From an uncultured Bacteroidales bacterium (GTDB taxonomy: Bacteria; Bacteroidota; Bacteroidia; Bacteroidales; Muribaculaceae), in NCBI GenBank assembly GCA_949285735.1, contig CASEAQ010000003.1, positions 26,216-90,215 of the forward strand: DNA of 64,000 nt. The letters are read 5' to 3'. The notes under the pieces were generated by a model that made no database searches, was not told the DNA's origin, and saw nothing but the letters and a program-made list of their open reading frames with translations. Positions 1 through 64,000 of this stretch are shown one piece after another; within the stretch, counting starts at the first letter, position 1, and every line of letters begins with the position of its first letter. A program made the translations under genes and the position numbers.

Positions 1-820
1 TGACGTAGGAGTCGGGAGTGTCGGCGGTGGCTTCCTTGTGTTTCTCTTCGAGATATATTATAGAGCCGGCTTGTAATTCGTCGTTGCGTTCGCCTCTGCC
101 AAGGTCGTTGAACGACAATAGCTTGCGTGAACGTATGCCAAACTCCTCGGCGATGCTCGAATAGGTGTCTCCGCTCTTTGCTATCACGCAATAAAGCCCG
201 TTGCGTTGCACTATCTCATGTACCGATGTTATTTCTTCGTAGATTTGGCTGTCGATTGAGTGCTGGAGCGACTCGTCGCCCTCCAAATGTTTCGGCTGGG
301 CGATGATTGGCTGCCCGGTGTCGTAGCGGTATAGCTCGTAGGTCTCGATGATGTCGATTAGCTTGTCGGCATAACGCTTGTCGGTGGCATATCCGCACTC
401 CCTGAGGGTGCGCGCCCACCCCTTGTAGTCGGTTACCTTCAGCTTGAACAAGGGAGCATATCGTTTCTGCTTGAGAAACCGCGCATGGTCTTCAAACGAA
501 TCGTCTGCCGAACGATAGCTGCGGAAACATTCGTCGGGGGCATCGTCGTCGGCATAGATTTTTCCACCATTCCATCGCTTCCCGTGACACTTTATGCCAA
601 AGTGGTTGTTGCCCATCGTGGCAAGGCGGCTGCGTCCGGCGCGGCTTTCGAGCAATCCTTGTGCCAGCGTGATGCTGGCTGGAATGCCATATTGCTGCTG
701 GTGCAATATGGCTATGTGGTGGTAGGTTTCGATATATTCGAGGTAGGCTGCCGATTTCCCGTGGGCAGCCATCGAGCAAGCCATCATGCACACGAGGGCA
801 ATGAGCAGCTTGCTGAACAT
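1..820 (-). CDS. Glucosaminidase-LysM cell-wall hydrolase (3' end cut by window)
   Basis: I translated this by hand from the start at 820 to the window edge: 273 codons with no stop, so the C-terminus is missing. It begins MFSKLLIALVCMMACSMAAHG, a signal peptide, so the protein is exported. Residues about 25-160 match the FlgJ-like/GH73 endo-beta-N-acetylglucosaminidase fold: GIPASITLAQGLLESRAG with the catalytic-type Glu, then GNNHFGIKCHG, then ATDKRYADKL. A LysM peptidoglycan-binding repeat follows near residues 205-255 (YCVIAKSGDTYSSIAEEFGI). It probably cuts peptidoglycan glycan strands in the periplasm or at the surface. It is divergent from cytidine deaminase. Domain calls are firm; the physiological role is inferred. 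Confidence 0.88.
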   Translation of the reverse strand, partial: MFSKLLIALVCMMACSMAAHGKSAAYLEYIETYHHIAILHQQQYGIPASITLAQGLLESRAGRSRLATMGNNHFGIKCHGKRWNGGKIYADDDAPDECFRSYRSADDSFEDHARFLKQKRYAPLFKLKVTDYKGWARTLRECGYATDKRYADKLIDIIETYELYRYDTGQPIIAQPKHLEGDESLQHSIDSQIYEEITSVHEIVQRNGLYCVIAKSGDTYSSIAEEFGIRSRKLLSFNDLGRGERNDELQAGSIIYLEEKHKEATADTPDSYV

Positions 821-891
821 GGTGTGGTGTGATGAAATGGTTTTTTGTGATATAGGCTGCGTCTCGGCAATGCAAAAATGAACGAGTTCTT

Positions 892-923
892 TTTGGCATT
901 GCTCTCGACTTTCACTATATTTG
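892..923 (+). promoter_or_regulatory. Bacteroidota-type promoter for cytidine deaminase
   Basis: TTTG at 892-895, a 20-base spacer, and TATATTTG at 916-923 match the TTTG/TAnnTTTG pattern of the Bacteroidota primary sigma factor. The -7 box ends 18 bases before the ATG at 942, so the leader would be very short. Confidence 0.7.
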
Positions 924-941
924 CATAAATACTGTACTGCC

Positions 942-1412
942 ATGGAAGAAAAAGTTTTGAATACAAAGATAAGGGTTTACTCTTATAATGAATTGGGCGA
1001 AGATGAGCAAAAGTTGGTTGAAATGGCAAAGGATGCCACTTCACGAGCTTACACACCTTATAGCCATTTCCACGTGGGGGCGGCACTGTTGCTCGAAAAC
1101 GGTGAGATTGTGACTGGTGCCAACCAGGAGAATGCGGCGTTTCCGGCTGGAACGTGTGCCGAGCGGTCGGCGTTGTTCTATGCGGCTGCGCGTTACCCGG
1201 GTGTGCGTTTCGTCAGGATTGCCATTGCGGCATGGCAGAATGGTGATTTTGTCGAAGAGCCTGTTTCGCCTTGCGGCGTGTGCCGGCAAGCTATATTGGA
1301 ATATGAGAAACTTGGTGGTAGCCCTATCGATATATTGCTGTGTGGACGAAACGAGGTTTACCGCATCGAGGGTGTGAGGGCATTGTTGCCGCTCAGCTTT
1401 GAGGAGTTTTAG
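942..1412 (+). CDS. cdd: Cytidine deaminase
   Basis: This 156-residue homotetramer-type deaminase converts cytidine and deoxycytidine to uridine and deoxyuridine in cytoplasmic pyrimidine salvage. The zinc site is visible: CAERSAL carries the first Cys and the catalytic Glu, and PCGVC carries the other two Cys ligands. SHFHVGAALL and TGANQENAAFPAG are the substrate-binding stretches of the family. An in-frame TTG lies upstream at 921, but it falls inside the -7 promoter box, so the ATG at 942 is chosen. A terminator hairpin follows the stop. Length is normal for the family. Confidence 0.93.
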   Translation: MEEKVLNTKIRVYSYNELGEDEQKLVEMAKDATSRAYTPYSHFHVGAALLLENGEIVTGANQENAAFPAGTCAERSALFYAAARYPGVRFVRIAIAAWQNGDFVEEPVSPCGVCRQAILEYEKLGGSPIDILLCGRNEVYRIEGVRALLPLSFEEF

Positions 1413-1472
1413 TCACTGTGTGTGATTGATATCTCGAGTAAGATATGGTCGCCCAAAGTATGGGTGAAAATT

Positions 1473-1515
1473 GCGATTAATTCGGTGTCGCGGCGACGAG
1501 TTAATCGCTTTTTTT
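1473..1515 (+). terminator. Rho-independent terminator of cdd
   Basis: GCGATTAA (1473-1480) pairs with TTAATCGC (1501-1508), with an inner GTCGC/GCGAC pairing, followed by seven T (1509-1515). The right arm covers the stop codon of the convergent glycerate kinase-like gene, so the hairpin may serve both strands. Confidence 0.8.
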
Positions 1516-2592
1516 GTGCGTTATCTTGTCGAGTAGTGGCATCAGGTCATCGGCTGGATTGGCAGAGTGGGTTATGTTGTCGATGCCGAGGCTGTGCAAC
1601 ATGGGCATATCCTCGATGCTTTGTGCCATGCAGTAAAGTGAGGTGCCGCTCCTTTTGATAGCTGTGATTAGTGTCAAGAACGCAGGGCTGGAAACGACTG
1701 TGGGGGAGAGGTCGGGGCAAATCATTACTGCTGCCGATGCTTGTTTCAGAGTCTCGCAGAGGCATTTGCTGCCAGGAACTATTTCGGTTGCTGGTTTTAG
1801 CCTGGCGTTGAAAAATGAAACGAAAGCCCCTGCCAAGCCGCCCCCGGCACCGCAGGCGGTTGCATACGACACATCACGACCGTTGTGCTTGAAGTATATC
1901 GAAGCCATGTTGCGCAGCCCGTTGTCGAGAATGTCGGCAGTTACTTCGTTTGACCCGAGGTTGCGAGCATTGCGTCTTGCTGGACCTGTGGAGGCATAGA
2001 ATGCTGCATCGTCGTTGCAGGCGATGGTGAAGCGGCATCGTTTCAGCGCCAGCGACTTCTTGCTGTAGGTAACGCTGGTGACGCGTAGCATCTCCGAGCC
2101 GCGATATAGCCGCAGTTCGGTACCGTCATGAGTCAGCATCTTGTAACCCAATGCGTTGAGTGCGCCCAGCCCGGCATCGATTGTAGCCAAGTGATTGATG
2201 CCGATAACGAAGTTGCGGCAATTGTGCGACAGTGCGTCGGCAATTGCCTCGCCTATCCCGTGTGTGAAAGTCGTTGCAGGGTTGCTGCCGCTGTCGGCAG
2301 GGTCATAGCCACATATTGCGTCGGCTTCGATATATGCCGATTTTCCGTCGTGCGAAATCAGGTAGCTTGTTTCCTTAGGGGCAAGGTGGCGGTCGCGCAC
2401 CGTCACTGAGACGCGCCGGCAGCCACCGTGGCTTGCCTCGATGGCATCGAGGAATCCTTTGCCTCCGTCGGATATTGGCAATACCGCGACGGGGGCAATC
2501 GGTGCCTTGTGTGTGGCGGCATATTCTTCTGCCACATTTTTTATGCTTGAGGCACCGGCGATGCTGGTATGGTATAATATTGCGATGCTCAT
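1501..2592 (-). CDS. Divergent glycerate kinase (GlxK/GarK family)
   Basis: The 363 residues follow the type-I glycerate kinase layout. PISDGGKGFLDAI near residue 40 corresponds to the usual ADGGEGT motif. ATIDAGLGALNALGY (136-150) corresponds to GGSATNDGGAG. A nucleotide-site CND and TGPA follow near 190-205, and GAGGGLAGAFVSFF near 245 matches the glycine-rich C-domain motif. Known members phosphorylate D-glycerate with ATP. The central glycine-rich loop is altered (INHLATIDAG), so substrate or activity may differ. Length is slightly below the usual 375-380. It is divergent from the exopolysaccharide-like operon and convergent with cdd. Confidence 0.78.
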   Translation of the reverse strand: MSIAILYHTSIAGASSIKNVAEEYAATHKAPIAPVAVLPISDGGKGFLDAIEASHGGCRRVSVTVRDRHLAPKETSYLISHDGKSAYIEADAICGYDPADSGSNPATTFTHGIGEAIADALSHNCRNFVIGINHLATIDAGLGALNALGYKMLTHDGTELRLYRGSEMLRVTSVTYSKKSLALKRCRFTIACNDDAAFYASTGPARRNARNLGSNEVTADILDNGLRNMASIYFKHNGRDVSYATACGAGGGLAGAFVSFFNARLKPATEIVPGSKCLCETLKQASAAVMICPDLSPTVVSSPAFLTLITAIKRSGTSLYCMAQSIEDMPMLHSLGIDNITHSANPADDLMPLLDKITHKKSD

Positions 2593-2600
2593 TGTGTGTG

Positions 2601-2608
2601 CAAAGTTA
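2601..2608 (-). promoter_or_regulatory. -7 box for the glycerate kinase-like gene
   Basis: On the minus strand TAACTTTG fits TAnnTTTG and ends 8 bases before the ATG at 2592. No clear TTTG -33 box is seen, so support is partial. Confidence 0.5.
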
Positions 2609-2631
2609 TGAAAAAAATTGACGAAATTCTT

Positions 2632-2649
2632 CGATTAATCCGCTAATCG
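2632..2649. promoter_or_regulatory. Palindrome in the divergent promoter region
   Basis: CGATTA and TAATCG form a 6-base inverted repeat with a 6-base spacer. It lies between the two divergent promoters, an operator-like position. No regulator is identified. Confidence 0.35.
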
Positions 2650-2681
2650 GCTGAAATACTGACAAAAAAGCCTATTAAATA

Positions 2682-2714
2682 TTTGGTACAAAAAGCGTCT
2701 TGACATTATATTTG
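2682..2714 (+). promoter_or_regulatory. Promoter of the HEAT/glycosyltransferase operon
   Basis: TTTG at 2682-2685, 21 bases, then TATATTTG at 2707-2714. The leader to the ATG at 2830 is about 110 bases. It contains a short CGTTTT/AAAACG hairpin and an 11-base direct repeat, TTATGGAAGTT, at about 2810 and 2828. Confidence 0.7.
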
Positions 2715-2829
2715 TAAAGAAGTCTGTGAAAGACAAGCAGAAGTTCGTTTTAAAAAACGGGTCATGAAACTCCTTTTTTATGGGGGAGTGGCATGGCACG
2801 AAAACGCCTTATGGAAGTTTTGATTTTTT

Positions 2830-4041
2830 ATGGAAGTTGACTACGGTACATACGTGTTTAAGGTGATTTCCTACTATTTTTGGTACTTGTGTGATTTATA
2901 TGTAGGTTTTCCCTTAGTAATACAGATTTGTGTCCTCATCATTATGCTCAGCATTTGTGTGGGGATATACTTGTTGTGTCAAACGATATACTTGTATATA
3001 ATCAAGCACAAGGAGCGCAAGATTATGGACAGGTTTGTTGAGTTGTATCGCGACCCCATGATAGAAATAGGCAACGACGATGTGGTACACGAGCCCGACG
3101 AAATTGCCGAAGTGCTCGAGTATGACAGACGCAAACCGATGTCGTTGAGGGAGAAAAGGCTGCTCGTGCAAATGATAGTTGACACCAAAACCGAGATAAC
3201 CGACACCCGTACAGATGCCGGTGAAACCATCAACCGCACCAATTTTCACAATATAATAGTGGCATTCGGCCTCCAAAGTTTTTTTGAGAGCGAATTGCAA
3301 TTTTCACGTACCAAATACAAGGTGAGGGCTCTGACGTGGGTGCGTTTCCTCGAAGAGAATGTGCCCGGGGCTGTGATTACGCCGCTGCTTTATGCGCGCA
3401 ACAACGACTTGCGTAAGGCGGCACAAGCCACCTTCATGTGGAACAGCGTGGTAGAGCCGTTTCGTTTTTTCGACAATGGCGACTACGACAAGTATTATCG
3501 CGATTGGGATAAAATCGACATTCACTCGATACTGGTCAACCGCCGCAAATGGGGGCTTCCGATTCCAAATGTTGCCCACTGGGTGAAGGACTCGAAGAAC
3601 GAGAAGTTGAAACCGTTGTTTGCAAGCGAGATACGCTATTTGAACAAGACCAATGAGTGTGACGAATTGTTTGACACATTCATACGCACGAGCAACATCG
3701 AGCTGAAGTGCGAGATTGCCTGTACGCTCGGAAAGATGCATCACGTGGCAGACGAGGAGAATCTGGTGGATGCCTACAAGGTGCAGGTGGAACAGGTGAA
3801 GATGGCTATCATAAATGCCATAGTTGACATGGGCACCGGGCGGCAAGTACATTTCCTTGAACGGTGTTACGACGAGGCTGGTGACTACTCGGTGAAGTTT
3901 GCCGCTGCGCTGGCTCTGTACAATTATGGCGATGAGGGAATGCAGGTGTTTAACCGCAAGCAAGCCAATGCCGGAACCAAGTATGAATGGATATTCAACC
4001 ACATTAACGACCCTATTATCAATAGGAGGTTTGCCGTATGA
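2830..4041 (+). CDS. HEAT-repeat membrane protein of an exopolysaccharide-like operon
   Basis: The protein has 403 residues. The N-terminus is strongly hydrophobic (about residues 10-55) and likely spans the inner membrane once or twice; a basic stretch (KHKERK) then puts the remainder in the cytoplasm by the positive-inside rule. The C-terminal two thirds are alpha-helical with HEAT-like pairs, for example DLRKAAQATFMWN, CEIACTLGKMHH and KFAAALALYNYG. No catalytic motif is visible. It overlaps the glycosyltransferase start by 4 bases (ATGA), so the two are probably coupled. A scaffold or regulator role for the synthase is inferred from context. ATG 2830 is preferred because the ATG at 2812 soon meets a stop. 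Confidence 0.72.
   Translation: MEVDYGTYVFKVISYYFWYLCDLYVGFPLVIQICVLIIMLSICVGIYLLCQTIYLYIIKHKERKIMDRFVELYRDPMIEIGNDDVVHEPDEIAEVLEYDRRKPMSLREKRLLVQMIVDTKTEITDTRTDAGETINRTNFHNIIVAFGLQSFFESELQFSRTKYKVRALTWVRFLEENVPGAVITPLLYARNNDLRKAAQATFMWNSVVEPFRFFDNGDYDKYYRDWDKIDIHSILVNRRKWGLPIPNVAHWVKDSKNEKLKPLFASEIRYLNKTNECDELFDTFIRTSNIELKCEIACTLGKMHHVADEENLVDAYKVQVEQVKMAIINAIVDMGTGRQVHFLERCYDEAGDYSVKFAAALALYNYGDEGMQVFNRKQANAGTKYEWIFNHINDPIINRRFAV
4023..4029 (+). promoter_or_regulatory. Strong ribosome-binding site for the glycosyltransferase
   Basis: TAGGAGG lies 8 bases before the ATG at 4038 and inside the end of the previous gene. Such strong Shine-Dalgarno sites are uncommon in Bacteroidota, so it supports this start and tight coupling. 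Confidence 0.6.
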
Positions 4042-5522
4042 AAGATATGCTGTTTGACATTTATGGCTATTGTGTGTTTTTCTACAGCTTGCTGTTGATA
4101 ATCAACTACACTGTGCTGATGTTCCTCAGCTTCAATTCGCAGCGCAAGGAAAAGACATTCCTGAGTATCGCCTACATAAAGAAGATGCTCAGCAACTCGC
4201 CCTACACGCCCGGGGTGTCGATTATCGCCCCGGCATATAACGAGGAGAGCAACATTATCGACAATGTGGTGTCGATGCTGTCGGTCGATTACCCGAAGTT
4301 TGAGGTGGTGATTGTCAATGACGGTAGTACCGACTCGACGCTCGAAAAGCTGATAGAGTACTTCAGCCTTGTCGAAGTGCCATTTGCCTACCGTGAATAT
4401 GTGAAATGCGCCCCGGTGAAACGGGTGTTCAAGTCAACCAAGCCCATCTTCGAGCAATTGATTGTGGTTGACAAGGTTAATGGTGGCACCAAAGCCGATG
4501 CGTCGAATGCCGGCATCAACGTCGCCCGTTATCCATATTTCATCGATACCGACGTGGACTGTATTATCGACAAGAACGCGCTTTACCGCCTTGTGTGGGC
4601 AGTATTGAAGGAGAAAACGCCCGTCATAGCCGTCAGTTCGACAATGCTCATGGTGAACGGATGCAAGGTCGAGAATGGTAGAATGGTTGAGTCGCGTGTC
4701 TCCAAGCGGCCTGTTCCGCTTTTCCAGCAAGTCGAGTACCTGCGTTCCTACCTTGTGGGCAAAATGGGGTGGGCTGCTATCAATGCCGTCAACAACGTGT
4801 CGGGTGGATTCGGTTTTTTCCGCCGCGACGTGGTAGTGGCTGTCGGCGGCTACGATTCTTCGAGCTTTGCCGAGGATATGGACTTGATAATGCGCATGAT
4901 TTCATATATGTGTGAACTCAACCAGCCCTACCGCATTCCGCATGTGGCAGAAACCACTTGTTGGACCGAAGGTCCGCCAAACTTGTGGGCGTTGAGCAAG
5001 CAGCGCACACGTTGGGCGCGAGGATTGATGCAGTGTATGGTCATGCACCGCAAGTTGCTGTTCAATCTACGCTACAAGCGTTTGGGGCTCATCACCTATC
5101 CTTACATGTTTATGTTTGAATTTATAGCTCCTGTCATCGAGTTCATTGGGTATATTTCGCTTATTTGGTTTGTGCTGATTGGAGCGGTCAACTGGACTAC
5201 GTTCTGGGTGATATTGCTCATGTTGTACACTTTCAACGAGTTTATGTTGCTGGTCATTTGCTTCTTCAGCTATTACGTTGAAGACCCGAGCAACCGCAAC
5301 AGTAAGTGGGATTATCTGTGGCTTTTCGTGGCATCGTTTTTCGAGCCGGTACTTTACCACCCTATAATTGTGTTTTTTGCAGTAAAGGGTTACTTCAGCT
5401 TCCTCACCAAGAGGTCGTTTAAGTGGGAAGACATTAAGCGCGAAGGTTTCGGCAAGGAACGCCGAAAGAAGAAAGGCGAGGATGCGGATGAGGACAATGA
5501 GCCTGTTCCGCAAACGTTGTGA
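4038..5522 (+). CDS. Family 2 processive glycosyltransferase, membrane synthase
   Basis: The 494-residue protein looks like a cellulose/hyaluronan/PgaC-type synthase that polymerises a sugar from a UDP- or GDP-sugar at the inner membrane. The GT-A motifs are all present: NDGSTD (94-99), the DTD metal site (170-172), SFAED with the probable base Asp280, and QRTRW (322-326), the QxxRW motif of processive enzymes. One hydrophobic segment lies at 8-32 and several follow about 350-460. The charged tail (KERRKKKGEDADEDNE) is cytoplasmic. It sits between a HEAT membrane protein and a TPR/outer-membrane protein. The sugar cannot be told from sequence. Confidence 0.88.
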   Translation: MKDMLFDIYGYCVFFYSLLLIINYTVLMFLSFNSQRKEKTFLSIAYIKKMLSNSPYTPGVSIIAPAYNEESNIIDNVVSMLSVDYPKFEVVIVNDGSTDSTLEKLIEYFSLVEVPFAYREYVKCAPVKRVFKSTKPIFEQLIVVDKVNGGTKADASNAGINVARYPYFIDTDVDCIIDKNALYRLVWAVLKEKTPVIAVSSTMLMVNGCKVENGRMVESRVSKRPVPLFQQVEYLRSYLVGKMGWAAINAVNNVSGGFGFFRRDVVVAVGGYDSSSFAEDMDLIMRMISYMCELNQPYRIPHVAETTCWTEGPPNLWALSKQRTRWARGLMQCMVMHRKLLFNLRYKRLGLITYPYMFMFEFIAPVIEFIGYISLIWFVLIGAVNWTTFWVILLMLYTFNEFMLLVICFFSYYVEDPSNRNSKWDYLWLFVASFFEPVLYHPIIVFFAVKGYFSFLTKRSFKWEDIKREGFGKERRKKKGEDADEDNEPVPQTL

Positions 5523-5547
5523 GAATAAAGACATTAAATATACGCGC

Positions 5548-8406
5548 ATGAAGCGACAAAAATTTGCATATACTTGGTTATTGGCGATTGTGTGTTCGCT
5601 GTTTTTCTTGTCGGCTACCGACGAGGACAGCGTGCACCTGCCCGACTATTATGTCGATGCGGCAAAGCAATGCTTTGCGCGGCACCAGAACGAAGCGGCA
5701 AAGGAGATTCTCGACAAGGGTGTAAAGGTGCACCCTGTCGATCCCAACATTCGCTGGTTGCTCGGGCGTTACTACTATGAAAAGCAAGACCTTGACATGG
5801 CTCGCTACAACCTTATAAAGGCTGTGGAGAGCGACTATAACCATGTTGATGCAAAACAGTTGCTTGTGAAAGTGGAAGATGAATCGGGGCATTATTCGAG
5901 CGCAATATGCTATGTCAACGAGCTACTTGAAGTGAATCCCTACTGGCGCGGGTTGTGGCGCAGAAAAATCGACCTGTACCGCAAAATGGGTAATGATGTC
6001 GAAGCCGACCGCTTGCTTGAGCGCATCAGCCAGATTTATCCCGAGGATAGCGGATTGAAGAAGGATTTGGCTTACTCTTATGAAATGTCTTACTTAAAGT
6101 ATCGCAAAAGTGGCAATATTGCCGAGGCTACGAAATATCTTGAAAAGTTGCTCGCTACCGACCCCGACAAGGCTGACACTTACTTGGCTCTGTGCAATAT
6201 GTACCTGCAACAAGGTTATATCGACAGGGCTTATGAAGTGGCTTCGCGCGGAGCCGAGCGTTTCCCGTCAAACATGGAATTGATGCGCAAGAAGGTGGGC
6301 ATCTTGTGCGAACAGGGGCGTTATACCGAGGCTCTGACATACGTCAAGAATCGCATGAGCAGGAACAATTCCCCGGCGTTGCGCAATTACTACAATTCGC
6401 TGTTGGTAGAGTCGGCACAGGCTGCCCGCGATGGCGACCCTTATGTGATGTATGGCAAGATTTATGAGGCGACGCACAGCCGCGAGGCTCTCGACTACCT
6501 GCTCAACACATCGCTCTCGCGCGGATATTACGATGATGCCCGCTACTACTTGTCGGAGGCGAAAAAGCGCGACGGACGTGACAATGTCAAGTTGCTATAT
6601 AAGGAGTATGTGCTCGAACGCCGTTTTGGCAACGACCGTGAAGCCAGCGCATTGCTCAACCGCATATACATGGCTGCACCCAACGACTATGACGTGAACT
6701 ATGAAATGGTGAAAGCGCAATATAACGAGGCAGAACGGCTCATGGCAAACAACGACTTCGCAAGTGCCATCCCGTGTGTGCAGTTTGTGGTAAAGAACGA
6801 GAAGGAAGACAGTTCGCTCGTGGTATCGGCTCGTGAACGCCTCGTTACTTGCTACGCCTCGCTCAAACGCTACAACGAAGCTCTTGCCGAGGTTGAGGCG
6901 TTGAAGCAGTATCGTCCCGACTACATGCTTTATGTGGAGCGGAAGGGCGACATACTGAACCGCATGGGGCACACGACTGCTGCGCTCGACTTGTATTATG
7001 AGGCTTATAACGACACGACTTCGGTCAACCGCGATATTTATGCGATGGCTTATGAGGAAACGGCTGTTCCGTATATCAAGAAGTTGATGCAGGACGGTGC
7101 CACCAGCCGGGCTTATTATGAAGCGCAACGGTTGCTCGAAGTCAATCCCGACAGCGACCTTGGGCTGAGATATGCGATTAATGCGGCTGCCTTGCTCGGG
7201 AAATCCGAAGAATTTGAGCAATATGCGCAGACAGGTGCCGAAAAATACCCGAACGACTTGTTCTACAAGGTGAAAGTGGCTCAGTCGCTCGATGAAAAGG
7301 GGCAATATGACGAATCGCTCGAACTCTTGCGCGGGCAACTTGAGGACTATCCCGACAATCCCGACGTGACGGGGGCATACGCGTCGAGCAGCGAGATGTA
7401 TGCGCTCGACTTGATACGCGACAACAAGCCCGAGGCGGCTGTTGCCGTGGTTGACTCGGCTCTGACTTTCGACAGCGACAACAATAGCTTGCTCTATACC
7501 AAGGGGCTTGCCTACGAGAAGATGCACCGCCTCGACTCGGCTTATATCTATCAGTTGCACTACGAGCCGACGATTGCCGAGGTTGGCGACTATAATCAGC
7601 ACATGCGTGGGTTGCTCAACCGCAGCTACAAGAATCAAGTGGGGTTATATTATCTGCATTCGCGCCCAGCCAGCGAGGACGTGATTACGTCGATTGCTAC
7701 GGTAGAATACACGCGCACGGGCGCAAAGAACGATTTTTCGGGCAGGGTCAACTACAAGAGCCTTGACGGCAACATGAACCCCGACGACGTGGGGGAGGAT
7801 CTCGATGACGGCGGCACGGGAATACAGTTGCAGGCGGCATGGACGCATCGCTTCAACGCGTTGTGGAGCTTGAACGCCAATCTTGCGTGGGCAAACGATT
7901 ATTTCCCCAAGTGGGTTGCCAACGTGGGTGTGACCAAGACGTTCAAAAAGGAGTGGGAACTGAATTTCAACTTGGGTTACCGCCGGTTGGTTGACGACAA
8001 CAATATGTTCTCGTTGTCGCCCACGGTGTCGAAGATGTGGTCGCCAGTGCTTGCAAGCCTCAAGCTCGATTTGCTCACGACCAATTCTGAATTTTACTAC
8101 AACGTCACGGGGCAAGCCAAGTTTTTCCTGAACCAAGACCGACGCACCAATATAACTGCAATGGCAGGCATAGGCAATTATCCCGAGATAACGTTGCTCG
8201 ACAACGGTATAGTGACGGGCTATCAGCATCATAAAACGTCGTCGATGGTGGGGTTGGGCGGAACTGTCATGCTCACCCGCAACTTCTCGGTGGGCGTGCT
8301 TGGCACCTGGTACAATTATTTCAACCCATACAGCGAGGTTGTGGAAACTGCTTCAAGGCACAGGAATATATATAATGTCGAATTGCAGCTTTATGTCAAT
8401 TTCTAA
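5548..8406 (+). CDS. TPR protein with C-terminal YaiO-type outer-membrane beta-barrel
   Basis: Taken from ATG 5548 the protein is about 952 residues and begins MKRQKFAYTWLLAIVC, a signal peptide; the ATG at 5482 would put 22 hydrophilic residues ahead of it and overlap the previous gene. Residues about 30-690 are tetratricopeptide-like helix pairs (LRWLLGRYYYEKQDLDMARY-type units). The last about 250 residues alternate hydrophobic and aromatic strands and end ...VELQLYVNF, an outer-membrane barrel with terminal Phe, like the YaiO family. By analogy with PgaA and AlgK/AlgE it could guide a polymer through the periplasm and out of the cell. It follows the synthase directly. Confidence 0.8.
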   Translation: MKRQKFAYTWLLAIVCSLFFLSATDEDSVHLPDYYVDAAKQCFARHQNEAAKEILDKGVKVHPVDPNIRWLLGRYYYEKQDLDMARYNLIKAVESDYNHVDAKQLLVKVEDESGHYSSAICYVNELLEVNPYWRGLWRRKIDLYRKMGNDVEADRLLERISQIYPEDSGLKKDLAYSYEMSYLKYRKSGNIAEATKYLEKLLATDPDKADTYLALCNMYLQQGYIDRAYEVASRGAERFPSNMELMRKKVGILCEQGRYTEALTYVKNRMSRNNSPALRNYYNSLLVESAQAARDGDPYVMYGKIYEATHSREALDYLLNTSLSRGYYDDARYYLSEAKKRDGRDNVKLLYKEYVLERRFGNDREASALLNRIYMAAPNDYDVNYEMVKAQYNEAERLMANNDFASAIPCVQFVVKNEKEDSSLVVSARERLVTCYASLKRYNEALAEVEALKQYRPDYMLYVERKGDILNRMGHTTAALDLYYEAYNDTTSVNRDIYAMAYEETAVPYIKKLMQDGATSRAYYEAQRLLEVNPDSDLGLRYAINAAALLGKSEEFEQYAQTGAEKYPNDLFYKVKVAQSLDEKGQYDESLELLRGQLEDYPDNPDVTGAYASSSEMYALDLIRDNKPEAAVAVVDSALTFDSDNNSLLYTKGLAYEKMHRLDSAYIYQLHYEPTIAEVGDYNQHMRGLLNRSYKNQVGLYYLHSRPASEDVITSIATVEYTRTGAKNDFSGRVNYKSLDGNMNPDDVGEDLDDGGTGIQLQAAWTHRFNALWSLNANLAWANDYFPKWVANVGVTKTFKKEWELNFNLGYRRLVDDNNMFSLSPTVSKMWSPVLASLKLDLLTTNSEFYYNVTGQAKFFLNQDRRTNITAMAGIGNYPEITLLDNGIVTGYQHHKTSSMVGLGGTVMLTRNFSVGVLGTWYNYFNPYSEVVETASRHRNIYNVELQLYVNF

Positions 8407-10564
8407 GAGGGCGTGTGCGGCAATTGTGTTGTTGCCATGCCTGCTGGGCGGTTGCGCCAACGCCTCAAGCACGACTGCCGATGGCGATATTGCTGCTCGG
8501 CAGCAGTGCAAAAGTGCCAATGTATATGAAATATTGGTGGCAAAAAAAGCCGATGAAATCGATGTCAAATGGAGCGATTATCTCGCTAAGTGCATGAGGC
8601 AGCGGTCGATTGACGGCAACCGAGTGGTCGAAACAAGCGATGAAAGCGCGCATTGCGCCGATGCCATGAGGATTACGGTTGACGTTGATGCCAAATACCC
8701 CGATGAATACGCAATAATCGAAAAAAACGGCAATGTGCAGTTGATTGCCCGCAGCGAGCGCACGATGCAGTGGCTCGTGTGCCAGTTGTTGAAGAACATT
8801 TCGATTGCCGACAAGTCGATTCTTGCTGACGACCTGCCTCCAGCCATTATAGAAGTCAAGGCTGGTGCGAAGAGATCGGGAAATTTTGCCTTTGAGTATC
8901 GTGAAGCATATTTGCCCGAAAACATCGAGCCTGAGCAATCGGCGATTCATGGCGAGAACAACGTTGGCAGCGATTGGGGGCTGTGGGGGCATAATCTTTA
9001 CCGCATTATAGGGGAAGACCCCGATACAGCTGTGTATGCCTTGGTCGGCGGCAATCGTTATGGCGGGCAATATTGTTTTTCATCGAGTGTGTTGCATGAG
9101 GCGGTGAGCAGCTATATTGCCGATAACTTCAGCAAGCCGTCGAGGTTTGTCGTAATGCCCAACGACGACGATGCCGTGTGCCAATGCAGTTTGTGCACCA
9201 AGGTTGGCAACAGCGATAGGAATGCTACACCTGCTGTGGCGAAGTTGGTGAGGGAGCTTGCCGAGGCTTTTCCCGAACACACTTTCTTCATGGGGGCGTA
9301 TGGCAGCACATTTGCCGCTCCTGCCGACAAGATGCCTGGCAACGTGGGCGCATTGGTGAGTGCGATGGGGTGGCAATTGTCGCCCGTGGCAGGAGGCAGG
9401 CGGCGCGCCGATTTCGATGCCGTGGTGCGCAACTGGCAAGGCGTGTGCAGCAAGATATATGTGTGGGATTACATCAACAATTTCGACGATTATTTCACTC
9501 CGTTCCCGGTGTTGCGCATCATGCAGCAGCGGTTGAGGCATTACCGCTCGATTGGCGTGGGTGGAGTTTTTCTTAATGGCAGCGGCGAGGAGTATTCTTC
9601 GTTCTCGGGCTTGCACAATTTTGTGCTGTCGGCGTTGATGATTGACCCCGATACCGATGTCGAGACGCTTGTGCACAGCTATTTCATGCAATATTTCCCA
9701 ACGGCTGGCAAGATGCTTGCCGAGCAGTATTTGCTGTGGGAAGATGCCGTGGCAGCGAGCAAGTCGCGGCTCAATATATATGCCCCCATAAACCAAGCCA
9801 TGGAGTATTTGGGCGGGGCAGAGTTTGGCGTTTTCTACCGCAATCTGTGTGCTGCTACTGACTATGCCGACGGCGAGGAGCGCAGCCATTTGCTCGATTT
9901 GCAGACGCGGCTGGCATACACCATGCTCGAAGTGGCTCGTGTGCTTGGCTGTCGCGACGGTGGCTGCATTGCACCGTCGGGCAAGGTGAGTGCCGATGTC
10001 AGGTCGTGGCTTGACGTTTTTGTCGCGGCTGCCCAAGATTGCATTTCGGAGTCGGGATTGAAAGTCGCCGACTATGTGAAGTGCTGGAATATGTCGATAC
10101 TTGGGCATTCGACAACCAATCTCATTGCAGGAAAGGAGCTGAAGGCCTTGACGAGGCTCGATGCCGGCTATGGCGACTTGTCGGTGTTGACCGATTGCGT
10201 CAATGGGTTGCCTTGCGGCTACCACTACGGGTGGCTCATCTCCTCGCTTGACAAGCGGTTGGAGATTGAAGTGCCGTTAGACCCACGGGCGCAGCGGCTC
10301 GATGTGTCGTTCCTGAAGTTACCACGTCACCGCATCTCATTACCAGTGAAGATTGAGGTGCTGAAAGATGGCAAGCACATCGCTGCGCCACTGACGGCTG
10401 ACGATGCTGCCGAAGCCGACGTGTTGAGGGAAGAGAGCCGACGGCTGGTTTACAGTTTCGACATAGGCAATGTTGCCGCCGACGGTGGCAGCGTGGTGCT
10501 GCGCATAACGAGGCACAAGGGGAGTAACAGCCACTTGGCGATAGACGAGATAAGGTTGAAGTAA
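8393..10564 (+). CDS. DUF4838 lipoprotein, glycoside-hydrolase-like
   Basis: From ATG 8393 the protein has 723 residues and starts MSISKRACAAIVLLPCLLGG followed by the lipobox Cys, so it is a lipoprotein. ATG 8375 is also possible. The 8393 start overlaps the preceding gene by 14 bases. The body matches DUF4838, a Bacteroidota family with an N-terminal alpha/beta domain as in GH20/GH67 enzymes and a TIM-barrel-like core; VMPNDDDAVCQCSLC is the cysteine-bearing signature, and YVWDYINNF and GVFLNGSGEE follow. No activity is proven here. In this operon it may trim or modify the exported polysaccharide. Confidence 0.75.
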   Translation: MSISKRACAAIVLLPCLLGGCANASSTTADGDIAARQQCKSANVYEILVAKKADEIDVKWSDYLAKCMRQRSIDGNRVVETSDESAHCADAMRITVDVDAKYPDEYAIIEKNGNVQLIARSERTMQWLVCQLLKNISIADKSILADDLPPAIIEVKAGAKRSGNFAFEYREAYLPENIEPEQSAIHGENNVGSDWGLWGHNLYRIIGEDPDTAVYALVGGNRYGGQYCFSSSVLHEAVSSYIADNFSKPSRFVVMPNDDDAVCQCSLCTKVGNSDRNATPAVAKLVRELAEAFPEHTFFMGAYGSTFAAPADKMPGNVGALVSAMGWQLSPVAGGRRRADFDAVVRNWQGVCSKIYVWDYINNFDDYFTPFPVLRIMQQRLRHYRSIGVGGVFLNGSGEEYSSFSGLHNFVLSALMIDPDTDVETLVHSYFMQYFPTAGKMLAEQYLLWEDAVAASKSRLNIYAPINQAMEYLGGAEFGVFYRNLCAATDYADGEERSHLLDLQTRLAYTMLEVARVLGCRDGGCIAPSGKVSADVRSWLDVFVAAAQDCISESGLKVADYVKCWNMSILGHSTTNLIAGKELKALTRLDAGYGDLSVLTDCVNGLPCGYHYGWLISSLDKRLEIEVPLDPRAQRLDVSFLKLPRHRISLPVKIEVLKDGKHIAAPLTADDAAEADVLREESRRLVYSFDIGNVAADGGSVVLRITRHKGSNSHLAIDEIRLK

Positions 10565-10586
10565 ACAGAAAAAATATCGGAAATAT

Positions 10587-11111
10587 ATGATGAAACGCGT
10601 GTCGAATATAATCGTTTTGGTGTGCCTGGCTGCTGCAATGCTTGGTGCGATGCAGTCGTGCAAGAAAAAGGTGAACATGACAGCTATCGAGATTGAAGAC
10701 CAGGATCGCCATTATTATCCCATCTTGCAAGGCGAGGAGTTCGAATTGAACTACGGTATAACCAACGTTGGTGATGAACCACTAATAATCAAGGAGATAC
10801 AAACGTCGTGCGGCTGCATGATTGTCAACGACAAATTGCCGCTCATGGTGATGCCTCGCAAGAAGGGGTTTATACACATCAAGTATAACAGCACCAAGAA
10901 TGTGGGGCTTGTGAAACATTACATATATTGCTATGGCAACATAGCCGAGACTGGGCGCGCCGAGTTGCGCTTCGACGTGCATGTGGTGCCCGATGCCGAT
11001 TATACGCGCGACTATGAGGAACTCTTCCGCGAGCAACGCAATCTCGACGGAAGTGTGGGCGATGCCGTCGATGGCGGTTTGCAGCGAGGATATTATGTAG
11101 ATAATCCATAA
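10587..11111 (+). CDS. DUF1573 lipoprotein
   Basis: The 174-residue protein has a signal peptide ending at lipobox MQSC, then an immunoglobulin-like DUF1573 domain marked by TNVGDEPLIIKEIQTSCGC. The CGC motif is typical of the family. DUF1573 is common in Bacteroidota envelope proteins and its function is unknown. It lies 22 bases after the DUF4838 gene and is likely the last gene of the exopolysaccharide-like operon. The two adjacent ATGs (10587 and 10590) cannot be separated. Confidence 0.8.
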   Translation: MMKRVSNIIVLVCLAAAMLGAMQSCKKKVNMTAIEIEDQDRHYYPILQGEEFELNYGITNVGDEPLIIKEIQTSCGCMIVNDKLPLMVMPRKKGFIHIKYNSTKNVGLVKHYIYCYGNIAETGRAELRFDVHVVPDADYTRDYEELFREQRNLDGSVGDAVDGGLQRGYYVDNP

Positions 11112-11142
11112 CTTTGCAGAAGAATAAAAATTAATTGCAAAG
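11109..11142 (+). promoter_or_regulatory. -7 box and inverted repeat before the NamZ gene
   Basis: TAACTTTG at 11109-11116 overlaps the stop codon of the previous gene. CTTTGCA (11112-11118) and TGCAAAG (11136-11142) form a 7-base inverted repeat just before the ATG at 11146. A separate, possibly regulated, promoter for the namZ-symporter-WYL genes is inferred; no good -33 box is seen. Confidence 0.45.
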
Positions 11143-11145
11143 ATT

Positions 11146-12321
11146 ATGGTTATTTACCGCTTGGTTGCGCTGGTGGTCGCCTTGGTGGCGTTTATCCCAG
11201 CCATGCAGCCGCAAAATATCAAGGTCGGGGCTGAACGTGTAGCCCAATACGTGCCTTTGCTCAAGGGCAAGCGTGTTGCATTGCTTAGTAACCACACGGG
11301 CATGGTGGGCGAGCGGCACACGCTCGATGTGATGCTCGAAAATGGCATTGAAGTCACCACGATTTTCTCGCCCGAGCATGGATTCCGTGGCAACGCTGAT
11401 GCCGGTGAGAAGGTGTCGAGCGGCGTTGATGCAGCTACGGGCATTCCCATCGCCTCGCTCTATGAAGGGAAGACGCGTATGCCCTCGGCAAAGACTATGG
11501 GGCGTTTCGACGTGATTGTTACCGACCTGCAAGATGTGGGATTGCGATATTACACTTATTATATCACAATGCTCGACTTGATGAACGCAGCGGTTGCCTA
11601 CGGCAAGGAATTTGTCGTTTTTGACCGTCCGAATCCAAACGGAATGTATGTCGATGGGCCGATACTCGACATGAAGTATAAGTCGGGCGTGGGGCGGCTG
11701 CCAATTCCTGTCGTGCATGGCATGACTCTTGGCGAACTTGCGCTGATGGCTGATGGCGAAGGGTGGCTGAAAGGGGGCAAGCGGCTTGGCGACCGCCTCT
11801 CGGTGGTGCCTTGCGAGGGCTATACTCACCAGAGTCGATACCGCCTGCCTGTGGCTCCGTCGCCCAATTTGAAGTCGATGATTGCCATTTACCTGTATCC
11901 TTCCACTTGCTACTTCGAGGGCACAGTGGTGAGCCTCGGGCGTGGCACCAAGCACCCGTTTGAGATATATGGGCACCCCGACATGGAGGGCTACACCTTC
12001 TCGTTCACGCCGCAGAGCATCGACGGGGCTAAGAATCCTCCGTTGTTGGGCAAAAAGTGCTTCGGGCGCGACCTCTCGGGGCTTGACGAGGAAGAAGTGA
12101 TAGCAGCAGGAATCAACCTCGAATATGTGATAGATACTTATCGCCGCTTGGGAAAGGGCGACCGCTTCTTCACGTCGTTTTTCGAGCTGTTGATTGGCGA
12201 TGGCAACGTGCGTCGCATGATAGAGGAAGGGAAGAGCGCAGCAGAGATAAAAGCCACGTGGAGCGACGATGTGGAGGCATTCAAGCAACGCCGCCGCCCA
12301 TATTTGTTGTATGAAGAATAA
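11146..12321 (+). CDS. namZ: Exo-beta-N-acetylmuramidase NamZ (DUF1343, GH171 type)
   Basis: The 391-residue protein starts with an export signal (MVIYRLVALVVALVAFIPA) and carries the DUF1343 hallmarks LLSNHTGMV, TIFSPEHGFRG, VTDLQDVGLRYYTYY, FDRPNPNG and PVVHGMTLGEL. Characterised members, such as those of Tannerella and Bacillus, release MurNAc from the non-reducing end of peptidoglycan fragments; the Glu of SPEH is a candidate catalytic residue. The next gene is a sodium:solute symporter, the transporter class linked to MurNAc uptake in Tannerella. Together they suggest recycling or scavenging of wall sugar. No murQ or murK is in the window. Confidence 0.87.
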   Translation: MVIYRLVALVVALVAFIPAMQPQNIKVGAERVAQYVPLLKGKRVALLSNHTGMVGERHTLDVMLENGIEVTTIFSPEHGFRGNADAGEKVSSGVDAATGIPIASLYEGKTRMPSAKTMGRFDVIVTDLQDVGLRYYTYYITMLDLMNAAVAYGKEFVVFDRPNPNGMYVDGPILDMKYKSGVGRLPIPVVHGMTLGELALMADGEGWLKGGKRLGDRLSVVPCEGYTHQSRYRLPVAPSPNLKSMIAIYLYPSTCYFEGTVVSLGRGTKHPFEIYGHPDMEGYTFSFTPQSIDGAKNPPLLGKKCFGRDLSGLDEEEVIAAGINLEYVIDTYRRLGKGDRFFTSFFELLIGDGNVRRMIEEGKSAAEIKATWSDDVEAFKQRRRPYLLYEE

Positions 12322-12354
12322 TACTATCCCTAACACATACAGGTCTGAGCATTT

Positions 12355-13827
12355 ATGAGTCCGATTATAGTTCTTGCCACGATAGTTGGCTATTTTGTGC
12401 TGTTGTTCATTGTCTCGGCAATCGCCGGGCGTGGCAGCAGCAATGCGAGTTTTTTCACCGGCAGCAGGCAAGCCCCGTGGCTGGTGGTAGCTTTTGCCAC
12501 TACCGGGGCGGCAATCTCGGGCGTGACGTTTATCTCCGTTCCCGGCATGGTGGTTGCAAAGGGATATAGCTATTTGCAGATGGCTCTCGGCTTCGTCATT
12601 GGTTATGTAGCGATAGCATTTGTGCTTGTGCCGCTGTTTTACAAGCGCAATTTGGTGTCGATATATGGCTATCTCGAACAACGGTTTGGCTTGATGACCT
12701 ATCGCAGCGGTGCGTGGTTCTTCTTCGTGTCGAAGATATTGGGTGCGTCGGTTCGCTTCTTCGTGGTGTGCGTGGTGTTGCAGAGCCTCGCATTTGGTCC
12801 GCTCGGAGTGCCGTTTGTGCTTAATGTAGTCATCACCATCGCGCTTATATGGCTCTACACCATGCAAGGCGGGGTGAAGACAGTCATTTGGACCGATACG
12901 CTCAAGTCGTTTTGCCTCATTGCGTCGGTGGTGTTGTCGATTGTTTTCATCGCTCGTGGGTTGGGGCTCGATTTCGGCGGCATGGTGTCGGCAGTTGTCG
13001 GCGACAGCTCTTCACGGGTGTTTTTCTTCGACGACCCCAAGTCGGGAGAATATTTCTGGAAGCAATTTATGGCTGGTATTTTCATGGTTATTGCCACTAC
13101 GGGGCTCGACCAAGACATGATGCAGCGCAACCTTGCTTGCCGCAATTCGCGCGAGTCGCAGAAGAATATGATTGTGAGCAGCATCGCCCAGTTTTTCATT
13201 ATTGCCCTTTTCCTGATTCTCGGCACGCTGCTCGTGATGTATGTGTGGGCCACCCCAGGAATGGAGATGCCCGAAAAGACCGATGAACTCTTCGGGCTGG
13301 TGGCTTCGCACGACTCGATGCCGGTCATTGTTGGCATTGTGTTTATCCTTGGGCTTGTGTCGGCGGCTTATTCGGCAGCAGGGTCGGCACTCACGTCGCT
13401 CACCACGTCGTTTACGGTCGATATATTGGGTGCCGGCAATCTCGACGAACGCCGCCTCACGCTCACCCGCAAGTGGGTGCATGTGGCGATGTCGGTCGTT
13501 ATGGGGCTGGTGATAATCGTGTTCTACTTCATCAGCGACAGCGATGCCATAAGTGCCGTTTACACGCTTGCCAGCTACACCTACGGGCCCATTCTCGGCT
13601 TGTTTGTGTTTGGGCTTTTTGTGCCATTCAAGGTGCGCGACCGCTATGTGCCTGTGGTGTGCATTGCCGCTCCGGTGGTTTGCTATTTCGTGCAGGGGTG
13701 GCTGCTTGAGCGGTTTGGCTACACGATGAGTTTTGAACTGTTGCTGCTCAATGCGGCGGTTACATTTGTTGGATTGTTGTTGCTTGCAAAAGGAGGCAAG
13801 GAAGATGGCAAAGAACTTGATAAATAA
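12355..13827 (+). CDS. Sodium:solute symporter (SSS family)
   Basis: The 490 residues form about 13 membrane segments with family motifs: GSRQAPWLVVAFATTGAAIS at the sodium site, GYVAIAFVLVPLFYK, and GLVSAAYSAAGSALTSLTTS in the conserved eighth-ninth helix region. It imports a small solute driven by sodium at the inner membrane. The gene follows namZ by 33 bases and overlaps the WYL regulator by 23 bases, so the three are likely co-transcribed. MurNAc is a reasonable substrate by context only. Confidence 0.88.
   Translation: MSPIIVLATIVGYFVLLFIVSAIAGRGSSNASFFTGSRQAPWLVVAFATTGAAISGVTFISVPGMVVAKGYSYLQMALGFVIGYVAIAFVLVPLFYKRNLVSIYGYLEQRFGLMTYRSGAWFFFVSKILGASVRFFVVCVVLQSLAFGPLGVPFVLNVVITIALIWLYTMQGGVKTVIWTDTLKSFCLIASVVLSIVFIARGLGLDFGGMVSAVVGDSSSRVFFFDDPKSGEYFWKQFMAGIFMVIATTGLDQDMMQRNLACRNSRESQKNMIVSSIAQFFIIALFLILGTLLVMYVWATPGMEMPEKTDELFGLVASHDSMPVIVGIVFILGLVSAAYSAAGSALTSLTTSFTVDILGAGNLDERRLTLTRKWVHVAMSVVMGLVIIVFYFISDSDAISAVYTLASYTYGPILGLFVFGLFVPFKVRDRYVPVVCIAAPVVCYFVQGWLLERFGYTMSFELLLLNAAVTFVGLLLLAKGGKEDGKELDK
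13789..13796 (+). promoter_or_regulatory. Strong ribosome-binding site of the WYL regulator
   Basis: AAAGGAGG lies 8 bases before ATG 13805 and inside the end of the symporter gene. It decides the start against an earlier in-frame codon at 13733. Confidence 0.65.
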
Positions 13828-14701
13828 GTACATCTGGATTATCGACACCATTCAGCGCTATGGACGCATTTCGCGCGACGAGCTTAACCGACTGTGGATG
13901 AAGTCGTCGGTGAGCGATGGCGAACCGCTTGCGCGCCGCACGTTCTACAACTACCGCCGTGGTATAGAGGAGACGTTCAACGTTACTGTCGAGTGCGACC
14001 AGTCAACGTTTGAGTATTACATCGACACCTCGGGCGGCGAGCAGGACGACCGCCTGCGCAACTGGTTGCTCGATGCCGCCTCGATGAGTGGAATGCTATC
14101 AGACTCGCACGATGTGTCCGACCGCATCGTGCTCGAAGATGTGCCCAGCGCGCGTGGCAACCTGCCCGTGGTGATACAGGCGATAAAGGACTCGTGCCGC
14201 ATCAACTTTTCATACCGGGCATACAACCGCGTCAACACCAAGCACGACATCACGATTGAGCCGTATTTCGTGCGCATCTTCAAGCAACTTTGGTATGTGA
14301 TAGGTTTCAATGTGAAGGACGGAATGATAAAGACCTACTCGCTCGACCGCATGAGCGACGTGGTGATTCGCAACGAGCATTTCGAGATGCCGCCGGGCTT
14401 CAGTGCCGCCGACTACTTCAAAGACTGTTTCGGCATAATGCAGAGCAAGGGCGAACCGAAGTATATCACACTCAAGACGACGAGCAACCAGGCAAAATAT
14501 TTCCGCGCCTTGCCGCTTCACCACTCGCAGAGCGAGGAGGTGCACGACAGCTATTCGCTGTTCCACTACCGGCTGTTGATTACATACGACTTCGTACAGG
14601 AAATACTTTCCCACGGTTCGCAAGTCGAGGTGATTGCGCCCCCCGAGCTGAAAGCGATGGTAGTGAGCGAACTGCGCGCCGCCCTCGACAATTACAGCTG
14701 A
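13805..14701 (+). CDS. WYL-domain transcriptional regulator
   Basis: The protein has 298 residues. The first about 75 form a winged helix-turn-helix-like domain (YGRISRDELNRLW, ARRTFYNYRRGIEE). A WYL domain occupies about 115-205 (INFSYRAYNR, IEPYFVRIFKQLWYVIGFN), followed by the usual C-terminal WCX extension. WYL proteins bind nucleotide or small-molecule ligands and control transcription. Position last in the namZ-symporter operon suggests it controls these genes, perhaps through the inverted repeat at 11112-11142; that link is inference. Confidence 0.85.
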   Translation: MAKNLINKYIWIIDTIQRYGRISRDELNRLWMKSSVSDGEPLARRTFYNYRRGIEETFNVTVECDQSTFEYYIDTSGGEQDDRLRNWLLDAASMSGMLSDSHDVSDRIVLEDVPSARGNLPVVIQAIKDSCRINFSYRAYNRVNTKHDITIEPYFVRIFKQLWYVIGFNVKDGMIKTYSLDRMSDVVIRNEHFEMPPGFSAADYFKDCFGIMQSKGEPKYITLKTTSNQAKYFRALPLHHSQSEEVHDSYSLFHYRLLITYDFVQEILSHGSQVEVIAPPELKAMVVSELRAALDNYS

Positions 14702-14721
14702 CGAGGTGGCGGCACAGCTCT

Positions 14722-14757
14722 TTCATTTAAAATAGAGCTGAGGGCGGCGGAGCCGCC
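14722..14757. repeat. Vestige of the palindromic intergenic repeat family
   Basis: TTCATTTAAA and then GGGCGGCGGAGCCGCC (14742-14757) match the left ends of the longer repeats at 47931 and 51802. GGCGGC/GCCGCC forms a tight hairpin that may act as a terminator for the WYL gene. Confidence 0.5.
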
Positions 14758-14929
14758 TTATTCTGTAGCACACCGTCACCAAGATTTAAAAGAAAGAGCC
14801 ATGAATGAAAGTAAGGAGAAAAATTGTGGCTCAGTTTATTTCTCAAATTGTAGCTTGGATACCGACTCGAAGGAATGTTAAAATTTTATTGGGACAGCAC
14901 TGCGGCACGCCACGGCTCTACAAGATTAC

Positions 14930-15010
14930 AAATATGACATACCTTCCTCGTAATGTGCCATGGAAACGCCGAGCGGTTAGTCTCTAAAAACCGAGGTATT
15001 TGCCATATTT
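14930..15010. repeat. Nested inverted repeats in a 426-base gene-free stretch
   Basis: The region 14702-15127 lies between two convergent genes and holds no credible gene. It contains AAATATGACATACCT (14930-14944) facing AGGTATTTGCCATATTT (14994-15010), a long imperfect stem, with CGGTT/AACCG (14974-14978 and 14989-14993) nested inside. A structured RNA or a decayed element is possible; no known family was recognised. Confidence 0.4.
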
Positions 15011-15127
15011 GGCAGGAACGATGCTGTGGGTGATTTTTGCCATGAGATACGAACCCGCAACTCCGCAAGTCAGTACGCTTAATAATGTGTGAGATTGCTG
15101 GAAAAAAGTTGATGGGGAGAGGGGTGG

Positions 15128-16942
15128 TTATGCGAGGCTTAAGCCGAGTTCTTGTATCATATTGCGCACTTCGGGGTTGCGTTGCGCCATGTCCTCGACT
15201 ATTTCGCGTGGCGACCAGAATTTCGGGGCAGGACCCGACTCGTTCACTTTCACGTCGATTGCCACCATGTCGTTGGAAAGTTGCTGGCGCAGAAATTCCA
15301 CGATTTCGGTCTGTCGAGCTTTTATAAATTCCACTTGCCCGACATTTTCGACATATATTTCATATAGTGTGTCGTTGACCCGCTTGGGCAGAGCTGTGCG
15401 CATAGTGTTCACGATTACTTTTTCGCTCGGGTGTGCCTCGATGTATTTGTTCCAAGCCTCAAGCATCTGTTCGGCGGTAAATGGCGACAGGCGGCGTTGT
15501 GCCTGCGCTGCCGGGGCGTTGTTGCTTGCCGCTTGCTGCGGGGCAGTGTTGTTTATCATTATGCGTGGCATATTTCCCGGCATGTTGGTCGGTATGGGTC
15601 GTGCCGCTGCCTGACGGGGTGTATATGCCACTTTGGGGTCGGAAGCCGTCGTTGCTGCCGCTGTAGCAGGTGCGGCGGCTGGTTGTGCAGGAGTGGCAGT
15701 GTGTTGGGCTTGTGGCATGGCAGGAGCGGTCGCCCGTGGCTGAGGTGATGCCGTCGTTGCCGGTGCTGGCTGCCGAGTGGTGGGTTGCGGTGTGGCTGTG
15801 CCTCCGCCGCCATTGCCCCCGCCAGGAGCTGCCGGTGGAGTAGTGGGGCGTTCAAGCAGTCGGCATATCTTTATGAGCGTCAGTTCCACAAGGAATTGCT
15901 TGTTTGATGCCGTGCGATAGTTGAGGTCGCAGGTGTTGCACAAGTCCATTGCCATGTAGTAGAACTTGGGGTGGAATTTTGCCGACTCGCTGATGAAGCG
16001 TGCTGCCACCTCTTCGCCCATGTCGAGCAGTTTGTGGGTTTGTGGAGTCGATGCCACCATCATGTCGCGAATGTGCTTTGCCAGCCCGTTGATGAAAAAC
16101 AGCGAGTCAAACCCCTTGTCGCGTATCTCCTTGTAGATGAGTAGTGCTTCGGTGACATTGCACGTGCGGAAGGCTTCCATCAGGCGGAAGTAGTAGTCGT
16201 GGTCGAGCACGTTGAGGTTGTCGATGGTCGAGGCATAGGTGATGCTGCCGCCCGACGATGCTGCCACTTGGTCGAAAATCGACAGCGCGTCGCGCATTGC
16301 GCCGTCGGCTTTCTGCGCAATCACGTTCAGTGCGGCAGGTTCGGCACTTATCCCCTCGTTGCCGGCGATATATTTCAACTGGTCAACGATGTCGGGAATG
16401 GTGATGCGCGAGAAGTCGTATATCTGGCAGCGCGACAATATGGTGGGCAATATCTTGTGCTTCTCGGTTGTGGCGAGAATGAAGATGGCATGTGCAGGCG
16501 GCTCTTCGAGCGTCTTCAGAAACGCGTTGAATGCCGCTGTCGATAGCATGTGCACCTCGTCGATGATGAACACGCGGTAGCGGCCTATTTGTGGCGGAAT
16601 GCGCACCTGCTCGATGAGGTTGCGAATGTCATCGACCGAGTTGTTGGAGGCGGCGTCGAGCTCGACGATGTTGAGCGAGCGTTGTTCGTTGAATGCCACG
16701 CACGACTCACACTCATTGCAAGCCTCCCCCTCGGCAGTGGGGTGCAAGCAGTTGATGGTCTTGGCGAAGATGCGCGCACAAGAGGTTTTTCCCACCCCTC
16801 GCGGACCGCAAAACAGGTAGGCATGAGCAAGGTGGCCCGAGTCGATTGCCGACTTTAGTGTGTGGGTGAGAGATTGTTGCCCCACCACCGACCTGAATGT
16901 CGAAGGGCGGTATTTGCGCGCCGATACTATGTATTGTTCCAT
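15128..16942 (-). CDS. dnaX: DNA polymerase III subunit gamma/tau
   Basis: From ATG 16942 the protein has 604 residues. It is the AAA+ clamp-loader subunit: Walker A GPRGVGKT (46-53), four zinc-type Cys (65, 75, 78, 81), Walker B IIDEVH (126-131) and the SRC sensor. Domain III follows to about residue 370. A linker very rich in Ala, Pro, Thr and Gln (about 375-470) leads to a tau-like C-terminal domain. The upstream in-frame start at 17026 would override a good promoter, so 16942 is used. I saw no need for programmed frameshifting, since one frame encodes the full tau-like protein. Confidence 0.95.
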   Translation of the reverse strand: MEQYIVSARKYRPSTFRSVVGQQSLTHTLKSAIDSGHLAHAYLFCGPRGVGKTSCARIFAKTINCLHPTAEGEACNECESCVAFNEQRSLNIVELDAASNNSVDDIRNLIEQVRIPPQIGRYRVFIIDEVHMLSTAAFNAFLKTLEEPPAHAIFILATTEKHKILPTILSRCQIYDFSRITIPDIVDQLKYIAGNEGISAEPAALNVIAQKADGAMRDALSIFDQVAASSGGSITYASTIDNLNVLDHDYYFRLMEAFRTCNVTEALLIYKEIRDKGFDSLFFINGLAKHIRDMMVASTPQTHKLLDMGEEVAARFISESAKFHPKFYYMAMDLCNTCDLNYRTASNKQFLVELTLIKICRLLERPTTPPAAPGGGNGGGGTATPQPTTRQPAPATTASPQPRATAPAMPQAQHTATPAQPAAAPATAAATTASDPKVAYTPRQAAARPIPTNMPGNMPRIMINNTAPQQAASNNAPAAQAQRRLSPFTAEQMLEAWNKYIEAHPSEKVIVNTMRTALPKRVNDTLYEIYVENVGQVEFIKARQTEIVEFLRQQLSNDMVAIDVKVNESGPAPKFWSPREIVEDMAQRNPEVRNMIQELGLSLA

Positions 16943-16970
16943 CGTGATGCTTCTGAAAAAACTATGTTTA

Positions 16971-17002
16971 CAAAGATACGACACCCCAGCCGCAATTGCA
17001 AA
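16971..17002 (-). promoter_or_regulatory. Promoter of dnaX
   Basis: On the minus strand TTTG (16999-17002), 20 bases, TATCTTTG (16971-16978). It sits 28 bases before ATG 16942. Confidence 0.7.
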
Positions 17003-17036
17003 TTTGGGCTTGCCTTGTGTCGGCAAAAAAGTGGCA

Positions 17037-18182
17037 TTACCGTCGAGCCTTGCTGGTGCCCATCCAAGTCCATTTGTGCCAGATGTGTTCCAGCGGGCCC
17101 TGTTTGTGGGTTGCCAGCCACCATTTGCAGAATTTTACTTGCAGCATGAAGGTGGCAATGCCTATCAGCAGGCTCAGCGAGTAGCCGCAATATGGCGCAA
17201 GGTATAGCCCGATGGGGAAATAGATGATGGCACCGATTATCGACTGGGTGATGTAGTTGGTGAGGCTCATCTTGCCATAAAAGCGCAAGTTGCCCACTGC
17301 CTTGCTGAAACGCTTGTTTTGGTAGAGGAGGACAAACGAGGCTACCAGCACGAATGTGAATGCCAGCTTTTGCCACATGTCGAATGCCGTGCCGGCAGTT
17401 TGCTGCGTGATGGCATCGTTGGTCATTATAAGCTCTTTGAGCGTGTATAGCGGGGCGAATGCGATGGCTGCGACAATCAAGGCTTTTGTCCAGAAGCGCA
17501 TGTTCTGCTCGGTGGCAACGAAGAGCTGCTTGCGCCCGATGTAGAACCCAAGCAGGAACAGTCCTGCCGTTTGGACAAACCGCCCGGCATTCACAGCCCA
17601 TAGCAAACTGGCTTTCTGCCCGAGCGAGATGTTGCCCAAGAAGAACTCGCCAAGGTTGCCTGCCTGGGTGTACTCAGCCACTTCGGCATACATTTCACCA
17701 ACTTTCAGGTCGGGCAACTGGTGGGCGGGATTTATGAGGCTGGCAACGTAGTGGAACCATTCAACGGGTTGCAGCAGCAGAATGACGGCTGTCGTGATGA
17801 TGGCTTTGTCGCTCCAGTTGCGTGTGAGGAACAGCACGATGCCCACCACCACAAACAGCAGCAGCACGTCGCCTGCGGGGAAGAAAGCGGCATTGAGCGT
17901 GGCAAAGCCCACAAGCAGCACCAGCCGCCACAGGAAGCGGTAGCCGAAGTCTTTGTCAAGTTTGCGCTGGTTGTTCGACTGTATGTAGAATGTGAACCCG
18001 AATAGCAGGGCGAATATGGCGTATGCCTTCCCTGCGAACAGGGTGAAGATGCCGTTAAGCACACCTTGGTCGAGCGCGTTGAGCCATGCCGGCGAGTCGG
18101 TGGGATAGACTGGGAAAATGAAGTGCTCCAAGTTGTGAACCAGTATGATTGCCATTACGGCAAATCCTCGCAGAGCGTCCAC
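17037..18182 (-). CDS. DUF418 family membrane protein
   Basis: The 381 residues form about 9-10 membrane helices. The N-terminal signature DALRGFAVMAIILVHN and the C-terminal DUF418 region (SLTNYITQSIIGAIIYFPIG, ending in the GPLEHIWH-type tail) place it in the YeiB-like acyltransferase-3-related group. The function is unknown. The start is odd: GTG 18182 is the only usable in-frame codon, yet conserved-looking residues (NPRIEV) are encoded just upstream, and an in-frame TGA lies at 18213-18215. An ATG at 18214-18216 is in another frame by one base. Either GTG is used or there is a small frameshift. Confidence 0.8.
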   Translation of the reverse strand: MDALRGFAVMAIILVHNLEHFIFPVYPTDSPAWLNALDQGVLNGIFTLFAGKAYAIFALLFGFTFYIQSNNQRKLDKDFGYRFLWRLVLLVGFATLNAAFFPAGDVLLLFVVVGIVLFLTRNWSDKAIITTAVILLLQPVEWFHYVASLINPAHQLPDLKVGEMYAEVAEYTQAGNLGEFFLGNISLGQKASLLWAVNAGRFVQTAGLFLLGFYIGRKQLFVATEQNMRFWTKALIVAAIAFAPLYTLKELIMTNDAITQQTAGTAFDMWQKLAFTFVLVASFVLLYQNKRFSKAVGNLRFYGKMSLTNYITQSIIGAIIYFPIGLYLAPYCGYSLSLLIGIATFMLQVKFCKWWLATHKQGPLEHIWHKWTWMGTSKARR

Positions 18183-18225
18183 AACCTCGATGCGCGGATT
18201 CTTGTCTAATGTTCATTCCATTTAT

Positions 18226-18780
18226 TTAGTATATTGTTGCTTTTGTGGCTTCCCATTCAGCCCGGGTCAGGCGGCTGACGTGCTCGGTGCGTGTGTCGTC
18301 GGTCAGCGGGCAATATTGGTTTTCGTTGGTGTGGTGGTAGGTGAATCCGCATTTTTCCTGCACACGTCGCGACTTGTCGTTGCCGTCGAAGTAGCCACAC
18401 CACAACACGTTCAGCTTAAGGACTTCAAAGCTGTATCTGATGACTTCTCTCACGGCTTCGGGTATCAGCCCTTGCCCCCAGAACGGCACGCCAATCCAGT
18501 AGCCTATTTCACCCTCGTCGTCGCTTATGGGGAAATTGCTTTGCGAGCCAGTGGTCACGCCGACGCAGCCTATTGCCTTGTCGTCGCCTTTAAGCGTCAC
18601 GGCAAATACGCCACGGGTGGCGAATACGGTCTGTATCACCGTCAGGCTTTCTTCCACGCTCTTGTGGGGCTGCCAGCCGGCAATGGGACCCACCCGTTCG
18701 TCGCTGGCATATTCATACAGGGCATCGGCATCGCTTTCTTTCCATTGGCGCAATACCAGTCTTTCGGTAGTCAGTGTCAT
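18226..18780 (-). CDS. GNAT N-acetyltransferase (RimJ/RimL-like)
   Basis: The 184-residue protein starts TERLVLRQWKESDADALYEY, as RimJ-type acetyltransferases do. It has the acetyl-CoA motif region IGYWIGVPFWGQGLIPEAV with the Q/GxGxxxEA turn, and the LNVLWCGYFDGNDKSRRVQE segment with the N-x-x-S-x-x-V motif. It likely moves an acetyl group from acetyl-CoA to an amine; the substrate (protein N-terminus or small molecule) is unknown. It lies just upstream of the DUF418 gene on the same strand. Confidence 0.87.
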   Translation of the reverse strand: MTLTTERLVLRQWKESDADALYEYASDERVGPIAGWQPHKSVEESLTVIQTVFATRGVFAVTLKGDDKAIGCVGVTTGSQSNFPISDDEGEIGYWIGVPFWGQGLIPEAVREVIRYSFEVLKLNVLWCGYFDGNDKSRRVQEKCGFTYHHTNENQYCPLTDDTRTEHVSRLTRAEWEATKATIY

Positions 18781-18804
18781 AGCATGAATGTTAAGTTACA
18801 TTTG

Positions 18805-18812
18805 CAAAATTA
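18805..18812 (-). promoter_or_regulatory. -7 box for the GNAT gene
   Basis: TAATTTTG on the minus strand fits TAnnTTTG and ends 24 bases before the ATG at 18780. No -33 box at the usual spacing is clear. Confidence 0.45.
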
Positions 18813-18858
18813 GCAGTTTCTCCCGCAAATCGAGGAATGTTACAGCACAATAGAAAGG

Positions 18859-18893
18859 AAAAAGGGCGCATGGCTTATGCCAAATGCGCCCTT
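18859..18893 (-). terminator. Rho-independent terminator of cysS
   Basis: AAGGGCGCAT (18862-18871) pairs perfectly with ATGCGCCCTT (18884-18893), with GGC/GCC pairing in the loop. On the minus strand a T-run follows, downstream of the cysS stop at 18925. Confidence 0.85.
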
Positions 18894-18924
18894 GTAGTAT
18901 TGCCCGGAGGGGGAAAAGCGAGGG

Positions 18925-20400
18925 TTACTTCACTTTCCACTCGAAGCCGTCTTTGGTGTCTTTGATGTCGAAGCCTATTTCGGCGAGGCGGTTGCGGATT
19001 AGGTCGCTTGTCGCCCAGTCTTTGCGGCTCTTGGCATCTTTGCGTATTTCGAGCAGCAGGTCAACAGCCTGTTCGTAGGGCTTGAGGTTGACGCTGCCGC
19101 TTTCGCGCTCGTCGTATATGCCAAGTATGTCGAACAGGAATGTCTTGAACGTCGATTTCAACTGGTCGAGGTCGGCAGCCGAGATTGTCGCCTTGCCGTC
19201 GTTCACTTGGTTGATGGCGCGGCAAGCGTCGAACAGGTGGGCTATCACCATCGGCGTGTTGAGGTCGTCGTTCATCGCCTCGTGGCACTTGCGGTCGAGG
19301 TCGGCAACGTTGACTGTCGAGGTTTCCGACGGACGCAGCTCGTTGAGCCTGCGCCAGCCGTCGAGCATACGCTCATAAGCCTTTTCGGCAGCTTGCAGGG
19401 CATCGTTGGAGAAGTCAACGGTGCCGCCGTAGTGGGCTTGCAAGATGAAGAAGCGTATGGTCATGGGCGAATAGGGCTGTGCAAGCATGTCCTTGCGGCT
19501 GCCGGTGAAGAACTCGTCGAGGGTGATGAAGTTGCCCAGCGACTTGCCCATCTTCTGCCCGTTGATGGTAATCATGTTGTTGTGCATCCAGTAGCGCACG
19601 GCATCATGCCCCGAGTGTGCCACCGACTGCGCAATCTCGCACTCGTGGTGGGGGAATACAAGGTCCATGCCGCCACCGTGTATGTCGAACGTCTCGCCGA
19701 GGTATTTCTGCCCCATTGTCGAGCATTCGAGGTGCCAGCCGGGGAATCCCTCGCTCCAAGGCGACGGCCAGTGCATGATGTGCTCGGGCGCGGCTTTCTT
19801 CCACAGGGCAAAGTCGGCGGGGTTGTGCTTCTCTTGCTGCCCGTCGAGCTGGCGTGTTGCGCTGAACAACTCCTCGATGTTGCGCCCCGAGAGCTTGCCA
19901 TAGTTGAAGTCGCGGTTATACTTGGGCACGTCGAAGTAAACCGACCCGTTGCTCACGTAGGCATATCCGTGGTCGAGAATCTCTTTGATATACTCAATCT
20001 GCTCGATGATGTGGCCCGATGCAAACGGCTCGATGCTGGGTGGCAACACGTTGAGCCGCTCCATAGCCTTGTGGTAGCGGTTGACGTAGTATTGCACCAC
20101 CTCCATCGGTTCGAGCTTTTCGAGGCGGGCTTTCTTTGCCACTTTGTCTTCGCCTTCGTCGGCATCGTGTTCGAGATGCCCTACGTCGGTGATGTTGCGC
20201 ACGTAGCGCACCTTGTAACCAAGGTGCTGCAAATAGCGGAACAGTATGTCGAACGTGATTGCCGGACGCGCATGTCCAAGGTGGGCGTCACCGTAAACCG
20301 TGGGACCGCACACATACATTCCCACAAACGGTTCATGCAGCGGCACGAATTGCTCCTTGCGGCGCGTCAGCGTGTTGTATATATATAATGGGTGTTCCAT
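18925..20400 (-). CDS. cysS: Cysteine--tRNA ligase
   Basis: From ATG 20400 the enzyme has 491 residues, normal for CysRS. It charges tRNA-Cys in the cytoplasm. Visible class-I features are [20 protein letters not shown] with the zinc Cys31 and HIGH-type HLGH (40-43), the further zinc ligands near GWHLECSTM and HHECEIAQS, and KMGKSLGN as the KMSKS loop. The C-terminal DALR-type domain follows. The in-frame extension to 20529 is rejected because it overlaps the upstream DUF3467 gene. It is last in a minus-strand run. Confidence 0.96.
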
Positions 20401-20410
20401 GTGCCTGGGT

Positions 20411-20725
20411 TTATGCTTGTCCGTTAGGACCCATAAATGGAGGCACGTTGCCGCCCTGGTTGTTGGGAACCTTGGGGGTGATGGTGCCGAATGTCTTTTC
20501 ATACTTGTTGATGTTGTCTTGCAGGGCAAACATCAGTTGCTTGGCGTTTTCCGGGGTCATGATTATGCGGCTTTGCACCTTGGCTTGCGGCGTGTTGGGT
20601 GTGAGGCATATCATATCGAAGAAAAATTCTGCCGGGCCGTGGCTGATTACTGCAAGGTTGGCATATTTGCCTTGTGCCACTTCGGGCGAAATCTCAATCT
20701 TTATTTCTTTCTTTTCTTGTGACAT
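20411..20725 (-). CDS. DUF3467 protein
   Basis: The 104-residue protein matches DUF3467: [20 protein letters not shown] at the N-terminus, then [15 protein letters not shown] and [20 protein letters not shown]. No signal peptide is present, so it is cytoplasmic. The family is widespread in Bacteroidota and has no known function. It lies 10 bases before cysS and 14 bases after the NigD-like gene on the same strand. Confidence 0.85.
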
Positions 20726-20739
20726 AGTGAATTGTGTAT

Positions 20740-21420
20740 TTAATTTGTTTTTGTGAAATCGTAATATTTGCGTTCGGGATATGCCACATCGTTGATGTGT
20801 ACCCTCACTGTTTTACAAGACTGCAAATTCCATACCGAACTTATGTCGAACGACATATAGCAGCGTCGCCAAAAGTAGGTGGAGGCTTGCATCATGTTGT
20901 GCATCAGGTAGCAATGCACTGTGTCGTCGTTGAATGTGGTGTAGTCGGCGACGAGTGCCATGATGCGGGCATACTCGGTGTATCTGACACGGCAATATAT
21001 GTTGATATACTTGCCCGTGCGCCAAATGCTGTTCAGGTTGATGGAGTCCATCGGCACCGACGTGTCTGTTGGCACCATGCGCAGCGTGTCGGTTATCGCC
21101 CTTGTGTAGCTGCGGGCAGTGATGTTGAGCGAGCCGTCGCTGTTGCGGCTGTCAACGATGTAGTTGAGCAATATCCTGTCGCCACTGTCCAAGCCTCCTG
21201 CCGTGCTTGCAGCCGCGCTTTGGTCGATCATTGTCACGGGGGTGGTGTCGTCGGCAGGATAATTGATGTAGGTGTCGCCACTGGCGTTGCCGTCTTGCCC
21301 GACGAATGTCACCATGTCGAAACGGAAGTCGCCATATTGGTAATATTCGTCATCGTCGTTGCACGATGTCGCCGCCGTCGATATTATGGCTGTGAGCAAT
21401 ATGTACAGCAGTCGTTTCAT
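20740..21420 (-). CDS. NigD-like lipoprotein
   Basis: The 226-residue protein begins [20 protein letters not shown], a lipoprotein signal. It then resembles the NigD-like two-domain family of Bacteroidota: an OB-like N-terminal part ([12 protein letters not shown]) and a C-terminal part ([17 protein letters not shown]-like, here [10 protein letters not shown]). The family is named after a bacteriocin-associated protein of Prevotella, but its role is unknown. Its start overlaps the lolD stop by 4 bases, so the two are translationally coupled. Confidence 0.72.
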
Positions 21421-22085
21421 ATTGTCGCGCCGTCTTGTATAATCATGCCGTCGTTCATGTGGATTATGCGGTCGGCACCGCGGGCGAGTGTTTCGTCGTG
21501 GGTGACTATGACAAACGTCTGCTTCATCTCGTCGCGCAGGTTGAAGAACAGGCGGTGCAATTCCTCCTTGTTCTCGCTGTCGAGGCTGCCCGACGGCTCG
21601 TCGGCAAACACCACGGCAGGACGGTTGACCAGCGCGCGCGCCACTGCCACGCGTTGGCGTTCGCCGCCCGAGAGTTGCGCCGGCTTGTGGTCGGTGCGGC
21701 TGGCAAGCCCCATGTAGTCGAGCAACTCCATTGCCCGGCGGTGGGCATCACCTTGCTTGTCGCCGCCGATGAGTGCCGGAATCATCACGTTCTCGATGGC
21801 GGTGAACTCGGGCAGCAGTTGGTGGAACTGGAACACGAAGCCTATGTTGCGGTTGCGGAAGTGGGCAAGGTCGCGCTCCTTGAGCTTCAGCACGTTTTGC
21901 CCGTCATATTCCACCGTGCCGCTGTCGGGAGCATCGAGCGTGCCGAGGATTTGCAGCAGCGTTGTCTTGCCTGCACCGCTGCGGCCCACTATCGACACTA
22001 TTTCTTGCCGCCCGATGCTGAGCGACACGTCGCGCAGCACGTGCAGCTGCCCATAATGTTTGTTTATGCCGTTTGCTTCAATCAT
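21417..22085 (-). CDS. lolD: ABC transporter ATP-binding protein (LolD/MacB type)
   Basis: From ATG 22085 it has 222 residues: Walker [11 protein letters not shown]-loop [12 protein letters not shown], signature LSGGERQR, Walker [13 protein letters not shown] and H-loop VTHD. The [16 protein letters not shown] stretch is typical of LolD, which powers extraction of lipoproteins from the inner membrane. No LolCE permease is adjacent. The coupled NigD-like lipoprotein fits an envelope role. The longer frame to 22337 runs into tcdA and is rejected. Confidence 0.88.
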
Positions 22086-22183
22086 TTCGGTCTTGGTAGC
22101 TGTCTTTTTTTGTTGATTCTTGTGCCCGAAATGGCTCGTGAAGCCAGGGCAAAGAACCAGCCAGTTCCGTATTGTGTTAAAGT

Positions 22184-22903
22184 TTAAAAACTCTCTCTTA
22201 GCTTGTTGATTACGTGAGCGGCAAGCATGCAGCCGAATATGCAAGGCAGATAGCTCACCGTTCCATAACTCGACCGCTTGTTTTGCAACTCGTCGGTGAG
22301 CGTCAGGGATGCCTCTCGGGGCAACTCTTCGCTCCACACCACCGTCAAGCCGCTTTTGAAGCCGTCTTTGCGCAACCGTGTGCGCACGACACGTGCCAGC
22401 CCGTCGTTACGTGTCTGAGCGATGTCGGCATACCTCACAGCCGTAGGGTCGATGCGTCCGCCTGCCCCCATCGACGAAACGATGTTTATGCCTCGGCGCA
22501 GGCAGTGTTCAATCAGTGCCACCTTTGGCGCAATCGAGTCGATGGCATCGATTACGAAGTCGGGGTTGCTGGCAAGCAGGCTGCCCACGGTGTCGGGCGT
22601 GACAAATTCCTTCAGCGCGTCAATTCTTGCCTCGGGATTGATGTCTGCCATGCGCCGCCTCATCACTTCCACCTTGTCGATTCCCACGGTGGAGTGCAGC
22701 GCCGGCAACTGGCGGTTGATGTTGCTTGGGCTAACGGTGTCGCCATCGACAATCGTCATGCGCCCCACGCCGGCACGGGCAACCATCTCGGCGGCGTATG
22801 CGCCCACGCCGCCGACACCTACAACCATGACGTGGGCGGCGGCGAGCCTTTGAGTGGCTTGCTGCCCCAGTAGCAGGTATGTCCGTTCGTTCCAGTCTTG
22901 CAT
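22184..22903 (-). CDS. tcdA: tRNA threonylcarbamoyladenosine dehydratase
   Basis: The 239-residue ThiF/E1-like protein has the ATP-binding Rossmann loop [19 protein letters not shown], then [14 protein letters not shown], the [13 protein letters not shown] segment and [12 protein letters not shown]. TcdA (YgdL/CsdL) uses ATP to cyclise t6A37 to ct6A37 in tRNA. Length is a little shorter than the E. coli protein. It is first in the minus-strand run tcdA-lolD-nigD-DUF3467-cysS; the 98-base gap to lolD may hold a promoter. Confidence 0.92.
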
Positions 22904-23040
22904 CTATTGTTTGGTGCTTCTGCTTTCCGCCCCACGAAGTTACAAAAAATTCTGCGACACCATGCCCCACCGACAGAATAATCTTCAACCAAGCCCCAAA
23001 ATACCCAAAATGAAACCCCACAGCAGAGCTACTCTCCATG

Positions 23041-23100
23041 CAAAAAAGTGGCGATACTGTGCGAAAATGCGATTTTTTTATCAACTTTCGCACGGTATCG
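23041..23100 (-). terminator. Hairpin terminator downstream of the 116-residue protein gene
   Basis: CGATAC-T-GTGCGAAA (23052-23066) pairs with TTTCGCAC-G-GTATCG (23086-23100), 14 pairs and one mismatch. On the minus strand six T follow (23041-23048 region). Confidence 0.7.
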
Positions 23101-23125
23101 AGCTGTTTTGGGGGGCTCGCGGTGA

Positions 23126-23476
23126 TTATCGCAGGCTGCGCTTCAGGCGGTAGTGCAATCCGTGGTCGAGAATGTATTCGAGCATTTCTTGGAAGATGGC
23201 CTCTACTTGCGAGGGAAGAAGCATGGAGTTGCCGAGGTTACCAAATTCTTCGTCTATGGCATCGGGCAGGTGGGCGACATCGGTTTTGAGCTTTTTGGCG
23301 AGTGCCGCAGTGTTTTCCCTGTCGAGGGTGGCGTGCGTGTGGTGCTTTTGGTCGGAAGAGTCAACGAATTCAAGATGCATGTCCATGCATTTGAAATCGT
23401 CTATTCCCACCTCGATGGTTGACCATACATCCAAGTCTTCGTGGGAGGATACGATTAACAGGTAGTCGGTAAGCAT
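23126..23476 (-). CDS. Small acidic protein of unknown function
   Basis: From ATG 23476 it has 116 residues and no signal or membrane segment, so it is cytoplasmic. It starts MLTDYLLIVSSHEDLDVWST and is rich in Asp, Glu and His. I do not recognise a family. A clear terminator follows, and it is divergent from the RluA gene with about 58 bases between the starts. An earlier in-frame start (23509) lies too near the RluA promoter to be preferred. Confidence 0.6.
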   Translation of the reverse strand: MLTDYLLIVSSHEDLDVWSTIEVGIDDFKCMDMHLEFVDSSDQKHHTHATLDRENTAALAKKLKTDVAHLPDAIDEEFGNLGNSMLLPSQVEAIFQEMLEYILDHGLHYRLKRSLR

Positions 23477-23516
23477 AAATCCAATGTATTGGTTTTTTCT
23501 CTGCGGCAAAAATAAC

Positions 23517-23524
23517 TACTTTTG
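23517..23524 (+). promoter_or_regulatory. -7 box for the RluA-family gene
   Basis: TACTTTTG matches TAnnTTTG and ends 10 bases before ATG 23535. A TTG at 23489-23491 is a wide-spaced -33 candidate. Confidence 0.5.
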
Positions 23525-23534
23525 CCGATACATT

Positions 23535-25274
23535 ATGAATATATTCCACAAATTTGACATTGATATTTCGGGAATTGAATTACCGAAACGGCTCAATTCG
23601 CCGTTTAATTACGAGCCGCACCCGTTGGCGAGAATAGCCGCCATGCAGGTGAGACGGCATATTGCCGAAAACCCGCAGCTCGAAAACCTGTTCAGCCAAG
23701 GGAAGATGCTTGGCGTACTTGTAGTTGCCGATGGCGAGGGGCAGTGTGGGTTTGTGGCTGCCTATTCGGGATCGTTAGAGCAAACGGCGTTGCTGCAAGA
23801 CTATTTTGCGCCGCCTGTTTTCGACTTGCTCGATGCGGAAGGTTATTTCAAGCAGCAAGAGTGTGAAATATCAGGGATAAACCGCGAAATCGAAGCCGTT
23901 GAAAATGGTCCGTTGCTTGCAGAGGCGCGCAGGGGCGTTGAGGTTGTTGAGCAGGAAGCTCGTGCCGAGGTGGAGGGCTACAAGCGGCTGATGGCGCAGT
24001 CGAAGGTGGCGCGCGATGCCGCCCGGGCTGCCGGCAGTGCCGATGAGGCGATGCTCATGCGCGAAAGCCAGCACCAGAAAGCCGAGCTGAAGCGGTTGCG
24101 CAAGGCGTGGGGCGACAAGATTGAAGCGGCGCGCCGTCCGCTTGCCGAGGTTGAAGCCCGTTTGGTGCAACTCAGGGAGGAGCGCCATCGCCGCTCAGAG
24201 GCTTTGCAGAGGTGGATTTTCGGTCAGTTTTCGATGCTCAATGCTTGTGGAGAAAGTCGCGACTTGATTGAGATATTTTCTGCAACGCCGCAAGGTGTGC
24301 CGCCAGCCGGGGCAGGGGAGTGTGCCGCCCCGAGGCTGTTGCAATATGCCTATATGCACGGATTGATGCCGTTGTCGATTGCGGAATTTTGGTATGGCAA
24401 GCCGCAGGGAGGGCACGTGCGCCGCGATGGCGAGTTCTACACGGCTTGCCGGGGGAAGTGCCTGCCCATATTGACGTTCATGCTGCAGGGATTGGACGTT
24501 GAATTGGATCCTCCCTACGAGGGGAAACCGTTCACGTGTGCCGACATTGCTGTGATATATGAAGACCAGTGGATGGTTGCGGTTGACAAACCTGCCGGAT
24601 TGCCCACCGTACCAGGGAAGAATTGCGGCAAGTCGTTGCTCGAATTGCTACAAGAGGAGGAGCGGTTTTGTGGCGAATTGTTGCCGGTTCATCGCCTCGA
24701 CATGGACACATCGGGGGTGGTGCTGTTTGCACGCGACAGGCAGACACAAAAGCGGCTGCAATCCATGTTTGCCACAAGAACGATGGCAAAGCAGTATGTA
24801 GCCTTGCTCGACGGGTTGCTTGTTGCCGATGGCGGGACAATAGACCTCCCCTTGCGCCCCGATTATGAGCACCGCCCGATGCAGGTGGTTGACGAGGTTG
24901 ACGGAGCACCAGCTGTGACACGTTATGAAGTGGTGGAGCGATACCCGGGTAAGGAGCATACGTTGGTGCGGTTTTATCCGCTCACGGGGCGCACCCACCA
25001 GTTGCGGGTGCATTCAGCCCACCACTTGGGGCTTGGAATTCCCATCGTTGGCGACAGGTTGTATGGCAAGGCTGGCGAGCGGCTGTGCCTTCACGCCCAA
25101 TGCCTGTCGTTTGTCCATCCGCAGACGGGCAAGCCGATGGAGTTGCAATCGCCGCTGCCGTCAGTTTTCGGCAGTCTTGAGCAATTTCCCCAACGCACTC
25201 CACAGCAAGGCTACGGTGGTGGCAAACAGAATGGCTCCAGCCACCACGTCCTTGACAAGGATAACGCCCGATGA
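23535..25274 (+). CDS. RluA-family pseudouridine synthase with long N-terminal region
   Basis: From ATG 23535 the protein has 579 residues. The C-terminal about 240 residues are an RluA-type synthase: IYEDQWMVAVDKPAGLPTVP, then HRLDMDTSG (386-394) with the catalytic Asp389, then GRTHQLRVHSAHHLG and the DRLYG motif. It isomerises uridine in rRNA or tRNA. The first about 330 residues include a charged coiled coil (about 110-225) and are far longer than E. coli RluA; related long forms occur in Bacteroidota. The last 38 codons overlap the convergent small membrane protein gene by 114 bases. The target uridine is unknown. Confidence 0.87.
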   Translation: MNIFHKFDIDISGIELPKRLNSPFNYEPHPLARIAAMQVRRHIAENPQLENLFSQGKMLGVLVVADGEGQCGFVAAYSGSLEQTALLQDYFAPPVFDLLDAEGYFKQQECEISGINREIEAVENGPLLAEARRGVEVVEQEARAEVEGYKRLMAQSKVARDAARAAGSADEAMLMRESQHQKAELKRLRKAWGDKIEAARRPLAEVEARLVQLREERHRRSEALQRWIFGQFSMLNACGESRDLIEIFSATPQGVPPAGAGECAAPRLLQYAYMHGLMPLSIAEFWYGKPQGGHVRRDGEFYTACRGKCLPILTFMLQGLDVELDPPYEGKPFTCADIAVIYEDQWMVAVDKPAGLPTVPGKNCGKSLLELLQEEERFCGELLPVHRLDMDTSGVVLFARDRQTQKRLQSMFATRTMAKQYVALLDGLLVADGGTIDLPLRPDYEHRPMQVVDEVDGAPAVTRYEVVERYPGKEHTLVRFYPLTGRTHQLRVHSAHHLGLGIPIVGDRLYGKAGERLCLHAQCLSFVHPQTGKPMELQSPLPSVFGSLEQFPQRTPQQGYGGGKQNGSSHHVLDKDNAR

Positions 25275-25478
25275 CAGCGAGAATATAAACACCGCCCACC
25301 CTGCAAGGCAGATGGCGAGGCTGATGATGTATGCCACTACGGCAATCCAAGAGTAGCTGCGGACAGGCTTTGGCGGCAGGCGGTTGAGCACCCGTCGGGT
25401 AAACCATTCGTTGTCGGCAGCCGGCATCTGCTCCTTGAGAGCGATGCCTATTTTTTTGTCTATGTCGTCCTTTTTCAT
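25161..25478 (-). CDS. Small membrane protein coupled to an ECF sigma factor
   Basis: From ATG 25478 it has 105 residues: a soluble N-terminal part (MKKDDIDKKIGIALKEQMPA), then two membrane segments (about 45-70 and 75-97). The start overlaps the sigma gene stop by 4 bases (ATGA). By position and layout it could be the anti-sigma partner, but no zinc-finger motif is visible. Its 3' end runs 114 bases antisense into the RluA gene. Confidence 0.7.
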   Translation of the reverse strand: MKKDDIDKKIGIALKEQMPAADNEWFTRRVLNRLPPKPVRSYSWIAVVAYIISLAICLAGWAVFIFSLSSGVILVKDVVAGAILFATTVALLWSALGKLLKTAEN

Positions 25479-26020
25479 AATTCCTGTTTTTTGTCGAGTA
25501 TTTGTGCAAGTTTTGCCTTGGCGCGGCTCAAGTGCGACTTGACCGTTCCAGCAGGCAAACGTGTGATTTCGCAAATCTTTTTTATCGGCTGGTCGTCGAT
25601 GTAGAACAATGTCACCACGGCGCGTTGCTGCTCGCTCAGTTGCTGCATGGCGGTGTGCACGTCGATTTGAGCCTCGCTTTGCCGGCTTGCCTCGTCGTCG
25701 AGCAGATTACCGATGGGGGTGTCGTCGTTGATGCGCTCCTCATGCGTCCGCCTCAGCCATGCGTAGTATTCGTTGTAGGCGATGCGATAGAGCCATGTGC
25801 GGAATCGCGACAACCCTTTGAAGCTGCGTATGCTCAAATATGCCTTGATGAATGTTTCTTGTGCAAGGTCGTCGCTCAGCGCGGCATCGCCAAGTGTGAG
25901 GTTGAGGAAAAAACGCATTATGTCGGAGCGGTATGCCTCGACCAGCCGCCCGAATGCGTCCCTGTTGTCGGCAAGGACGCATTGTGTCAGTAGTTTTATT
26001 TCTTCAACCCGTGTAAGCAT
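25475..26020 (-). CDS. ECF-type RNA polymerase sigma factor
   Basis: The 181-residue protein has region 2 (YRSDIMRFFLNLTLGDAALS, DDLAQETFIKAYLSIRSFKG, then RTWLYRIAYNEYYAWLR) and region 4 (QLSEQQRAVVTLFYIDDQP, AGTVKSHLSRAKAKL). It belongs to the extracytoplasmic-function group and directs polymerase to a small regulon. It lies between a DUF6249 membrane protein and a small membrane protein in one operon. A candidate ECF promoter lies ahead of the first gene, so the operon may control itself. Confidence 0.9.
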   Translation of the reverse strand: MLTRVEEIKLLTQCVLADNRDAFGRLVEAYRSDIMRFFLNLTLGDAALSDDLAQETFIKAYLSIRSFKGLSRFRTWLYRIAYNEYYAWLRRTHEERINDDTPIGNLLDDEASRQSEAQIDVHTAMQQLSEQQRAVVTLFYIDDQPIKKICEITRLPAGTVKSHLSRAKAKLAQILDKKQEL

Positions 26021-26044
26021 TTTTCTCCTTGGTGGATAGTGCCG

Positions 26045-26902
26045 TTATTTGTTTTCTTGCTGTTCCTCGCTGTGTGAGAATGTCGGTGGCTCTTGAACGC
26101 TGTCGGGCTGTTGCGGCGGAGTGGGGATATTCTTGCGAGTCAGGTAGGGAATGAATATCTTCGACAAGCCGAGCAGAAGCGGAATCACCGACAGTGCGGC
26201 AAAGAAGTCGATCCCGAGCAAAGCAAAGAACAATATAAGCCCGATGCCCACGATTGCCAATTTGATACCTTGCCGCATTTCTGCCTCGCTGGTGTAGGCA
26301 AACAATTGCCTTGCGTTTGAGCCTTTTTGCGTGTTACCAGCAGGGGCAATTATCTCGCAGTGCTGCTGTGCGGTTCTGCCCGTGAAGAAGCTGTCGGGAA
26401 GTTGGTAGTTGTTGTCAATAGCCTTTTCTATCACCCTGAGCCGGTTGCGGCGGTTAAGGTAGTAAATCACGAGGCAGGCAATGACGATGAACAATATGGT
26501 GCCGAAAACTATGCCCGTAATGACCATTGCGGTTATTTTTTCTTGCATCGCCTGTTTGTACTCATATTGGTAGTTGAGTTCCATTTCTTTCAATACCGAT
26601 GACGAATCGTCGTCGCTATCGTCGCTGTTGTCCGACGATGTGTAGAACGACGAGGCAAACAGCGTGTCGTTGAGGCGGTTTGCCAACTTGTTGACGCCAG
26701 TCGATATTATCGTGTCGCCGTTTATGGCAATGATAGTTTTGACCCCGTTAGTGGCAGTCGTGTCAACCGAGATGTTGATAGTCTTGTTGCCGTTTTTTAC
26801 GGTTAGTTCGTTGTCGGAGAAATGTACTGGTGTCGCAGCCATTCCCACAGCCGATGCCGTTGTAATCAATGCCGCAAGGGCAATCATAATAAATTGTTTC
26901 AT
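26045..26902 (-). CDS. DUF6249-like membrane protein of the sigma operon
   Basis: The 285-residue protein has a signal peptide (MKQFIMIALAALITTASAVG), a periplasmic part of about 100 residues with an Asp/Ser-rich stretch (DNSDDSDDDSSS), one membrane segment near 127-150 (a VFGTILFIVIACLVIYYLN core), a cytoplasmic stretch and two closely spaced hydrophobic segments near 213-250. The C-terminal membrane region resembles DUF6249, often found near sigma factors in Bacteroidota. A stress-sensing role is inferred from the operon only. It is 24 bases before the sigma gene. Confidence 0.65.
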   Translation of the reverse strand: MKQFIMIALAALITTASAVGMAATPVHFSDNELTVKNGNKTINISVDTTATNGVKTIIAINGDTIISTGVNKLANRLNDTLFASSFYTSSDNSDDSDDDSSSVLKEMELNYQYEYKQAMQEKITAMVITGIVFGTILFIVIACLVIYYLNRRNRLRVIEKAIDNNYQLPDSFFTGRTAQQHCEIIAPAGNTQKGSNARQLFAYTSEAEMRQGIKLAIVGIGLILFFALLGIDFFAALSVIPLLLGLSKIFIPYLTRKNIPTPPQQPDSVQEPPTFSHSEEQQENK

Positions 26903-26964
26903 ATAAGTCGTGCTTTTTTATTTCAAGTTTAATTGTAGGGTCTATCCGAGCAACCCTTTCTGAG

Positions 26965-26994
26965 CATTAGATGCGCCACCCCCACCAAAAGGTT
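26965..26994 (-). promoter_or_regulatory. Candidate ECF-sigma promoter of the sigma operon
   Basis: On the minus strand GCAACC (AACC at 26991-26994), 16 bases, then GCATCTAA (26967-26974). This resembles the AACC/GTCTAA-type promoters used by many ECF factors and differs from the housekeeping TTTG/TAnnTTTG type seen elsewhere. Autoregulation is inferred. Confidence 0.5.
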
Positions 26995-27076
26995 GCACCT
27001 AAAAATAGAAAATTATTTTGAATATTTGTTCTCGATGTGAAAGATTATATGTCGTTTATATTTCCATAATTTAGCG

Positions 27077-27084
27077 TATCTTTG
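27077..27084 (+). promoter_or_regulatory. -7 box for the EcoRV-like endonuclease gene
   Basis: TATCTTTG, 27 bases before the ATG at 27112. The -33 region is AT-rich with no clear TTTG. Confidence 0.5.
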
Positions 27085-27111
27085 TGGCTATATAAAACGA
27101 GTTGAGGCACT

Positions 27112-27912
27112 ATGAATAAAGAAACGTTCCAAAATCTTATTGTTGAAGAGGTAAAATCATATAAATCGCTGCTTGAAACGCATAGTGGCGATTGGATTGT
27201 GAAAGGTTTTGTTGACGTGGAGAGGAATGTATATACTATTACTAATGACACGAAAGTAGTTTCTAAAATTATAGAAATAATGCTTGTGCCTCGGCTTATT
27301 TCTTTTGCCCAAAAGCATGACATGAGGGTTGAATTGCCCTCGGCGCAAAATTTTTATCCCGACATGACATTTATAGACAGCGAGAACAATTTGTATGCTT
27401 TGGATTTCAAGTCGAGTTTTTATGATGATAATCGTACTTGCGGCTTTACTCTTGGTTCTTATTGGGGGTATTTCAGGCAAAGAGATAAAAAGAAAAATAC
27501 AGATTACCCATACAATGCCTATAAGGGGCATTACGTGTTGGGGATTTTATACAGACAAAGTGCTGAGATTAGTTCTGAGCGGAGAATATATGCTTTAGAT
27601 GAGATTGATGCCATAAAATCGGTCATTAGGGATTTTACTTTTTTTGTTCAGCCTAAATGGAAAATAGCAAGCGACCGTCCTGGCAGTGGAAACACGCGCA
27701 ATATCGGCAGCGTACTCGGCATTGATAATTTGGTTAACGGCAATGGTCCTTTTTCTAAATTGGGCGAAGATTTCTTTGACGACTATTGGATGAATTATTT
27801 TAATGTTACCGATGCTCGAAATGCAGGAATAGGTAGCCCTTATTATAACAATATTGAAACGTATAAGGAATATTTGTCAAGCAAGCGTGAATTATTGAAG
27901 AAATTGAAGTAG
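27112..27912 (+). CDS. Type II restriction endonuclease, EcoRV family
   Basis: The 266-residue protein is co-linear with R.EcoRV as I remember it. The PD...DxK site is FYPD (Asp84), then ALDFK (Asp98, Lys100). FTLGSYWGYFRQ, a YPYNAYKGHYVLGILY stretch and WKIASDRPGSGNTRNIGS follow; the GSGNT loop (191-195) corresponds to the EcoRV recognition loop. The C-terminus FFDDYWMNYF also matches. It probably cuts GATATC bluntly as a dimer; specificity is inferred from the conserved loop. The gene is AT-rich compared with its neighbours, a sign of transfer. The methylase starts 2 bases after its stop. Confidence 0.9.
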   Translation: MNKETFQNLIVEEVKSYKSLLETHSGDWIVKGFVDVERNVYTITNDTKVVSKIIEIMLVPRLISFAQKHDMRVELPSAQNFYPDMTFIDSENNLYALDFKSSFYDDNRTCGFTLGSYWGYFRQRDKKKNTDYPYNAYKGHYVLGILYRQSAEISSERRIYALDEIDAIKSVIRDFTFFVQPKWKIASDRPGSGNTRNIGSVLGIDNLVNGNGPFSKLGEDFFDDYWMNYFNVTDARNAGIGSPYYNNIETYKEYLSSKRELLKKLK

Positions 27913-27914
27913 CA

Positions 27915-28826
27915 ATGGCTGTTATAGTACCTCCGATAAAATCACAAGGAATCAAAACTAAACTCGTGCCTTGGATAAATGATTTGATTCTTTGTTCAGG
28001 CGTAAACCTTGATGCAAGATGGATAGAACCGTTTTTTGGAACAGGAGTTGTTGGGTTCAATTCACCGCTGCGAGGCGAACGTATAGTTGGCGACACCAAT
28101 CCTCATATTATTAATTTTTATAGGGGGGTGCAAAATGGGGATATTACGCCTCAAACGATGCGTGTATATCTCGAAAGGGAGAATTGTTTGCTTGAAAGAT
28201 CGGAAGAAAATGGTTATGTGCACTTTAGAGAAGTGAGAGACCGTTTTAATAAGGAACGCAGCCCGTATGATTTTATATTCTTATCTCGGGCAGGGTTTAA
28301 TGGAATGATGCGTTTTAATCGGAAAGGAGAGTGGAATGTGCCATTTTGTAAAAAGGCAGAACGCTTCTCTCCTGCGTATGTGACGAAGATATGCAACCAA
28401 ATAGAACAGGTGCGCCGAGCTATGAAAAGGCACAATTGGAGATTTTATAATGAGTCTTTTCTTGAGACGATAGCAGAAGCCGGAGCAGATGATTTTATTT
28501 ATTGCGATCCTCCATATTATGGTCGATATGTGGATTATTATAATGGTTGGACTGAGCAAGATGAGCATATCCTTTTTGAGGCTTTGTCTCATACGCGTGC
28601 TAAGTTTATATTGTCAACGTGGCATCACAATGATTACCGTTCTAATGAAATGCTAAATCGCTATTGGAATCATTTTAACGTAATAACGAAAGATCATTTC
28701 TATCATAATGGTGGTAAGATTGAAAACCGTCGGTCTGTAGTGGAGGCATTAGTCTTTAATTTTGATATTAAAGAACGTATTGATGTCGAGGAAAAAGTGG
28801 AGTGTCAGTTGGAGCTTTTTCATTGA
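27915..28826 (+). CDS. Adenine-specific DNA methyltransferase, EcoRV/Dam type
   Basis: The 303-residue protein is a D12-class N6-adenine methyltransferase. EPFFGTGVVGFN (39-50) is the AdoMet motif I and DPPY (198-201) is the catalytic motif IV. PPIKSQGIKTKLVPWI at the N-terminus matches the usual start of this class. It should methylate the site cut by the neighbouring EcoRV-like enzyme and protect the host. The gene is AT-rich. No controller protein gene is seen. Canonical EcoRV genes are divergent, here they are in tandem. Confidence 0.92.
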   Translation: MAVIVPPIKSQGIKTKLVPWINDLILCSGVNLDARWIEPFFGTGVVGFNSPLRGERIVGDTNPHIINFYRGVQNGDITPQTMRVYLERENCLLERSEENGYVHFREVRDRFNKERSPYDFIFLSRAGFNGMMRFNRKGEWNVPFCKKAERFSPAYVTKICNQIEQVRRAMKRHNWRFYNESFLETIAEAGADDFIYCDPPYYGRYVDYYNGWTEQDEHILFEALSHTRAKFILSTWHHNDYRSNEMLNRYWNHFNVITKDHFYHNGGKIENRRSVVEALVFNFDIKERIDVEEKVECQLELFH

Positions 28827-28848
28827 AACATTATCCAGTTTGGCGGGG

Positions 28849-29784
28849 TTATAGCAGTTTTGGGGGTTGGGTGAGGTCGATGGTGAGGCATTCCTCGGCG
28901 GCTATTGTCGAGGGGAATATTGTCCGGGCTTCTTCCACGAGGGGGCGCGTGTCGTTGTAGCGTTTTGAGAAGTGTCCCAGGATGAGGTGCTTTGCCCCGG
29001 CTTCCAGTGCCACACGGGCGGCATCGGTGCTTGTGCTGTGTCCGCGGGCGCGGGCTTTGTCGGGCAGCGAGGCATCGTAGGTTGCTTCGTGGTAGAGCCA
29101 GTCAACTCCTTTTACGGCATCGGATACGCGGCGAGCACGCACGGTGTCGGAGCAGTAGGCGTAGCTGATGCACGGGTCGGCAGCAGTCGTGAGCACGTCG
29201 TTTGCAATTACGGTGCCGTCGGGCAGCGTGAAGTCGGCTCCCGAGCGTATTTCGTTCATCATGTAGTGTGGCACTCCATAGTATTTTGCCACGTCGCCGC
29301 ATATGTGCCTTAGTTTTGGCTTTTCGGCGAAGATGAACCCTACCGTGGGCACACGGTGGAAAAGCGGGAACGAGCGCACCGTTATTGCGTCGTCTTCGTA
29401 AATGAGTTGTTCGGCAACTGTAATTACATTGAACTTAACCTTGAACGGCAATTCGCGGCAGAAGAAACCGAGTATTTCGCCGAATATCCGTTGCCCCTCT
29501 TCAAAGGTGTGTATGGTGATTTCCCCAGTCTTTCCCAACAGTGCCATCGTGGAAATAAGTCCGGGTAGCCCGAAGCAATGGTCGCCGTGGAGGTGGCTGA
29601 TGAATATGTGGTTGAGACGGGCATACTTGAGCGACATTTTGCGCAATTGCAGTTGTGCTCCTTCGCCGCAATCAATCATGAACAGATTGTCGCGAATGTT
29701 GAGCACTTGGCACGACGGAAAATGCCTCAGCGATGCCGTGGCAGAGCCACACCCCAATATGTTAAGTTCAAATTTTGTTGGCAT
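28849..29784 (-). CDS. rnz: Ribonuclease Z
   Basis: The 311-residue metallo-beta-lactamase-fold nuclease trims the 3' end of pre-tRNA. SHLHGDH (63-69) holds the zinc ligands, with GCGSATASLRHFPSCQVL at the N-terminus, and YHEATYDASLPDKARARGHS and LGHFSKRY near the C-terminus as in the family. Length is normal. It is convergent with the EcoRV-like methylase, which was evidently inserted close to its 3' end. Confidence 0.93.
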   Translation of the reverse strand: MPTKFELNILGCGSATASLRHFPSCQVLNIRDNLFMIDCGEGAQLQLRKMSLKYARLNHIFISHLHGDHCFGLPGLISTMALLGKTGEITIHTFEEGQRIFGEILGFFCRELPFKVKFNVITVAEQLIYEDDAITVRSFPLFHRVPTVGFIFAEKPKLRHICGDVAKYYGVPHYMMNEIRSGADFTLPDGTVIANDVLTTAADPCISYAYCSDTVRARRVSDAVKGVDWLYHEATYDASLPDKARARGHSTSTDAARVALEAGAKHLILGHFSKRYNDTRPLVEEARTIFPSTIAAEECLTIDLTQPPKLL

Positions 29785-29804
29785 TTCACAATTTCATTGA
29801 CAAG

Positions 29805-29812
29805 CAAAGATA
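29805..29812 (-). promoter_or_regulatory. -7 box for rnz
   Basis: TATCTTTG on the minus strand, 20 bases before the ATG at 29784; no good -33 box at usual spacing. Confidence 0.5.
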
Positions 29813-29944
29813 GTCACAAATGGCGAGATTTGGAAATTGCGAGTGCTTGTGTTTTATGCCGTTGTTTTGTGCTGCTGCGGCAATATCTGTAAATGGGGTT
29901 GAATTATCAGTAATTCATACACAGATGGTGCTTAATGGCGTGGG

Positions 29945-29952
29945 TATCTTTG
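29945..29952 (+). promoter_or_regulatory. -7 box for the cyclophilin-like gene
   Basis: TATCTTTG, with about 114 bases of leader before the ATG at 30067. The -33 region is not recognisable. Confidence 0.45.
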
Positions 29953-30066
29953 CAATAAACAAATTTCACTTGTATTGCAGGCGATGCTGTTCCAAGTGCC
30001 AGGCAGCATCGAGAATGTGAGATTTGAAAGACCCTGAAACTGTGTTGAAATGTAAAGCAAGGAATT

Positions 30067-30513
30067 ATGAGAAATATATTATATGTTGTTTTGGCTATGT
30101 TGCTGTCGGCAGCTGCCATGACAGCCTATGCCGCTGATAAAAACGAGAAAATGGAAACGAACAAAATTAAACTGAAAATCGGTGAGCAGACGTTTACTGC
30201 CACATTGGTCGATAACTCTTCAACCAAGGCATTGAAGGAGATGCTTGCCAAGGGCGACGTGACCGTAGAGATGGAAGACTATGCCAACATGGAGAAGGTG
30301 GGGCCTTTGGGTGCATCGTTGCCCCGAAACGACAAGCACACCACAACATCGGCTGGCGACTTGATTTTGTATCAAGGACGTTACCTGGTGATTTATTACG
30401 ACCCCAACACATGGTCGTTCACACGGCTTGGCAAAATCGACAACGTGTCGCGCAGCGAACTTTTGGCAGCCTTGGGACGCGGCGATGTGACTGTCACCCT
30501 GTCGTTAGACTAA
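30067..30513 (+). CDS. Exported cyclophilin-like fold protein
   Basis: The 148-residue protein has a signal peptide (MRNILYVVLAMLLSAAAMTA, Ala-type cleavage near YAAD). The mature part resembles the cyclophilin-like domain of the DUF369/Cyclophil_like2 group: KLKIGEQTFTATLVDNSSTK, then GPLGASLPRND, GDLILYQGRYLVIYYDPN and FTRLGKID. Prolyl isomerase activity is not assured in this group. It lies 18 bases before an FMN-reductase-like gene; this pairing is common in gut bacteria and suggests related functions. Confidence 0.78.
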   Translation: MRNILYVVLAMLLSAAAMTAYAADKNEKMETNKIKLKIGEQTFTATLVDNSSTKALKEMLAKGDVTVEMEDYANMEKVGPLGASLPRNDKHTTTSAGDLILYQGRYLVIYYDPNTWSFTRLGKIDNVSRSELLAALGRGDVTVTLSLD

Positions 30514-30531
30514 GCACGCTCTGGTTAAGAT

Positions 30532-31191
30532 ATGGAGCGGCGGGATTTCTTGCGCAAGTCGCTACTTGCGGTTGCGGGCAGTGCCGTGCTTGGCGGCGGC
30601 ATAATGAGTGCCATGAAGATTGGCAATAATGACGAAACAACTAAAAAGGGCAAAAACATGAAAATAGTGGTATTGACGGGCAGCCCCCGTCGGAATGGCA
30701 ACTCGGCTCACCTTGCCGAGCAGTTTATAAAAGGCGCGGAGGAACAGGGGCACGAGGTGTTCCGCTTCGACTGCGCATTCAAGCAGGTTGCACCTTGTCG
30801 TGCCTGCAACCGTTGTGGCATGAACGGGGCTTGCATTCTCAATGACGATTTCAATGAGTTGCGCCCACGCCTCATTGAAGCCGACATGGTGGTGTTTGCC
30901 ATGCCGATGTATTACTTCGGCATGTCGGCGCAGATGAAGCGTGTCATCGATCGTTTCTATGCCATAAACGGGCAAATCAAGGGGCGTTACAAGAAGGCTG
31001 CATTCCTGATGACGTATGCCGACACCGAGCCAGCGGAGGCGCAGCCCATGCTGTTGCACTATCGCACATTGCTCCACTACCTTGGCTGGGAAAGCGTGGG
31101 CGAGGTTGTGGTTTCGGGCGTGTGGACGGCAGGGTCGGTGAAGAATACTTCGTATGCCGACCAAGCTTATCGCTTGGGCAAGGGGTTGTAG
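30532..31191 (+). CDS. NADPH-dependent FMN reductase / iron-sulfur flavoprotein-like
   Basis: The 219-residue protein begins MERRDFLRKSLLAVAGSAVL, a Tat-like export sequence. From about residue 43 it is a flavodoxin-fold flavoprotein: VVLTGSPRRNGNSAHLAEQF binds the FMN phosphate, AMPMYYFGMSAQMKRVIDR follows, and three Cys (PCRACNRCGMNGAC region) resemble the cluster motif of iron-sulfur flavoproteins. An exported quinone or flavin reductase is likely. A second in-frame ATG (KIVVLTG) would give a cytoplasmic form; both starts deserve attention. Confidence 0.82.
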   Translation: MERRDFLRKSLLAVAGSAVLGGGIMSAMKIGNNDETTKKGKNMKIVVLTGSPRRNGNSAHLAEQFIKGAEEQGHEVFRFDCAFKQVAPCRACNRCGMNGACILNDDFNELRPRLIEADMVVFAMPMYYFGMSAQMKRVIDRFYAINGQIKGRYKKAAFLMTYADTEPAEAQPMLLHYRTLLHYLGWESVGEVVVSGVWTAGSVKNTSYADQAYRLGKGL

Positions 31192-31244
31192 GCGCATGTG
31201 CCCCTCTTTGATGCTCACTCTCTTCTCTCACGCCATGCACGTCG

Positions 31245-32558
31245 TCAGCGGCCTGTGGCTTGCTGGTATTGCGTGCGTTTCACGAGATAGGTGGTGATGT
31301 CGGTAACGAGCTGGTCGCGCGTCTGTTGCAGCAGCGACTGTGCGTCGAGCAGTTCGCTCATCGGCACCACTCCGGCTTGGTAGCTGTCGCTGTTGAGCCT
31401 CAAGTTCTCGGTGGCTTTTGCCACCGATTCCTGTGATATGGCAACTTGCTTGTAGGCTTCGACAAGTTCGTTCCACAATTGTTGCATCTGTATGAGCAGC
31501 AGTTGGCTGCTGTTCTGCATCTCATACTCGGCTATTTTTATTTGCGTGTTTTTCTCGCGTATTGCGTGAGAGCCTCCCCACCAGTCGGAAATAGGAATCT
31601 TCACGGTGGCAAACACCACGCCGTTGGAGGTGTTGTCGTCGAGCAATTTTATTTTGTTGTTGTCGGGCAAGTGTGAATACATGTAGCCTACGCCTACGCC
31701 CACCTGCGGCAGGTATTTGCCAAGTTCAATCTTCTTTTGCAGGCGGCTGGCTTCGATGCTTTTCGACAGCAGTTGGTAGGGGTATGTGGTGTAGAGTGCT
31801 TCGTTGTGGTCGATGCGCAAGCTCTCGGGCGACGGAATCTCGTCGAGCGACGTGCTGGCGATGTCGAAGCTGTCGGCTGGCAGCGATATGCAGTGGGCGA
31901 GCAGCATCTTTGTCACGCGCAGCCCGTTTTCCACCTTCAGGCGGTCTTTGGCAATGCTGTTGCGTTGCAGCTCGGCTTGCAGCAGGTCGTTGTGCATCAC
32001 AATGCCGGCATCGGCGGCAGCCTGTACGTCGCGGCAAATAGTGTCGATTTGGCAACCGATGATGTCGAGCGTCTTCAGCTTCTCGTTGAGCGACACCATC
32101 TGCCAGTAGTATTGCTCCACTTGCAGGGCGATGTCGTTTTGCCGCTGTTGCAACTGCACCTGTTTCACTTCCTCGCCCACGCGCGCAAGGCGATTGTTGT
32201 TGACAATCTGTCCACCGGCAAACAGTGGCTGCACTGCCGACACTCCAGCCGTGTAGCCCTTTTCGATATAGGAGGCTGTGACCAGCCCGTCGAGCAGCGA
32301 GAAGTTGACAATGCCGTCGGTGGCATCAAAGCCCATTGCCGACGCACTTATCGTGGGGAAATACTTGGTGAACGCCTGTCGCCTCACTTGGTGCGCGCCC
32401 TCCACTTGCAATTGCGCCGCCTGCAGCTCTATGTTGTTCTGCATGGCAAGTTGGCGGCAATCGTCGAGCGAGAGCATTGTTGGCTGTGCTTGCAGCAGTG
32501 AGCCGCCACAAGCTATCATCAATGAGGCAAGGGATAATATGGAAAGAAATCGTTTCAT
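31245..32558 (-). CDS. TolC-family outer-membrane efflux protein
   Basis: The 437-residue protein has a signal peptide and a TolC-like pattern of two repeats of long coiled-coil helices: LSLDDCRQLAMQNNIELQ at the start, QRQNDIALQVEQYYWQMVSL in the first half, and QLWNELVEAYKQVAISQ and YQAGVVPMSELLDAQ in the second. It would form the outer-membrane exit duct. Its start overlaps the RND pump stop by 4 bases (ATGA), so it is the last gene of the pump operon. Confidence 0.92.
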   Translation of the reverse strand: MKRFLSILSLASLMIACGGSLLQAQPTMLSLDDCRQLAMQNNIELQAAQLQVEGAHQVRRQAFTKYFPTISASAMGFDATDGIVNFSLLDGLVTASYIEKGYTAGVSAVQPLFAGGQIVNNNRLARVGEEVKQVQLQQRQNDIALQVEQYYWQMVSLNEKLKTLDIIGCQIDTICRDVQAAADAGIVMHNDLLQAELQRNSIAKDRLKVENGLRVTKMLLAHCISLPADSFDIASTSLDEIPSPESLRIDHNEALYTTYPYQLLSKSIEASRLQKKIELGKYLPQVGVGVGYMYSHLPDNNKIKLLDDNTSNGVVFATVKIPISDWWGGSHAIREKNTQIKIAEYEMQNSSQLLLIQMQQLWNELVEAYKQVAISQESVAKATENLRLNSDSYQAGVVPMSELLDAQSLLQQTRDQLVTDITTYLVKRTQYQQATGR

Positions 32559-35500
32559 CGTTTAGTTGACCTGAAAAGCAGCCAGTATGCTACTGGCAAG
32601 ATTGTTGAAATAAATACCATCGAAATGAGTGTTCCGAAGAAAATAACGGTACCCATCGGAGTCCACAGAGCCGTGTGTTCGAGTATCATCGGCAACACGC
32701 CCACCGAGGCGGCAGCCGAGGTGAGGAAGATGGGGCGCATACGTCTCACGCCGGCATGGTAGGCGGCATCGCGGACGCTCATGCCCATGTCGCGCCGCAA
32801 TTCCTCGGCATAGTCGAGCAGAATAATGCCGTTGCGCACGAGTATGCCCATCAGGCTGACCAATCCCAATATTGCCGTTATGCTGAAGTCCATGCCGAGT
32901 ATCTTCAACCCTATGGCACCACCTAACACGCATAGCATCACGGCGGCGAGGTTGATTGATGCAAGGCCTATCTTCTTGAAGTGGAACAGCAAGATGAAGA
33001 ATATAATCACTATCGACACCGACACGCCGCCAAGCACCATCGGCATCGCCTCCTTGTCTTGCTCGGTGACTCCGCCAGCCGACAGTGTCACGCCCTGTGG
33101 CAGCTTGTCAGCAGGAATGGCTTTCATCACTTCGCGCGAGAGGTCGTTTTCGTTGTAACCATGTCGTGGGTCGCCTACTACCGAGAGGGTGCGCACCCCG
33201 TTGCGCCTCACTATGACCCCTTGCGTCCAGTCGGGCACTACGGTTGCCAGTTGCCTCAGTTGCACCGATGTTGTTCCGCCAAGCACGGGGATATACTCGT
33301 TGAGCAGGTCGTTTACATTCTCCACTCCGCCACGCTCGGCTTTCAGCACCACATTGATGGGGTAATCTTGTTCCCACACCGATGTGGCAGCTATGCCGTC
33401 GCCGAAGTGCAGCGCGAGCAGCGTAGAGAGCATAGCCTTGCTCACTCCGAGGCGGTTGGCTTCGACCTCGTCGAGTTTTACCGAGATGCCGGGCAACGGG
33501 TTGGCATAGTTGGTGCGCACCAGTTTCAGTCCCTTGTTGGCGAGCATCGTTTGTTTCACGATCTCGGCAGCCCGTTGCAGGCTGTCGATGCTGTCGCCGC
33601 TTATCCTGATTTCGACGGGATAGACGGCATCGGTGTAGTCCATTTGCTTGAAGCGCAGGTAGGCGTTGGGGAAATAGTCGGCATAGCGGTCGGCATATTC
33701 CTCAAGCATAGCCTCGGTTTCGAGCCGCCCAGTGGTGTTGACAATGAATTGGGCGAAGTTGTTGCCGCCCACTTGTGGCGCATAGGTCGAGTGGAAGCGT
33801 GGCGACCCTTGTCCGATGAATGCAGTCACTGATACCACGCGAGGGTCTTGCCGCAGTATCGTGCGCAAGCTGTCGGCGACTGCCGCACTTTGTTCTGATG
33901 CCACTCCTTCGGGCAAGTATATTTCTACGGCAAACTGGTTGCGCTCGGCTATAGGCATCAGCCGTTGCTCGACGCTCAACAGTAGCATCACGCCGCCCAC
34001 CACCACAGCCACGCCCAATGCAACAGTCCACTTGGGGTGTTTGAAGCATACGCCAAGCAACCAATTGTAGCCGCTTTGCAGATAAGTGAGGGGTGTGCGC
34101 CGTTGCTTGCCGTCCTTGGCTACTGCCGGCAACCCTTTCTTGATGAAGACATATTGCAGATAGGGGGTGACGAGCAGCGAGACGAGCAGCGAAATGCTCA
34201 ATATGATGAACATTGCCCACGGGAACGACTTCACGAAGTCGCCATAGGGACCGCGCATGGTGAACAGCAACGGGAAGAAGATGACGCTTATCGACAGCGT
34301 TGCCGACAGCACCGACATGAAAAACTCCTTGGGCGCGGCTATGGCGGCGTGCCATCGCGATATACCCGAACTGAGCTTGTCGATGTAGTTGTCGATTATC
34401 ACCACCGAGTCGTCAACAATCATGCCGAGCGTGACGATGAGTGCAGCAAGGGTGACAGTGTTGAGCTCGATGTTGAACATATAGAACAGGGCGAGTGATA
34501 TGAAGATGGTGATTGGAATGGAGATTGCCGATACCTCCGCCACTCGCAGCGGCATGAGCAAGATGACTACGATAATCACCGATACTATGGCGATGAGCAG
34601 TTCGCGCAGGAAGTTGATTACCGAGTCTTCGACCACCCAGCTTTGGTCGGTGATGATGCTTATCTTCACGTCATCGGGGAGCGTCGTGCCAAACTCGTCG
34701 AGCGTGGCGTGTACCTGCCGCCCCATAGACACGATGTCGAACCCCTCGCGCATCTCTATCGAGAGCAACACGCACTTGGTGCCGTTGATGGTGATATACT
34801 TGTCGGCATCGGGATACTCGCGCACGACACGGGCAATGTCTTTGAGCCTTACGATGTTGCCCTGAGGGTCGGAATACACGATTTGTTCCTCGACGGCACG
34901 CTGGCTGTCGTAGGTTTCGGCAACATGGATTGGCATTATATCCTGTTTGTCGTCGAGGTTGCCGCTGACGGTGGTCAATCCCTCGGCTTTGAGCTTGCCG
35001 AACACCGACATCGAGCTGATGCCGTATTGGGCCATGCGGCTGGGGTCGAGATATACCGATATTTGTTCCTGGAGCAAGCCTGAGCGTCGCAGTCGCGAGA
35101 TGGCTTCGATGCGCCGCAGCCGGTCTTCGAGTTGTTCGAGGTATTTTTCGAGTTCGCGGTAGGTCTTTTGGTCACTTTCGATGGTGATGAGCAGTTGAGA
35201 AGTGTCGCCCACGTCGTCGATGGCTTGCAGAGCCAATACTCCCGACGGCAATTGTGTCTTGAATGCCTCAAGTCCGTGTTTGAATTTTGCCCAGAAGGCA
35301 TCGCGGTCGAGAATGTTGTCGTTGAGTTCGACATACACTATCGCCAAGCCGTCTTTGCTGTGTGAGTAGGTTTTTTCCTTGTCAACCTCCTTATACTCGA
35401 AGATGAAGTTTTCGAGCGGCTTTGTCACTCGCTCTTCGACTTGGGCTGAGGTCGCACCCGGATAGGCGGCTACTACGAGTCCTTGTCGGACTACGATGGT

Positions 35501-35638
35501 TGGTATTTCCTGCTTGGGCATCTTTATGAGCCCGACAATGCCTATCACCACGAGCATCGTCACAATGAGAAGCACTATCTTGTGGTATCTCATTGCCCCG
35601 TCTATGAAACGCTTGTTGTCTGCCATCTTCTTTGTCAT
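32555..35638 (-). CDS. RND efflux pump permease (AcrB family)
   Basis: About 1027 residues with the RND layout: an N-terminal helix, a large porter domain, helices 2-6, a second porter domain and helices 8-12. Conserved stretches include GMIVDDSVVIIDNYIDKL in helix 4, where Asp residues carry protons, and GILVRNGIILLDYAEELRRD near the C-terminus. It exports toxic small molecules by proton antiport. ATG 35638 gives an ATGA overlap with the adaptor stop; 35644 and 35626 are alternatives. The divergent sequence (VPTIVV-like PTIVVRQGLV start) does not tell the substrate. Confidence 0.92.
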   Translation of the reverse strand: MTKKMADNKRFIDGAMRYHKIVLLIVTMLVVIGIVGLIKMPKQEIPTIVVRQGLVVAAYPGATSAQVEERVTKPLENFIFEYKEVDKEKTYSHSKDGLAIVYVELNDNILDRDAFWAKFKHGLEAFKTQLPSGVLALQAIDDVGDTSQLLITIESDQKTYRELEKYLEQLEDRLRRIEAISRLRRSGLLQEQISVYLDPSRMAQYGISSMSVFGKLKAEGLTTVSGNLDDKQDIMPIHVAETYDSQRAVEEQIVYSDPQGNIVRLKDIARVVREYPDADKYITINGTKCVLLSIEMREGFDIVSMGRQVHATLDEFGTTLPDDVKISIITDQSWVVEDSVINFLRELLIAIVSVIIVVILLMPLRVAEVSAISIPITIFISLALFYMFNIELNTVTLAALIVTLGMIVDDSVVIIDNYIDKLSSGISRWHAAIAAPKEFFMSVLSATLSISVIFFPLLFTMRGPYGDFVKSFPWAMFIILSISLLVSLLVTPYLQYVFIKKGLPAVAKDGKQRRTPLTYLQSGYNWLLGVCFKHPKWTVALGVAVVVGGVMLLLSVEQRLMPIAERNQFAVEIYLPEGVASEQSAAVADSLRTILRQDPRVVSVTAFIGQGSPRFHSTYAPQVGGNNFAQFIVNTTGRLETEAMLEEYADRYADYFPNAYLRFKQMDYTDAVYPVEIRISGDSIDSLQRAAEIVKQTMLANKGLKLVRTNYANPLPGISVKLDEVEANRLGVSKAMLSTLLALHFGDGIAATSVWEQDYPINVVLKAERGGVENVNDLLNEYIPVLGGTTSVQLRQLATVVPDWTQGVIVRRNGVRTLSVVGDPRHGYNENDLSREVMKAIPADKLPQGVTLSAGGVTEQDKEAMPMVLGGVSVSIVIIFFILLFHFKKIGLASINLAAVMLCVLGGAIGLKILGMDFSITAILGLVSLMGILVRNGIILLDYAEELRRDMGMSVRDAAYHAGVRRMRPIFLTSAAASVGVLPMILEHTALWTPMGTVIFFGTLISMVFISTILPVAYWLLFRSTKR

Positions 35639-36666
35639 TCCCATGTTACGTTCATTCCGTCGCTCACTTTTTGGCTCCCTTGCGTAATCACCATGTCACC
35701 GGGGGCAAGCCCCGAGGTGATCACCACGCCACGGCTGGTGAGATTGCCTGTGGCTACTGTCTGCCGCCAGGCTTGGTTATCTTTTACCGTCCACACGAAG
35801 TGACTGCCGTCGGTATCCACTTTCACCGTGTTTGCCGGGATAATGATTTGCGTGTCGCCATCACTGGCAGAGAGGCTTGCGCGGCACACCATTCCAGGCA
35901 GCAGAGAGCGGTCGGCGTTGGCATACAGGCATTTCACTTTGTAGGTGTGTGAGATGGGATTGGCTTCTATCCCTTTTTCTGTTATGCGGGTGTTGTAGGT
36001 GCCATTGCCCACGGCATCGACGGTGAATGTCACCTGTTGCCCCTCCTTCATGCCCGAGATCTCTTTTTCGGGCACTGCAAAGGTGATATACACCTCGTTG
36101 ATGTTTACCAACTTCGCCACTGGCGAGCCGGGCATCACGTTCATGCCCGTCTGTGCCGGGCGCGAGGCGATGTAGCCGTCGTAGGGGGCACACAGGGTGC
36201 AATCATTAAGACGCTTTTGCGCTATTGCCACAGCCGATTCGGCTTGTTGCAACTTGCTCTCGACTTCAATCCACTTTATGTCGGGCAAGCTGCCTTTTTC
36301 GTGCAGTTGCTTGTAGCGCGTGTAGGCATCTCGGGCTTGCGTGAGCGTGGCTTGCGCGGCATCGAGCATACTTTGCAGTTGGGCTGTGTTGAGCCGTGCT
36401 ATAGGTTGTCCTGCCCGTACTCTGTCGCCGGCATCGACCATCATTTCCTCGATGTTGCCAGCCACTTCAAAGCTGAGCATCGAGCCTGTTTCTTCCTCGA
36501 CGGTGCCGACAAACTGGCGTGCCGGGGCAATGGTGGCAGGTTCGACAGTATATACTTTCACCGGAGTTGCCGTCGGTGTGCGGCTCGCTTTGTTGTCGGA
36601 GTTGGAACAACTTGCTAAAAAGACCAGCATTGCCGATAATATGTAATATCCGAAAGTGTGTTTCAT
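35635..36666 (-). CDS. RND efflux periplasmic adaptor lipoprotein
   Basis: From ATG 36666 it has 343 residues with lipobox LASC, so it is anchored in the inner membrane. The membrane-fusion-protein order is visible: a first lipoyl half (SFEVAGNIEEMMVDAGDRV), a coiled-coil hairpin (LDAAQATLTQARDAYTRYKQ to QAESAVAIAQKRL), a second lipoyl half (CAPYDGYIASR), a beta-barrel and a membrane-proximal domain. It links the pump to the TolC-type duct. The operon order adaptor-pump-duct is typical. Confidence 0.92.
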   Translation of the reverse strand: MKHTFGYYILSAMLVFLASCSNSDNKASRTPTATPVKVYTVEPATIAPARQFVGTVEEETGSMLSFEVAGNIEEMMVDAGDRVRAGQPIARLNTAQLQSMLDAAQATLTQARDAYTRYKQLHEKGSLPDIKWIEVESKLQQAESAVAIAQKRLNDCTLCAPYDGYIASRPAQTGMNVMPGSPVAKLVNINEVYITFAVPEKEISGMKEGQQVTFTVDAVGNGTYNTRITEKGIEANPISHTYKVKCLYANADRSLLPGMVCRASLSASDGDTQIIIPANTVKVDTDGSHFVWTVKDNQAWRQTVATGNLTSRGVVITSGLAPGDMVITQGSQKVSDGMNVTWE

Positions 36667-36849
36667 TTTACCCGTGTTTTTTTGCAATAACGCAAATTTC
36701 CGTTATTTTTCGGTAATTTCCCATGTCTGTTTTTACTGAAAATTGTTCAAAAAGTAAGACTGGGAGTGTGGCGTGTGTAAATAAGCGCAGGAGGAAGCAC
36801 ACGAGCCGTGCGCGCCCCCTCCTGGTGTGGTGAGGAGAACGATATGGCG

Positions 36850-38835
36850 TCAGAACGTCATGGCGGCTATTATGCTGTCGCCAAGTGCCGTTTTCACCTT
36901 GATGTGCTCAAGGATGGATTGCACCGACGGGTCGCGCTCGAACACGCCGCGCACTTGCTCGAAGTCTTCGATTTGCTGGGTGCGGTCGCCGTCAACCCCG
37001 AAGCCCGTCATCGACGACAACGAGAATTCCTTCTTGGCATCGTTGTAAACGAGGTTGTCGATGCCCACAACGGCTTTTTTCCAGCGGTTCACGATTTCGA
37101 TGACGTCGGCAGCCGTGATTCTGTCGGGGTCGAGGTTGTAGTACCACAATATTTTGTCGTATGCCCAAGTCCATTCATACTGGTAGTAGTTGCCGTGCAT
37201 TTCGGCAAAGCAGTCGTGTATGGCATCGACGCTGGTGACGCGCTGCTGCTCGATGTCGTCGATAAGGCGCAGCACTTCGCTCTTGGGCGCGATAAGCCCC
37301 GACAGGTCGCACCAGTCGCCCAGACCGATGGCGATGTCGGGTTTCAACCGGCTGCGTATCTCCTCGTTGCTGGAGGGGGCGAGTCCTTCGAGTCGCTTGA
37401 TGATGGAGTTGCCGAGGAACTTGTTGATTGCCATGTCGTAGAGTTCGAGTCCGCGCACGAGCGAGCTGTTCTTGATGCGTGTGCTCTGGTAGGAATACAC
37501 CACCGATGTCTCGCCCGCCAACCGTTGCAGGTCGCGCAGAATGCGGCAGCCGTTAATCATCTTTTGGATGGTGTAGGGGCTCAGCAGGTTGTAGTTGATT
37601 TGGTCGAGGCGGTGGGGGTCGGTGCGCTTGTCGCGCATGGGCCACTTGCGGGCATCGCGTATGGTGCCAACGCTGCGCAGGTTGATGGCAGGGTAGAGGT
37701 AGGTCATGTTCTCATGCTCGATGAGGTAGGAGAATGGCAGGTCGCTCGTGTCGGGGTGGTCGGTGTGCCGCCCCATCACAAGCGAGAATGCCCCGATGCG
37801 CGCGGGCCACAGAATGTAGGAGTTGGACGACGTTTTCGCCCCGCGCTCCATTGCCCCTTGGTGGATGGGCCCGAGCTTGTACATGTGGTTGCTCTGGTTC
37901 GACCCCGAACCGGCATTCATAAACGAGAATTGGCTGGCGATGAGCAATGTTGACTTGTGGTGGGTGACGGTGAACGGTCCGGCAAACACGGCGCAAGCCT
38001 CGCCGTTCTCTTCCTGGCAGTTGCCGAAGAAGAGCGACTCTGATGCCGAATACCCGTGCCCAATCACGCAAGCCTGCCCCACGAAGCAGCGCGACAGGAT
38101 GGCACCGTCGGTCACCGTCGAGCCGCTTGAGATGATGAAGTCTTCGCAAATCACGCCGCGGCCTATCTCGACGGGTGCTTCTTTCACGCTGTTGATGCTG
38201 CCGTTGACGAGCTTGTTTGCGCCCACTATCGAGCTGTGGTCGCCGATGCGCAGGTTGCGCAATTCGCCACAGTCGGCAATCACCACGTTCGAGCCTATGC
38301 TGCCCGTGTCGCTGCTCACTTGGTTGGCATACCGGGCTATAATCGTGCGCATGTTGGCAATGAGTTGCGGGCGGTGGCGGTAGAGTGCCATGAAGTAGGC
38401 TTGGTGTGCCGACAGGCAGTCGTGCATCATCACTTCGCGCCCGCCCGTCTCGTTGAGCACGGCGATGTCGAGCCCGTTGCCGAAGCACGAGGTGCCCTCC
38501 ACGGCAAGTATGCCTATGCCCGAGATGCGGGTGTCGTTGCCGATGCGGTAGTTGGCAATGTGCCCGCGAATGTTTTCTATCAGGCAGTTGTCGCCCAACT
38601 GCACGTTGTGGAGCGTGGCGTTGCGCACGCCGCTGTGCCGCCGCAGTCCGCCAGTCAGTTCAAAACATTTGTCAAAAAGCCCGAGCCGCACGTTGCCCGA
38701 GAATATGGTGTTGGTGACGTGCCGCAGGTCGATGCCGTCGGCTACGGATATGCCTTGCCAGTCGTCGGCGCTGCACCCTTGCGCTTGCAGGGTGGCTATT
38801 TCTTCACCAGTGAGTTTCCGATAGGTGTGTTCCAT
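36850..38835 (-). CDS. DUF4954 protein with left-handed beta-helix
   Basis: The 661-residue protein matches DUF4954 of Bacteroidota. The middle holds hexapeptide-type repeats (IGNDTRISGIGILAV, IGDHSSIVGANKLVNGS, IGRGVICEDFIISSGS) that build a left-handed beta-helix as in UDP-sugar acyltransferases and nucleotidyltransferases. It has no signal peptide. It follows glmS by 28 bases, so a role in amino-sugar or UDP-sugar metabolism is plausible but unproven. Confidence 0.83.
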   Translation of the reverse strand: MEHTYRKLTGEEIATLQAQGCSADDWQGISVADGIDLRHVTNTIFSGNVRLGLFDKCFELTGGLRRHSGVRNATLHNVQLGDNCLIENIRGHIANYRIGNDTRISGIGILAVEGTSCFGNGLDIAVLNETGGREVMMHDCLSAHQAYFMALYRHRPQLIANMRTIIARYANQVSSDTGSIGSNVVIADCGELRNLRIGDHSSIVGANKLVNGSINSVKEAPVEIGRGVICEDFIISSGSTVTDGAILSRCFVGQACVIGHGYSASESLFFGNCQEENGEACAVFAGPFTVTHHKSTLLIASQFSFMNAGSGSNQSNHMYKLGPIHQGAMERGAKTSSNSYILWPARIGAFSLVMGRHTDHPDTSDLPFSYLIEHENMTYLYPAINLRSVGTIRDARKWPMRDKRTDPHRLDQINYNLLSPYTIQKMINGCRILRDLQRLAGETSVVYSYQSTRIKNSSLVRGLELYDMAINKFLGNSIIKRLEGLAPSSNEEIRSRLKPDIAIGLGDWCDLSGLIAPKSEVLRLIDDIEQQRVTSVDAIHDCFAEMHGNYYQYEWTWAYDKILWYYNLDPDRITAADVIEIVNRWKKAVVGIDNLVYNDAKKEFSLSSMTGFGVDGDRTQQIEDFEQVRGVFERDPSVQSILEHIKVKTALGDSIIAAMTF

Positions 38836-38863
38836 ATTGTGTATCAGTTATATATGTTGCTTG

Positions 38864-40714
38864 TTATTCCACAGTTACCGACTTGGCAAGGTTGCGCGGG
38901 TGGTCAACGTCCTTGCCCTTGCACACTGCCACATGGTAGGCGAGCAGTTGCAGCGGAATGGTGGTGATTAGCGGTTCGAGGTATTCGGGCACCTCGGGCA
39001 GGGCAATGCACTCGTCGGCAAGGTCGCCCATTGCCGTGTCGCCTTGCGTGGTGATGGCGATGACGCGTCCGCGGCGTGCCTTGATTTCCTGCACGTTGCT
39101 GCGCACCTTGTCATACATGGCGTTGCGCGTGGCGATTACCACCACGGGCATGTCCTCGTCAACCAGCGCGATAGGCCCGTGCTTCATCTCGGCGGCAGGG
39201 TAGCCCTCGGCGTGAATGTATGATATTTCTTTCAGCTTCAAAGCTCCTTCGAGGGCTACGGGATAATTGTAGCCTCGCCCGAGGTATATCACGTTGCGGG
39301 CATACGTGAGCATCTTTGCAAGCTGCTCCACTTGCGGGTTGATGCGTTCGAGCGTTTCCTTGATGATGCCCGGAATGCGCGTCAGTTGCGACACTGCCTG
39401 CCGGGCTTCGTCGTGGCTTAGCGTGCCGCGTGCCATGCCGAGCGACAGTGCCAGCATTGCCAACACGGTCACTTGCCCGGTGAACGCCTTGGTCGAGGCG
39501 ACACCGATTTCGGGTCCCACGTGTATGTAGCAGCCGGTGTCGGTGTTGCGTGGTATCGACGATCCCACCGAGTTGCAAATGCCGTAGATGAACGCCCCCT
39601 TTTCACGGGCAAGTTCGACGGCTGCAAGCGTGTCGGCTGTCTCGCCCGACTGCGAGATGGCAATCACCACATCGCTCGGGTTTATCACCGGGTTGCGGTA
39701 GCGGAACTCCGACGCATATTCGATGCTCGTCGGCACTTGGGCGAAGTTCTCAAGCAGTTGCTTGCCGATGAGCCCGGCGTGCCACGACGTGCCGCAAGCC
39801 ACGATTATGTAGCGCGAGGCGTTGAGCATTCGCTTGCTGTGGAAGCGCAGAGACGACAATGCCAGCGGCTGCCCCTGGGCGTTGACGCGCCCGCGCATGC
39901 AGTCGTTGAGGCAGTCGGGCTGCTCAAATATCTCCTTCAGCATGAAGTGGGGGAATCCTCCCTTTTCGAGCTGGCTGATGTTCATTTCCACACGGGTGAC
40001 GTTAAGCTCCACGGGCTTGTTGTCGAGGTTGACGATTTCCATCTCTCCGCCGGCTGGCAAGATGGCTATTTCGCCGTCGTTGAGGTAAACCATGCGGTCG
40101 GTGTACTCGATGATGGGCGACGCGTCGGAGGCGAGGTAGAAGTCGCCCTCGTTGCCTATGCCCACCACGAGCGGGCTGCTCTTGCGCGCCGCTATGATGC
40201 GGCGGGGGGCGCGGCTATCGACCACTGCTATCGCGTATGCGCCTATCACGCGGCGCAATGCCGCCTGCACGGCTTGCAGCAGCGGCAAGTCGAGGGCGGT
40301 GTTGAAGTAGTCGATGAGCTGGGCAAGCACCTCGGTGTCGGTGCTGCTCTTGAACTGGTAGCCCTTTGCCGACAGTTGCGAGCGCAGCGTGGCATAATTC
40401 TCGATGATGCCGTTGTGCACTATCGCTATGTTGCCCGACTGCGACACGTGGGGGTGGGCGTTTGCCTCGTTGGGCTCGCCGTGGGTTGCCCAGCGAGTGT
40501 GGGCTATCCCTGTGCTGCCGCCCAACGGCTTGCCCGAGGCGTGGGCTTCGAGGTCGGCAACCTTCCCTTTGGTCTTGTAAACGTTAAGCGTGCAGCCGTC
40601 GCCGACCAGCGCGACGCCGGCACTGTCATAGCCTCGATATTCCAGGCGTTTCAGCCCGTTGATTAAAATCGGGTAGGCATCGTTGTTGCCTACATACCCT
40701 ACAATTCCACACAT
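38864..40714 (-). CDS. glmS: Glutamine--fructose-6-phosphate aminotransferase (isomerizing)
   Basis: The 616-residue enzyme makes glucosamine-6-phosphate, the first step to UDP-GlcNAc. MCGIVGYVGNND starts with the catalytic Cys2 of the glutaminase domain; HTRWATHGEPNEANAHPH follows. Two SIS domains occupy the C-terminal half (CGTSWHAGLIGKQLLENFA, AISQSGETADTLAAVELARE), and the chain ends DHPRNLAKSVTVE, the usual active-site tail. It likely shares an operon with the DUF4954 gene. No glmS ribozyme is expected or seen in the leader. Confidence 0.97.
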   Translation of the reverse strand: MCGIVGYVGNNDAYPILINGLKRLEYRGYDSAGVALVGDGCTLNVYKTKGKVADLEAHASGKPLGGSTGIAHTRWATHGEPNEANAHPHVSQSGNIAIVHNGIIENYATLRSQLSAKGYQFKSSTDTEVLAQLIDYFNTALDLPLLQAVQAALRRVIGAYAIAVVDSRAPRRIIAARKSSPLVVGIGNEGDFYLASDASPIIEYTDRMVYLNDGEIAILPAGGEMEIVNLDNKPVELNVTRVEMNISQLEKGGFPHFMLKEIFEQPDCLNDCMRGRVNAQGQPLALSSLRFHSKRMLNASRYIIVACGTSWHAGLIGKQLLENFAQVPTSIEYASEFRYRNPVINPSDVVIAISQSGETADTLAAVELAREKGAFIYGICNSVGSSIPRNTDTGCYIHVGPEIGVASTKAFTGQVTVLAMLALSLGMARGTLSHDEARQAVSQLTRIPGIIKETLERINPQVEQLAKMLTYARNVIYLGRGYNYPVALEGALKLKEISYIHAEGYPAAEMKHGPIALVDEDMPVVVIATRNAMYDKVRSNVQEIKARRGRVIAITTQGDTAMGDLADECIALPEVPEYLEPLITTIPLQLLAYHVAVCKGKDVDHPRNLAKSVTVE

Positions 40715-40745
40715 TGTTGCATACTATTTTTGTTATAAATATCGG

Positions 40746-40753
40746 CAAAAATA
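40746..40753 (-). promoter_or_regulatory. -7 box for glmS
   Basis: TATTTTTG on the minus strand, 31 bases before the ATG at 40714. A TTG (40769-40771) lies closer than usual for -33. Confidence 0.5.
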
Positions 40754-40858
40754 CAAATTATTCACACACAACACCTACTTTTAGCAAAAAAATATCACCC
40801 GCAACTTTTTTATTGGTAATAGAAAGTGGGGATCGATTGAATGAAACCTTGGGGCTGA

Positions 40859-41029
40859 ATCTCCAGCAATGGCACATTTGATCTCTTTGAGGTTCCGGAG
40901 TTTGGTGAAGAAGTTGAGTTTGACATGGAAAGGCAGAAGACAGATGCTTTCAGAAAATACTTGTCAGACAAGATAACCAAGCACCCTGTTTTCCATAAGA
41001 AATTAGTGCAGAATTATGTATTTTTATAA
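40859..41029 (+). pseudogene. C-terminal remnant of an unidentified gene
   Basis: An open frame of about 56 codons follows an in-frame TGA (40856-40858). It reads ISSNGTFDLFEVPEFGEEV, then FDMERQKTDAFRKYLSDK, and ends QNYVFL. It has normal protein-like composition but no start codon at its head, so it looks like the broken 3' end of a larger gene at the island boundary. The parent family is not recognised. The rest of 40715-41102 holds the glmS promoter and AT-rich sequence only. Confidence 0.55.
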
Positions 41030-41102
41030 ACTTTAAATGAAATGTCGTTATTTTCTATAATATGCATCAAGATGCAAAAGCTAATGAATAGATCTTTTAC
41101 AT

Positions 41103-41618
41103 TCAAGGTAGAGATTGTATTTCCTGCTCAATGGTAAAAATAATGGGTTTAATACTCTTAAAATCATTCAAAATTACAGACGGTGTGTCGTATGTTGTTG
41201 TTGTTCCAACAATATGAGTATGAGCGGCATTATTCCTTTTTTCTGAGTATTGGTCCAAAAGCGTTTGAAATAGATTAATATTTATTTTATCAAGTATATT
41301 TTCAAGATTATAAGCACCTATAGCCATGCTTAATATTTTTAATACATTTTCATACTTGAAACCGTAATTCTTCTTTATTTGTTTTTTAATGTATTTGATG
41401 ACATTGATGTCACATATATGGGAATCCAAATACTCTTCTAATATTTGATCCATACTTTGTTCTATCCACCCAGAAAATTCAATTAAGGCTGTTTTAGATA
41501 AAAAAATAGGCAAAGAAGGATCCGACATTGAACTTAAATAAGTCGAATCTAGAAGTTTCAAGGTGTTTTCAATATCTACATAATTAACCACGACTAAAAA
41601 CTTTGATTGCAGACTCAA
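41103..41618 (-). CDS. HEPN-domain protein paired with DUF262
   Basis: The 171-residue helical protein contains RNNAAH (128-133), the R-x4-H motif that forms the RNase site in HEPN domains, preceded by a helical stretch (LLDQYSEK) as in the MAE_28990/RiboL-PSP type. It begins 35 bases inside the DUF262 gene, so translation is coupled. HEPN ribonucleases serve in toxin-antitoxin, abortive infection and CRISPR systems. A defence effector that cuts RNA is a reasonable inference. A shorter start (Met31) is possible. Strongly AT-rich. Confidence 0.68.
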   Translation of the reverse strand: MSLQSKFLVVVNYVDIENTLKLLDSTYLSSMSDPSLPIFLSKTALIEFSGWIEQSMDQILEEYLDSHICDINVIKYIKKQIKKNYGFKYENVLKILSMAIGAYNLENILDKININLFQTLLDQYSEKRNNAAHTHIVGTTTTYDTPSVILNDFKSIKPIIFTIEQEIQSLP

Positions 41619-42705
41619 TTCTACCTTTAACTTTCTCTTCGGAACCTAAACCTTCTTTCATTTCTTCGGGCATAAACATAGGTAGTTTTAAAAGTTCCTC
41701 ACACATTTGATCTAATGTTTCACAATCTTTACTTTCTAATGTTTCAATGTTATATGCAATTCCTATCATTATAGCCTCTGCAACATTCTTAGAATCAAAT
41801 TTTTTACTAAGTTTATTTGCAATTGTTAGCGTGGTAATAAAGAGGTTCTTAAACCATTCTATTTTCGTAATGTCTGAGTTCTTATTTTCATCCATATAAG
41901 AATTTAAAAAAGTAGCGAGTTTCCCTTTATAATTCTTATAGGATTGATAAAATGCAAAGAAACGCAAAATTCGTTCTTCATTATTAAACCTTGCTTTATC
42001 TACCTTTTTTTGATTCGTATTCGCGAATTTATACCATTCTGGAGTTCTTGCTAATTCTTTAAGCAGAGAATTAAAAGGACCTTGAAATATACAATTCCTT
42101 ATTTCTTGATTGTACAATTTGTTCCCTCCAGAATTAAGTCTATAAAAAATCTGGAAGAGATATTTCATGTGCTCTTGATTGCTATAATCACATCTAAGAA
42201 CAGTAATAGGGATAGTTACATTCTCTAAAATTTCTACTAAATTCGGACTTTTTGCTCTAATTTCGGAAACTTTTTTATCCGAAATTCGTTGATCTACATT
42301 ATCACTTTTTGAAAGTTTCCAATCTTCTTTTGTATTAAGAAATTTAATAATTGATGAAATGCGTTGTAACCCATCAATTACCATTCTCTTTTGTGATGAT
42401 ATATCGAGACTTATACACATACTTGGTATGGGAAGTTGTTTCATCAAACTGTCAATAAAAAGTGTTTGAGCCGAATTTTTCCAAACTTCTCCTCTTTGAA
42501 AATCAGGACTAATTTCTATTTGTCCTTTTTGATACATACGGAATATATCAGCACAAGAACGTTGCTCATTAAACGCTACAATATCGGGAGGAGGCATAAC
42601 GGAAGGAGAAGAATCTTGTTCTTCTTCGTTGGTGCGCTGTATCATCTCCTCTATTTCTGCAAGGGTTGTTTCGGATTCGATATTAAGTGTCAATTGTTGA
42701 TCCAT
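41584..42705 (-). CDS. DUF262 domain protein without HNH domain
   Basis: The 373-residue protein has an N-terminal DUF262 domain with ParB-like features: PDFQRGEVW (67-75), LPIPSMCISL and VIDGLQRISSI with DGLQR at 111-115. FYRLNSGGNKL (about 178-188) is a further DUF262 mark. GmrSD-type restriction enzymes carry DUF262 fused to a DUF1524 HNH nuclease; here no HNH motif is visible and the partner is a HEPN protein. It may sense DNA modification or nucleotides. AT-rich and likely acquired. Confidence 0.82.
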   Translation of the reverse strand: MDQQLTLNIESETTLAEIEEMIQRTNEEEQDSSPSVMPPPDIVAFNEQRSCADIFRMYQKGQIEISPDFQRGEVWKNSAQTLFIDSLMKQLPIPSMCISLDISSQKRMVIDGLQRISSIIKFLNTKEDWKLSKSDNVDQRISDKKVSEIRAKSPNLVEILENVTIPITVLRCDYSNQEHMKYLFQIFYRLNSGGNKLYNQEIRNCIFQGPFNSLLKELARTPEWYKFANTNQKKVDKARFNNEERILRFFAFYQSYKNYKGKLATFLNSYMDENKNSDITKIEWFKNLFITTLTIANKLSKKFDSKNVAEAIMIGIAYNIETLESKDCETLDQMCEELLKLPMFMPEEMKEGLGSEEKVKGRIESAIKVFSRG

Positions 42706-42724
42706 ACTAATGATTATTTATTCG

Positions 42725-42732
42725 CAAAGATA
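42725..42732 (-). promoter_or_regulatory. -7 box of the DUF262-HEPN operon
   Basis: TATCTTTG on the minus strand, 19 bases before the ATG at 42705. The 171-base gap 42706-42876 holds nothing else I can support. Confidence 0.5.
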
Positions 42733-42876
42733 GCGATTCCGAGTAAATAAACATTCTATTATCATAGAACAATTTCATTATATTTTAATTATCTATAGAC
42801 TTAATGTATATTCAGTTTAATTGTAGATGCCTAACGATCATTTGTACGCTGTTTATGTCTTATGACGATTTATTTT

Positions 42877-45800
42877 CTATATCATTGGTTTTATCATCTT
42901 TTCTATGAATGCAATTTCTTCATCGGTCAGATGATATTTGATATAGAGTTGTTGGTCTATTTCGGGTATTGTTCCACTCCAATTAACATCACCATTGGTG
43001 GTAAAATCTTGCATTGGAACAAATGCGAAACATTCTTTAGTCACATTTACTGAGGTTACTCCTTGTCGAAGAAGAAAACGAGCAAATTTTGTCAGAAGGT
43101 ACTTTTTATAATTTGTAGCTTCTTCCAGTGTACTGAAAACAGCTGTGTCAATGTAAGTTTCTGTATTAATTTCGGCAGGTGATAGTATTTGAGGTTCAGT
43201 TAATACCCGGTATCCTTCACCCGGTTTAACACTCATTTCACCATTGCTTGGAACAAAACGCCCAACAATTATTTTAAATTGGTCTATATATTCAATGCCT
43301 TTAGATATGTCTGTTCGGTAAACTTTTGCCCACCCTTTACTTGTAAGTATTTTTATATTACCTTGGTCTCTTCCTCGAAAATATGTTCTAAATCCAAATG
43401 GATTAATTGAAAGGACAAGACGATTCAGATATGATGTTGATTTTGACGTAATCTTTTCAAGGATAGAAACAGCCGCATTTGAACGAATAAGTGTATCAAA
43501 TTGATTTAAGTATCGGTTTGCCGTAGTATCTTTTAAGGCATTATAATTTGTTACCTTACAAGTTCCATGATAATTTGCTTCCCATAAGAACGTACAAAGC
43601 CCACCTGCAATATCAACAGTAGGGAAAAGGTCTTTGCTGAGCTCGTAGTCATGTAGTTGAGAAAGATGGGTGTCAGAAATCATGTCAGAACGGAATCCAT
43701 CCAAACCTCGTCCACCCGCATACCAACGTGCAGGCATAATCAGGCTTATATAATTGGGTTGTATCCGTTTTGCGATATTCATGAAATATTGATATACGGG
43801 AATGGCTCCTCTATCAGTACCACCATCCATAACCTGATATGGCGGATTGCCTACTATTGCGTTGAATTTCATGTTGTCGTTATCATTTGCTTTCCAAAAG
43901 GAGCGACCTTTTGCCATCTTTTCGATGAAGTTTTGGGGTTTGTTTTTGATTTGGTTTATTAAATCCTCGAAATAACGGGTGTTTACTTTCGCTTTGCGGA
44001 AGCCTACCAGTGTGCGGCGGGTGATGCTCTTTGCCATTGGGGTCTTGCAGACTACGAAGATGTTTTCGGCAACGACCTTGTCCCACACTGCCTGCTGTTC
44101 TTCGAGCGTGGTGGCTGAGATGGTGCTGTCTTTCAACTGGGAGCGGTAAATGCTGTATGCCATGTAGAGCGGATATAAGCCCGACTTGGAGTTTATTTCC
44201 AAAATGCGACTGTCGGGGGTGAACACTTCTGCTGTAACCTGCCCGTGGTCGATGAAGCGCGGGTCGTCAAGGGTATTCTCGTAATCTTTGTCAAAGAAGC
44301 AGTAGCCGCCCAAGCAGTCGCCAAGGTGCATATTTACCACGCGCCACGGAGTGAGCACCGTTTCCTTGTCGGGATTGCGGAACGTGCTGAAGATGTCGGT
44401 GATGCGGCTGATGCGTTCCTCTACACTCAGTCGGTCGGCAGCCCGAGCCATTGCACGTATGCGCTTGCCTGCGGCACGGAAAATGTCGGGGTCGTAGTAT
44501 TTCTTGAAGGCGTTGAACCGTTGCTTGCTCACTCCACGGGGCATGAATTCTTCCCACGAGCGAGGGTCGATTTTTTCGGCGAAGTTGTCGATTGTGATTT
44601 CTTCAACTTCGCCCTCTAATTCCGCGCCATAGATGAGCAGGGGCATACGGATAGATATGCCGCGGAGAATGGAGATAGCTGCCTCGCGGTTCTTTGTCTT
44701 CTTATCTAATTCCTCTTTTCGCTTCTTTTCTTCTTCAGTAAGCTCTTTCTTGGGTTTCTTTTTCAGCTTTTCTAACTCCTCATATTCTTCTTTTGTCAGC
44801 CCTTGGTTGTTGATGTCCACTTGGTTGGTCTTGGGCATAGCCTTGGTTTGACCGATAATTTTTTTCAGGTCGTCAAACTCCTGTAATTCCAAGTCGCCCA
44901 ACTTTAAAAGCTCGTTGTTATACAGGCTATTGTCCTCGAATCCGTTGCGCACTACACGCTCCACATAGACTTTCTTCAACTGCTCCAGCATTCGAGGCAC
45001 GTCAAACTTGTCCATGCGTGAACCTTCGATGGAAATCACGGGGCAGAAGTTGAGGAAGTCGCCCATCGTCTGTCGGTCGGTCTGCGAGGTCTTGCCTGCC
45101 TTGGCTGAGATTTTGGCAGTCTCGGCAAGCACGCGCAGAGTGCGGTCGGGTGCGAAGTCGAACACGTAGCACTGTTCCTTTACTTTCGGGCTATCTGGTG
45201 GTAAGGGCGTTTGAACACGGAAGATGGTCTGCATGTAGCTCGATGCCGCTGTGTTAAATGAGCCCGACAGCATGAACACGGCAGCCCATGCCGGAACGCT
45301 TACGCCCGTTGTCAAGCGTCCGCACGACAGGGTGATGGTGCGCGTCGCGTCGGGGTCTTTGCCGATGGCGTTGTTTACCGCTTCGAGCGCATTGCGGTTT
45401 TCCTCGTCGCCGTCGCCAGCCACATTGACAATGGTGAAATGTTGGAAAACAGGGTGGCGTTGCAACAGCGCGCTCAAGGCTTTAGCTTCCTTCACGCCGG
45501 GGAGCATCCACAGCGTGTGGCGGAAAATGTTGCGGTATTCGGCGTTGGCAAATGGATAACAGCTTTCCTTGTCCTCCTTTGTCAACAGGTTGAGGAAAGC
45601 GGTGACATCATGCTCGTGGACGAGGTTGTTGTCGCGGTCAACGCGGAAAAACTCACGGAAGTTGAAAGCCACGTCTTCGTCGGTAAACTCGTTGAGCAAG
45701 CGACCGAGGTCGTAGGTGTATATGTTCATGACAGGCAGTGCGGCATACGGGTTGGGGTCGCCAAAGTGTGTTTTGTCCCATTCCTGTTTGGCGCGCTGCT

Positions 45801-46812
45801 CCATCACGTAGTCCCATGTATAAATTTCATCGTCCTTGAAGTCGTCGAGCAGATTGAACGGAGTGCCCGACAGGCGCAGGACTTTGGTGGCGCTTTTGAC
45901 CAATTCTGCCATTACCGCCTTGCCGAGTTCGGTCTGTGTGCCTTCGTGCGCCTCGTCCACGATAACCAAGTTCCAGGGCGTTGCAAAAATTTCGTTGTTC
46001 TTGTCGAAGTTTCCACCCACGAGTTCCGAGCCGCGCAAGTCCTGCATCGAGGCAAAATACACATAGTGCAATCCATCGACCGTTGCACGGCGTTCGAGAT
46101 TGGAGTGGCTCTCGCCATTGTTTTTAGAGCCGTAGGCATAATTGGGGCTGTCGTAGAATATTTTGCCGAAATCCACAAACCAACCGCTGTCAACCACAGG
46201 ACGGTGCGTGAGGATAAGCGTTCGCTTGAACCCCATCTCCTTTACCACCTGCAATGCCGACAATGTCTTGCCGAAGCGCATCTTGGCATTCCAAAGCATC
46301 TGGTTGCTTCGCTTGAATTGTTTCTTGGTCTTGTCGATGGCTTCGCGTTGCTCGGGGCGGAATGCGATGGGGTTGCGTCCATGTTCCACCTCGCCCGGCG
46401 ACAATGATTCTTTGCCCTCCTTGACGGCAGCAATGGCGCGTTTTACGACATCGAGCGTGGTTATGAACCACTCGTTTGCCTTGTTCTCCTTGTCAAACAC
46501 TTTCCTTTTCACTCCCGAACGTTCCAGCACGGCATGTACCTCCTTGTCGTTGAACGAGCGCAAGCCGCCACGGTTGTACAGCGTCAGCTCGGTGTGCAGC
46601 AGGTCGTAGCGAATGCCGGCGGTCTGCGTGTATTGGTTGATGCGTTTCCTTGCCGCCTCGTTCAGCGGCTTGCTGTTAGGTGCCAGCCCTATGACATTCT
46701 CGTCGTCGCAGGTAGCTTCACCTATCTTCAGGCAACCCTCATGCTCGGCATCATTGATGCGAAACACGTATATCAGCTTCAATTTAAGGGAAGAGAAGTA
46801 TTTCATAAGCAT
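42877..46812 (-). CDS. Fused GIY-YIG / helicase / Eco57I-type methylase R-M protein
   Basis: A 1311-residue protein. Residues about 12-95 resemble a GIY-YIG nuclease (LIYVFRIN...CLKIGEAT). A superfamily 2 helicase/translocase follows: MRFGKTLSAL Walker A (GKT 181-183), DEAH (286-289), RLSGTPFN and, near 498-533, the motif V/VI-like CGRLTTGVSV and QTIFRVQT. A charged coiled coil spans about 675-710. The methylase has motif I LEINSKSG (871-878) and catalytic NPPY (989-992), then a probable target-recognition region. It likely restricts and methylates DNA in one chain. The last about 320 codons are visibly more AT-rich than the rest. Confidence 0.82.
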   Translation of the reverse strand: MLMKYFSSLKLKLIYVFRINDAEHEGCLKIGEATCDDENVIGLAPNSKPLNEAARKRINQYTQTAGIRYDLLHTELTLYNRGGLRSFNDKEVHAVLERSGVKRKVFDKENKANEWFITTLDVVKRAIAAVKEGKESLSPGEVEHGRNPIAFRPEQREAIDKTKKQFKRSNQMLWNAKMRFGKTLSALQVVKEMGFKRTLILTHRPVVDSGWFVDFGKIFYDSPNYAYGSKNNGESHSNLERRATVDGLHYVYFASMQDLRGSELVGGNFDKNNEIFATPWNLVIVDEAHEGTQTELGKAVMAELVKSATKVLRLSGTPFNLLDDFKDDEIYTWDYVMEQRAKQEWDKTHFGDPNPYAALPVMNIYTYDLGRLLNEFTDEDVAFNFREFFRVDRDNNLVHEHDVTAFLNLLTKEDKESCYPFANAEYRNIFRHTLWMLPGVKEAKALSALLQRHPVFQHFTIVNVAGDGDEENRNALEAVNNAIGKDPDATRTITLSCGRLTTGVSVPAWAAVFMLSGSFNTAASSYMQTIFRVQTPLPPDSPKVKEQCYVFDFAPDRTLRVLAETAKISAKAGKTSQTDRQTMGDFLNFCPVISIEGSRMDKFDVPRMLEQLKKVYVERVVRNGFEDNSLYNNELLKLGDLELQEFDDLKKIIGQTKAMPKTNQVDINNQGLTKEEYEELEKLKKKPKKELTEEEKKRKEELDKKTKNREAAISILRGISIRMPLLIYGAELEGEVEEITIDNFAEKIDPRSWEEFMPRGVSKQRFNAFKKYYDPDIFRAAGKRIRAMARAADRLSVEERISRITDIFSTFRNPDKETVLTPWRVVNMHLGDCLGGYCFFDKDYENTLDDPRFIDHGQVTAEVFTPDSRILEINSKSGLYPLYMAYSIYRSQLKDSTISATTLEEQQAVWDKVVAENIFVVCKTPMAKSITRRTLVGFRKAKVNTRYFEDLINQIKNKPQNFIEKMAKGRSFWKANDNDNMKFNAIVGNPPYQVMDGGTDRGAIPVYQYFMNIAKRIQPNYISLIMPARWYAGGRGLDGFRSDMISDTHLSQLHDYELSKDLFPTVDIAGGLCTFLWEANYHGTCKVTNYNALKDTTANRYLNQFDTLIRSNAAVSILEKITSKSTSYLNRLVLSINPFGFRTYFRGRDQGNIKILTSKGWAKVYRTDISKGIEYIDQFKIIVGRFVPSNGEMSVKPGEGYRVLTEPQILSPAEINTETYIDTAVFSTLEEATNYKKYLLTKFARFLLRQGVTSVNVTKECFAFVPMQDFTTNGDVNWSGTIPEIDQQLYIKYHLTDEEIAFIEKMIKPMI

Positions 46813-47831
46813 TATTTTAGGAGGTCGATGTATTTGATTCGCTTGCCTTTGCGTCCTGTCTGCGGGTCGCGGGCGTGCCAGTCCTTTATGTGGCAGTAAG
46901 TGCCATTGTGCTTAAAGGGGTTGCCGGTCTTGCAGCCTTCGCAAGCGGTCACAGCCTGTGTGGTTTCACCGAAAAGGTTGGTCGATGTCGCCACTGTGTC
47001 GTGGCAACTGCCAGGCACTACACCTTTAAGCCCGTCCATCTGCCACACGTTCCACGAAATGATGTAGGCGATGTAGTTCACCGACTTCGCCAACGGGTTT
47101 TTACCGAACTTGGCGCGGAAGTATTCGATGAATGAATAAAGCATCGACTCGCGCGCAATAAGCAGACTGTCGCCCTGCCACTCGTAGGCATAAATGCTTT
47201 TGTAGGCTTCCTGCGCGGCTTCTAACCATTCGCCCGAGGTGGTTGTGTTTTCGCCAACGATGCGTAGCTTGCGGTCGAGCAACCCTATGCGCTCGCCGAC
47301 GGGGATTATCGCGCCAGTGGTGGTGTCGTAGCGGCTGGCGATGTAGGGAGCTTCGCCGCAGGTGATTTCAAGCCGCGTGTCGCGCACATAGTCTTTCCAA
47401 GTTTTGCCGTCGGGAAATGTTATTTTGCTGGGATTGGTTTTCCAGCAGTGTGTGCCATCTTCTGCCATGTATTCGGTGTTGAATACATCTTTTCTGCCAA
47501 ACCACGCTTCGTCGATCAAGTTGTTCTGGGCATTGCACACCCATGCAGGCGTGAACACTTCTGCCATGTCGCGGACACGTGCCGACTGGGTATCCTTGTG
47601 TTTCAAGACGCGGGGCATGATTATGTGCCCGTTCTCACCAGTGATAAGTTCGGGCTGAATTGGGTCGTTATAGCCATAGCCGGCACCGAGATGCTCATAA
47701 TCGTTAGTTGCCCACAATATGTTGCGCACGTTGTCGTTCCTGCTCGTTGTGTGGTCTTTGAGCAGGGTTGACAATAATTCGGGATAAAATTGTAATATGT
47801 TGTTTTCCAGTATGTCAGCAGTTTCGGGCAC
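46812..47831 (-). CDS. Partner subunit of the fused R-M protein (subunit M-like)
   Basis: The 339-residue protein resembles proteins annotated as restriction subunit M that lie beside fused helicase-methylases. ARVRDMAEVFTPAWVCNAQN is the recognisable segment, with AEVFTP as in N6-adenine methylase families; LEITCGEAPYIASRYDTTTG follows and may be motif I-like. Four Cys/His near the end (CEGCKTGNPFKHNGTYCH) could bind metal. Start and stop share one base with the next gene (TAATG). GTG 47831 is the only usable start; an in-frame TAA lies 5 codons upstream of it, so the native 5' end may be altered. Confidence 0.75.
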   Translation of the reverse strand: MPETADILENNILQFYPELLSTLLKDHTTSRNDNVRNILWATNDYEHLGAGYGYNDPIQPELITGENGHIIMPRVLKHKDTQSARVRDMAEVFTPAWVCNAQNNLIDEAWFGRKDVFNTEYMAEDGTHCWKTNPSKITFPDGKTWKDYVRDTRLEITCGEAPYIASRYDTTTGAIIPVGERIGLLDRKLRIVGENTTTSGEWLEAAQEAYKSIYAYEWQGDSLLIARESMLYSFIEYFRAKFGKNPLAKSVNYIAYIISWNVWQMDGLKGVVPGSCHDTVATSTNLFGETTQAVTACEGCKTGNPFKHNGTYCHIKDWHARDPQTGRKGKRIKYIDLLK

Positions 47832-47839
47832 TTTGATAC

Positions 47840-47867
47840 ACTTGGGTTAAAGTGTATCTCCTGGCAG
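47840..47867. repeat. Direct repeat copy 1 with near-palindromic core
   Basis: ACTTGGGTT (47840-47848) and AGTGTATCTCCTGGCAG (47851-47867) recur at 48280-48344. TCTCCTG-G-CAGGAGA is a near-perfect palindrome, suitable for a recombinase or dimeric protein. It lies in the leader of the subunit M-like gene. Confidence 0.45.
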
Positions 47868-47930
47868 GAGAGGATAACTTCTTATGACCGATAAAATACG
47901 TTGTTATTTGCAAAACAATTGCAATGGCTC

Positions 47931-48250
47931 TTCATTTAAAGCGATATTAGGTGGAGGGCGGCGAAGCCGTCCAACTCTCATGTAACCGGCGGTGACAAGC
48001 CCTCGAAGAGGGCGCAGGAACCGTCGGGGAGTGGCATACCCAGCGGAACGGCCTCGAAGAGGTCGAACGAAACTCCACGATGTGAAACAACATGGATGGC
48101 AAAGCGCGGCACGTTGGACCTCGTCGAGGCCCCATTATTAAGTAGTTGCGCTGCCGAGGGTTCCTACGCCACGTTGTGGCTTGTCACCCTCGGTTAGCGC
48201 ATAGTTGGACGGCTTCGCCGCCCATACCATAGTCAAGTGGGCTAAATGAA
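47931..48250. repeat. Long palindromic intergenic repeat, copy A
   Basis: Outer TTCATTT/AAATGAA and inner arms form a nearly complete palindrome of about 320 bases. GGGCGGCGAAGCCGTCCAAC (47956-47975) is the exact inverse of 48204-48223, and similarity continues inward for about 100 bases per arm (TAACCG, GGTGACAAGCC, GGAACC, CCTCGA-GAGGTC). No gene is encoded; short frames across it are by-products. Copy B lies at 51802. Confidence 0.8.
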
Positions 48251-48279
48251 AGCCGTGAATAATTGCTGATTTTTGTAAA

Positions 48280-48344
48280 ACTTGGGTTGACTTTTTTTGC
48301 GTAAAAACATGTATATTTGCAGTCAATAGTGTATCTCCTGCCAG
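48280..48344. repeat. Direct repeat copy 2, interrupted by a promoter-like segment
   Basis: ACTTGGGTT (48280-48288) and AGTGTATCTCCTGCCAG (48328-48344) repeat 47840-47867, but 39 bases separate the two parts instead of 2. The extra bases include TATATTTG. It lies just downstream of the recombinase stop, a usual place for an attachment site. Confidence 0.45.
48287..48319 (+). promoter_or_regulatory. Orphan promoter-like sequence facing the recombinase 3' end
   Basis: TTG (48287-48289), 22 bases, TATATTTG (48312-48319). No plus-strand gene follows, so if active it would make antisense RNA to the recombinase gene, or it is left over from a rearrangement. Confidence 0.4.
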
Positions 48345-48379
48345 TCGAGGCGTTACCGATTTAAAACAGAAATCAAGCG

Positions 48380-49588
48380 TTACAGTCCTTTCAGTATAAG
48401 CGAGTTTGCCTTGTCTATAACCGAGCTGTCCAACGAGGCGAGGTAAATGCGTGTGGTTTCCTCCGAATCGTGCCCCATGCCTTCGCTAATGACCGAAATG
48501 GGAATGTTTTTACTCTTGGCAATACTTGCCCACGAATGGCGCGCGACATACATGGTGAGCGGAGCGGCAATGCTGCACAGGCGGGCAATCTCTTTCAGAT
48601 ATTTGTTGGTGCGGAATAGTGTGCTCTTGTATTGGCTGCGCAACTTCTTGGAAGGCAGTTTCAAGATTGGAAGCAGATAATCGCCCGAGCAGTCGGCAGC
48701 ATATTTTGTTGTTATCTCTTCCATGCAGCTTTCCCACCTGATGTGGAGCTGTTGCCCCGTTTTGTGCCTGCGATAGCTAAGAATGCCGTTTTTCAGGTCA
48801 GATTTCTTCAAATATGCCATGTCGATGAACGACATTCCTCGGGTGTAGAACGAAAAGAGGAACATATCCCTTGCCAATTCCCAGTGAGGCATTCCCGTCA
48901 AGTCGAGCTCTTTGATGCGTCGGATGGCTTTCAGGGAGATGGCGCGTTTCACGGTCTTGTCCATTCCCGTGTAAACGTGTTTGAATGGTTGTTTCTGTGC
49001 TGTCAGCCCTTTTTCCACGGCGCGGTTGTAGGTGGCGCGGAGTATGCGCATGTAGAACGATATGGTGTTGAGTGCCGCACCTTCCGATTTCAGCCATGCC
49101 TCATATTCCATCATCATGTCAGTGTCGATGTCGTCGAGCTGCACGTCTTTGTTGTGCCTGAACCGACCGAAGCTGGACAGTGCCGCCGCATAGGTCTCTG
49201 ACGTGCGTTCCCTGTTGAGCCGCTTCAATTGCTCGATTACCGAGTCCATGAAGTTGAAGAACGATTGCGAATCGGTGTGTTTCTTGAAATGCTCCACGAT
49301 AGCATCAGTCGAGCATAAACCTTTGAGAGTGAGGTCGCGTATGATGTTTTCCAGCCGCAATGCGTCGCGGTTGATGTGTTTTTGGAGTGATTGCAGATAG
49401 TGTTTCCTGTCGGCATTGATGCTGGGAGCGATTATGACAGACGCTGTCGCAGCGTTCCACTCGCTTGGTTGCAGGTGCATTCCTGTCCTGATTTGCCTGA
49501 CCGTGCGGTTGTGGATAATCTGATAATAGATTTTGCCTTCGTTGCCGTTTGCGGAAGATGGGCGGTATTTTACTTTGATTGATGCCAT
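48380..49588 (-). CDS. Tyrosine recombinase / integrase
   Basis: From ATG 49588 the protein has 402 residues, the size of Bacteroidota integrases. An N-terminal Arm-binding-like part and a SAM-like core-binding domain (about 105-200) precede the catalytic domain. Catalytic residues are visible: Arg in FSFYTRGMSF, HxxR in YVARHSWASIA, a His in GMGHDSEETT and the nucleophile Tyr in TRIYLASL. It cuts and rejoins DNA during integration or inversion. The longer frame to 49816 runs through the capsid terminator and is rejected. The neighbours are a capsid-like gene upstream and repeats downstream. Confidence 0.92.
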   Translation of the reverse strand: MASIKVKYRPSSANGNEGKIYYQIIHNRTVRQIRTGMHLQPSEWNAATASVIIAPSINADRKHYLQSLQKHINRDALRLENIIRDLTLKGLCSTDAIVEHFKKHTDSQSFFNFMDSVIEQLKRLNRERTSETYAAALSSFGRFRHNKDVQLDDIDTDMMMEYEAWLKSEGAALNTISFYMRILRATYNRAVEKGLTAQKQPFKHVYTGMDKTVKRAISLKAIRRIKELDLTGMPHWELARDMFLFSFYTRGMSFIDMAYLKKSDLKNGILSYRRHKTGQQLHIRWESCMEEITTKYAADCSGDYLLPILKLPSKKLRSQYKSTLFRTNKYLKEIARLCSIAAPLTMYVARHSWASIAKSKNIPISVISEGMGHDSEETTRIYLASLDSSVIDKANSLILKGL

Positions 49589-49662
49589 TTGTGTTGTGTT
49601 TTGAGGATTATTATATGTATAGAAACAGAAACCATTGTTTGGCAGTGCGGGGGAGATGCACA

Positions 49663-49696
49663 CAACAGGGCGCACTTTGATGGGTGCGCCCTGTTG
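49663..49696 (-). terminator. Hairpin after the capsid-like gene
   Basis: CAACAGGGCGCAC (49663-49675) and GTGCGCCCTGTTG (49684-49696) form a perfect 13-pair stem with an 8-base loop, just after the stop at 49719. No T-run follows, so it is a strong stem but not a textbook terminator. Confidence 0.65.
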
Positions 49697-49718
49697 CAAT
49701 GGGGTTGTGTTGGGGGGA

Positions 49719-51131
49719 TTACTCGGTGGTGATGCGGACGTGGGCTTTGGGGTAGCGCAGCACGAGGCAGCTGGCTTCGGTGAGCACGGTGGCATCGGTG
49801 TTGCGCACTCCGGCACTGCGCAGGTCGAGGGCTTCGGTGCCGAATGGCAGGTGGCTATACTTCTGCAAGTATGCCGGGTCGATAATCATGCCGGCGGTTT
49901 CCATTCCGCACTCGTCGAACACCTCGGAGAGCAACACGTAGAGCCGCCCAAACTTGCTGCTGATTTCGGTGAAGTCGATGCCCCACTTGGTGACGGTGTC
50001 CTTGGCGTTGACCACCCGTGTGTAGTCGAGCTTGTTGATGGTCTCGATGAGCGACGAACCGGCGATGAGCACTTTGCGCTTCGAGCCGGCGTTGCCGGTG
50101 AATGCCGTGCGCATCAGGCTGATGAGGGTGTTTTGGTCGAACGCCTCGGGGTCGTAGCTGAAGTCTTTGCCTGCCTGGTGCCAGATGCCCTCGGTGAGCA
50201 TCACGTTCTCCTGCTTGCGGTAGTCGTAGATGAGGCTCTTCGTGCCGAACAGGAAACTCTTTTCCATGCCGAGCCTCATGTCATAGATTGCCGCTTCTTC
50301 CTGGTCGCTCAGGTTCCATTCCACCTCCTTGTCGGCAATCTTCATCAGTGTGCTTTGCTCCACTTGCATCTTGAAGATTTGACAATAGTTCTGCGCCTTT
50401 TGCGGCAGCGACTCGAATTGCGGTGTCTGCACGTCGAGTTCGGCAGCGGCGCGCCCCATTCTGATGATGAGCGTGTTGAGCGGCAGCGGCGGCACGCAGT
50501 TGAGGGTGCTGCCCACCTTTATCCCGTTGACAGCCATCACGGTCACGCCGGCATCGTCTTTTGCCACGACGTACAGCACGAGCAGCTTGCCCGAGCGCGT
50601 GGTTCCGTCGGCTTCAAAGCCCTCGATGCTGGGAACCATCAGCGTGTCGCTCACGGCAAACATGTCGTTGTTGCTGGTCTTTATCGTCACGCGTTGGGCT
50701 TCGGTGCCTTCGCCCGATGGGGTGTAGGCTGTCGTGATTGTGCACGATGTGGGCTTGGTGTCAACGGTGTAGTAGTCAACAATCATGCTTTTCGCCTTGC
50801 GTGGGCGGGCATACCTCGAAATTTGGTCGATGGGTGTCGCCATTGGGCGTATTTTCACTATGCGGCGGTCGATTTCGTTGAGCAGCAGTTCGCTGCCCGA
50901 TTGGCGCACGGTGTCGGTGGTGATGGGGCCGTCAACGACGTGTGTACCGCCGTCGGTGCCGGCAATCACGGCAGCCATAGCCATTGCCCCTTCGCCGCAG
51001 GTGTCACATCCCGTCAGCAATATTGCGATGGCGGCGATGATGCCCAGCACGAGGAAGATTGTGCGGCGGTTTTCCACGATTTTTTGCCACAAGCCACTGG
51101 CTTGGACTGTCAGGTTTTGATTGTTTTTCAT
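49719..51131 (-). CDS. Phage major-capsid-like protein with N-terminal membrane segment
   Basis: The 470-residue protein starts with about 20 soluble residues, then a hydrophobic segment (about 24-42, FLVLGIIAAIAILLTG). From about residue 47 it resembles HK97/SU10-type major capsid proteins of Bacteroidota phages: SGSELLLNEIDRRIVKIRP, MATPIDQISRYARPRKAKSM, VDYYTVDT, and near the C-terminus EISSKFGRLYVLLSE and MIIDPAYLQKYS. I judge this from memory of such proteins, so homology needs a profile search. Head genes beyond its small partner are absent. A membrane-anchored, domesticated capsid-like protein or a prophage relic are both possible. GC is like the host. Confidence 0.55.
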   Translation of the reverse strand: MKNNQNLTVQASGLWQKIVENRRTIFLVLGIIAAIAILLTGCDTCGEGAMAMAAVIAGTDGGTHVVDGPITTDTVRQSGSELLLNEIDRRIVKIRPMATPIDQISRYARPRKAKSMIVDYYTVDTKPTSCTITTAYTPSGEGTEAQRVTIKTSNNDMFAVSDTLMVPSIEGFEADGTTRSGKLLVLYVVAKDDAGVTVMAVNGIKVGSTLNCVPPLPLNTLIIRMGRAAAELDVQTPQFESLPQKAQNYCQIFKMQVEQSTLMKIADKEVEWNLSDQEEAAIYDMRLGMEKSFLFGTKSLIYDYRKQENVMLTEGIWHQAGKDFSYDPEAFDQNTLISLMRTAFTGNAGSKRKVLIAGSSLIETINKLDYTRVVNAKDTVTKWGIDFTEISSKFGRLYVLLSEVFDECGMETAGMIIDPAYLQKYSHLPFGTEALDLRSAGVRNTDATVLTEASCLVLRYPKAHVRITTE

Positions 51132-51189
51132 GATGATAGTGTGTTGTTATTGGTTTGTATTATAGTGGCATTCCTGCCGTTGTGCTGTG

Positions 51190-51678
51190 TTAGAACGATG
51201 GAACAGAGCGGCGGCGTTTGACTTCGATAGCCGCATTGCGCCCGCGCAGGTAGCCGGCGGCATTGGCATCGGCAACGTCGGCATCGTGTCGGGCGGCTTG
51301 CAGCAAGATTCCTATCGCCGTGTCGCTCCAGTCGCCTTGCATCACAGTGCGCCCCATTTGGGCAATGCGTTGCGCGGTATCGTCGTCGAGATGGTGGCGA
51401 GCGGCAACGTCACTGGGCATCGGTGCTGGCGGTTGCGGAAAATTGCGGTGTGCGGCACAGTCGGCATTCTCGCCCGAGAGAAGGTCGCCGATGAAGCGGC
51501 ATAGTCGAGGGTCTTTCAGCGCGATTTCAACGAGCGGATTGTCGAGCCACTGTGCAAACTGGCTGGCAATGTCGGCAGGTTGTGGCTCTTCGGTGAGGTT
51601 GTCGGTGGCAGCCGTGGCTTCGTTCGTTGGCTCTGGCTGTGGCTGGGTTTGGTCGGTAAGTTCGTCAGTGTTTTCCAT
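51190..51678 (-). CDS. Small acidic protein before the capsid-like gene, scaffold-like
   Basis: The 162-residue protein begins with a Pro/Gln/Glu/Thr-rich acidic stretch (MENTDELTDQTQPQPEPTNE) and ends basic (EVKRRRSVPSF). The middle is helical (ADIASQFAQWLDNPLVEIAL; DDTAQRIAQMGRTVMQGDW). No signal or membrane segment. A low-complexity acidic head and basic tail, coded just before a capsid gene, is how phage scaffolding proteins look, but no family is recognised. It is 58 bases ahead of the capsid-like gene on the same strand. Confidence 0.55.
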   Translation of the reverse strand: MENTDELTDQTQPQPEPTNEATAATDNLTEEPQPADIASQFAQWLDNPLVEIALKDPRLCRFIGDLLSGENADCAAHRNFPQPPAPMPSDVAARHHLDDDTAQRIAQMGRTVMQGDWSDTAIGILLQAARHDADVADANAAGYLRGRNAAIEVKRRRSVPSF

Positions 51679-51703
51679 GATATGTGTGTTTTGGTTTGTG
51701 TTG

Positions 51704-51711
51704 CAAAGTTA
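51704..51711 (-). promoter_or_regulatory. -7 box of the scaffold-like/capsid-like operon
   Basis: TAACTTTG on the minus strand, 25 bases before the ATG at 51678. It lies between that gene and repeat copy B, so the module keeps a host-type promoter. Confidence 0.5.
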
Positions 51712-51801
51712 CTTCAGCCCACATGCCGCCGCAGCCATCAAAAGTGACACGGCTTTATTTAAAGTGTAATAACGGCGTAGCTCGGAATTCATAGGCACAG
51801 A

Positions 51802-52121
51802 GGGCGGCGAAGCTGTCCAATTTTGTGTTAACCGAGCGGTGACGCAGCCCTTTAGGGCAAGGAACCCTCGGAACGAGCTACCCACGCAGCAGGCCTCGAA
51901 GAGGTCCAACGTGTCGCTTTGACTGTGCTTAGACAGCATTACAACCGACAGGCATGTGGAGGATATGTGCGTTATTCTTTACACAAGAATGACAAAGGAG
52001 CTCCGTTGGACCTCTTCGAGTCCCTAAATTGGGTAGAGGTGGTGATGTCCGACGGTTCCTTGCCCACTACGTTGGGCTGCGTCGCCGTCGGTTAGCGCAT
52101 AGTTGGACGGCTTTGCCGCCC
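51802..52121. repeat. Long palindromic intergenic repeat, copy B
   Basis: GGGCGGCGAAGCTGTCCAA (51802-51820) pairs with TTGGACGGCTTTGCCGCCC (52103-52121) in 17 of 19 positions. The inner arms continue with GTTAACCG, GCGGTGACGCAGCCC, GGAACC and CCTCGAAGAGGTCCAACG against their inverses. Left and right ends align with copy A in the same orientation. About 320 bases, no gene. The gap 51679-52254 otherwise holds only promoters. Confidence 0.8.
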
Positions 52122-52200
52122 CCCGTGTTCCCATATTCTGTCATCGCACTTCAAATGAAGGAGCTGTGTGTAACACCTGTTTTTTTCTGCCGCAAAAGCA

Positions 52201-52230
52201 TTGCCGTGACGTGCAAAATCAGTATCTTTG
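52201..52230 (+). promoter_or_regulatory. Promoter of the DUF4359 gene
   Basis: TTG (52201-52203), 19 bases, TATCTTTG (52223-52230). It ends 24 bases before ATG 52255. Confidence 0.65.
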
Positions 52231-52254
52231 AGATAATTAAATAATGATTTGGCT

Positions 52255-52614
52255 ATGAAAACAATTTGGATTGCCATACTGGTGGTTTTGTTGCTCGCAG
52301 GGCTGTGTGTGGCAACTTGCCCCGACAAGGAGGCGCACACCGAGGCGTTGAAAGAAGTCGTGAACGCTCACATAACAGCCGAACTGAGCGATGAAATCGG
52401 CGGCGAATATTCCGAAGGCTTGGTTTCGATTGGCTCGATGATTGGCACGGGCATTGGCGGACTTGTGATTGACAATATGCTGCGGGTTGACAATTACTTC
52501 GTTTGCAGCATAGGCACGATTGAGCTTGAAGGGGAGCGCAAAGTGGTGTCGGTGGGCGTGTTGAACCACGTGTTTACAGCCAGCGACCCCGATGCGGTTC
52601 GTGCCGATGGTTGA
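52255..52614 (+). CDS. DUF4359-like small exported protein
   Basis: From ATG 52255 it has 119 residues. MKTIWIAILVVLLLAGLCVA is an uncleaved anchor or signal. The rest, TCPDKEAHTEALKEVVNAHI and later VDNYFVCSIGTIELEGERK with VVSVGVLNHVF, resembles DUF4359, a family of short membrane-associated proteins of unknown function. It has its own promoter and is the first core gene after the island. Confidence 0.7.
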   Translation: MKTIWIAILVVLLLAGLCVATCPDKEAHTEALKEVVNAHITAELSDEIGGEYSEGLVSIGSMIGTGIGGLVIDNMLRVDNYFVCSIGTIELEGERKVVSVGVLNHVFTASDPDAVRADG

Positions 52615-52640
52615 AATATTGGGTTTAATTGCTATTTTTG
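52611..52640 (+). promoter_or_regulatory. Promoter of the DUF1573 gene pair
   Basis: TTG (52611-52613, overlapping the preceding stop codon), 19 bases, TATTTTTG (52633-52640), 22 bases before ATG 52663. Confidence 0.65.
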
Positions 52641-52662
52641 CAATTGTAACTTGTAATTGGAG

Positions 52663-53058
52663 ATGATGAAACAAATCGTGATAATCATATTGGCAATGCT
52701 GATGGCTGTTCCGGCAGCCATTGCCAAAGATGAGAAGTATGCCCAAGCTACGTTCCCCAAGAAGTCGCACGACTTTGGCTACATAAAGGAGAGCGACGGG
52801 GTGGTGACGTGCGAGTTTGAGTTTATCAACACGGGCAACGAGCCGCTGCTCATTCTCTCGGTCAACCGCGTGTGTGGCTGCACCGTGCCCGATTATCCCA
52901 AACGCCCCATCAAGCCCGACGGGAAAGGGGTGGTGAGCGTCAGCTTCAATCCGGCTGGCTACCGCGGCGGATTCTTGAAGACGATAAAGGTAAGGACCAA
53001 CGGCAGGGAAAAGCACACCACGCTCACGCTCGAAGGGAGCGTGATACCCAAGGATTAA
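52663..53058 (+). CDS. Single-domain DUF1573 exported protein
   Basis: About 131 residues from ATG 52663. A signal peptide (MMKQIVIIILAMLMAVPAAI) precedes one DUF1573 domain: KKSHDFGYIKESDGVVTCEF, then FINTGNEPLLILSVNRVCGC and FNPAGYRGGFLKTIKV. These Ig-like domains occur in Bacteroidota envelope proteins with no known activity. It is 39 bases before a larger protein of the same family. Confidence 0.87.
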   Translation: MMKQIVIIILAMLMAVPAAIAKDEKYAQATFPKKSHDFGYIKESDGVVTCEFEFINTGNEPLLILSVNRVCGCTVPDYPKRPIKPDGKGVVSVSFNPAGYRGGFLKTIKVRTNGREKHTTLTLEGSVIPKD

Positions 53059-53097
53059 CCTCGTGCCGTGAGAGGGGAACGGTATATTGTGAGGATT

Positions 53098-54192
53098 ATG
53101 CGCATTGTGTTGTCGATAATTGCCATGTTGTGTGCCCCGGCGGTTGCTGTCGCCGGGGGCAGGGTTGATTGGCTCGGAACGAAGCACGACTTTGGCGAGA
53201 TATTGGAAAGCGAGGGCAAGGTGACGCACCGGTTCATGTTTGTCAACACGGGCGACGACGATGTGGCAATCGTCAACGTGCGCCCGTCGTGCGGCTGCTC
53301 GGTGTCGGACTATCCGCGCCGCGCCATCGCACCGGGCGACACGGCTGTGATAACTGCCACGTTCAACCCCGTGGCACGCGTGGGAGACTTCAGCGTGTTT
53401 TTCACGGTGCTGACTAATTGCGCGCCGCAACGCACGGTGCTCGAACTCTGCGGCAGGGTGAAAGCCAACGAGATGACTGTCAACGAGCAATACCCCGTGG
53501 CTGTGGGGTCGCTGAAGCTGAATGCCGGCTCGGTGCCGTTTGGCGACATAACCGAGGGCTACGACCCGATTGCCACCATCGAGGCTTATAACGACAGCGA
53601 CGTGCCGATGAAGTTCTACGTTGACGGCGTGCCGGAATATGTTGAGGTCAGTCCGCGGCAAGATGTTGTTGCGCCGCGCGGCACGTGCTACATAAGGGTG
53701 AAGTTTGCCACCGGGCGATGCGACAGCAAGGGCTACGTCGCCGATGTATTCAATATGTTTGCCGAACCGCTTGAGTACAACACCAGCGCGCTGGCAGGCA
53801 TAAGGCGCATCGACGTGATGGCTACCATATTCGACGATTTTGCATCGTGGAGCGACAAGCAACAGGCGAATGCGCCCGAAATAGCCTTCGATGCCGACCG
53901 GTTGGTGTATGCCGACCTCGACACGCTTTCGCAAGTGCCGGTGACGAGGCGGCTGACTATTGCCAACCGCGGCAACGACCCATTGCGGGTATATGGCATC
54001 CACTCGGGCGATCGCTACGTGAGCGTCGGGCAGTTTGGCAAGGTACTCAAGAGCGGCGAATCGACCACGGTTGATATTGCCGTCGAGCCAAGTAAAATCA
54101 ACGAGAAGATACTAAACACTATAATAACCATCTATTGCAACGACCCTCGCCGAGCCAAGTCGGTGGTGCGGGTTGTGGGCAATCTGAAATAA
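53098..54192 (+). CDS. Multi-domain DUF1573 exported protein
   Basis: From ATG 53098 it has 364 residues with a signal peptide (MRIVLSIIAMLCAPAVAVAG). The N-terminal DUF1573 domain (WLGTKHDFGEILESEGK, FVNTGDDDVAIVNVRPSCGC) is followed by further Ig-like units; the C-terminal one reads LTIANRGNDPLRVYGIHSGD and VAVEPSKINE-like text. It is probably periplasmic or surface-bound. With the preceding gene it forms a tandem pair, likely by duplication and domain gain. The in-frame codon at 53068 would precede the signal peptide and is rejected. Confidence 0.83.
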   Translation: MRIVLSIIAMLCAPAVAVAGGRVDWLGTKHDFGEILESEGKVTHRFMFVNTGDDDVAIVNVRPSCGCSVSDYPRRAIAPGDTAVITATFNPVARVGDFSVFFTVLTNCAPQRTVLELCGRVKANEMTVNEQYPVAVGSLKLNAGSVPFGDITEGYDPIATIEAYNDSDVPMKFYVDGVPEYVEVSPRQDVVAPRGTCYIRVKFATGRCDSKGYVADVFNMFAEPLEYNTSALAGIRRIDVMATIFDDFASWSDKQQANAPEIAFDADRLVYADLDTLSQVPVTRRLTIANRGNDPLRVYGIHSGDRYVSVGQFGKVLKSGESTTVDIAVEPSKINEKILNTIITIYCNDPRRAKSVVRVVGNLK

Positions 54193-54203
54193 ACTTTTGC
54201 ACT

Positions 54204-55298
54204 ATGGAACACCCCGAAAACGACCAGCAATATGCAGGTCTAACTGTCAACAAAGGCGTACAACAGCCACCGTCGGTCAATCCCTATATGACCATCCGCC
54301 GTCGCCGCCGTCAACTGTCGGCAGCTGAATATGTCGAGGGCATATTGCGTGGCGACATAACCATATTGAGCCAGGCGGTGACGCTGGTTGAGAGCCTTAA
54401 TCCCGACCATGAGGCAGTGGCACAGGAAGTGATTGAGAAGTGCTTGCCCCACTCGGGCAAGTCGATGCGCGTGGGCATCACCGGCGTGCCGGGTGCCGGC
54501 AAAAGCACCAGCATCGATGTCTTCGGGCTGCATGTGCTCAAGCAGGGCGGCAAGCTCGCCGTGCTTGCCATCGACCCCAGCAGCGAGCGGTCGAAGGGGA
54601 GCATACTCGGCGACAAGACACGCATGGAGAAGCTGTCGGTTCACCCCAATGCCTTCATTCGCCCCAGCCCCTCGGCAGGTTCGCTGGGCGGTGTTGCCCG
54701 CAAGACGCGCGAGACCATAGTGCTGTGCGAGGCTGCGGGATTTGACAAGATTTTTGTCGAGACTGTCGGCGTGGGGCAAAGCGAGACCGCCGTCCATTCG
54801 ATGGTCGATTTCTTCCTGCTCATTCAGCTTGCAGGCACTGGCGACGAGCTGCAGGGCATCAAGCGCGGCATAATGGAGATGGCTGATGGCATCGTCATCA
54901 ACAAGGCCGACGGCGACAACGTTGACCGTGCCAACCTCGCCGCAACACAGTTCCGCAACGCCTTGCACCTGTTCCCGTTGCCGCCCAGCGGCTGGGCACC
55001 GCGCGTGATGACCTATTCGGGCTACTACGAGATAGGCATTGAGCAGGTGTGGCAGATGATATACGACTACTTCGACTTCGTGAAGAAGAACGGCTATTTC
55101 CAAGAGAAACGCCGCCAGCAGGAGCTGTATTGGATGTATGAGACCATCGACGAGAAGCTCAAGGACAGTTTCTACCAGAACCCGGTGATAGAAGAGATGC
55201 TTGCGGCAAAGCGCAACCTTGTGCTTGGCAGCAAGCAAAGCTCGTTTGTCGCCGCTCACGAAGTCCTCGACCACTACTTCTCCATGCTCAAGAAATAG
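54204..55298 (+). CDS. meaB: Methylmalonyl-CoA mutase-associated GTPase
   Basis: From ATG 54204 the protein has 364 residues. It is a SIMIBI-class GTPase that guards and reloads B12-dependent methylmalonyl-CoA mutase. GVPGAGKST (94-102) is the P-loop. AIDPSSERSKGSILGDKTRM, FIRPSPSAGSLGGVARKTRE, ETVGVGQSET and NKADGD (the N/TKxD base motif) follow. No mutase gene is in the window. The FokI-like system starts 16 bases after its stop, so that system was inserted right at its 3' end. Confidence 0.94.
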   Translation: MEHPENDQQYAGLTVNKGVQQPPSVNPYMTIRRRRRQLSAAEYVEGILRGDITILSQAVTLVESLNPDHEAVAQEVIEKCLPHSGKSMRVGITGVPGAGKSTSIDVFGLHVLKQGGKLAVLAIDPSSERSKGSILGDKTRMEKLSVHPNAFIRPSPSAGSLGGVARKTRETIVLCEAAGFDKIFVETVGVGQSETAVHSMVDFFLLIQLAGTGDELQGIKRGIMEMADGIVINKADGDNVDRANLAATQFRNALHLFPLPPSGWAPRVMTYSGYYEIGIEQVWQMIYDYFDFVKKNGYFQEKRRQQELYWMYETIDEKLKDSFYQNPVIEEMLAAKRNLVLGSKQSSFVAAHEVLDHYFSMLKK

Positions 55299-55314
55299 CA
55301 TATCAAGAAAAAAG

Positions 55315-56340
55315 ATGAGGTATATTGGAGGGAAAAGTCTTCTTGTTGATAAAATAAATGATTGCATATTGTCGAATACCGACAATGTGCAATCAATTTT
55401 TGATATTTTTGCAGGTTCTGGCGCAGTGACACAAGGATTGATGTCACGAGGGTATAGGCTTGTATCAAATGATATTTTATATTTTAGTTATGTATTGTTG
55501 AAAGGCTCTGTGGGGTTGGCGGAGAAGCCACGCTTTGAGCGATTAGGCATTGGTAATCCAATAGATTATTTAAACAATCTGACAATTGACAATACTGATT
55601 TCTGTCAATCCGATTTGTTTATTTACAACAATTATTCTCCTAATAAAAGTTGCGAAAGAATGTATTTTCAGCCAGAGAATGCTATTAAGATAGACATTGT
55701 CAGGCTTACTATTGAGAAATGGCATAATGCAGAACTAATAAATGACGACGAATATTATTATCTGTTGGCTTGCTTGATTTCGGCTGTTCCGTATGTGTCG
55801 AATATTGCTGGAGTGTATGCTGCCTATCTGAAATATTGGGACAAACGAACGTATAATAAACTTTCGTTGGCAGATATTGCAATCAATGCTCCAGATAATG
55901 TGTGCAAGTGTTTTAATGCTGATTATATGGATGTCATTGGAATGCCGACAGATTTGTTGTATGCCGACCCCCCTTATAATTCAAGGGAGTATTTACCTAA
56001 TTATCATATCCTGGAAACAATAGCACGGTATGATTATCCTGTCATCAAGGGTGTCACTGGGATGCGGAATTATAAGGATATGAAATCTCTTTTTTGCTCA
56101 AAGAAAAGCGTAGAAGTCGCTTTTGAGAATCTGATACGACATTGCTGTGCGCGATATTTGTTGATTAGCTACAATAATGAGGGGTTAATATCTACATCTC
56201 GATTGTCGGAATTATGTTCCGACTATGCGATAAAAGGGAGTTTCAAATTGATTGAGATTGACTATCGTCGATATAAAAGTAAAATCCCTAATAATAAAAA
56301 CGGATTGAAAGAGCAATTTTATTTTATGCAATTGCAATAA
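55315..56340 (+). CDS. FokI-like system: adenine methyltransferase 1 (D12 class)
   Basis: From ATG 55315 it has 341 residues: MRYIGGKSLL start, AdoMet motif FDIFAGSGAVTQG (DIFAGSG 30-36) and catalytic DPPY (218-221, in YADPPYNSREYLPNYH). It is an N6-adenine methylase. In FokI and StsI the two strand-specific methylases are fused in one chain of about 650 residues; here this gene and the next encode them separately. It should modify one strand of the endonuclease site. Strongly AT-rich compared with meaB. Confidence 0.88.
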   Translation: MRYIGGKSLLVDKINDCILSNTDNVQSIFDIFAGSGAVTQGLMSRGYRLVSNDILYFSYVLLKGSVGLAEKPRFERLGIGNPIDYLNNLTIDNTDFCQSDLFIYNNYSPNKSCERMYFQPENAIKIDIVRLTIEKWHNAELINDDEYYYLLACLISAVPYVSNIAGVYAAYLKYWDKRTYNKLSLADIAINAPDNVCKCFNADYMDVIGMPTDLLYADPPYNSREYLPNYHILETIARYDYPVIKGVTGMRNYKDMKSLFCSKKSVEVAFENLIRHCCARYLLISYNNEGLISTSRLSELCSDYAIKGSFKLIEIDYRRYKSKIPNNKNGLKEQFYFMQLQ

Positions 56341-56403
56341 TTATCCTGTTCTTGGAGTTGTCGCAATTATTATTTTACTTTGTGAAGATGATAATATAAG
56401 GTT

Positions 56404-57252
56404 ATGGCATTTAAGGCTCCTTTTAATTATATAGGAAATAAATATCGAATAATAAATGAATTGACATCTCTTTTCCCACAGAGAATCAACAATTTTGTTG
56501 ATTTGTTTTGTGGAGGAGGAGATGTGTCGATTAATATTCGTGCAAGCCATGTCTATGCCAACGATATAAATTATCACGTAATCGATATAATGCGAGAATT
56601 TCAGAGCCATCCAATAACAGAGATTCTCCAATATATAGACAACACAATCAGGGAATGGGGATTGAGTAAAGATTCTAAAGATAACTATTTACGTTTTCGA
56701 GATTATTATAATGCTAAAAAAAATCCACTCGATTTGTATATATTGATGTGCTTTAGTTTTAATTTCCAATTTAGATTTAACTCCAAGCATGAGTATAACA
56801 ATCCATTTGGGCAAAACCGAAGCCATTTTTCTGCAAATATGAGGGCAAATCTCATAACGTTTAGTCAATTGATTGGCAATGTGACTTTTTCATCGAACGA
56901 TTTCAGAAATTTTGATTATAATTTATTGGATAAAGGTGATATGTTGTATGCCGACCCTCCATATCTGCTTTCGTGTGGCTCGTATAATGATGGCAAACGC
57001 GGATTTAAGGGGTGGACTGTGGGTGATGACATGAGTTTGTTGGAAATATTGCAGGATTTGCATAATAGAGGTATCAATTTTGCACTGTCTAATGTGATAG
57101 AGCATAAAGGTATGCGTCATCAGTATTTAATCAATTGGGCAGAACGGAACGGCTTTATTATCCATCCGATAAATGTAAATTATAACAATTGTAATTACCA
57201 GAATAAAAATAAAACCACAACAACCAAAGAAGTCCTTATAACTAATTATTAA
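56404..57252 (+). CDS. FokI-like system: adenine methyltransferase 2 (Dam/D12 class)
   Basis: The 282-residue protein has APFNYIGNKYRIINEL, motif I FVDLFCGGGDVSINI (33-40 core), an ANDIN segment and catalytic DPPY (184-187). It is the second N6-adenine methylase of the pair and probably acts on the other strand of the asymmetric site. It lies 63 bases after methylase 1; its stop shares a base with the endonuclease start (TAATG). AT-rich. Confidence 0.9.
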   Translation: MAFKAPFNYIGNKYRIINELTSLFPQRINNFVDLFCGGGDVSINIRASHVYANDINYHVIDIMREFQSHPITEILQYIDNTIREWGLSKDSKDNYLRFRDYYNAKKNPLDLYILMCFSFNFQFRFNSKHEYNNPFGQNRSHFSANMRANLITFSQLIGNVTFSSNDFRNFDYNLLDKGDMLYADPPYLLSCGSYNDGKRGFKGWTVGDDMSLLEILQDLHNRGINFALSNVIEHKGMRHQYLINWAERNGFIIHPINVNYNNCNYQNKNKTTTTKEVLITNY

Positions 57253-59030
57253 TGAATATGAAATCACAACGCACGTTCGGCTGGATACAGAATCCAGCTA
57301 ATACGCTGACATTGCAGCGTGTGGTAGCAATCTTAGATTCTCATAGCGATGTGACGCAATGGCTGATAAATGAACGCGTCCCGTTGCTGAAAGATAATGG
57401 CTTGTTGCATGATGCAGATAAATGGAATGAATATATCGAATTGATACAATCTGGTGAACCAATACCATATTCCATTTTAAAGGGAAAAGGAAGTTTAACA
57501 GGGAAACGTAAAGACGCTAAATGCTCTGGAATAGTACAGGCTGTTATCGATGCGCAGAAAAGCATGAAAATTGTTGTTGACGGGCAGGAAAAAATTGTTC
57601 ATAAACCATACACTGATGATTGGACTGCAGACGGCTTCTTACGTTGGGGCATATCTGTTGGTTTCATAGAGTATCTTTTTGAAGATGATGCCTGTCAAAT
57701 TAGTGAATTGGGTAAAAGATTTATTATAGCTCAAGGAAAAGACTTTAATGACGTGTTGGGAGAGGCTTATCTGTCTTATCCACCAGTTTGCCGTATTTTG
57801 CAATTATTGTCAAACGGAGAGCATTTGACAAAATTTGAAATTGGACGAAATTTAGGGTTTACTTCCGAAGCTGGATTTACGTCGTTTCCTCAAAATATAT
57901 GGGTGCAAGCCTATCAAGAGAATCCCGATGAAAGGTTGACCATAAGAAATAACTATGAAGGATCGTCGGATAAGTATGCTCGTATGATATGTTCGTGGTT
58001 GGCTGAGATTGGGTGGGTGAGTATTGTTGAGAAACAAGTCGTTGAACGGTATGGAAGCAAGACTTACTCGTGTGTCATAACACAGGCTTATATGATAACG
58101 GCACTTGGCAAGGTTAATTATAAACGAGCAATAGGTAAAAGTCGGATAGCGAGGATTCCCAAAATAGTATTTTTTGGAATGTTATCTACAAAACCTGCCG
58201 ATAAGGACTATCTGCGATTAAGGCGAGCCTTGATTATTAAATGCGCAGAAAAAGAATACAGAACACTTGACCAAATAAGAGACTTTCTTGCATCAAAAGG
58301 TTTGGTTGAAACAAATGAAACTATAAAAGACGATTTGCAAGGATTGGTTAATATAGGGCTAAATTATTCATGCACCTCGGGGAAATATAAATTAAATGAC
58401 GAAATTCTATGTCTGAGGATTCCGATGCAGGATAAGTCTTACATCAAGGGGGATACTTCAGTGATTAAAGAGCGTATAAGAACCAACTTGAAGTGTATTA
58501 ATCAAAAATATCTTGTTCTTGTTGATTTGTCTCTCAATGGAAAAGCCAATTTGGAATTTGAGATTCAAACGATGGACTTGTTGACCAACGAACTTGAATT
58601 TGGAGGTTGTCACCTTGGCGGTTCTCGCCGACCCGATGGGGTAATCTATTATGATGTAAATGGATTGATTATCGACAATAAAGCATATTCCAAAGGATAT
58701 GCCTTACCTCGCCATCAGGTTGATGAGATGGTTCGCTACTTGCAAGAAAACAATGAACGCCGGGAAGATATAAATCCTAATAAATGGTGGAATGAATTTA
58801 ATGATAATGTTTCTCATTTCAATTTTGCATTTATTTCATCGTTTTTTACGGGGCAGTTTTCCATACGATTGCAAGAGATTAAAAATCGTACAGGAATAAA
58901 CGGGGCAGTCTTGGATGTTGAAAATTTGTTGCTGGTAGCCGAGGCGTTGAAGCGAGGAGATTTGTCTTATCGGGATTTCTTTAAATTGTTTGACTGTAAT
59001 GATAGCATTGCCTTTCGGTCAGATTCGTGA
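57252..59030 (+). CDS. FokI-like type IIS restriction endonuclease
   Basis: The 592-residue protein aligns along its length with R.FokI as I remember it. The recognition part begins RTFGWIQNPANTLTLQRVV and contains SSDGFLRW-like ADGFLRWGISVGFIEYL, HLTKFEIGRNLGF and EGSSDKYARMI. The C-terminal cleavage domain has GGSRRPDG (Asp462), IIDNKAY (Asp475, Lys477), the PD-DxK site equal to FokI D450/D467/K469, then HQVDEMVRYLQEN and INPNKWW. It probably binds an asymmetric site near GGATG and cuts outside it; exact site unproven. AT-rich, ends 130 bases before flavodoxin. Confidence 0.93.
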   Translation: MNMKSQRTFGWIQNPANTLTLQRVVAILDSHSDVTQWLINERVPLLKDNGLLHDADKWNEYIELIQSGEPIPYSILKGKGSLTGKRKDAKCSGIVQAVIDAQKSMKIVVDGQEKIVHKPYTDDWTADGFLRWGISVGFIEYLFEDDACQISELGKRFIIAQGKDFNDVLGEAYLSYPPVCRILQLLSNGEHLTKFEIGRNLGFTSEAGFTSFPQNIWVQAYQENPDERLTIRNNYEGSSDKYARMICSWLAEIGWVSIVEKQVVERYGSKTYSCVITQAYMITALGKVNYKRAIGKSRIARIPKIVFFGMLSTKPADKDYLRLRRALIIKCAEKEYRTLDQIRDFLASKGLVETNETIKDDLQGLVNIGLNYSCTSGKYKLNDEILCLRIPMQDKSYIKGDTSVIKERIRTNLKCINQKYLVLVDLSLNGKANLEFEIQTMDLLTNELEFGGCHLGGSRRPDGVIYYDVNGLIIDNKAYSKGYALPRHQVDEMVRYLQENNERREDINPNKWWNEFNDNVSHFNFAFISSFFTGQFSIRLQEIKNRTGINGAVLDVENLLLVAEALKRGDLSYRDFFKLFDCNDSIAFRSDS

Positions 59031-59096
59031 CAGCAGCCTTTAGCGGTACACCACTTTTAGGGGGTGGGGGAGGTGAAAATACTTATTTTTGGGGAT

Positions 59097-59126
59097 TTTG
59101 CGGGTCGGTGGTTATGATTTACTTTG
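59097..59126 (+). promoter_or_regulatory. Promoter of flavodoxin
   Basis: TTTG at 59097-59100, 19 bases, TACTTTG (59120-59126), a one-base-short form of TAnnTTTG. It lies 34 bases before ATG 59161. Confidence 0.5.
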
Positions 59127-59160
59127 CAATCGTAATAATAACCATTAAACCGACATTGTG

Positions 59161-59658
59161 ATGAAAAAGACAGTTATAATCTACGGGTCATCGACTGGAA
59201 CGTGCCAAGGCATCGCCGAGGCGATAGCAAGCAAATTGGGGGTGACAGACATCCTTGACGTGGCAAAAGTGACTGCCGCGCAAATCGAGGCATACGACAA
59301 TCTGATACTTGGCACTTCTACATGGGGTGCCGGCGATATGCAAGACGACTGGTATGGCGGCATAAAAGAGATAAAAGGGGCAAACCTCAGCGGCAAGACT
59401 GTGGCTCTCTTCGGGTGCGGCGATTCACAGTCTTACAGCGACACCTATTGCGACGGCATGGGCGAGATTTACCGAGAGCTGCAAGGCACGGGCTGCAACA
59501 TCGTGGGCAGCGTCTCGACCGACGGCTATTCATACGATGATTCGACCGCCGTGGTCGATGGCAAATTCGTGGGGCTTGCGCTCGACGATGTCAACGAGAG
59601 CGACATGACCGACAGCCGCATCGACGCTTGGATAGAGGAGATAAAAGGAGAGTTGTAA
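59161..59658 (+). CDS. fldA: Flavodoxin
   Basis: From ATG 59161 it has 165 residues. The FMN phosphate loop is YGSSTGTCQGIAEAI; the aromatic FMN loops are STWGAGDMQDDW and GCGDSQSYSDTYCDGMGEI, as in long-chain flavodoxins. It carries electrons at low potential in the cytoplasm in place of ferredoxin. It is followed by a DUF2023 gene, the usual partner in Bacteroidota. Confidence 0.94.
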   Translation: MKKTVIIYGSSTGTCQGIAEAIASKLGVTDILDVAKVTAAQIEAYDNLILGTSTWGAGDMQDDWYGGIKEIKGANLSGKTVALFGCGDSQSYSDTYCDGMGEIYRELQGTGCNIVGSVSTDGYSYDDSTAVVDGKFVGLALDDVNESDMTDSRIDAWIEEIKGEL

Positions 59659-59690
59659 CAACATTCAAACATACGCTCACACACGTATAA

Positions 59691-60059
59691 ATGCCTATGT
59701 ACACTACCGCAGCCGTATCGACAGAAATCAATCCCGAAGTCGTGCAAGTGTTCCTGAACCACATATATGAGTTCAAGAAAGGTGTGCGCCAAATGGTGCT
59801 CTTCACTGCCGACAAGAAGTATGCCGAGTTTACCACTCGCCGCCTGTCGAGCCATAGAATCAATTATCTCATACAGCCGGTTGGCAACGACAAAATCAAT
59901 TTGTTTTTCGGGCGCAAGGAGTGCATCAATGCCATAAGGCTCATGGTGACTCGTCCGCTCAACAAGTTGACGCCCGAGGAGGATTTCATTCTTGGGGCGA
60001 TGTTGGGATATGACATTTGCGGGCAGTGTCGCCGGTATTGTGAGCGTAAGGGCAAATAG
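59691..60059 (+). CDS. DUF2023 protein linked to flavodoxin
   Basis: The 122-residue protein matches DUF2023: [20 protein letters not shown], then [19 protein letters not shown] and [20 protein letters not shown]. The C-terminal CGQCRRYC could bind metal. The family sits next to flavodoxin in many Bacteroidota and has no established activity; a role in electron transfer or iron response is guesswork. It follows fldA by 32 bases. Confidence 0.87.
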
Positions 60060-60177
60060 CCTGAGCAATTGCACATTGCAAGAAGAAAACATAATAAAAC
60101 TGTGGGTCGGGGAGTGCCGTGAATGTGAATTTGCGCGCTCCTCGTTTTTTGTTGAGTTTAGGATACAGAAAAGGAAA

Positions 60178-60214
60178 CAGCCGCTTGCATCGGGTCACCC
60201 CTGGCAAGCGGCTG
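60178..60214 (-). terminator. Terminator of the prolyl oligopeptidase gene
   Basis: CAGCCGCTTGC (60178-60188) and GCAAGCGGCTG (60204-60214) form a perfect 11-pair stem; on the minus strand TTTCCTTTT follows. It could also stop transcripts from the convergent DUF2023 gene. Confidence 0.75.
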
Positions 60215-60242
60215 CTGATGGTGTTATGCGCAAGTGCCTTTT

Positions 60243-62375
60243 TTATTTGGAGGCAGGTGCTTTGTATTCTTCATCCATGTTGTAGAGGATAAAGCTGTAG
60301 ATGTCGGCATATTCGTCGATGATTTTCGACACGGGTTTGCCGCCGCCGTGGCCAGCCTTGCTGTCGATGCGAATCAGGTGCGGCTTGTCGCCGATGTTCG
60401 ATGCTTGCAGCGTGGCGGCATATTTGAACGAGTGTGCAGGCACCACACGGTCGTCATGGTCGGCAGTGGTAACGAGTATTGCCGGATATACGGTGCCGTC
60501 GTTCTTGATGTTGTGCAACGGCGAGTAGTTGCGCAGGTATTCAAACATTTCCTTGCTGTCGTCGCTGCGCCCGTAATCGCCAGCCCAGTTCCAGCCGATG
60601 GTGAACTGGTGGTAGCGCAACATATCCATCACGCCCACTTGCGGCACGGCTGCTGCAAACAGGTCGGGGCGTTGGTTGACAACTGCGCCCACGAGCAAAC
60701 CGCCGTTTGAACCACCGTTGCAAGCCAATTTCTCGGGGCAGGTGTAGCCTTCCTTGATAAGGTATTCGGCAGCGGCGATGAAGTCGTCAAACACATTCTG
60801 CTTGTTCATTTTGGTACCTGCCTGATGCCACTCTTCGCCATACTCCGAGCCGCCTCGCAGGTTGACCGAGGCAAATATGCCTCCGTTCTCGATAAACGGC
60901 AGGTTGCGTGGGTTGAAGCTCGGGGTGAGGCTTATGCTGAAGCCGCCGTAGCCGTAGAGCAGCACAGGTGTCTTTCCATTGCGTTCCAATCCCTTCTTGT
61001 AGGTGAGGAACATGCGGATGGTTGTGCCGTCCTTGCTCGGGAACGAAACCTGCTCGGTGGTGTATTCGTCGAGGTCGATGTTGAGTGATGGTCGCCAATA
61101 TTCGGTTGATACATTGTTTTCTTTATCGTAGGTGTAAATGACCCCTGGAACGGTAAACGACGACATGGAATAGAATACTTCGTCGTGCTTGGAACTTGCC
61201 ACAAACGAGGCAGAGCCTATAATCGGCAACTCAATCTCGTTGAGCATATTGCCTTCGCGGTCATAAACGTATGCATGGTTATATGCATCCTTTTCATACT
61301 CGACTATAAAATTGTCTTTACCCGACGGAATTACACTTACGAGCATCTCGTCCTTTTCGGGAAGGATTGTCTTTTTCAGCTTGAGTGTGCGCAAATCGTA
61401 TGCTTCGAGCTTACCCATCGCCGCGTCCTTGTTGGTATAAACGTATATCACGTTGCGGTCGGTGTCGATGCCTACCACGCCGCACTGGCAATCCATTCCG
61501 CCCACCACGGTGCGGTATTTTGCTCCAGGCTGCTTGGTGTCCTTGATGAGGATATTGGAGTTCTCGCCGTCGGAAGGATACATCAGCAAATATCGGTTGT
61601 CCTCGACTTGTGCCGAGTAGAACATGAGCGGGCTGTCACCTTGATATTCGATGCGGTCGGCAGATTGCGGTGTTCCGAGTTTGTGGTAGAATACTTTGTG
61701 GTATTCGTTCTTGGTCGAGTAGGCTTTTTCGGCATCTTTTGGGGCATCATATCCGCTGTAATAGAATCCGTCACCAAACCACTCCACCGATGTGAATTTT
61801 GCCCACATGATGTGGTCGTCGAGCAACGAACCGTCGGCAAGGTTCATCACATAAATCTCGTTCCAGTCGCTGCCGCTACGCGATATTGTGTAAGCCATAT
61901 ATTTGCCGTCGTCGCTGAAGCTGATGGTTGCAAGCGCCACCGTGCCATCGTCGCTGAGCTTGTTGGGGTCAAGCACAAGGCGGGCTTCGCCGTCGAGCGA
62001 GTCTTGCACATACAGCACGCTTTGGTTTTGCAAGCCGGTGTTGCGGAATGTGTAATACTTGCCGTTGCGCTTGAACGGAACTCCCATTTTCTCATAGTTG
62101 AACAATTGCGACATTCTGTCCTTCAACGCCTGGCGGAACGGTATTTTTGCCAGATAGGCGTTTGTGACTGCGTTTTCGGCTTCAACCCAAGCCCCAGTGG
62201 CAGCCGAAGTGTCGTTTTCGAGCCAGCGGTAGGGGTCGGCGACCTTGGTGCCGAAGTAGTCATCGACAACCGTTGTGTCTTTTGCCGTCACGGGATAATC
62301 GATGCTGCCCGAGCCAGTTGTGCAGCTCGATGCTAAAATAGCAGTTCCCATTGCGATATAAACAATTGATTTCAT
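60243..62375 (-). CDS. Prolyl oligopeptidase-family serine peptidase, lipoprotein
   Basis: The 710-residue protein has a lipobox (LASSC), so it is anchored in the envelope. A seven-blade propeller (about 90-430) gates an alpha/beta-hydrolase domain. Catalytic residues are the Ser in NGGSNGGLL, the Asp in TADHDDRVVP and the His in KAGHGGGKP. It cuts short peptides after proline. Length is normal for S9A enzymes. A peptidase of family M28 lies 28 bases upstream on the same strand, so both may form a peptide-use operon. Confidence 0.93.
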   Translation of the reverse strand: MKSIVYIAMGTAILASSCTTGSGSIDYPVTAKDTTVVDDYFGTKVADPYRWLENDTSAATGAWVEAENAVTNAYLAKIPFRQALKDRMSQLFNYEKMGVPFKRNGKYYTFRNTGLQNQSVLYVQDSLDGEARLVLDPNKLSDDGTVALATISFSDDGKYMAYTISRSGSDWNEIYVMNLADGSLLDDHIMWAKFTSVEWFGDGFYYSGYDAPKDAEKAYSTKNEYHKVFYHKLGTPQSADRIEYQGDSPLMFYSAQVEDNRYLLMYPSDGENSNILIKDTKQPGAKYRTVVGGMDCQCGVVGIDTDRNVIYVYTNKDAAMGKLEAYDLRTLKLKKTILPEKDEMLVSVIPSGKDNFIVEYEKDAYNHAYVYDREGNMLNEIELPIIGSASFVASSKHDEVFYSMSSFTVPGVIYTYDKENNVSTEYWRPSLNIDLDEYTTEQVSFPSKDGTTIRMFLTYKKGLERNGKTPVLLYGYGGFSISLTPSFNPRNLPFIENGGIFASVNLRGGSEYGEEWHQAGTKMNKQNVFDDFIAAAEYLIKEGYTCPEKLACNGGSNGGLLVGAVVNQRPDLFAAAVPQVGVMDMLRYHQFTIGWNWAGDYGRSDDSKEMFEYLRNYSPLHNIKNDGTVYPAILVTTADHDDRVVPAHSFKYAATLQASNIGDKPHLIRIDSKAGHGGGKPVSKIIDEYADIYSFILYNMDEEYKAPASK

Positions 62376-62403
62376 GTTGAATATGTAATTAATAAGTTGA
62401 TAT

Positions 62404-63375
62404 TTAGTAGCTGTAAAGCACGTTGAGCACTGTTTGGCCCACGGCTTTTAGTGTGGCTGTGTCGATGATGTCGGGGGTGTCGGCAGCGGTGTGCCATTGC
62501 TTGAAGAAGCCCGTGTCGGTATCGCTGCGCTGGTCGATGATGTCGATGCACGGAATGCCGGCGCGGTTGACGAATACGTGGTCATCGGTGATGGCTCCTC
62601 CTTGGCTGTCAACAAAGTAGTCGCTGTATCCGGCTTCTTTTGCCACTTTCCACACTTCGTTGACAAAGCCCTGGGCATACAGCGTAGAGAAGTATTCACG
62701 GGCAAATGTTGCACCGCTTGCTCCCACCATGTCGAGCAGTATGCCATACATTGGGCGGTAGCCCGGCTTGTGAGGGTTGGCAATCCAGTGCTGTGTGCCC
62801 AGTGCCCATGAGTTGTCGTTGCCGGTACCCGAGTCGCCCCAGTCTTCGGCATCGACAAACAAGATGTCAACGCCAATCGCAGGAGCTTTTTCGCCAAGCT
62901 GCCGTGCAATTTCGAGCAGCACTGCCACACCGCTCGCCCCGTCGTTGGCACCCATCACGGGGGTGCGGTGCTTTGTCGGGTCGGGGTCGTTGTCAGCCCA
63001 GGGGCGGCAGTCCCAGTGCGCAAGCAGCAATATACGCCGTGCGGCATCGGGGTTGTATTCTGCAATGATGTTCCGGGCATTGATTTCGGTGCCGTCAAAA
63101 GTTGTCAGCATGGCGCGCTGTTCGGTGACAGCAGCACCATATTGCCTCAGCTTGCCGGCAAGGTAGTCGCCGCAACTGCTGTGAGGCTTTGTGCCTGGCA
63201 CACGGGGTCCAAACTGGCATTGCTCCATGACGAAGCGGTAAGCCGAGTCGGCGTTGAAGTCGGCTGTGGGCTTGGTTGCTGCCACCTTGGTTGTTTCTTG
63301 GTTTCCATTGGTTTTGCTCGACGAGCAGCCCATGAGTGCCATAAAAGTTATGATTGTGAACAGGAGATATTTCAT
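62404..63375 (-). CDS. M28-family zinc peptidase / glutaminyl cyclase-like lipoprotein
   Basis: The 323-residue protein begins MKYLLFTIITFMALMGC, a lipoprotein signal. Metal ligands are visible: LLLAHWDCRPWADND (His120), MGANDGASGVAVLLEIAR (Asp145) and ILFVDAEDWG (Glu177). QFGPRVPGTKPH and AGIPCIDIIDQRSD are typical of the M28 subgroup shared by aminopeptidases and glutaminyl cyclases, so peptide cleavage and pyroglutamate formation are both possible. It is first in a two-gene unit with the prolyl oligopeptidase. Confidence 0.88.
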   Translation of the reverse strand: MKYLLFTIITFMALMGCSSSKTNGNQETTKVAATKPTADFNADSAYRFVMEQCQFGPRVPGTKPHSSCGDYLAGKLRQYGAAVTEQRAMLTTFDGTEINARNIIAEYNPDAARRILLLAHWDCRPWADNDPDPTKHRTPVMGANDGASGVAVLLEIARQLGEKAPAIGVDILFVDAEDWGDSGTGNDNSWALGTQHWIANPHKPGYRPMYGILLDMVGASGATFAREYFSTLYAQGFVNEVWKVAKEAGYSDYFVDSQGGAITDDHVFVNRAGIPCIDIIDQRSDTDTGFFKQWHTAADTPDIIDTATLKAVGQTVLNVLYSY

Positions 63376-63395
63376 GTTGACCTACATTTTGCCAC

Positions 63396-63427
63396 CAAAG
63401 TTAATCAATTTCGATTCAACGGGCAAA
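63396..63427 (-). promoter_or_regulatory. Promoter of the M28 peptidase operon
   Basis: On the minus strand TTTG (63424-63427), 20 bases, TAACTTTG (63396-63403), 20 bases before ATG 63375. Confidence 0.7.
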
Positions 63428-63571
63428 TTGTCTTCGCCTTGTGCTTTCAAAACGCTCTTGTTTGCAGTGAGGCAGTACCGAAACGTGGGAAAGTCTTTAC
63501 AAAAAGCGCCACAAACTGCGAAACGATAAAATTTAAGCGGGTTCTTATTTTTTTCTGCACGGGCATTGCGC

Positions 63572-63579
63572 TAACTTTG
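63572..63579 (+). promoter_or_regulatory. -7 box for the LOG-family gene
   Basis: TAACTTTG ends 8 bases before ATG 63588; the -33 region is T-rich without a clear TTTG. Confidence 0.5.
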
Positions 63580-63587
63580 CAAGTGCA

Positions 63588-64000
63588 ATGGAAAATATTA
63601 GAGAAATATGCGTGTTTGCCGCATCGAGCAGTAATGTCGGGCAGCAATATGTCGATGAGGCGTATCGTCTGGGCAAGGCATTTGCTGCCGCCGGGATAGG
63701 CTGTATCAATGGTGCCGGACGCGAAGGACTGATGCGCGCTGTGAGCGATGGCGTGCTTGACGGCGGCGGACGTGCCGTGGGCATAATTCCGCGGTTCATG
63801 GTTGATAACGGCTGGCAGTATGACAGGCTGAGCGATATTGTTGTGACCCCTGACATGCACACGCGCAAGCAGATGATGGCTCAGCGAGCCGATGCAGTGG
63901 TGGCATTGCCCGGCGGCTGCGGAACGCTCGAAGAGCTGTTGGAGATTATCACGTGGAAGCAACTGGGGCTATATACGCATCCGATTGTCATCCTCAACCT
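63588..64000 (+). CDS. LOG-family protein (TIGR00730-like), 3' end cut by window
   Basis: I translated 137 codons from ATG 63588 to the edge with no stop. It reads REICVFAASSSNVGQQYVDE at the start, INGAGREGLMRAVSDG, and LPGGCGTLEELLEIITWKQL near the end. PGGxGTxxE is the signature of LOG proteins, Rossmann-fold phosphoribohydrolases that release cytokinin-type bases or act on nucleoside monophosphates. Bacterial members are often misnamed lysine decarboxylases. The C-terminus is missing. Confidence 0.9.
   Translation, partial: MENIREICVFAASSSNVGQQYVDEAYRLGKAFAAAGIGCINGAGREGLMRAVSDGVLDGGGRAVGIIPRFMVDNGWQYDRLSDIVVTPDMHTRKQMMAQRADAVVALPGGCGTLEELLEIITWKQLGLYTHPIVILN

Follow-up and report, generated by a model that had tools for sequence, protein, structure and literature searches.

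The major capsid gene and its small upstream partner in the stretch of DNA analysed here (64,000 nucleotides from an uncultured Muribaculaceae bacterium, referred to as the window) probably belong to a viriform of this family that resembles a gene transfer agent (GTA), derives from a podovirus, is split into small loci and is run as a host regulon. We put the probability of this interpretation at about 0.8. The window had earlier been described, from sequence alone, as holding a two-gene module. That description did not survive examination of the whole genome, where a portal gene, a terminase gene and more are present as single-copy genes elsewhere.

The capsid gene (positions 49719–51131, minus strand) encodes a protein of 470 aa. 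Its frame and that of the adjacent 162-aa protein are intact and located as the sequence-only reading had placed them. Residues 78–468 matched the Pfam family SU10_MCP (PF17236) with an E-value of 1.7e-52 and 179.2 bits against a curated cut-off of 24.1, and PHROG 26635 covered residues 28–467 (E-value 3.5e-95), which put a capsid likeness previously judged by eye on a firmer footing. No encapsulin family match was returned for this protein by the domain-family searches, Pfam included. A sequence search of the PDB recovered the capsid protein of Vibrio phage VP1 (E-value 5.5e-7) and two other, weak matches (E-values 0.8–0.9). When an AlphaFold2 model of the protein (mean pLDDT 66, 35 sequences) was compared with PDB folds using Foldseek, the VP1 capsid ranked first (E-value 1e-16); the earliest matches to phicrAss001, SU10, encapsulins and HK97 came at ranks 2, 12, 16 and 21, respectively. 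Structure prediction, proposed earlier as a check, therefore agreed with an HK97 fold. The TM-scores were low among the matches listed (0.27–0.38 of the query), which we put down to low-confidence stretches of the model. By the Pfam cut-off and the predicted fold, the protein is an SU10-type major capsid protein with the HK97 fold.

The GC content of the capsid and small-protein frames was 58% and 61%, respectively, at the upper end of the surrounding 1-kb stretches (window mean 51%). We compared the capsid gene in 18 pairs of related species, omitting the first 60 codons. The dN/dS ratio was 0.02–0.13 in 16 pairs, with dS often near saturation and not finite in the other two, and points to purifying selection. 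The earlier suggestion of domestication rather than decay was right.

The small protein (162 aa, positions 51190–51678, minus strand) has a net charge of −12 and matched PHROG 22323 (E-value 6.6e-6), a group shared with the protein that Bacteroides phage BF1-TP2 encodes immediately before its capsid protein. Its profile matched a protein upstream of the capsid gene at 82 of 105 other loci of the family. The mean charge of these 82 proteins was −12, and 80 of them were negative. The protein is thus probably a scaffold, in line with the role first assigned to it. The host-type promoter proposed for the two genes was also recovered: a motif shared with other loci, TTTTG-N27-TAACTTTG (positions 51704–51743, minus strand), ends 26 bp upstream of the small gene, and its TAACTTTG part corresponds to a Bacteroidales-type promoter box.

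Two helices were predicted by AlphaFold2 near the N-terminus of the capsid protein, at residues 5–20 and 22–40. The second (positions 51012–51068, minus strand) corresponds to the hydrophobic, presumably membrane-spanning segment that had been noticed ahead of the capsid-like part. A hydrophobic 19-mer was found at the N-terminus of 50 of the 106 family copies, with the first start codon in frame taken for each copy without individual checking. It was also found in phages BF1-TP2 and BKO1-TP3, in phage contig L034 and in four capsid copies from neighbouring families. Since these relatives carry such a segment and the capsid tree requires 12 changes in its presence, an ancestral origin followed by more than one loss is probable. 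A role in head assembly at the membrane, or as a removable assembly domain, is likely. As a sign of domestication the segment was ruled out, given that phages have one and that its presence in the family is uneven. A lipoprotein capsid was considered as well, the segment in the window ending in LLTGC, which is lipobox-like by eye; this was dropped because such a cysteine occurs in only 18 of the 50 segment-bearing family copies. Close to their capsid genes, both BF1-TP2 and BKO1-TP3 encode a small membrane protein that their annotators likened to rhomboids; unlike in these phages, none was found by blastp at the capsid loci of the family.

No terminase, portal or tail genes lie near the capsid gene in the window. 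This had been noted at the outset and holds for the neighbourhood, but not for the genome. The capsid locus of many genera continues, after the capsid gene, with c2 (about 180 aa), a P22-like portal gene (c7) and two small genes (k8 and k6). In the genus of the window, c2, the portal gene, k8 and others are dispersed, with hardly any two genes adjacent. System genes were located at seven places on six contigs of the window's genome (G000), with the portal and terminase genes in one copy each: the capsid and scaffold pair on contig C3, the terminase at C56:13251, the portal at C61:6270, c2 at C26:50165, c24 at C26:58092, k8 at C1:102302 and a holin/endolysin pair with its promoter motif at C15:82426. 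A profile search for k6 found none in this genome.

Profile searches of 128 genomes detected the terminase and the portal in 74 genomes each, c24 and k8 in 73 each, c2 in 69 and k6 in 55. All of these were Muribaculaceae, except for two to three genomes of other families each for the terminase, portal, c24, c2 and k8. In a tally made by hand for 77 Muribaculaceae genomes, the capsid was present in 69, the terminase in 67, the portal in 68, c24 in 71 and c2 in 66, with all five in 59; phage-type matches were dropped from these counts (capsid in G037 and G074; terminase in G008, G035, G037 and G074; portal in G035, G037 and G074). Genomes G037 and G074 (99% complete) had phage-type matches only for the capsid, terminase and portal and possessed neither c24 nor c2, with G074 having a k8 match. 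In genus g22, c2 was absent from all three genomes by profile search.

Binning errors do not explain the scatter, as genome G063 has its genes near 0.18, 2.73 and 2.83 Mb of a single 3.31-Mb contig. Were this contig circular, these loci would still be separated by 0.1 and at least 0.65 Mb, which is probably too far for them to travel as one piece. Genome G139, from a neighbouring family, carries its genes on contigs 1, 4, 8 and 9.

The identities of the portal, terminase and endolysin, like that of the capsid protein, were assigned by sequence similarity. The terminase matched PHROG 2 (E-value 2e-16) and T4 gp17 in the PDB (E-value 7e-12). Its ATPase stretch reads KARQWGGST in 48 of 52 rows and KARQxGxST in all 52. 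Residues D485, E544, D635 and D636 (numbered in the G000 frame) were the same in at least 95% of the 40 family rows and at least 90% of the 12 phage rows, counting only rows with a letter at the position, and D485, E544 and D635-D636 likely constitute the nuclease site. Two portal members matched P22_portal with E-values of 1e-11 and 3e-13.

On the basis of its fold, c24 is a candidate podoviral tail-nozzle protein. A model of the L110 member (five sequences, pLDDT 65) matched an uncharacterised Podoviridae protein (E-value 1e-22), P22 gp10, tail tubular protein B and several stabilization proteins in a viral structure library. The PDB fold search returned mostly generic, unrelated propellers, the best matches being eukaryotic beta-propellers; the phicrAss001 tail muzzle ranked 11th and the Pam1 tail machine 24th. 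By sequence, c24 had no PDB match, and no profile match among 410 phage and prophage frames. The c2 protein is homologous to gp54 of BF1-TP2, the second phage protein after the capsid gene, and had a weak PHROG match (E-value 0.02); its size and place make it a candidate connector. PDB sequence searches with c2 and k8 gave nothing convincing. The k8 gene adjoins the terminase gene in L034 and is one gene away from it in BF1-TP2 and BKO1-TP3, a position from which k8 may be the small terminase. We also considered k6 as the rhomboid-like protein of the phages, which found no profile support.

The holin-like gene matched Phage_holin_4_1 with an E-value of 2.5e-4 and 21.6 bits, just under the cut-off of 22.2, and a PHROG holin with an E-value of 0.0025. 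The gene paired with it matched Peptidase_M15_3 (E-value 5e-23) and a PHROG endolysin (E-value 1e-38). A survey with a single-sequence query detected one holin gene per genome in all nine members of the window's genus, and it found the holin in 46 of the 77 Muribaculaceae genomes (some matches weak, five genomes twice) and in three genomes outside the family. It adjoins c2 and the portal gene in G024 and G046, the portal gene in G026, c2-portal-k8-k6 in G051 and k8-k6 in G070.

Capsid operons in the genus of the window are preceded by TTTTG, 24–28 bases and then TAnnTTTG. This motif was present at eight of nine capsid operons, all four detached portals and two of the four terminases examined, compared to 0.95% of 1887 other frames. 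A third terminase with the motif, that of G000, was seen using a wider upstream stretch. A pattern derived from these promoters matched five places in G000, and its reversed control matched one. Two of the five were the terminase and portal promoters, and the third (C15:82426) precedes the holin-like and Peptidase_M15_3 genes. The other two, L325 (before a sulfatase-family gene) and L327, are at no known system gene. Overall, the motif stands before the capsid operon and the portal, terminase, connector-candidate and holin genes of the window's genome.

Across the nine genomes of the genus, a slightly wider pattern yielded 46 matches versus 19 for the reversed control. Upstream of system genes, and on the right strand, were 26 of the 46, with 0.03 expected by position alone: eight at the capsid operon, five at the portal, five at c2, four at the holin, two at c24 and two at the terminase (62 loci tested). 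The pattern had been built partly from capsid-operon, portal and terminase promoters; the 11 matches at c2, c24 and the holin played no part in building it, and one of these 11 is the holin match through which the holin gene was discovered. The motif preceded k8 in none of the nine genomes. As the reversed control gave 19 matches, the remaining 20, along with L325 and L327, are probably due to chance. Outside the genus, the motif was present at six of six capsid operons in g3 and was patchy or absent elsewhere, and a loose form of it occurred in only 26 of 87 capsid operons overall. For the genus of the window, the shared motif is best read as the mark of a putative host-run regulon.

Capsid homologues were detected in 115 of the 198 related genomes searched. 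Among 119 Muribaculaceae genomes, including that of the window, 106 had a strong capsid match, four had only a weak phage-type match and nine had none. Two capsid matches were found in nine genomes of the family, the second copy being phage-type or partial. Outside the family, five of 79 genomes of the order had a capsid match.

The inheritance of the genes was assessed via trees. A tree of 117 capsids required 36 label changes (minimum 35, shuffled mean 99). Its labels comprised 36 groups, made up of genera together with classes for phages and second copies, with the genus labels serving as a proxy for a host tree; seven weak phage-type rows (23–26% identity) were left out. The terminase tree (52 rows) required 20 changes (minimum 20), and the portal tree (88 rows) required 26 (minimum 25); both were quick trees, the former with a long-branch warning and the latter with labels that included two phage-type rows under g30. 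Distances were correlated between capsid and portal (rho 0.63, 77 genomes), terminase and portal (0.53, 33 genomes) and capsid and terminase (0.42, 39 genomes), with correlations as high in zero, zero and one of 2000 permutations, respectively. Taken at the level of sequence, these results indicate that the capsid, portal and terminase were inherited along genera. Capsids of BF1-TP2, BKO1-TP3, the second, phage-type copies of G008, G035 and G060, and also G137 were placed outside the family on the capsid tree. Four capsids from neighbouring families and that of phage contig L034 sit inside the family copies (fork support 93, drawn open), while the terminase tree places L034 outside the family. 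Owing to these placements, the time of capture and the purity of descent are uncertain.

The Bacteroides phages BF1-TP2 and BKO1-TP3 share with the family a homologous scaffold, a capsid protein with a hydrophobic N-terminus, c15, c2, the terminase, the portal and k8; the likeness of a third, BS-TP4, is by capsid match only. In contrast to the family, these three phages have genomes of 64–68 kb with the genes close together, and capsid identity is about 40%. Phage portals are 644–673 aa long, versus about 420–530 aa in the family. Contig L034 (IMGVR_UViG_2681813420_000001) was compared over 17.8 of its 27.5 kb. Its capsid is 57% identical to that of the window and groups with the neighbouring-family copies, and it also has the scaffold, c15, c2, c5, k8 and terminase. 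Unlike in the family, its gene order is contiguous and phage-like and includes a lysozyme-like gene and one for a fibre-like protein of 1156 aa (judged by eye).

Among known gene transfer agents, RcGTA is encoded mainly in a single cluster and its tail is longer. Dispersal is stronger in the Muribaculaceae system, and its ancestral phage would have been a different one, with an SU10-type capsid, a P22-like portal and a podoviral nozzle candidate. Common to it and to RcGTA/Rhodogtaviriformidae, as the latter are presented in the available text of PMC9662315, are derivation from Caudoviricetes, endogenisation across loci and vertical co-diversification with hosts. Six features define a gene transfer agent in that text (PMC9662315). 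We call the Muribaculaceae system, known from its genes, GTA-like because three of the six are found by sequence. These are Caudoviricete-derived proteins, recognised by capsid, portal and terminase similarity as the same text allows; the spread of the genes over separate loci, with seven places on six contigs in G000 and three loci on one contig in G063; and vertical inheritance or co-diversification, seen in the label changes (36/35, 20/20 and 26/25, observed/minimum) with genus labels as the host proxy. The remaining features of the definition concern particle content (largely random host DNA), a head size that keeps the agent from packaging its whole genome, and delivery of the DNA to other cells.

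Of the systems described so far, FpGTA of Faecalibacterium comes closest. The available text of PMC12946183 presents it as the first element of its kind found in the human gut, and also as the first whose morphology is podovirus-like; it is encoded by two operons, its host genus is Gram-positive, and particles of it have been seen. The Muribaculaceae system, in contrast, is represented by genes, occupies seven places in the window's genome, belongs to another phylum, extends to most of a family and has a shared promoter motif. Neither Muribacul nor Barnesiell is mentioned in that text. In the literature searched, which preprints and most subscription journals lie outside, the listed titles and opening lines of abstracts pointed to no gene transfer agent in Bacteroidales or Bacteroidota, and those on Muribaculaceae capsids and prophages to no such system. 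It is a tentative proposal, to which we give somewhat less than even odds, that this is the first GTA of Bacteroidota in all of the following respects: a podovirus broken up into loci that each hold one to a few genes, retained in most members of a gut family and in some genomes from neighbouring ones, forming a one-promoter host regulon in the genus of the window and assembling on the inner membrane via an ancestral capsid segment.

Under the GTA-like interpretation, an ancestral short-tailed phage would have been captured early in the history of the family or before. It would then have lost its replication and integration genes and split into separate loci kept by selection. A host-controlled signal would fire the common promoter at the dispersed loci. 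The scaffold and capsid protein would assemble around the portal into a prohead, possibly at the inner membrane via the N-terminal segment, and the large terminase would pump chromosomal DNA into it. The connector and nozzle would seal the head and provide a short tail, after which the holin and M15 endolysin would lyse the cell and release the particles. Particle formation, host-DNA packaging, lysis, transfer and membrane assembly are what we infer for the system.

The same genes could instead make a phage-derived particle that serves to kill or has some other use, resembling PBSX or a tailocin or tied to damage-linked lysis, and that packages host DNA without delivering it. We consider this unlikely. 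PBSX in Bacillus behaves in this way according to the available text of PMC12946183, and the presence of packaging and lysis genes, with no receptor-binding or tail-fibre gene identified in Muribaculaceae, is consistent with it. Speaking against it are the portal, terminase and nozzle candidate, kept by most family members, and a tail that appears to be short, unlike that of tailocins.

Decaying prophages, or prophages that are merely abundant and resemble one another by chance, are very improbable. Clusters of related genes do occur in true phages and in prophage-like loci (L003, L004, L034 and L224–L232), but there is one such copy of the system per genome, on unlinked contigs or, in G063, at 0.18, 2.73 and 2.83 Mb, and its trees follow genera and its dN/dS is low. 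Prophages are contiguous and bring their own genes for integration and replication; here, the genes are unlinked and the recombinase beside the capsid gene is not conserved.

We regard as equally improbable a domesticated capsid shell acting alone as an encapsulin-like compartment, one of the readings first offered for the window. The window does hold only the capsid and scaffold genes, and encapsulins are among the fold matches from rank 16. The portal and terminase genes, however, are about as widely kept as the capsid gene and share its promoter motif in the window's genome. An encapsulin, which forms its shell unaided around dedicated enzyme cargo, needs neither, and encapsulins are not known to have a portal or terminase. 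Least credible of all is the other early suggestion, a minimal mobile element moved by the tyrosine recombinase directly downstream (402 aa, positions 48380–49588, minus strand, Pfam phage integrase domains), since a homologue of this enzyme, which we judge not to be part of the system, lies beside the capsid gene in only one of eight other genomes of the genus (G001, 62% identical) and was not found at the other seven loci, and the capsid gene follows genus labels.

Dispersed to this degree, such systems can escape prophage finders. The promoter motif offers a direct route to the missing genes and the regulator, and the capsid membrane segment, which phages have too, poses a testable question of its own, namely whether heads are assembled on the membrane. 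If the genes do form a GTA-like viriform, they would represent an independent and very dispersed GTA origin in a phylum for which we found none described. In the mouse gut, Muribaculaceae rank among the dominant bacteria. Particle-making cells that lyse would affect community dynamics, and a host-owned, DNA-packaging particle in most of the family would amount to an unrecognised route of gene exchange in the gut.

Directly beyond the tyrosine recombinase that adjoins the capsid gene, on its far side, lies a region encoding an Eco57I-type methylase and a 339-aa partner (window 42877-47831, minus strand). Pfam searches assigned a ResIII helicase domain to the methylase as well and returned no match for the partner; the 1311-aa protein of this region had no blastp match in the other loci compared. 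Possibly, the region is an island brought in next to the capsid gene. A low-GC island of the window holds a FokI-like restriction-modification system (55201-59030, plus strand), composed of two D12-class adenine methyltransferases and one FokI-type nuclease in which all four FokI domains are present.

The stretch that separates the capsid operon from the following gene (51895-52120) contains a short inverted repeat, GGACCTCTTCGAG, at 51895 and 52008. As judged by eye, similar sequence occurs in locus L327 and near the terminase of L295, and GGACCTCTTCGAG is therefore possibly a dispersed repeat.

In the related Bacteroides phages BF1-TP2 and BKO1-TP3, a gene for a small membrane protein (13112-13579 and 5957-6475, respectively), called rhomboid-like by annotators, is located between the terminase and the small-terminase candidate k8. 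The capsid gene close to it encodes an N-terminal hydrophobic segment, and the rhomboid-like protein could conceivably be a phage-encoded intramembrane protease trimming the capsid anchor. Homologues were detected in the prophage-like loci L225, L226, and L227, and weakly in L224.

Loci of neighbouring families, including Barnesiella (L220-L223, L074, L077, L088), retain further genes, c15 and/or c5, 3' of the capsid gene. The c5 of L221 and L223 is a portion of a >1100-aa frame, perhaps the missing tail fibre.

Within Muribaculaceae, four genomes (G037, G074, G103, and G105) yielded only distant, phage-type capsid matches. Searches of G037 and G074 (99% complete) for the tail-nozzle candidate c24 and the connector candidate c2 found neither, which, together with their exclusively phage-type capsid matches, suggests that the system was lost in part of genus g30.
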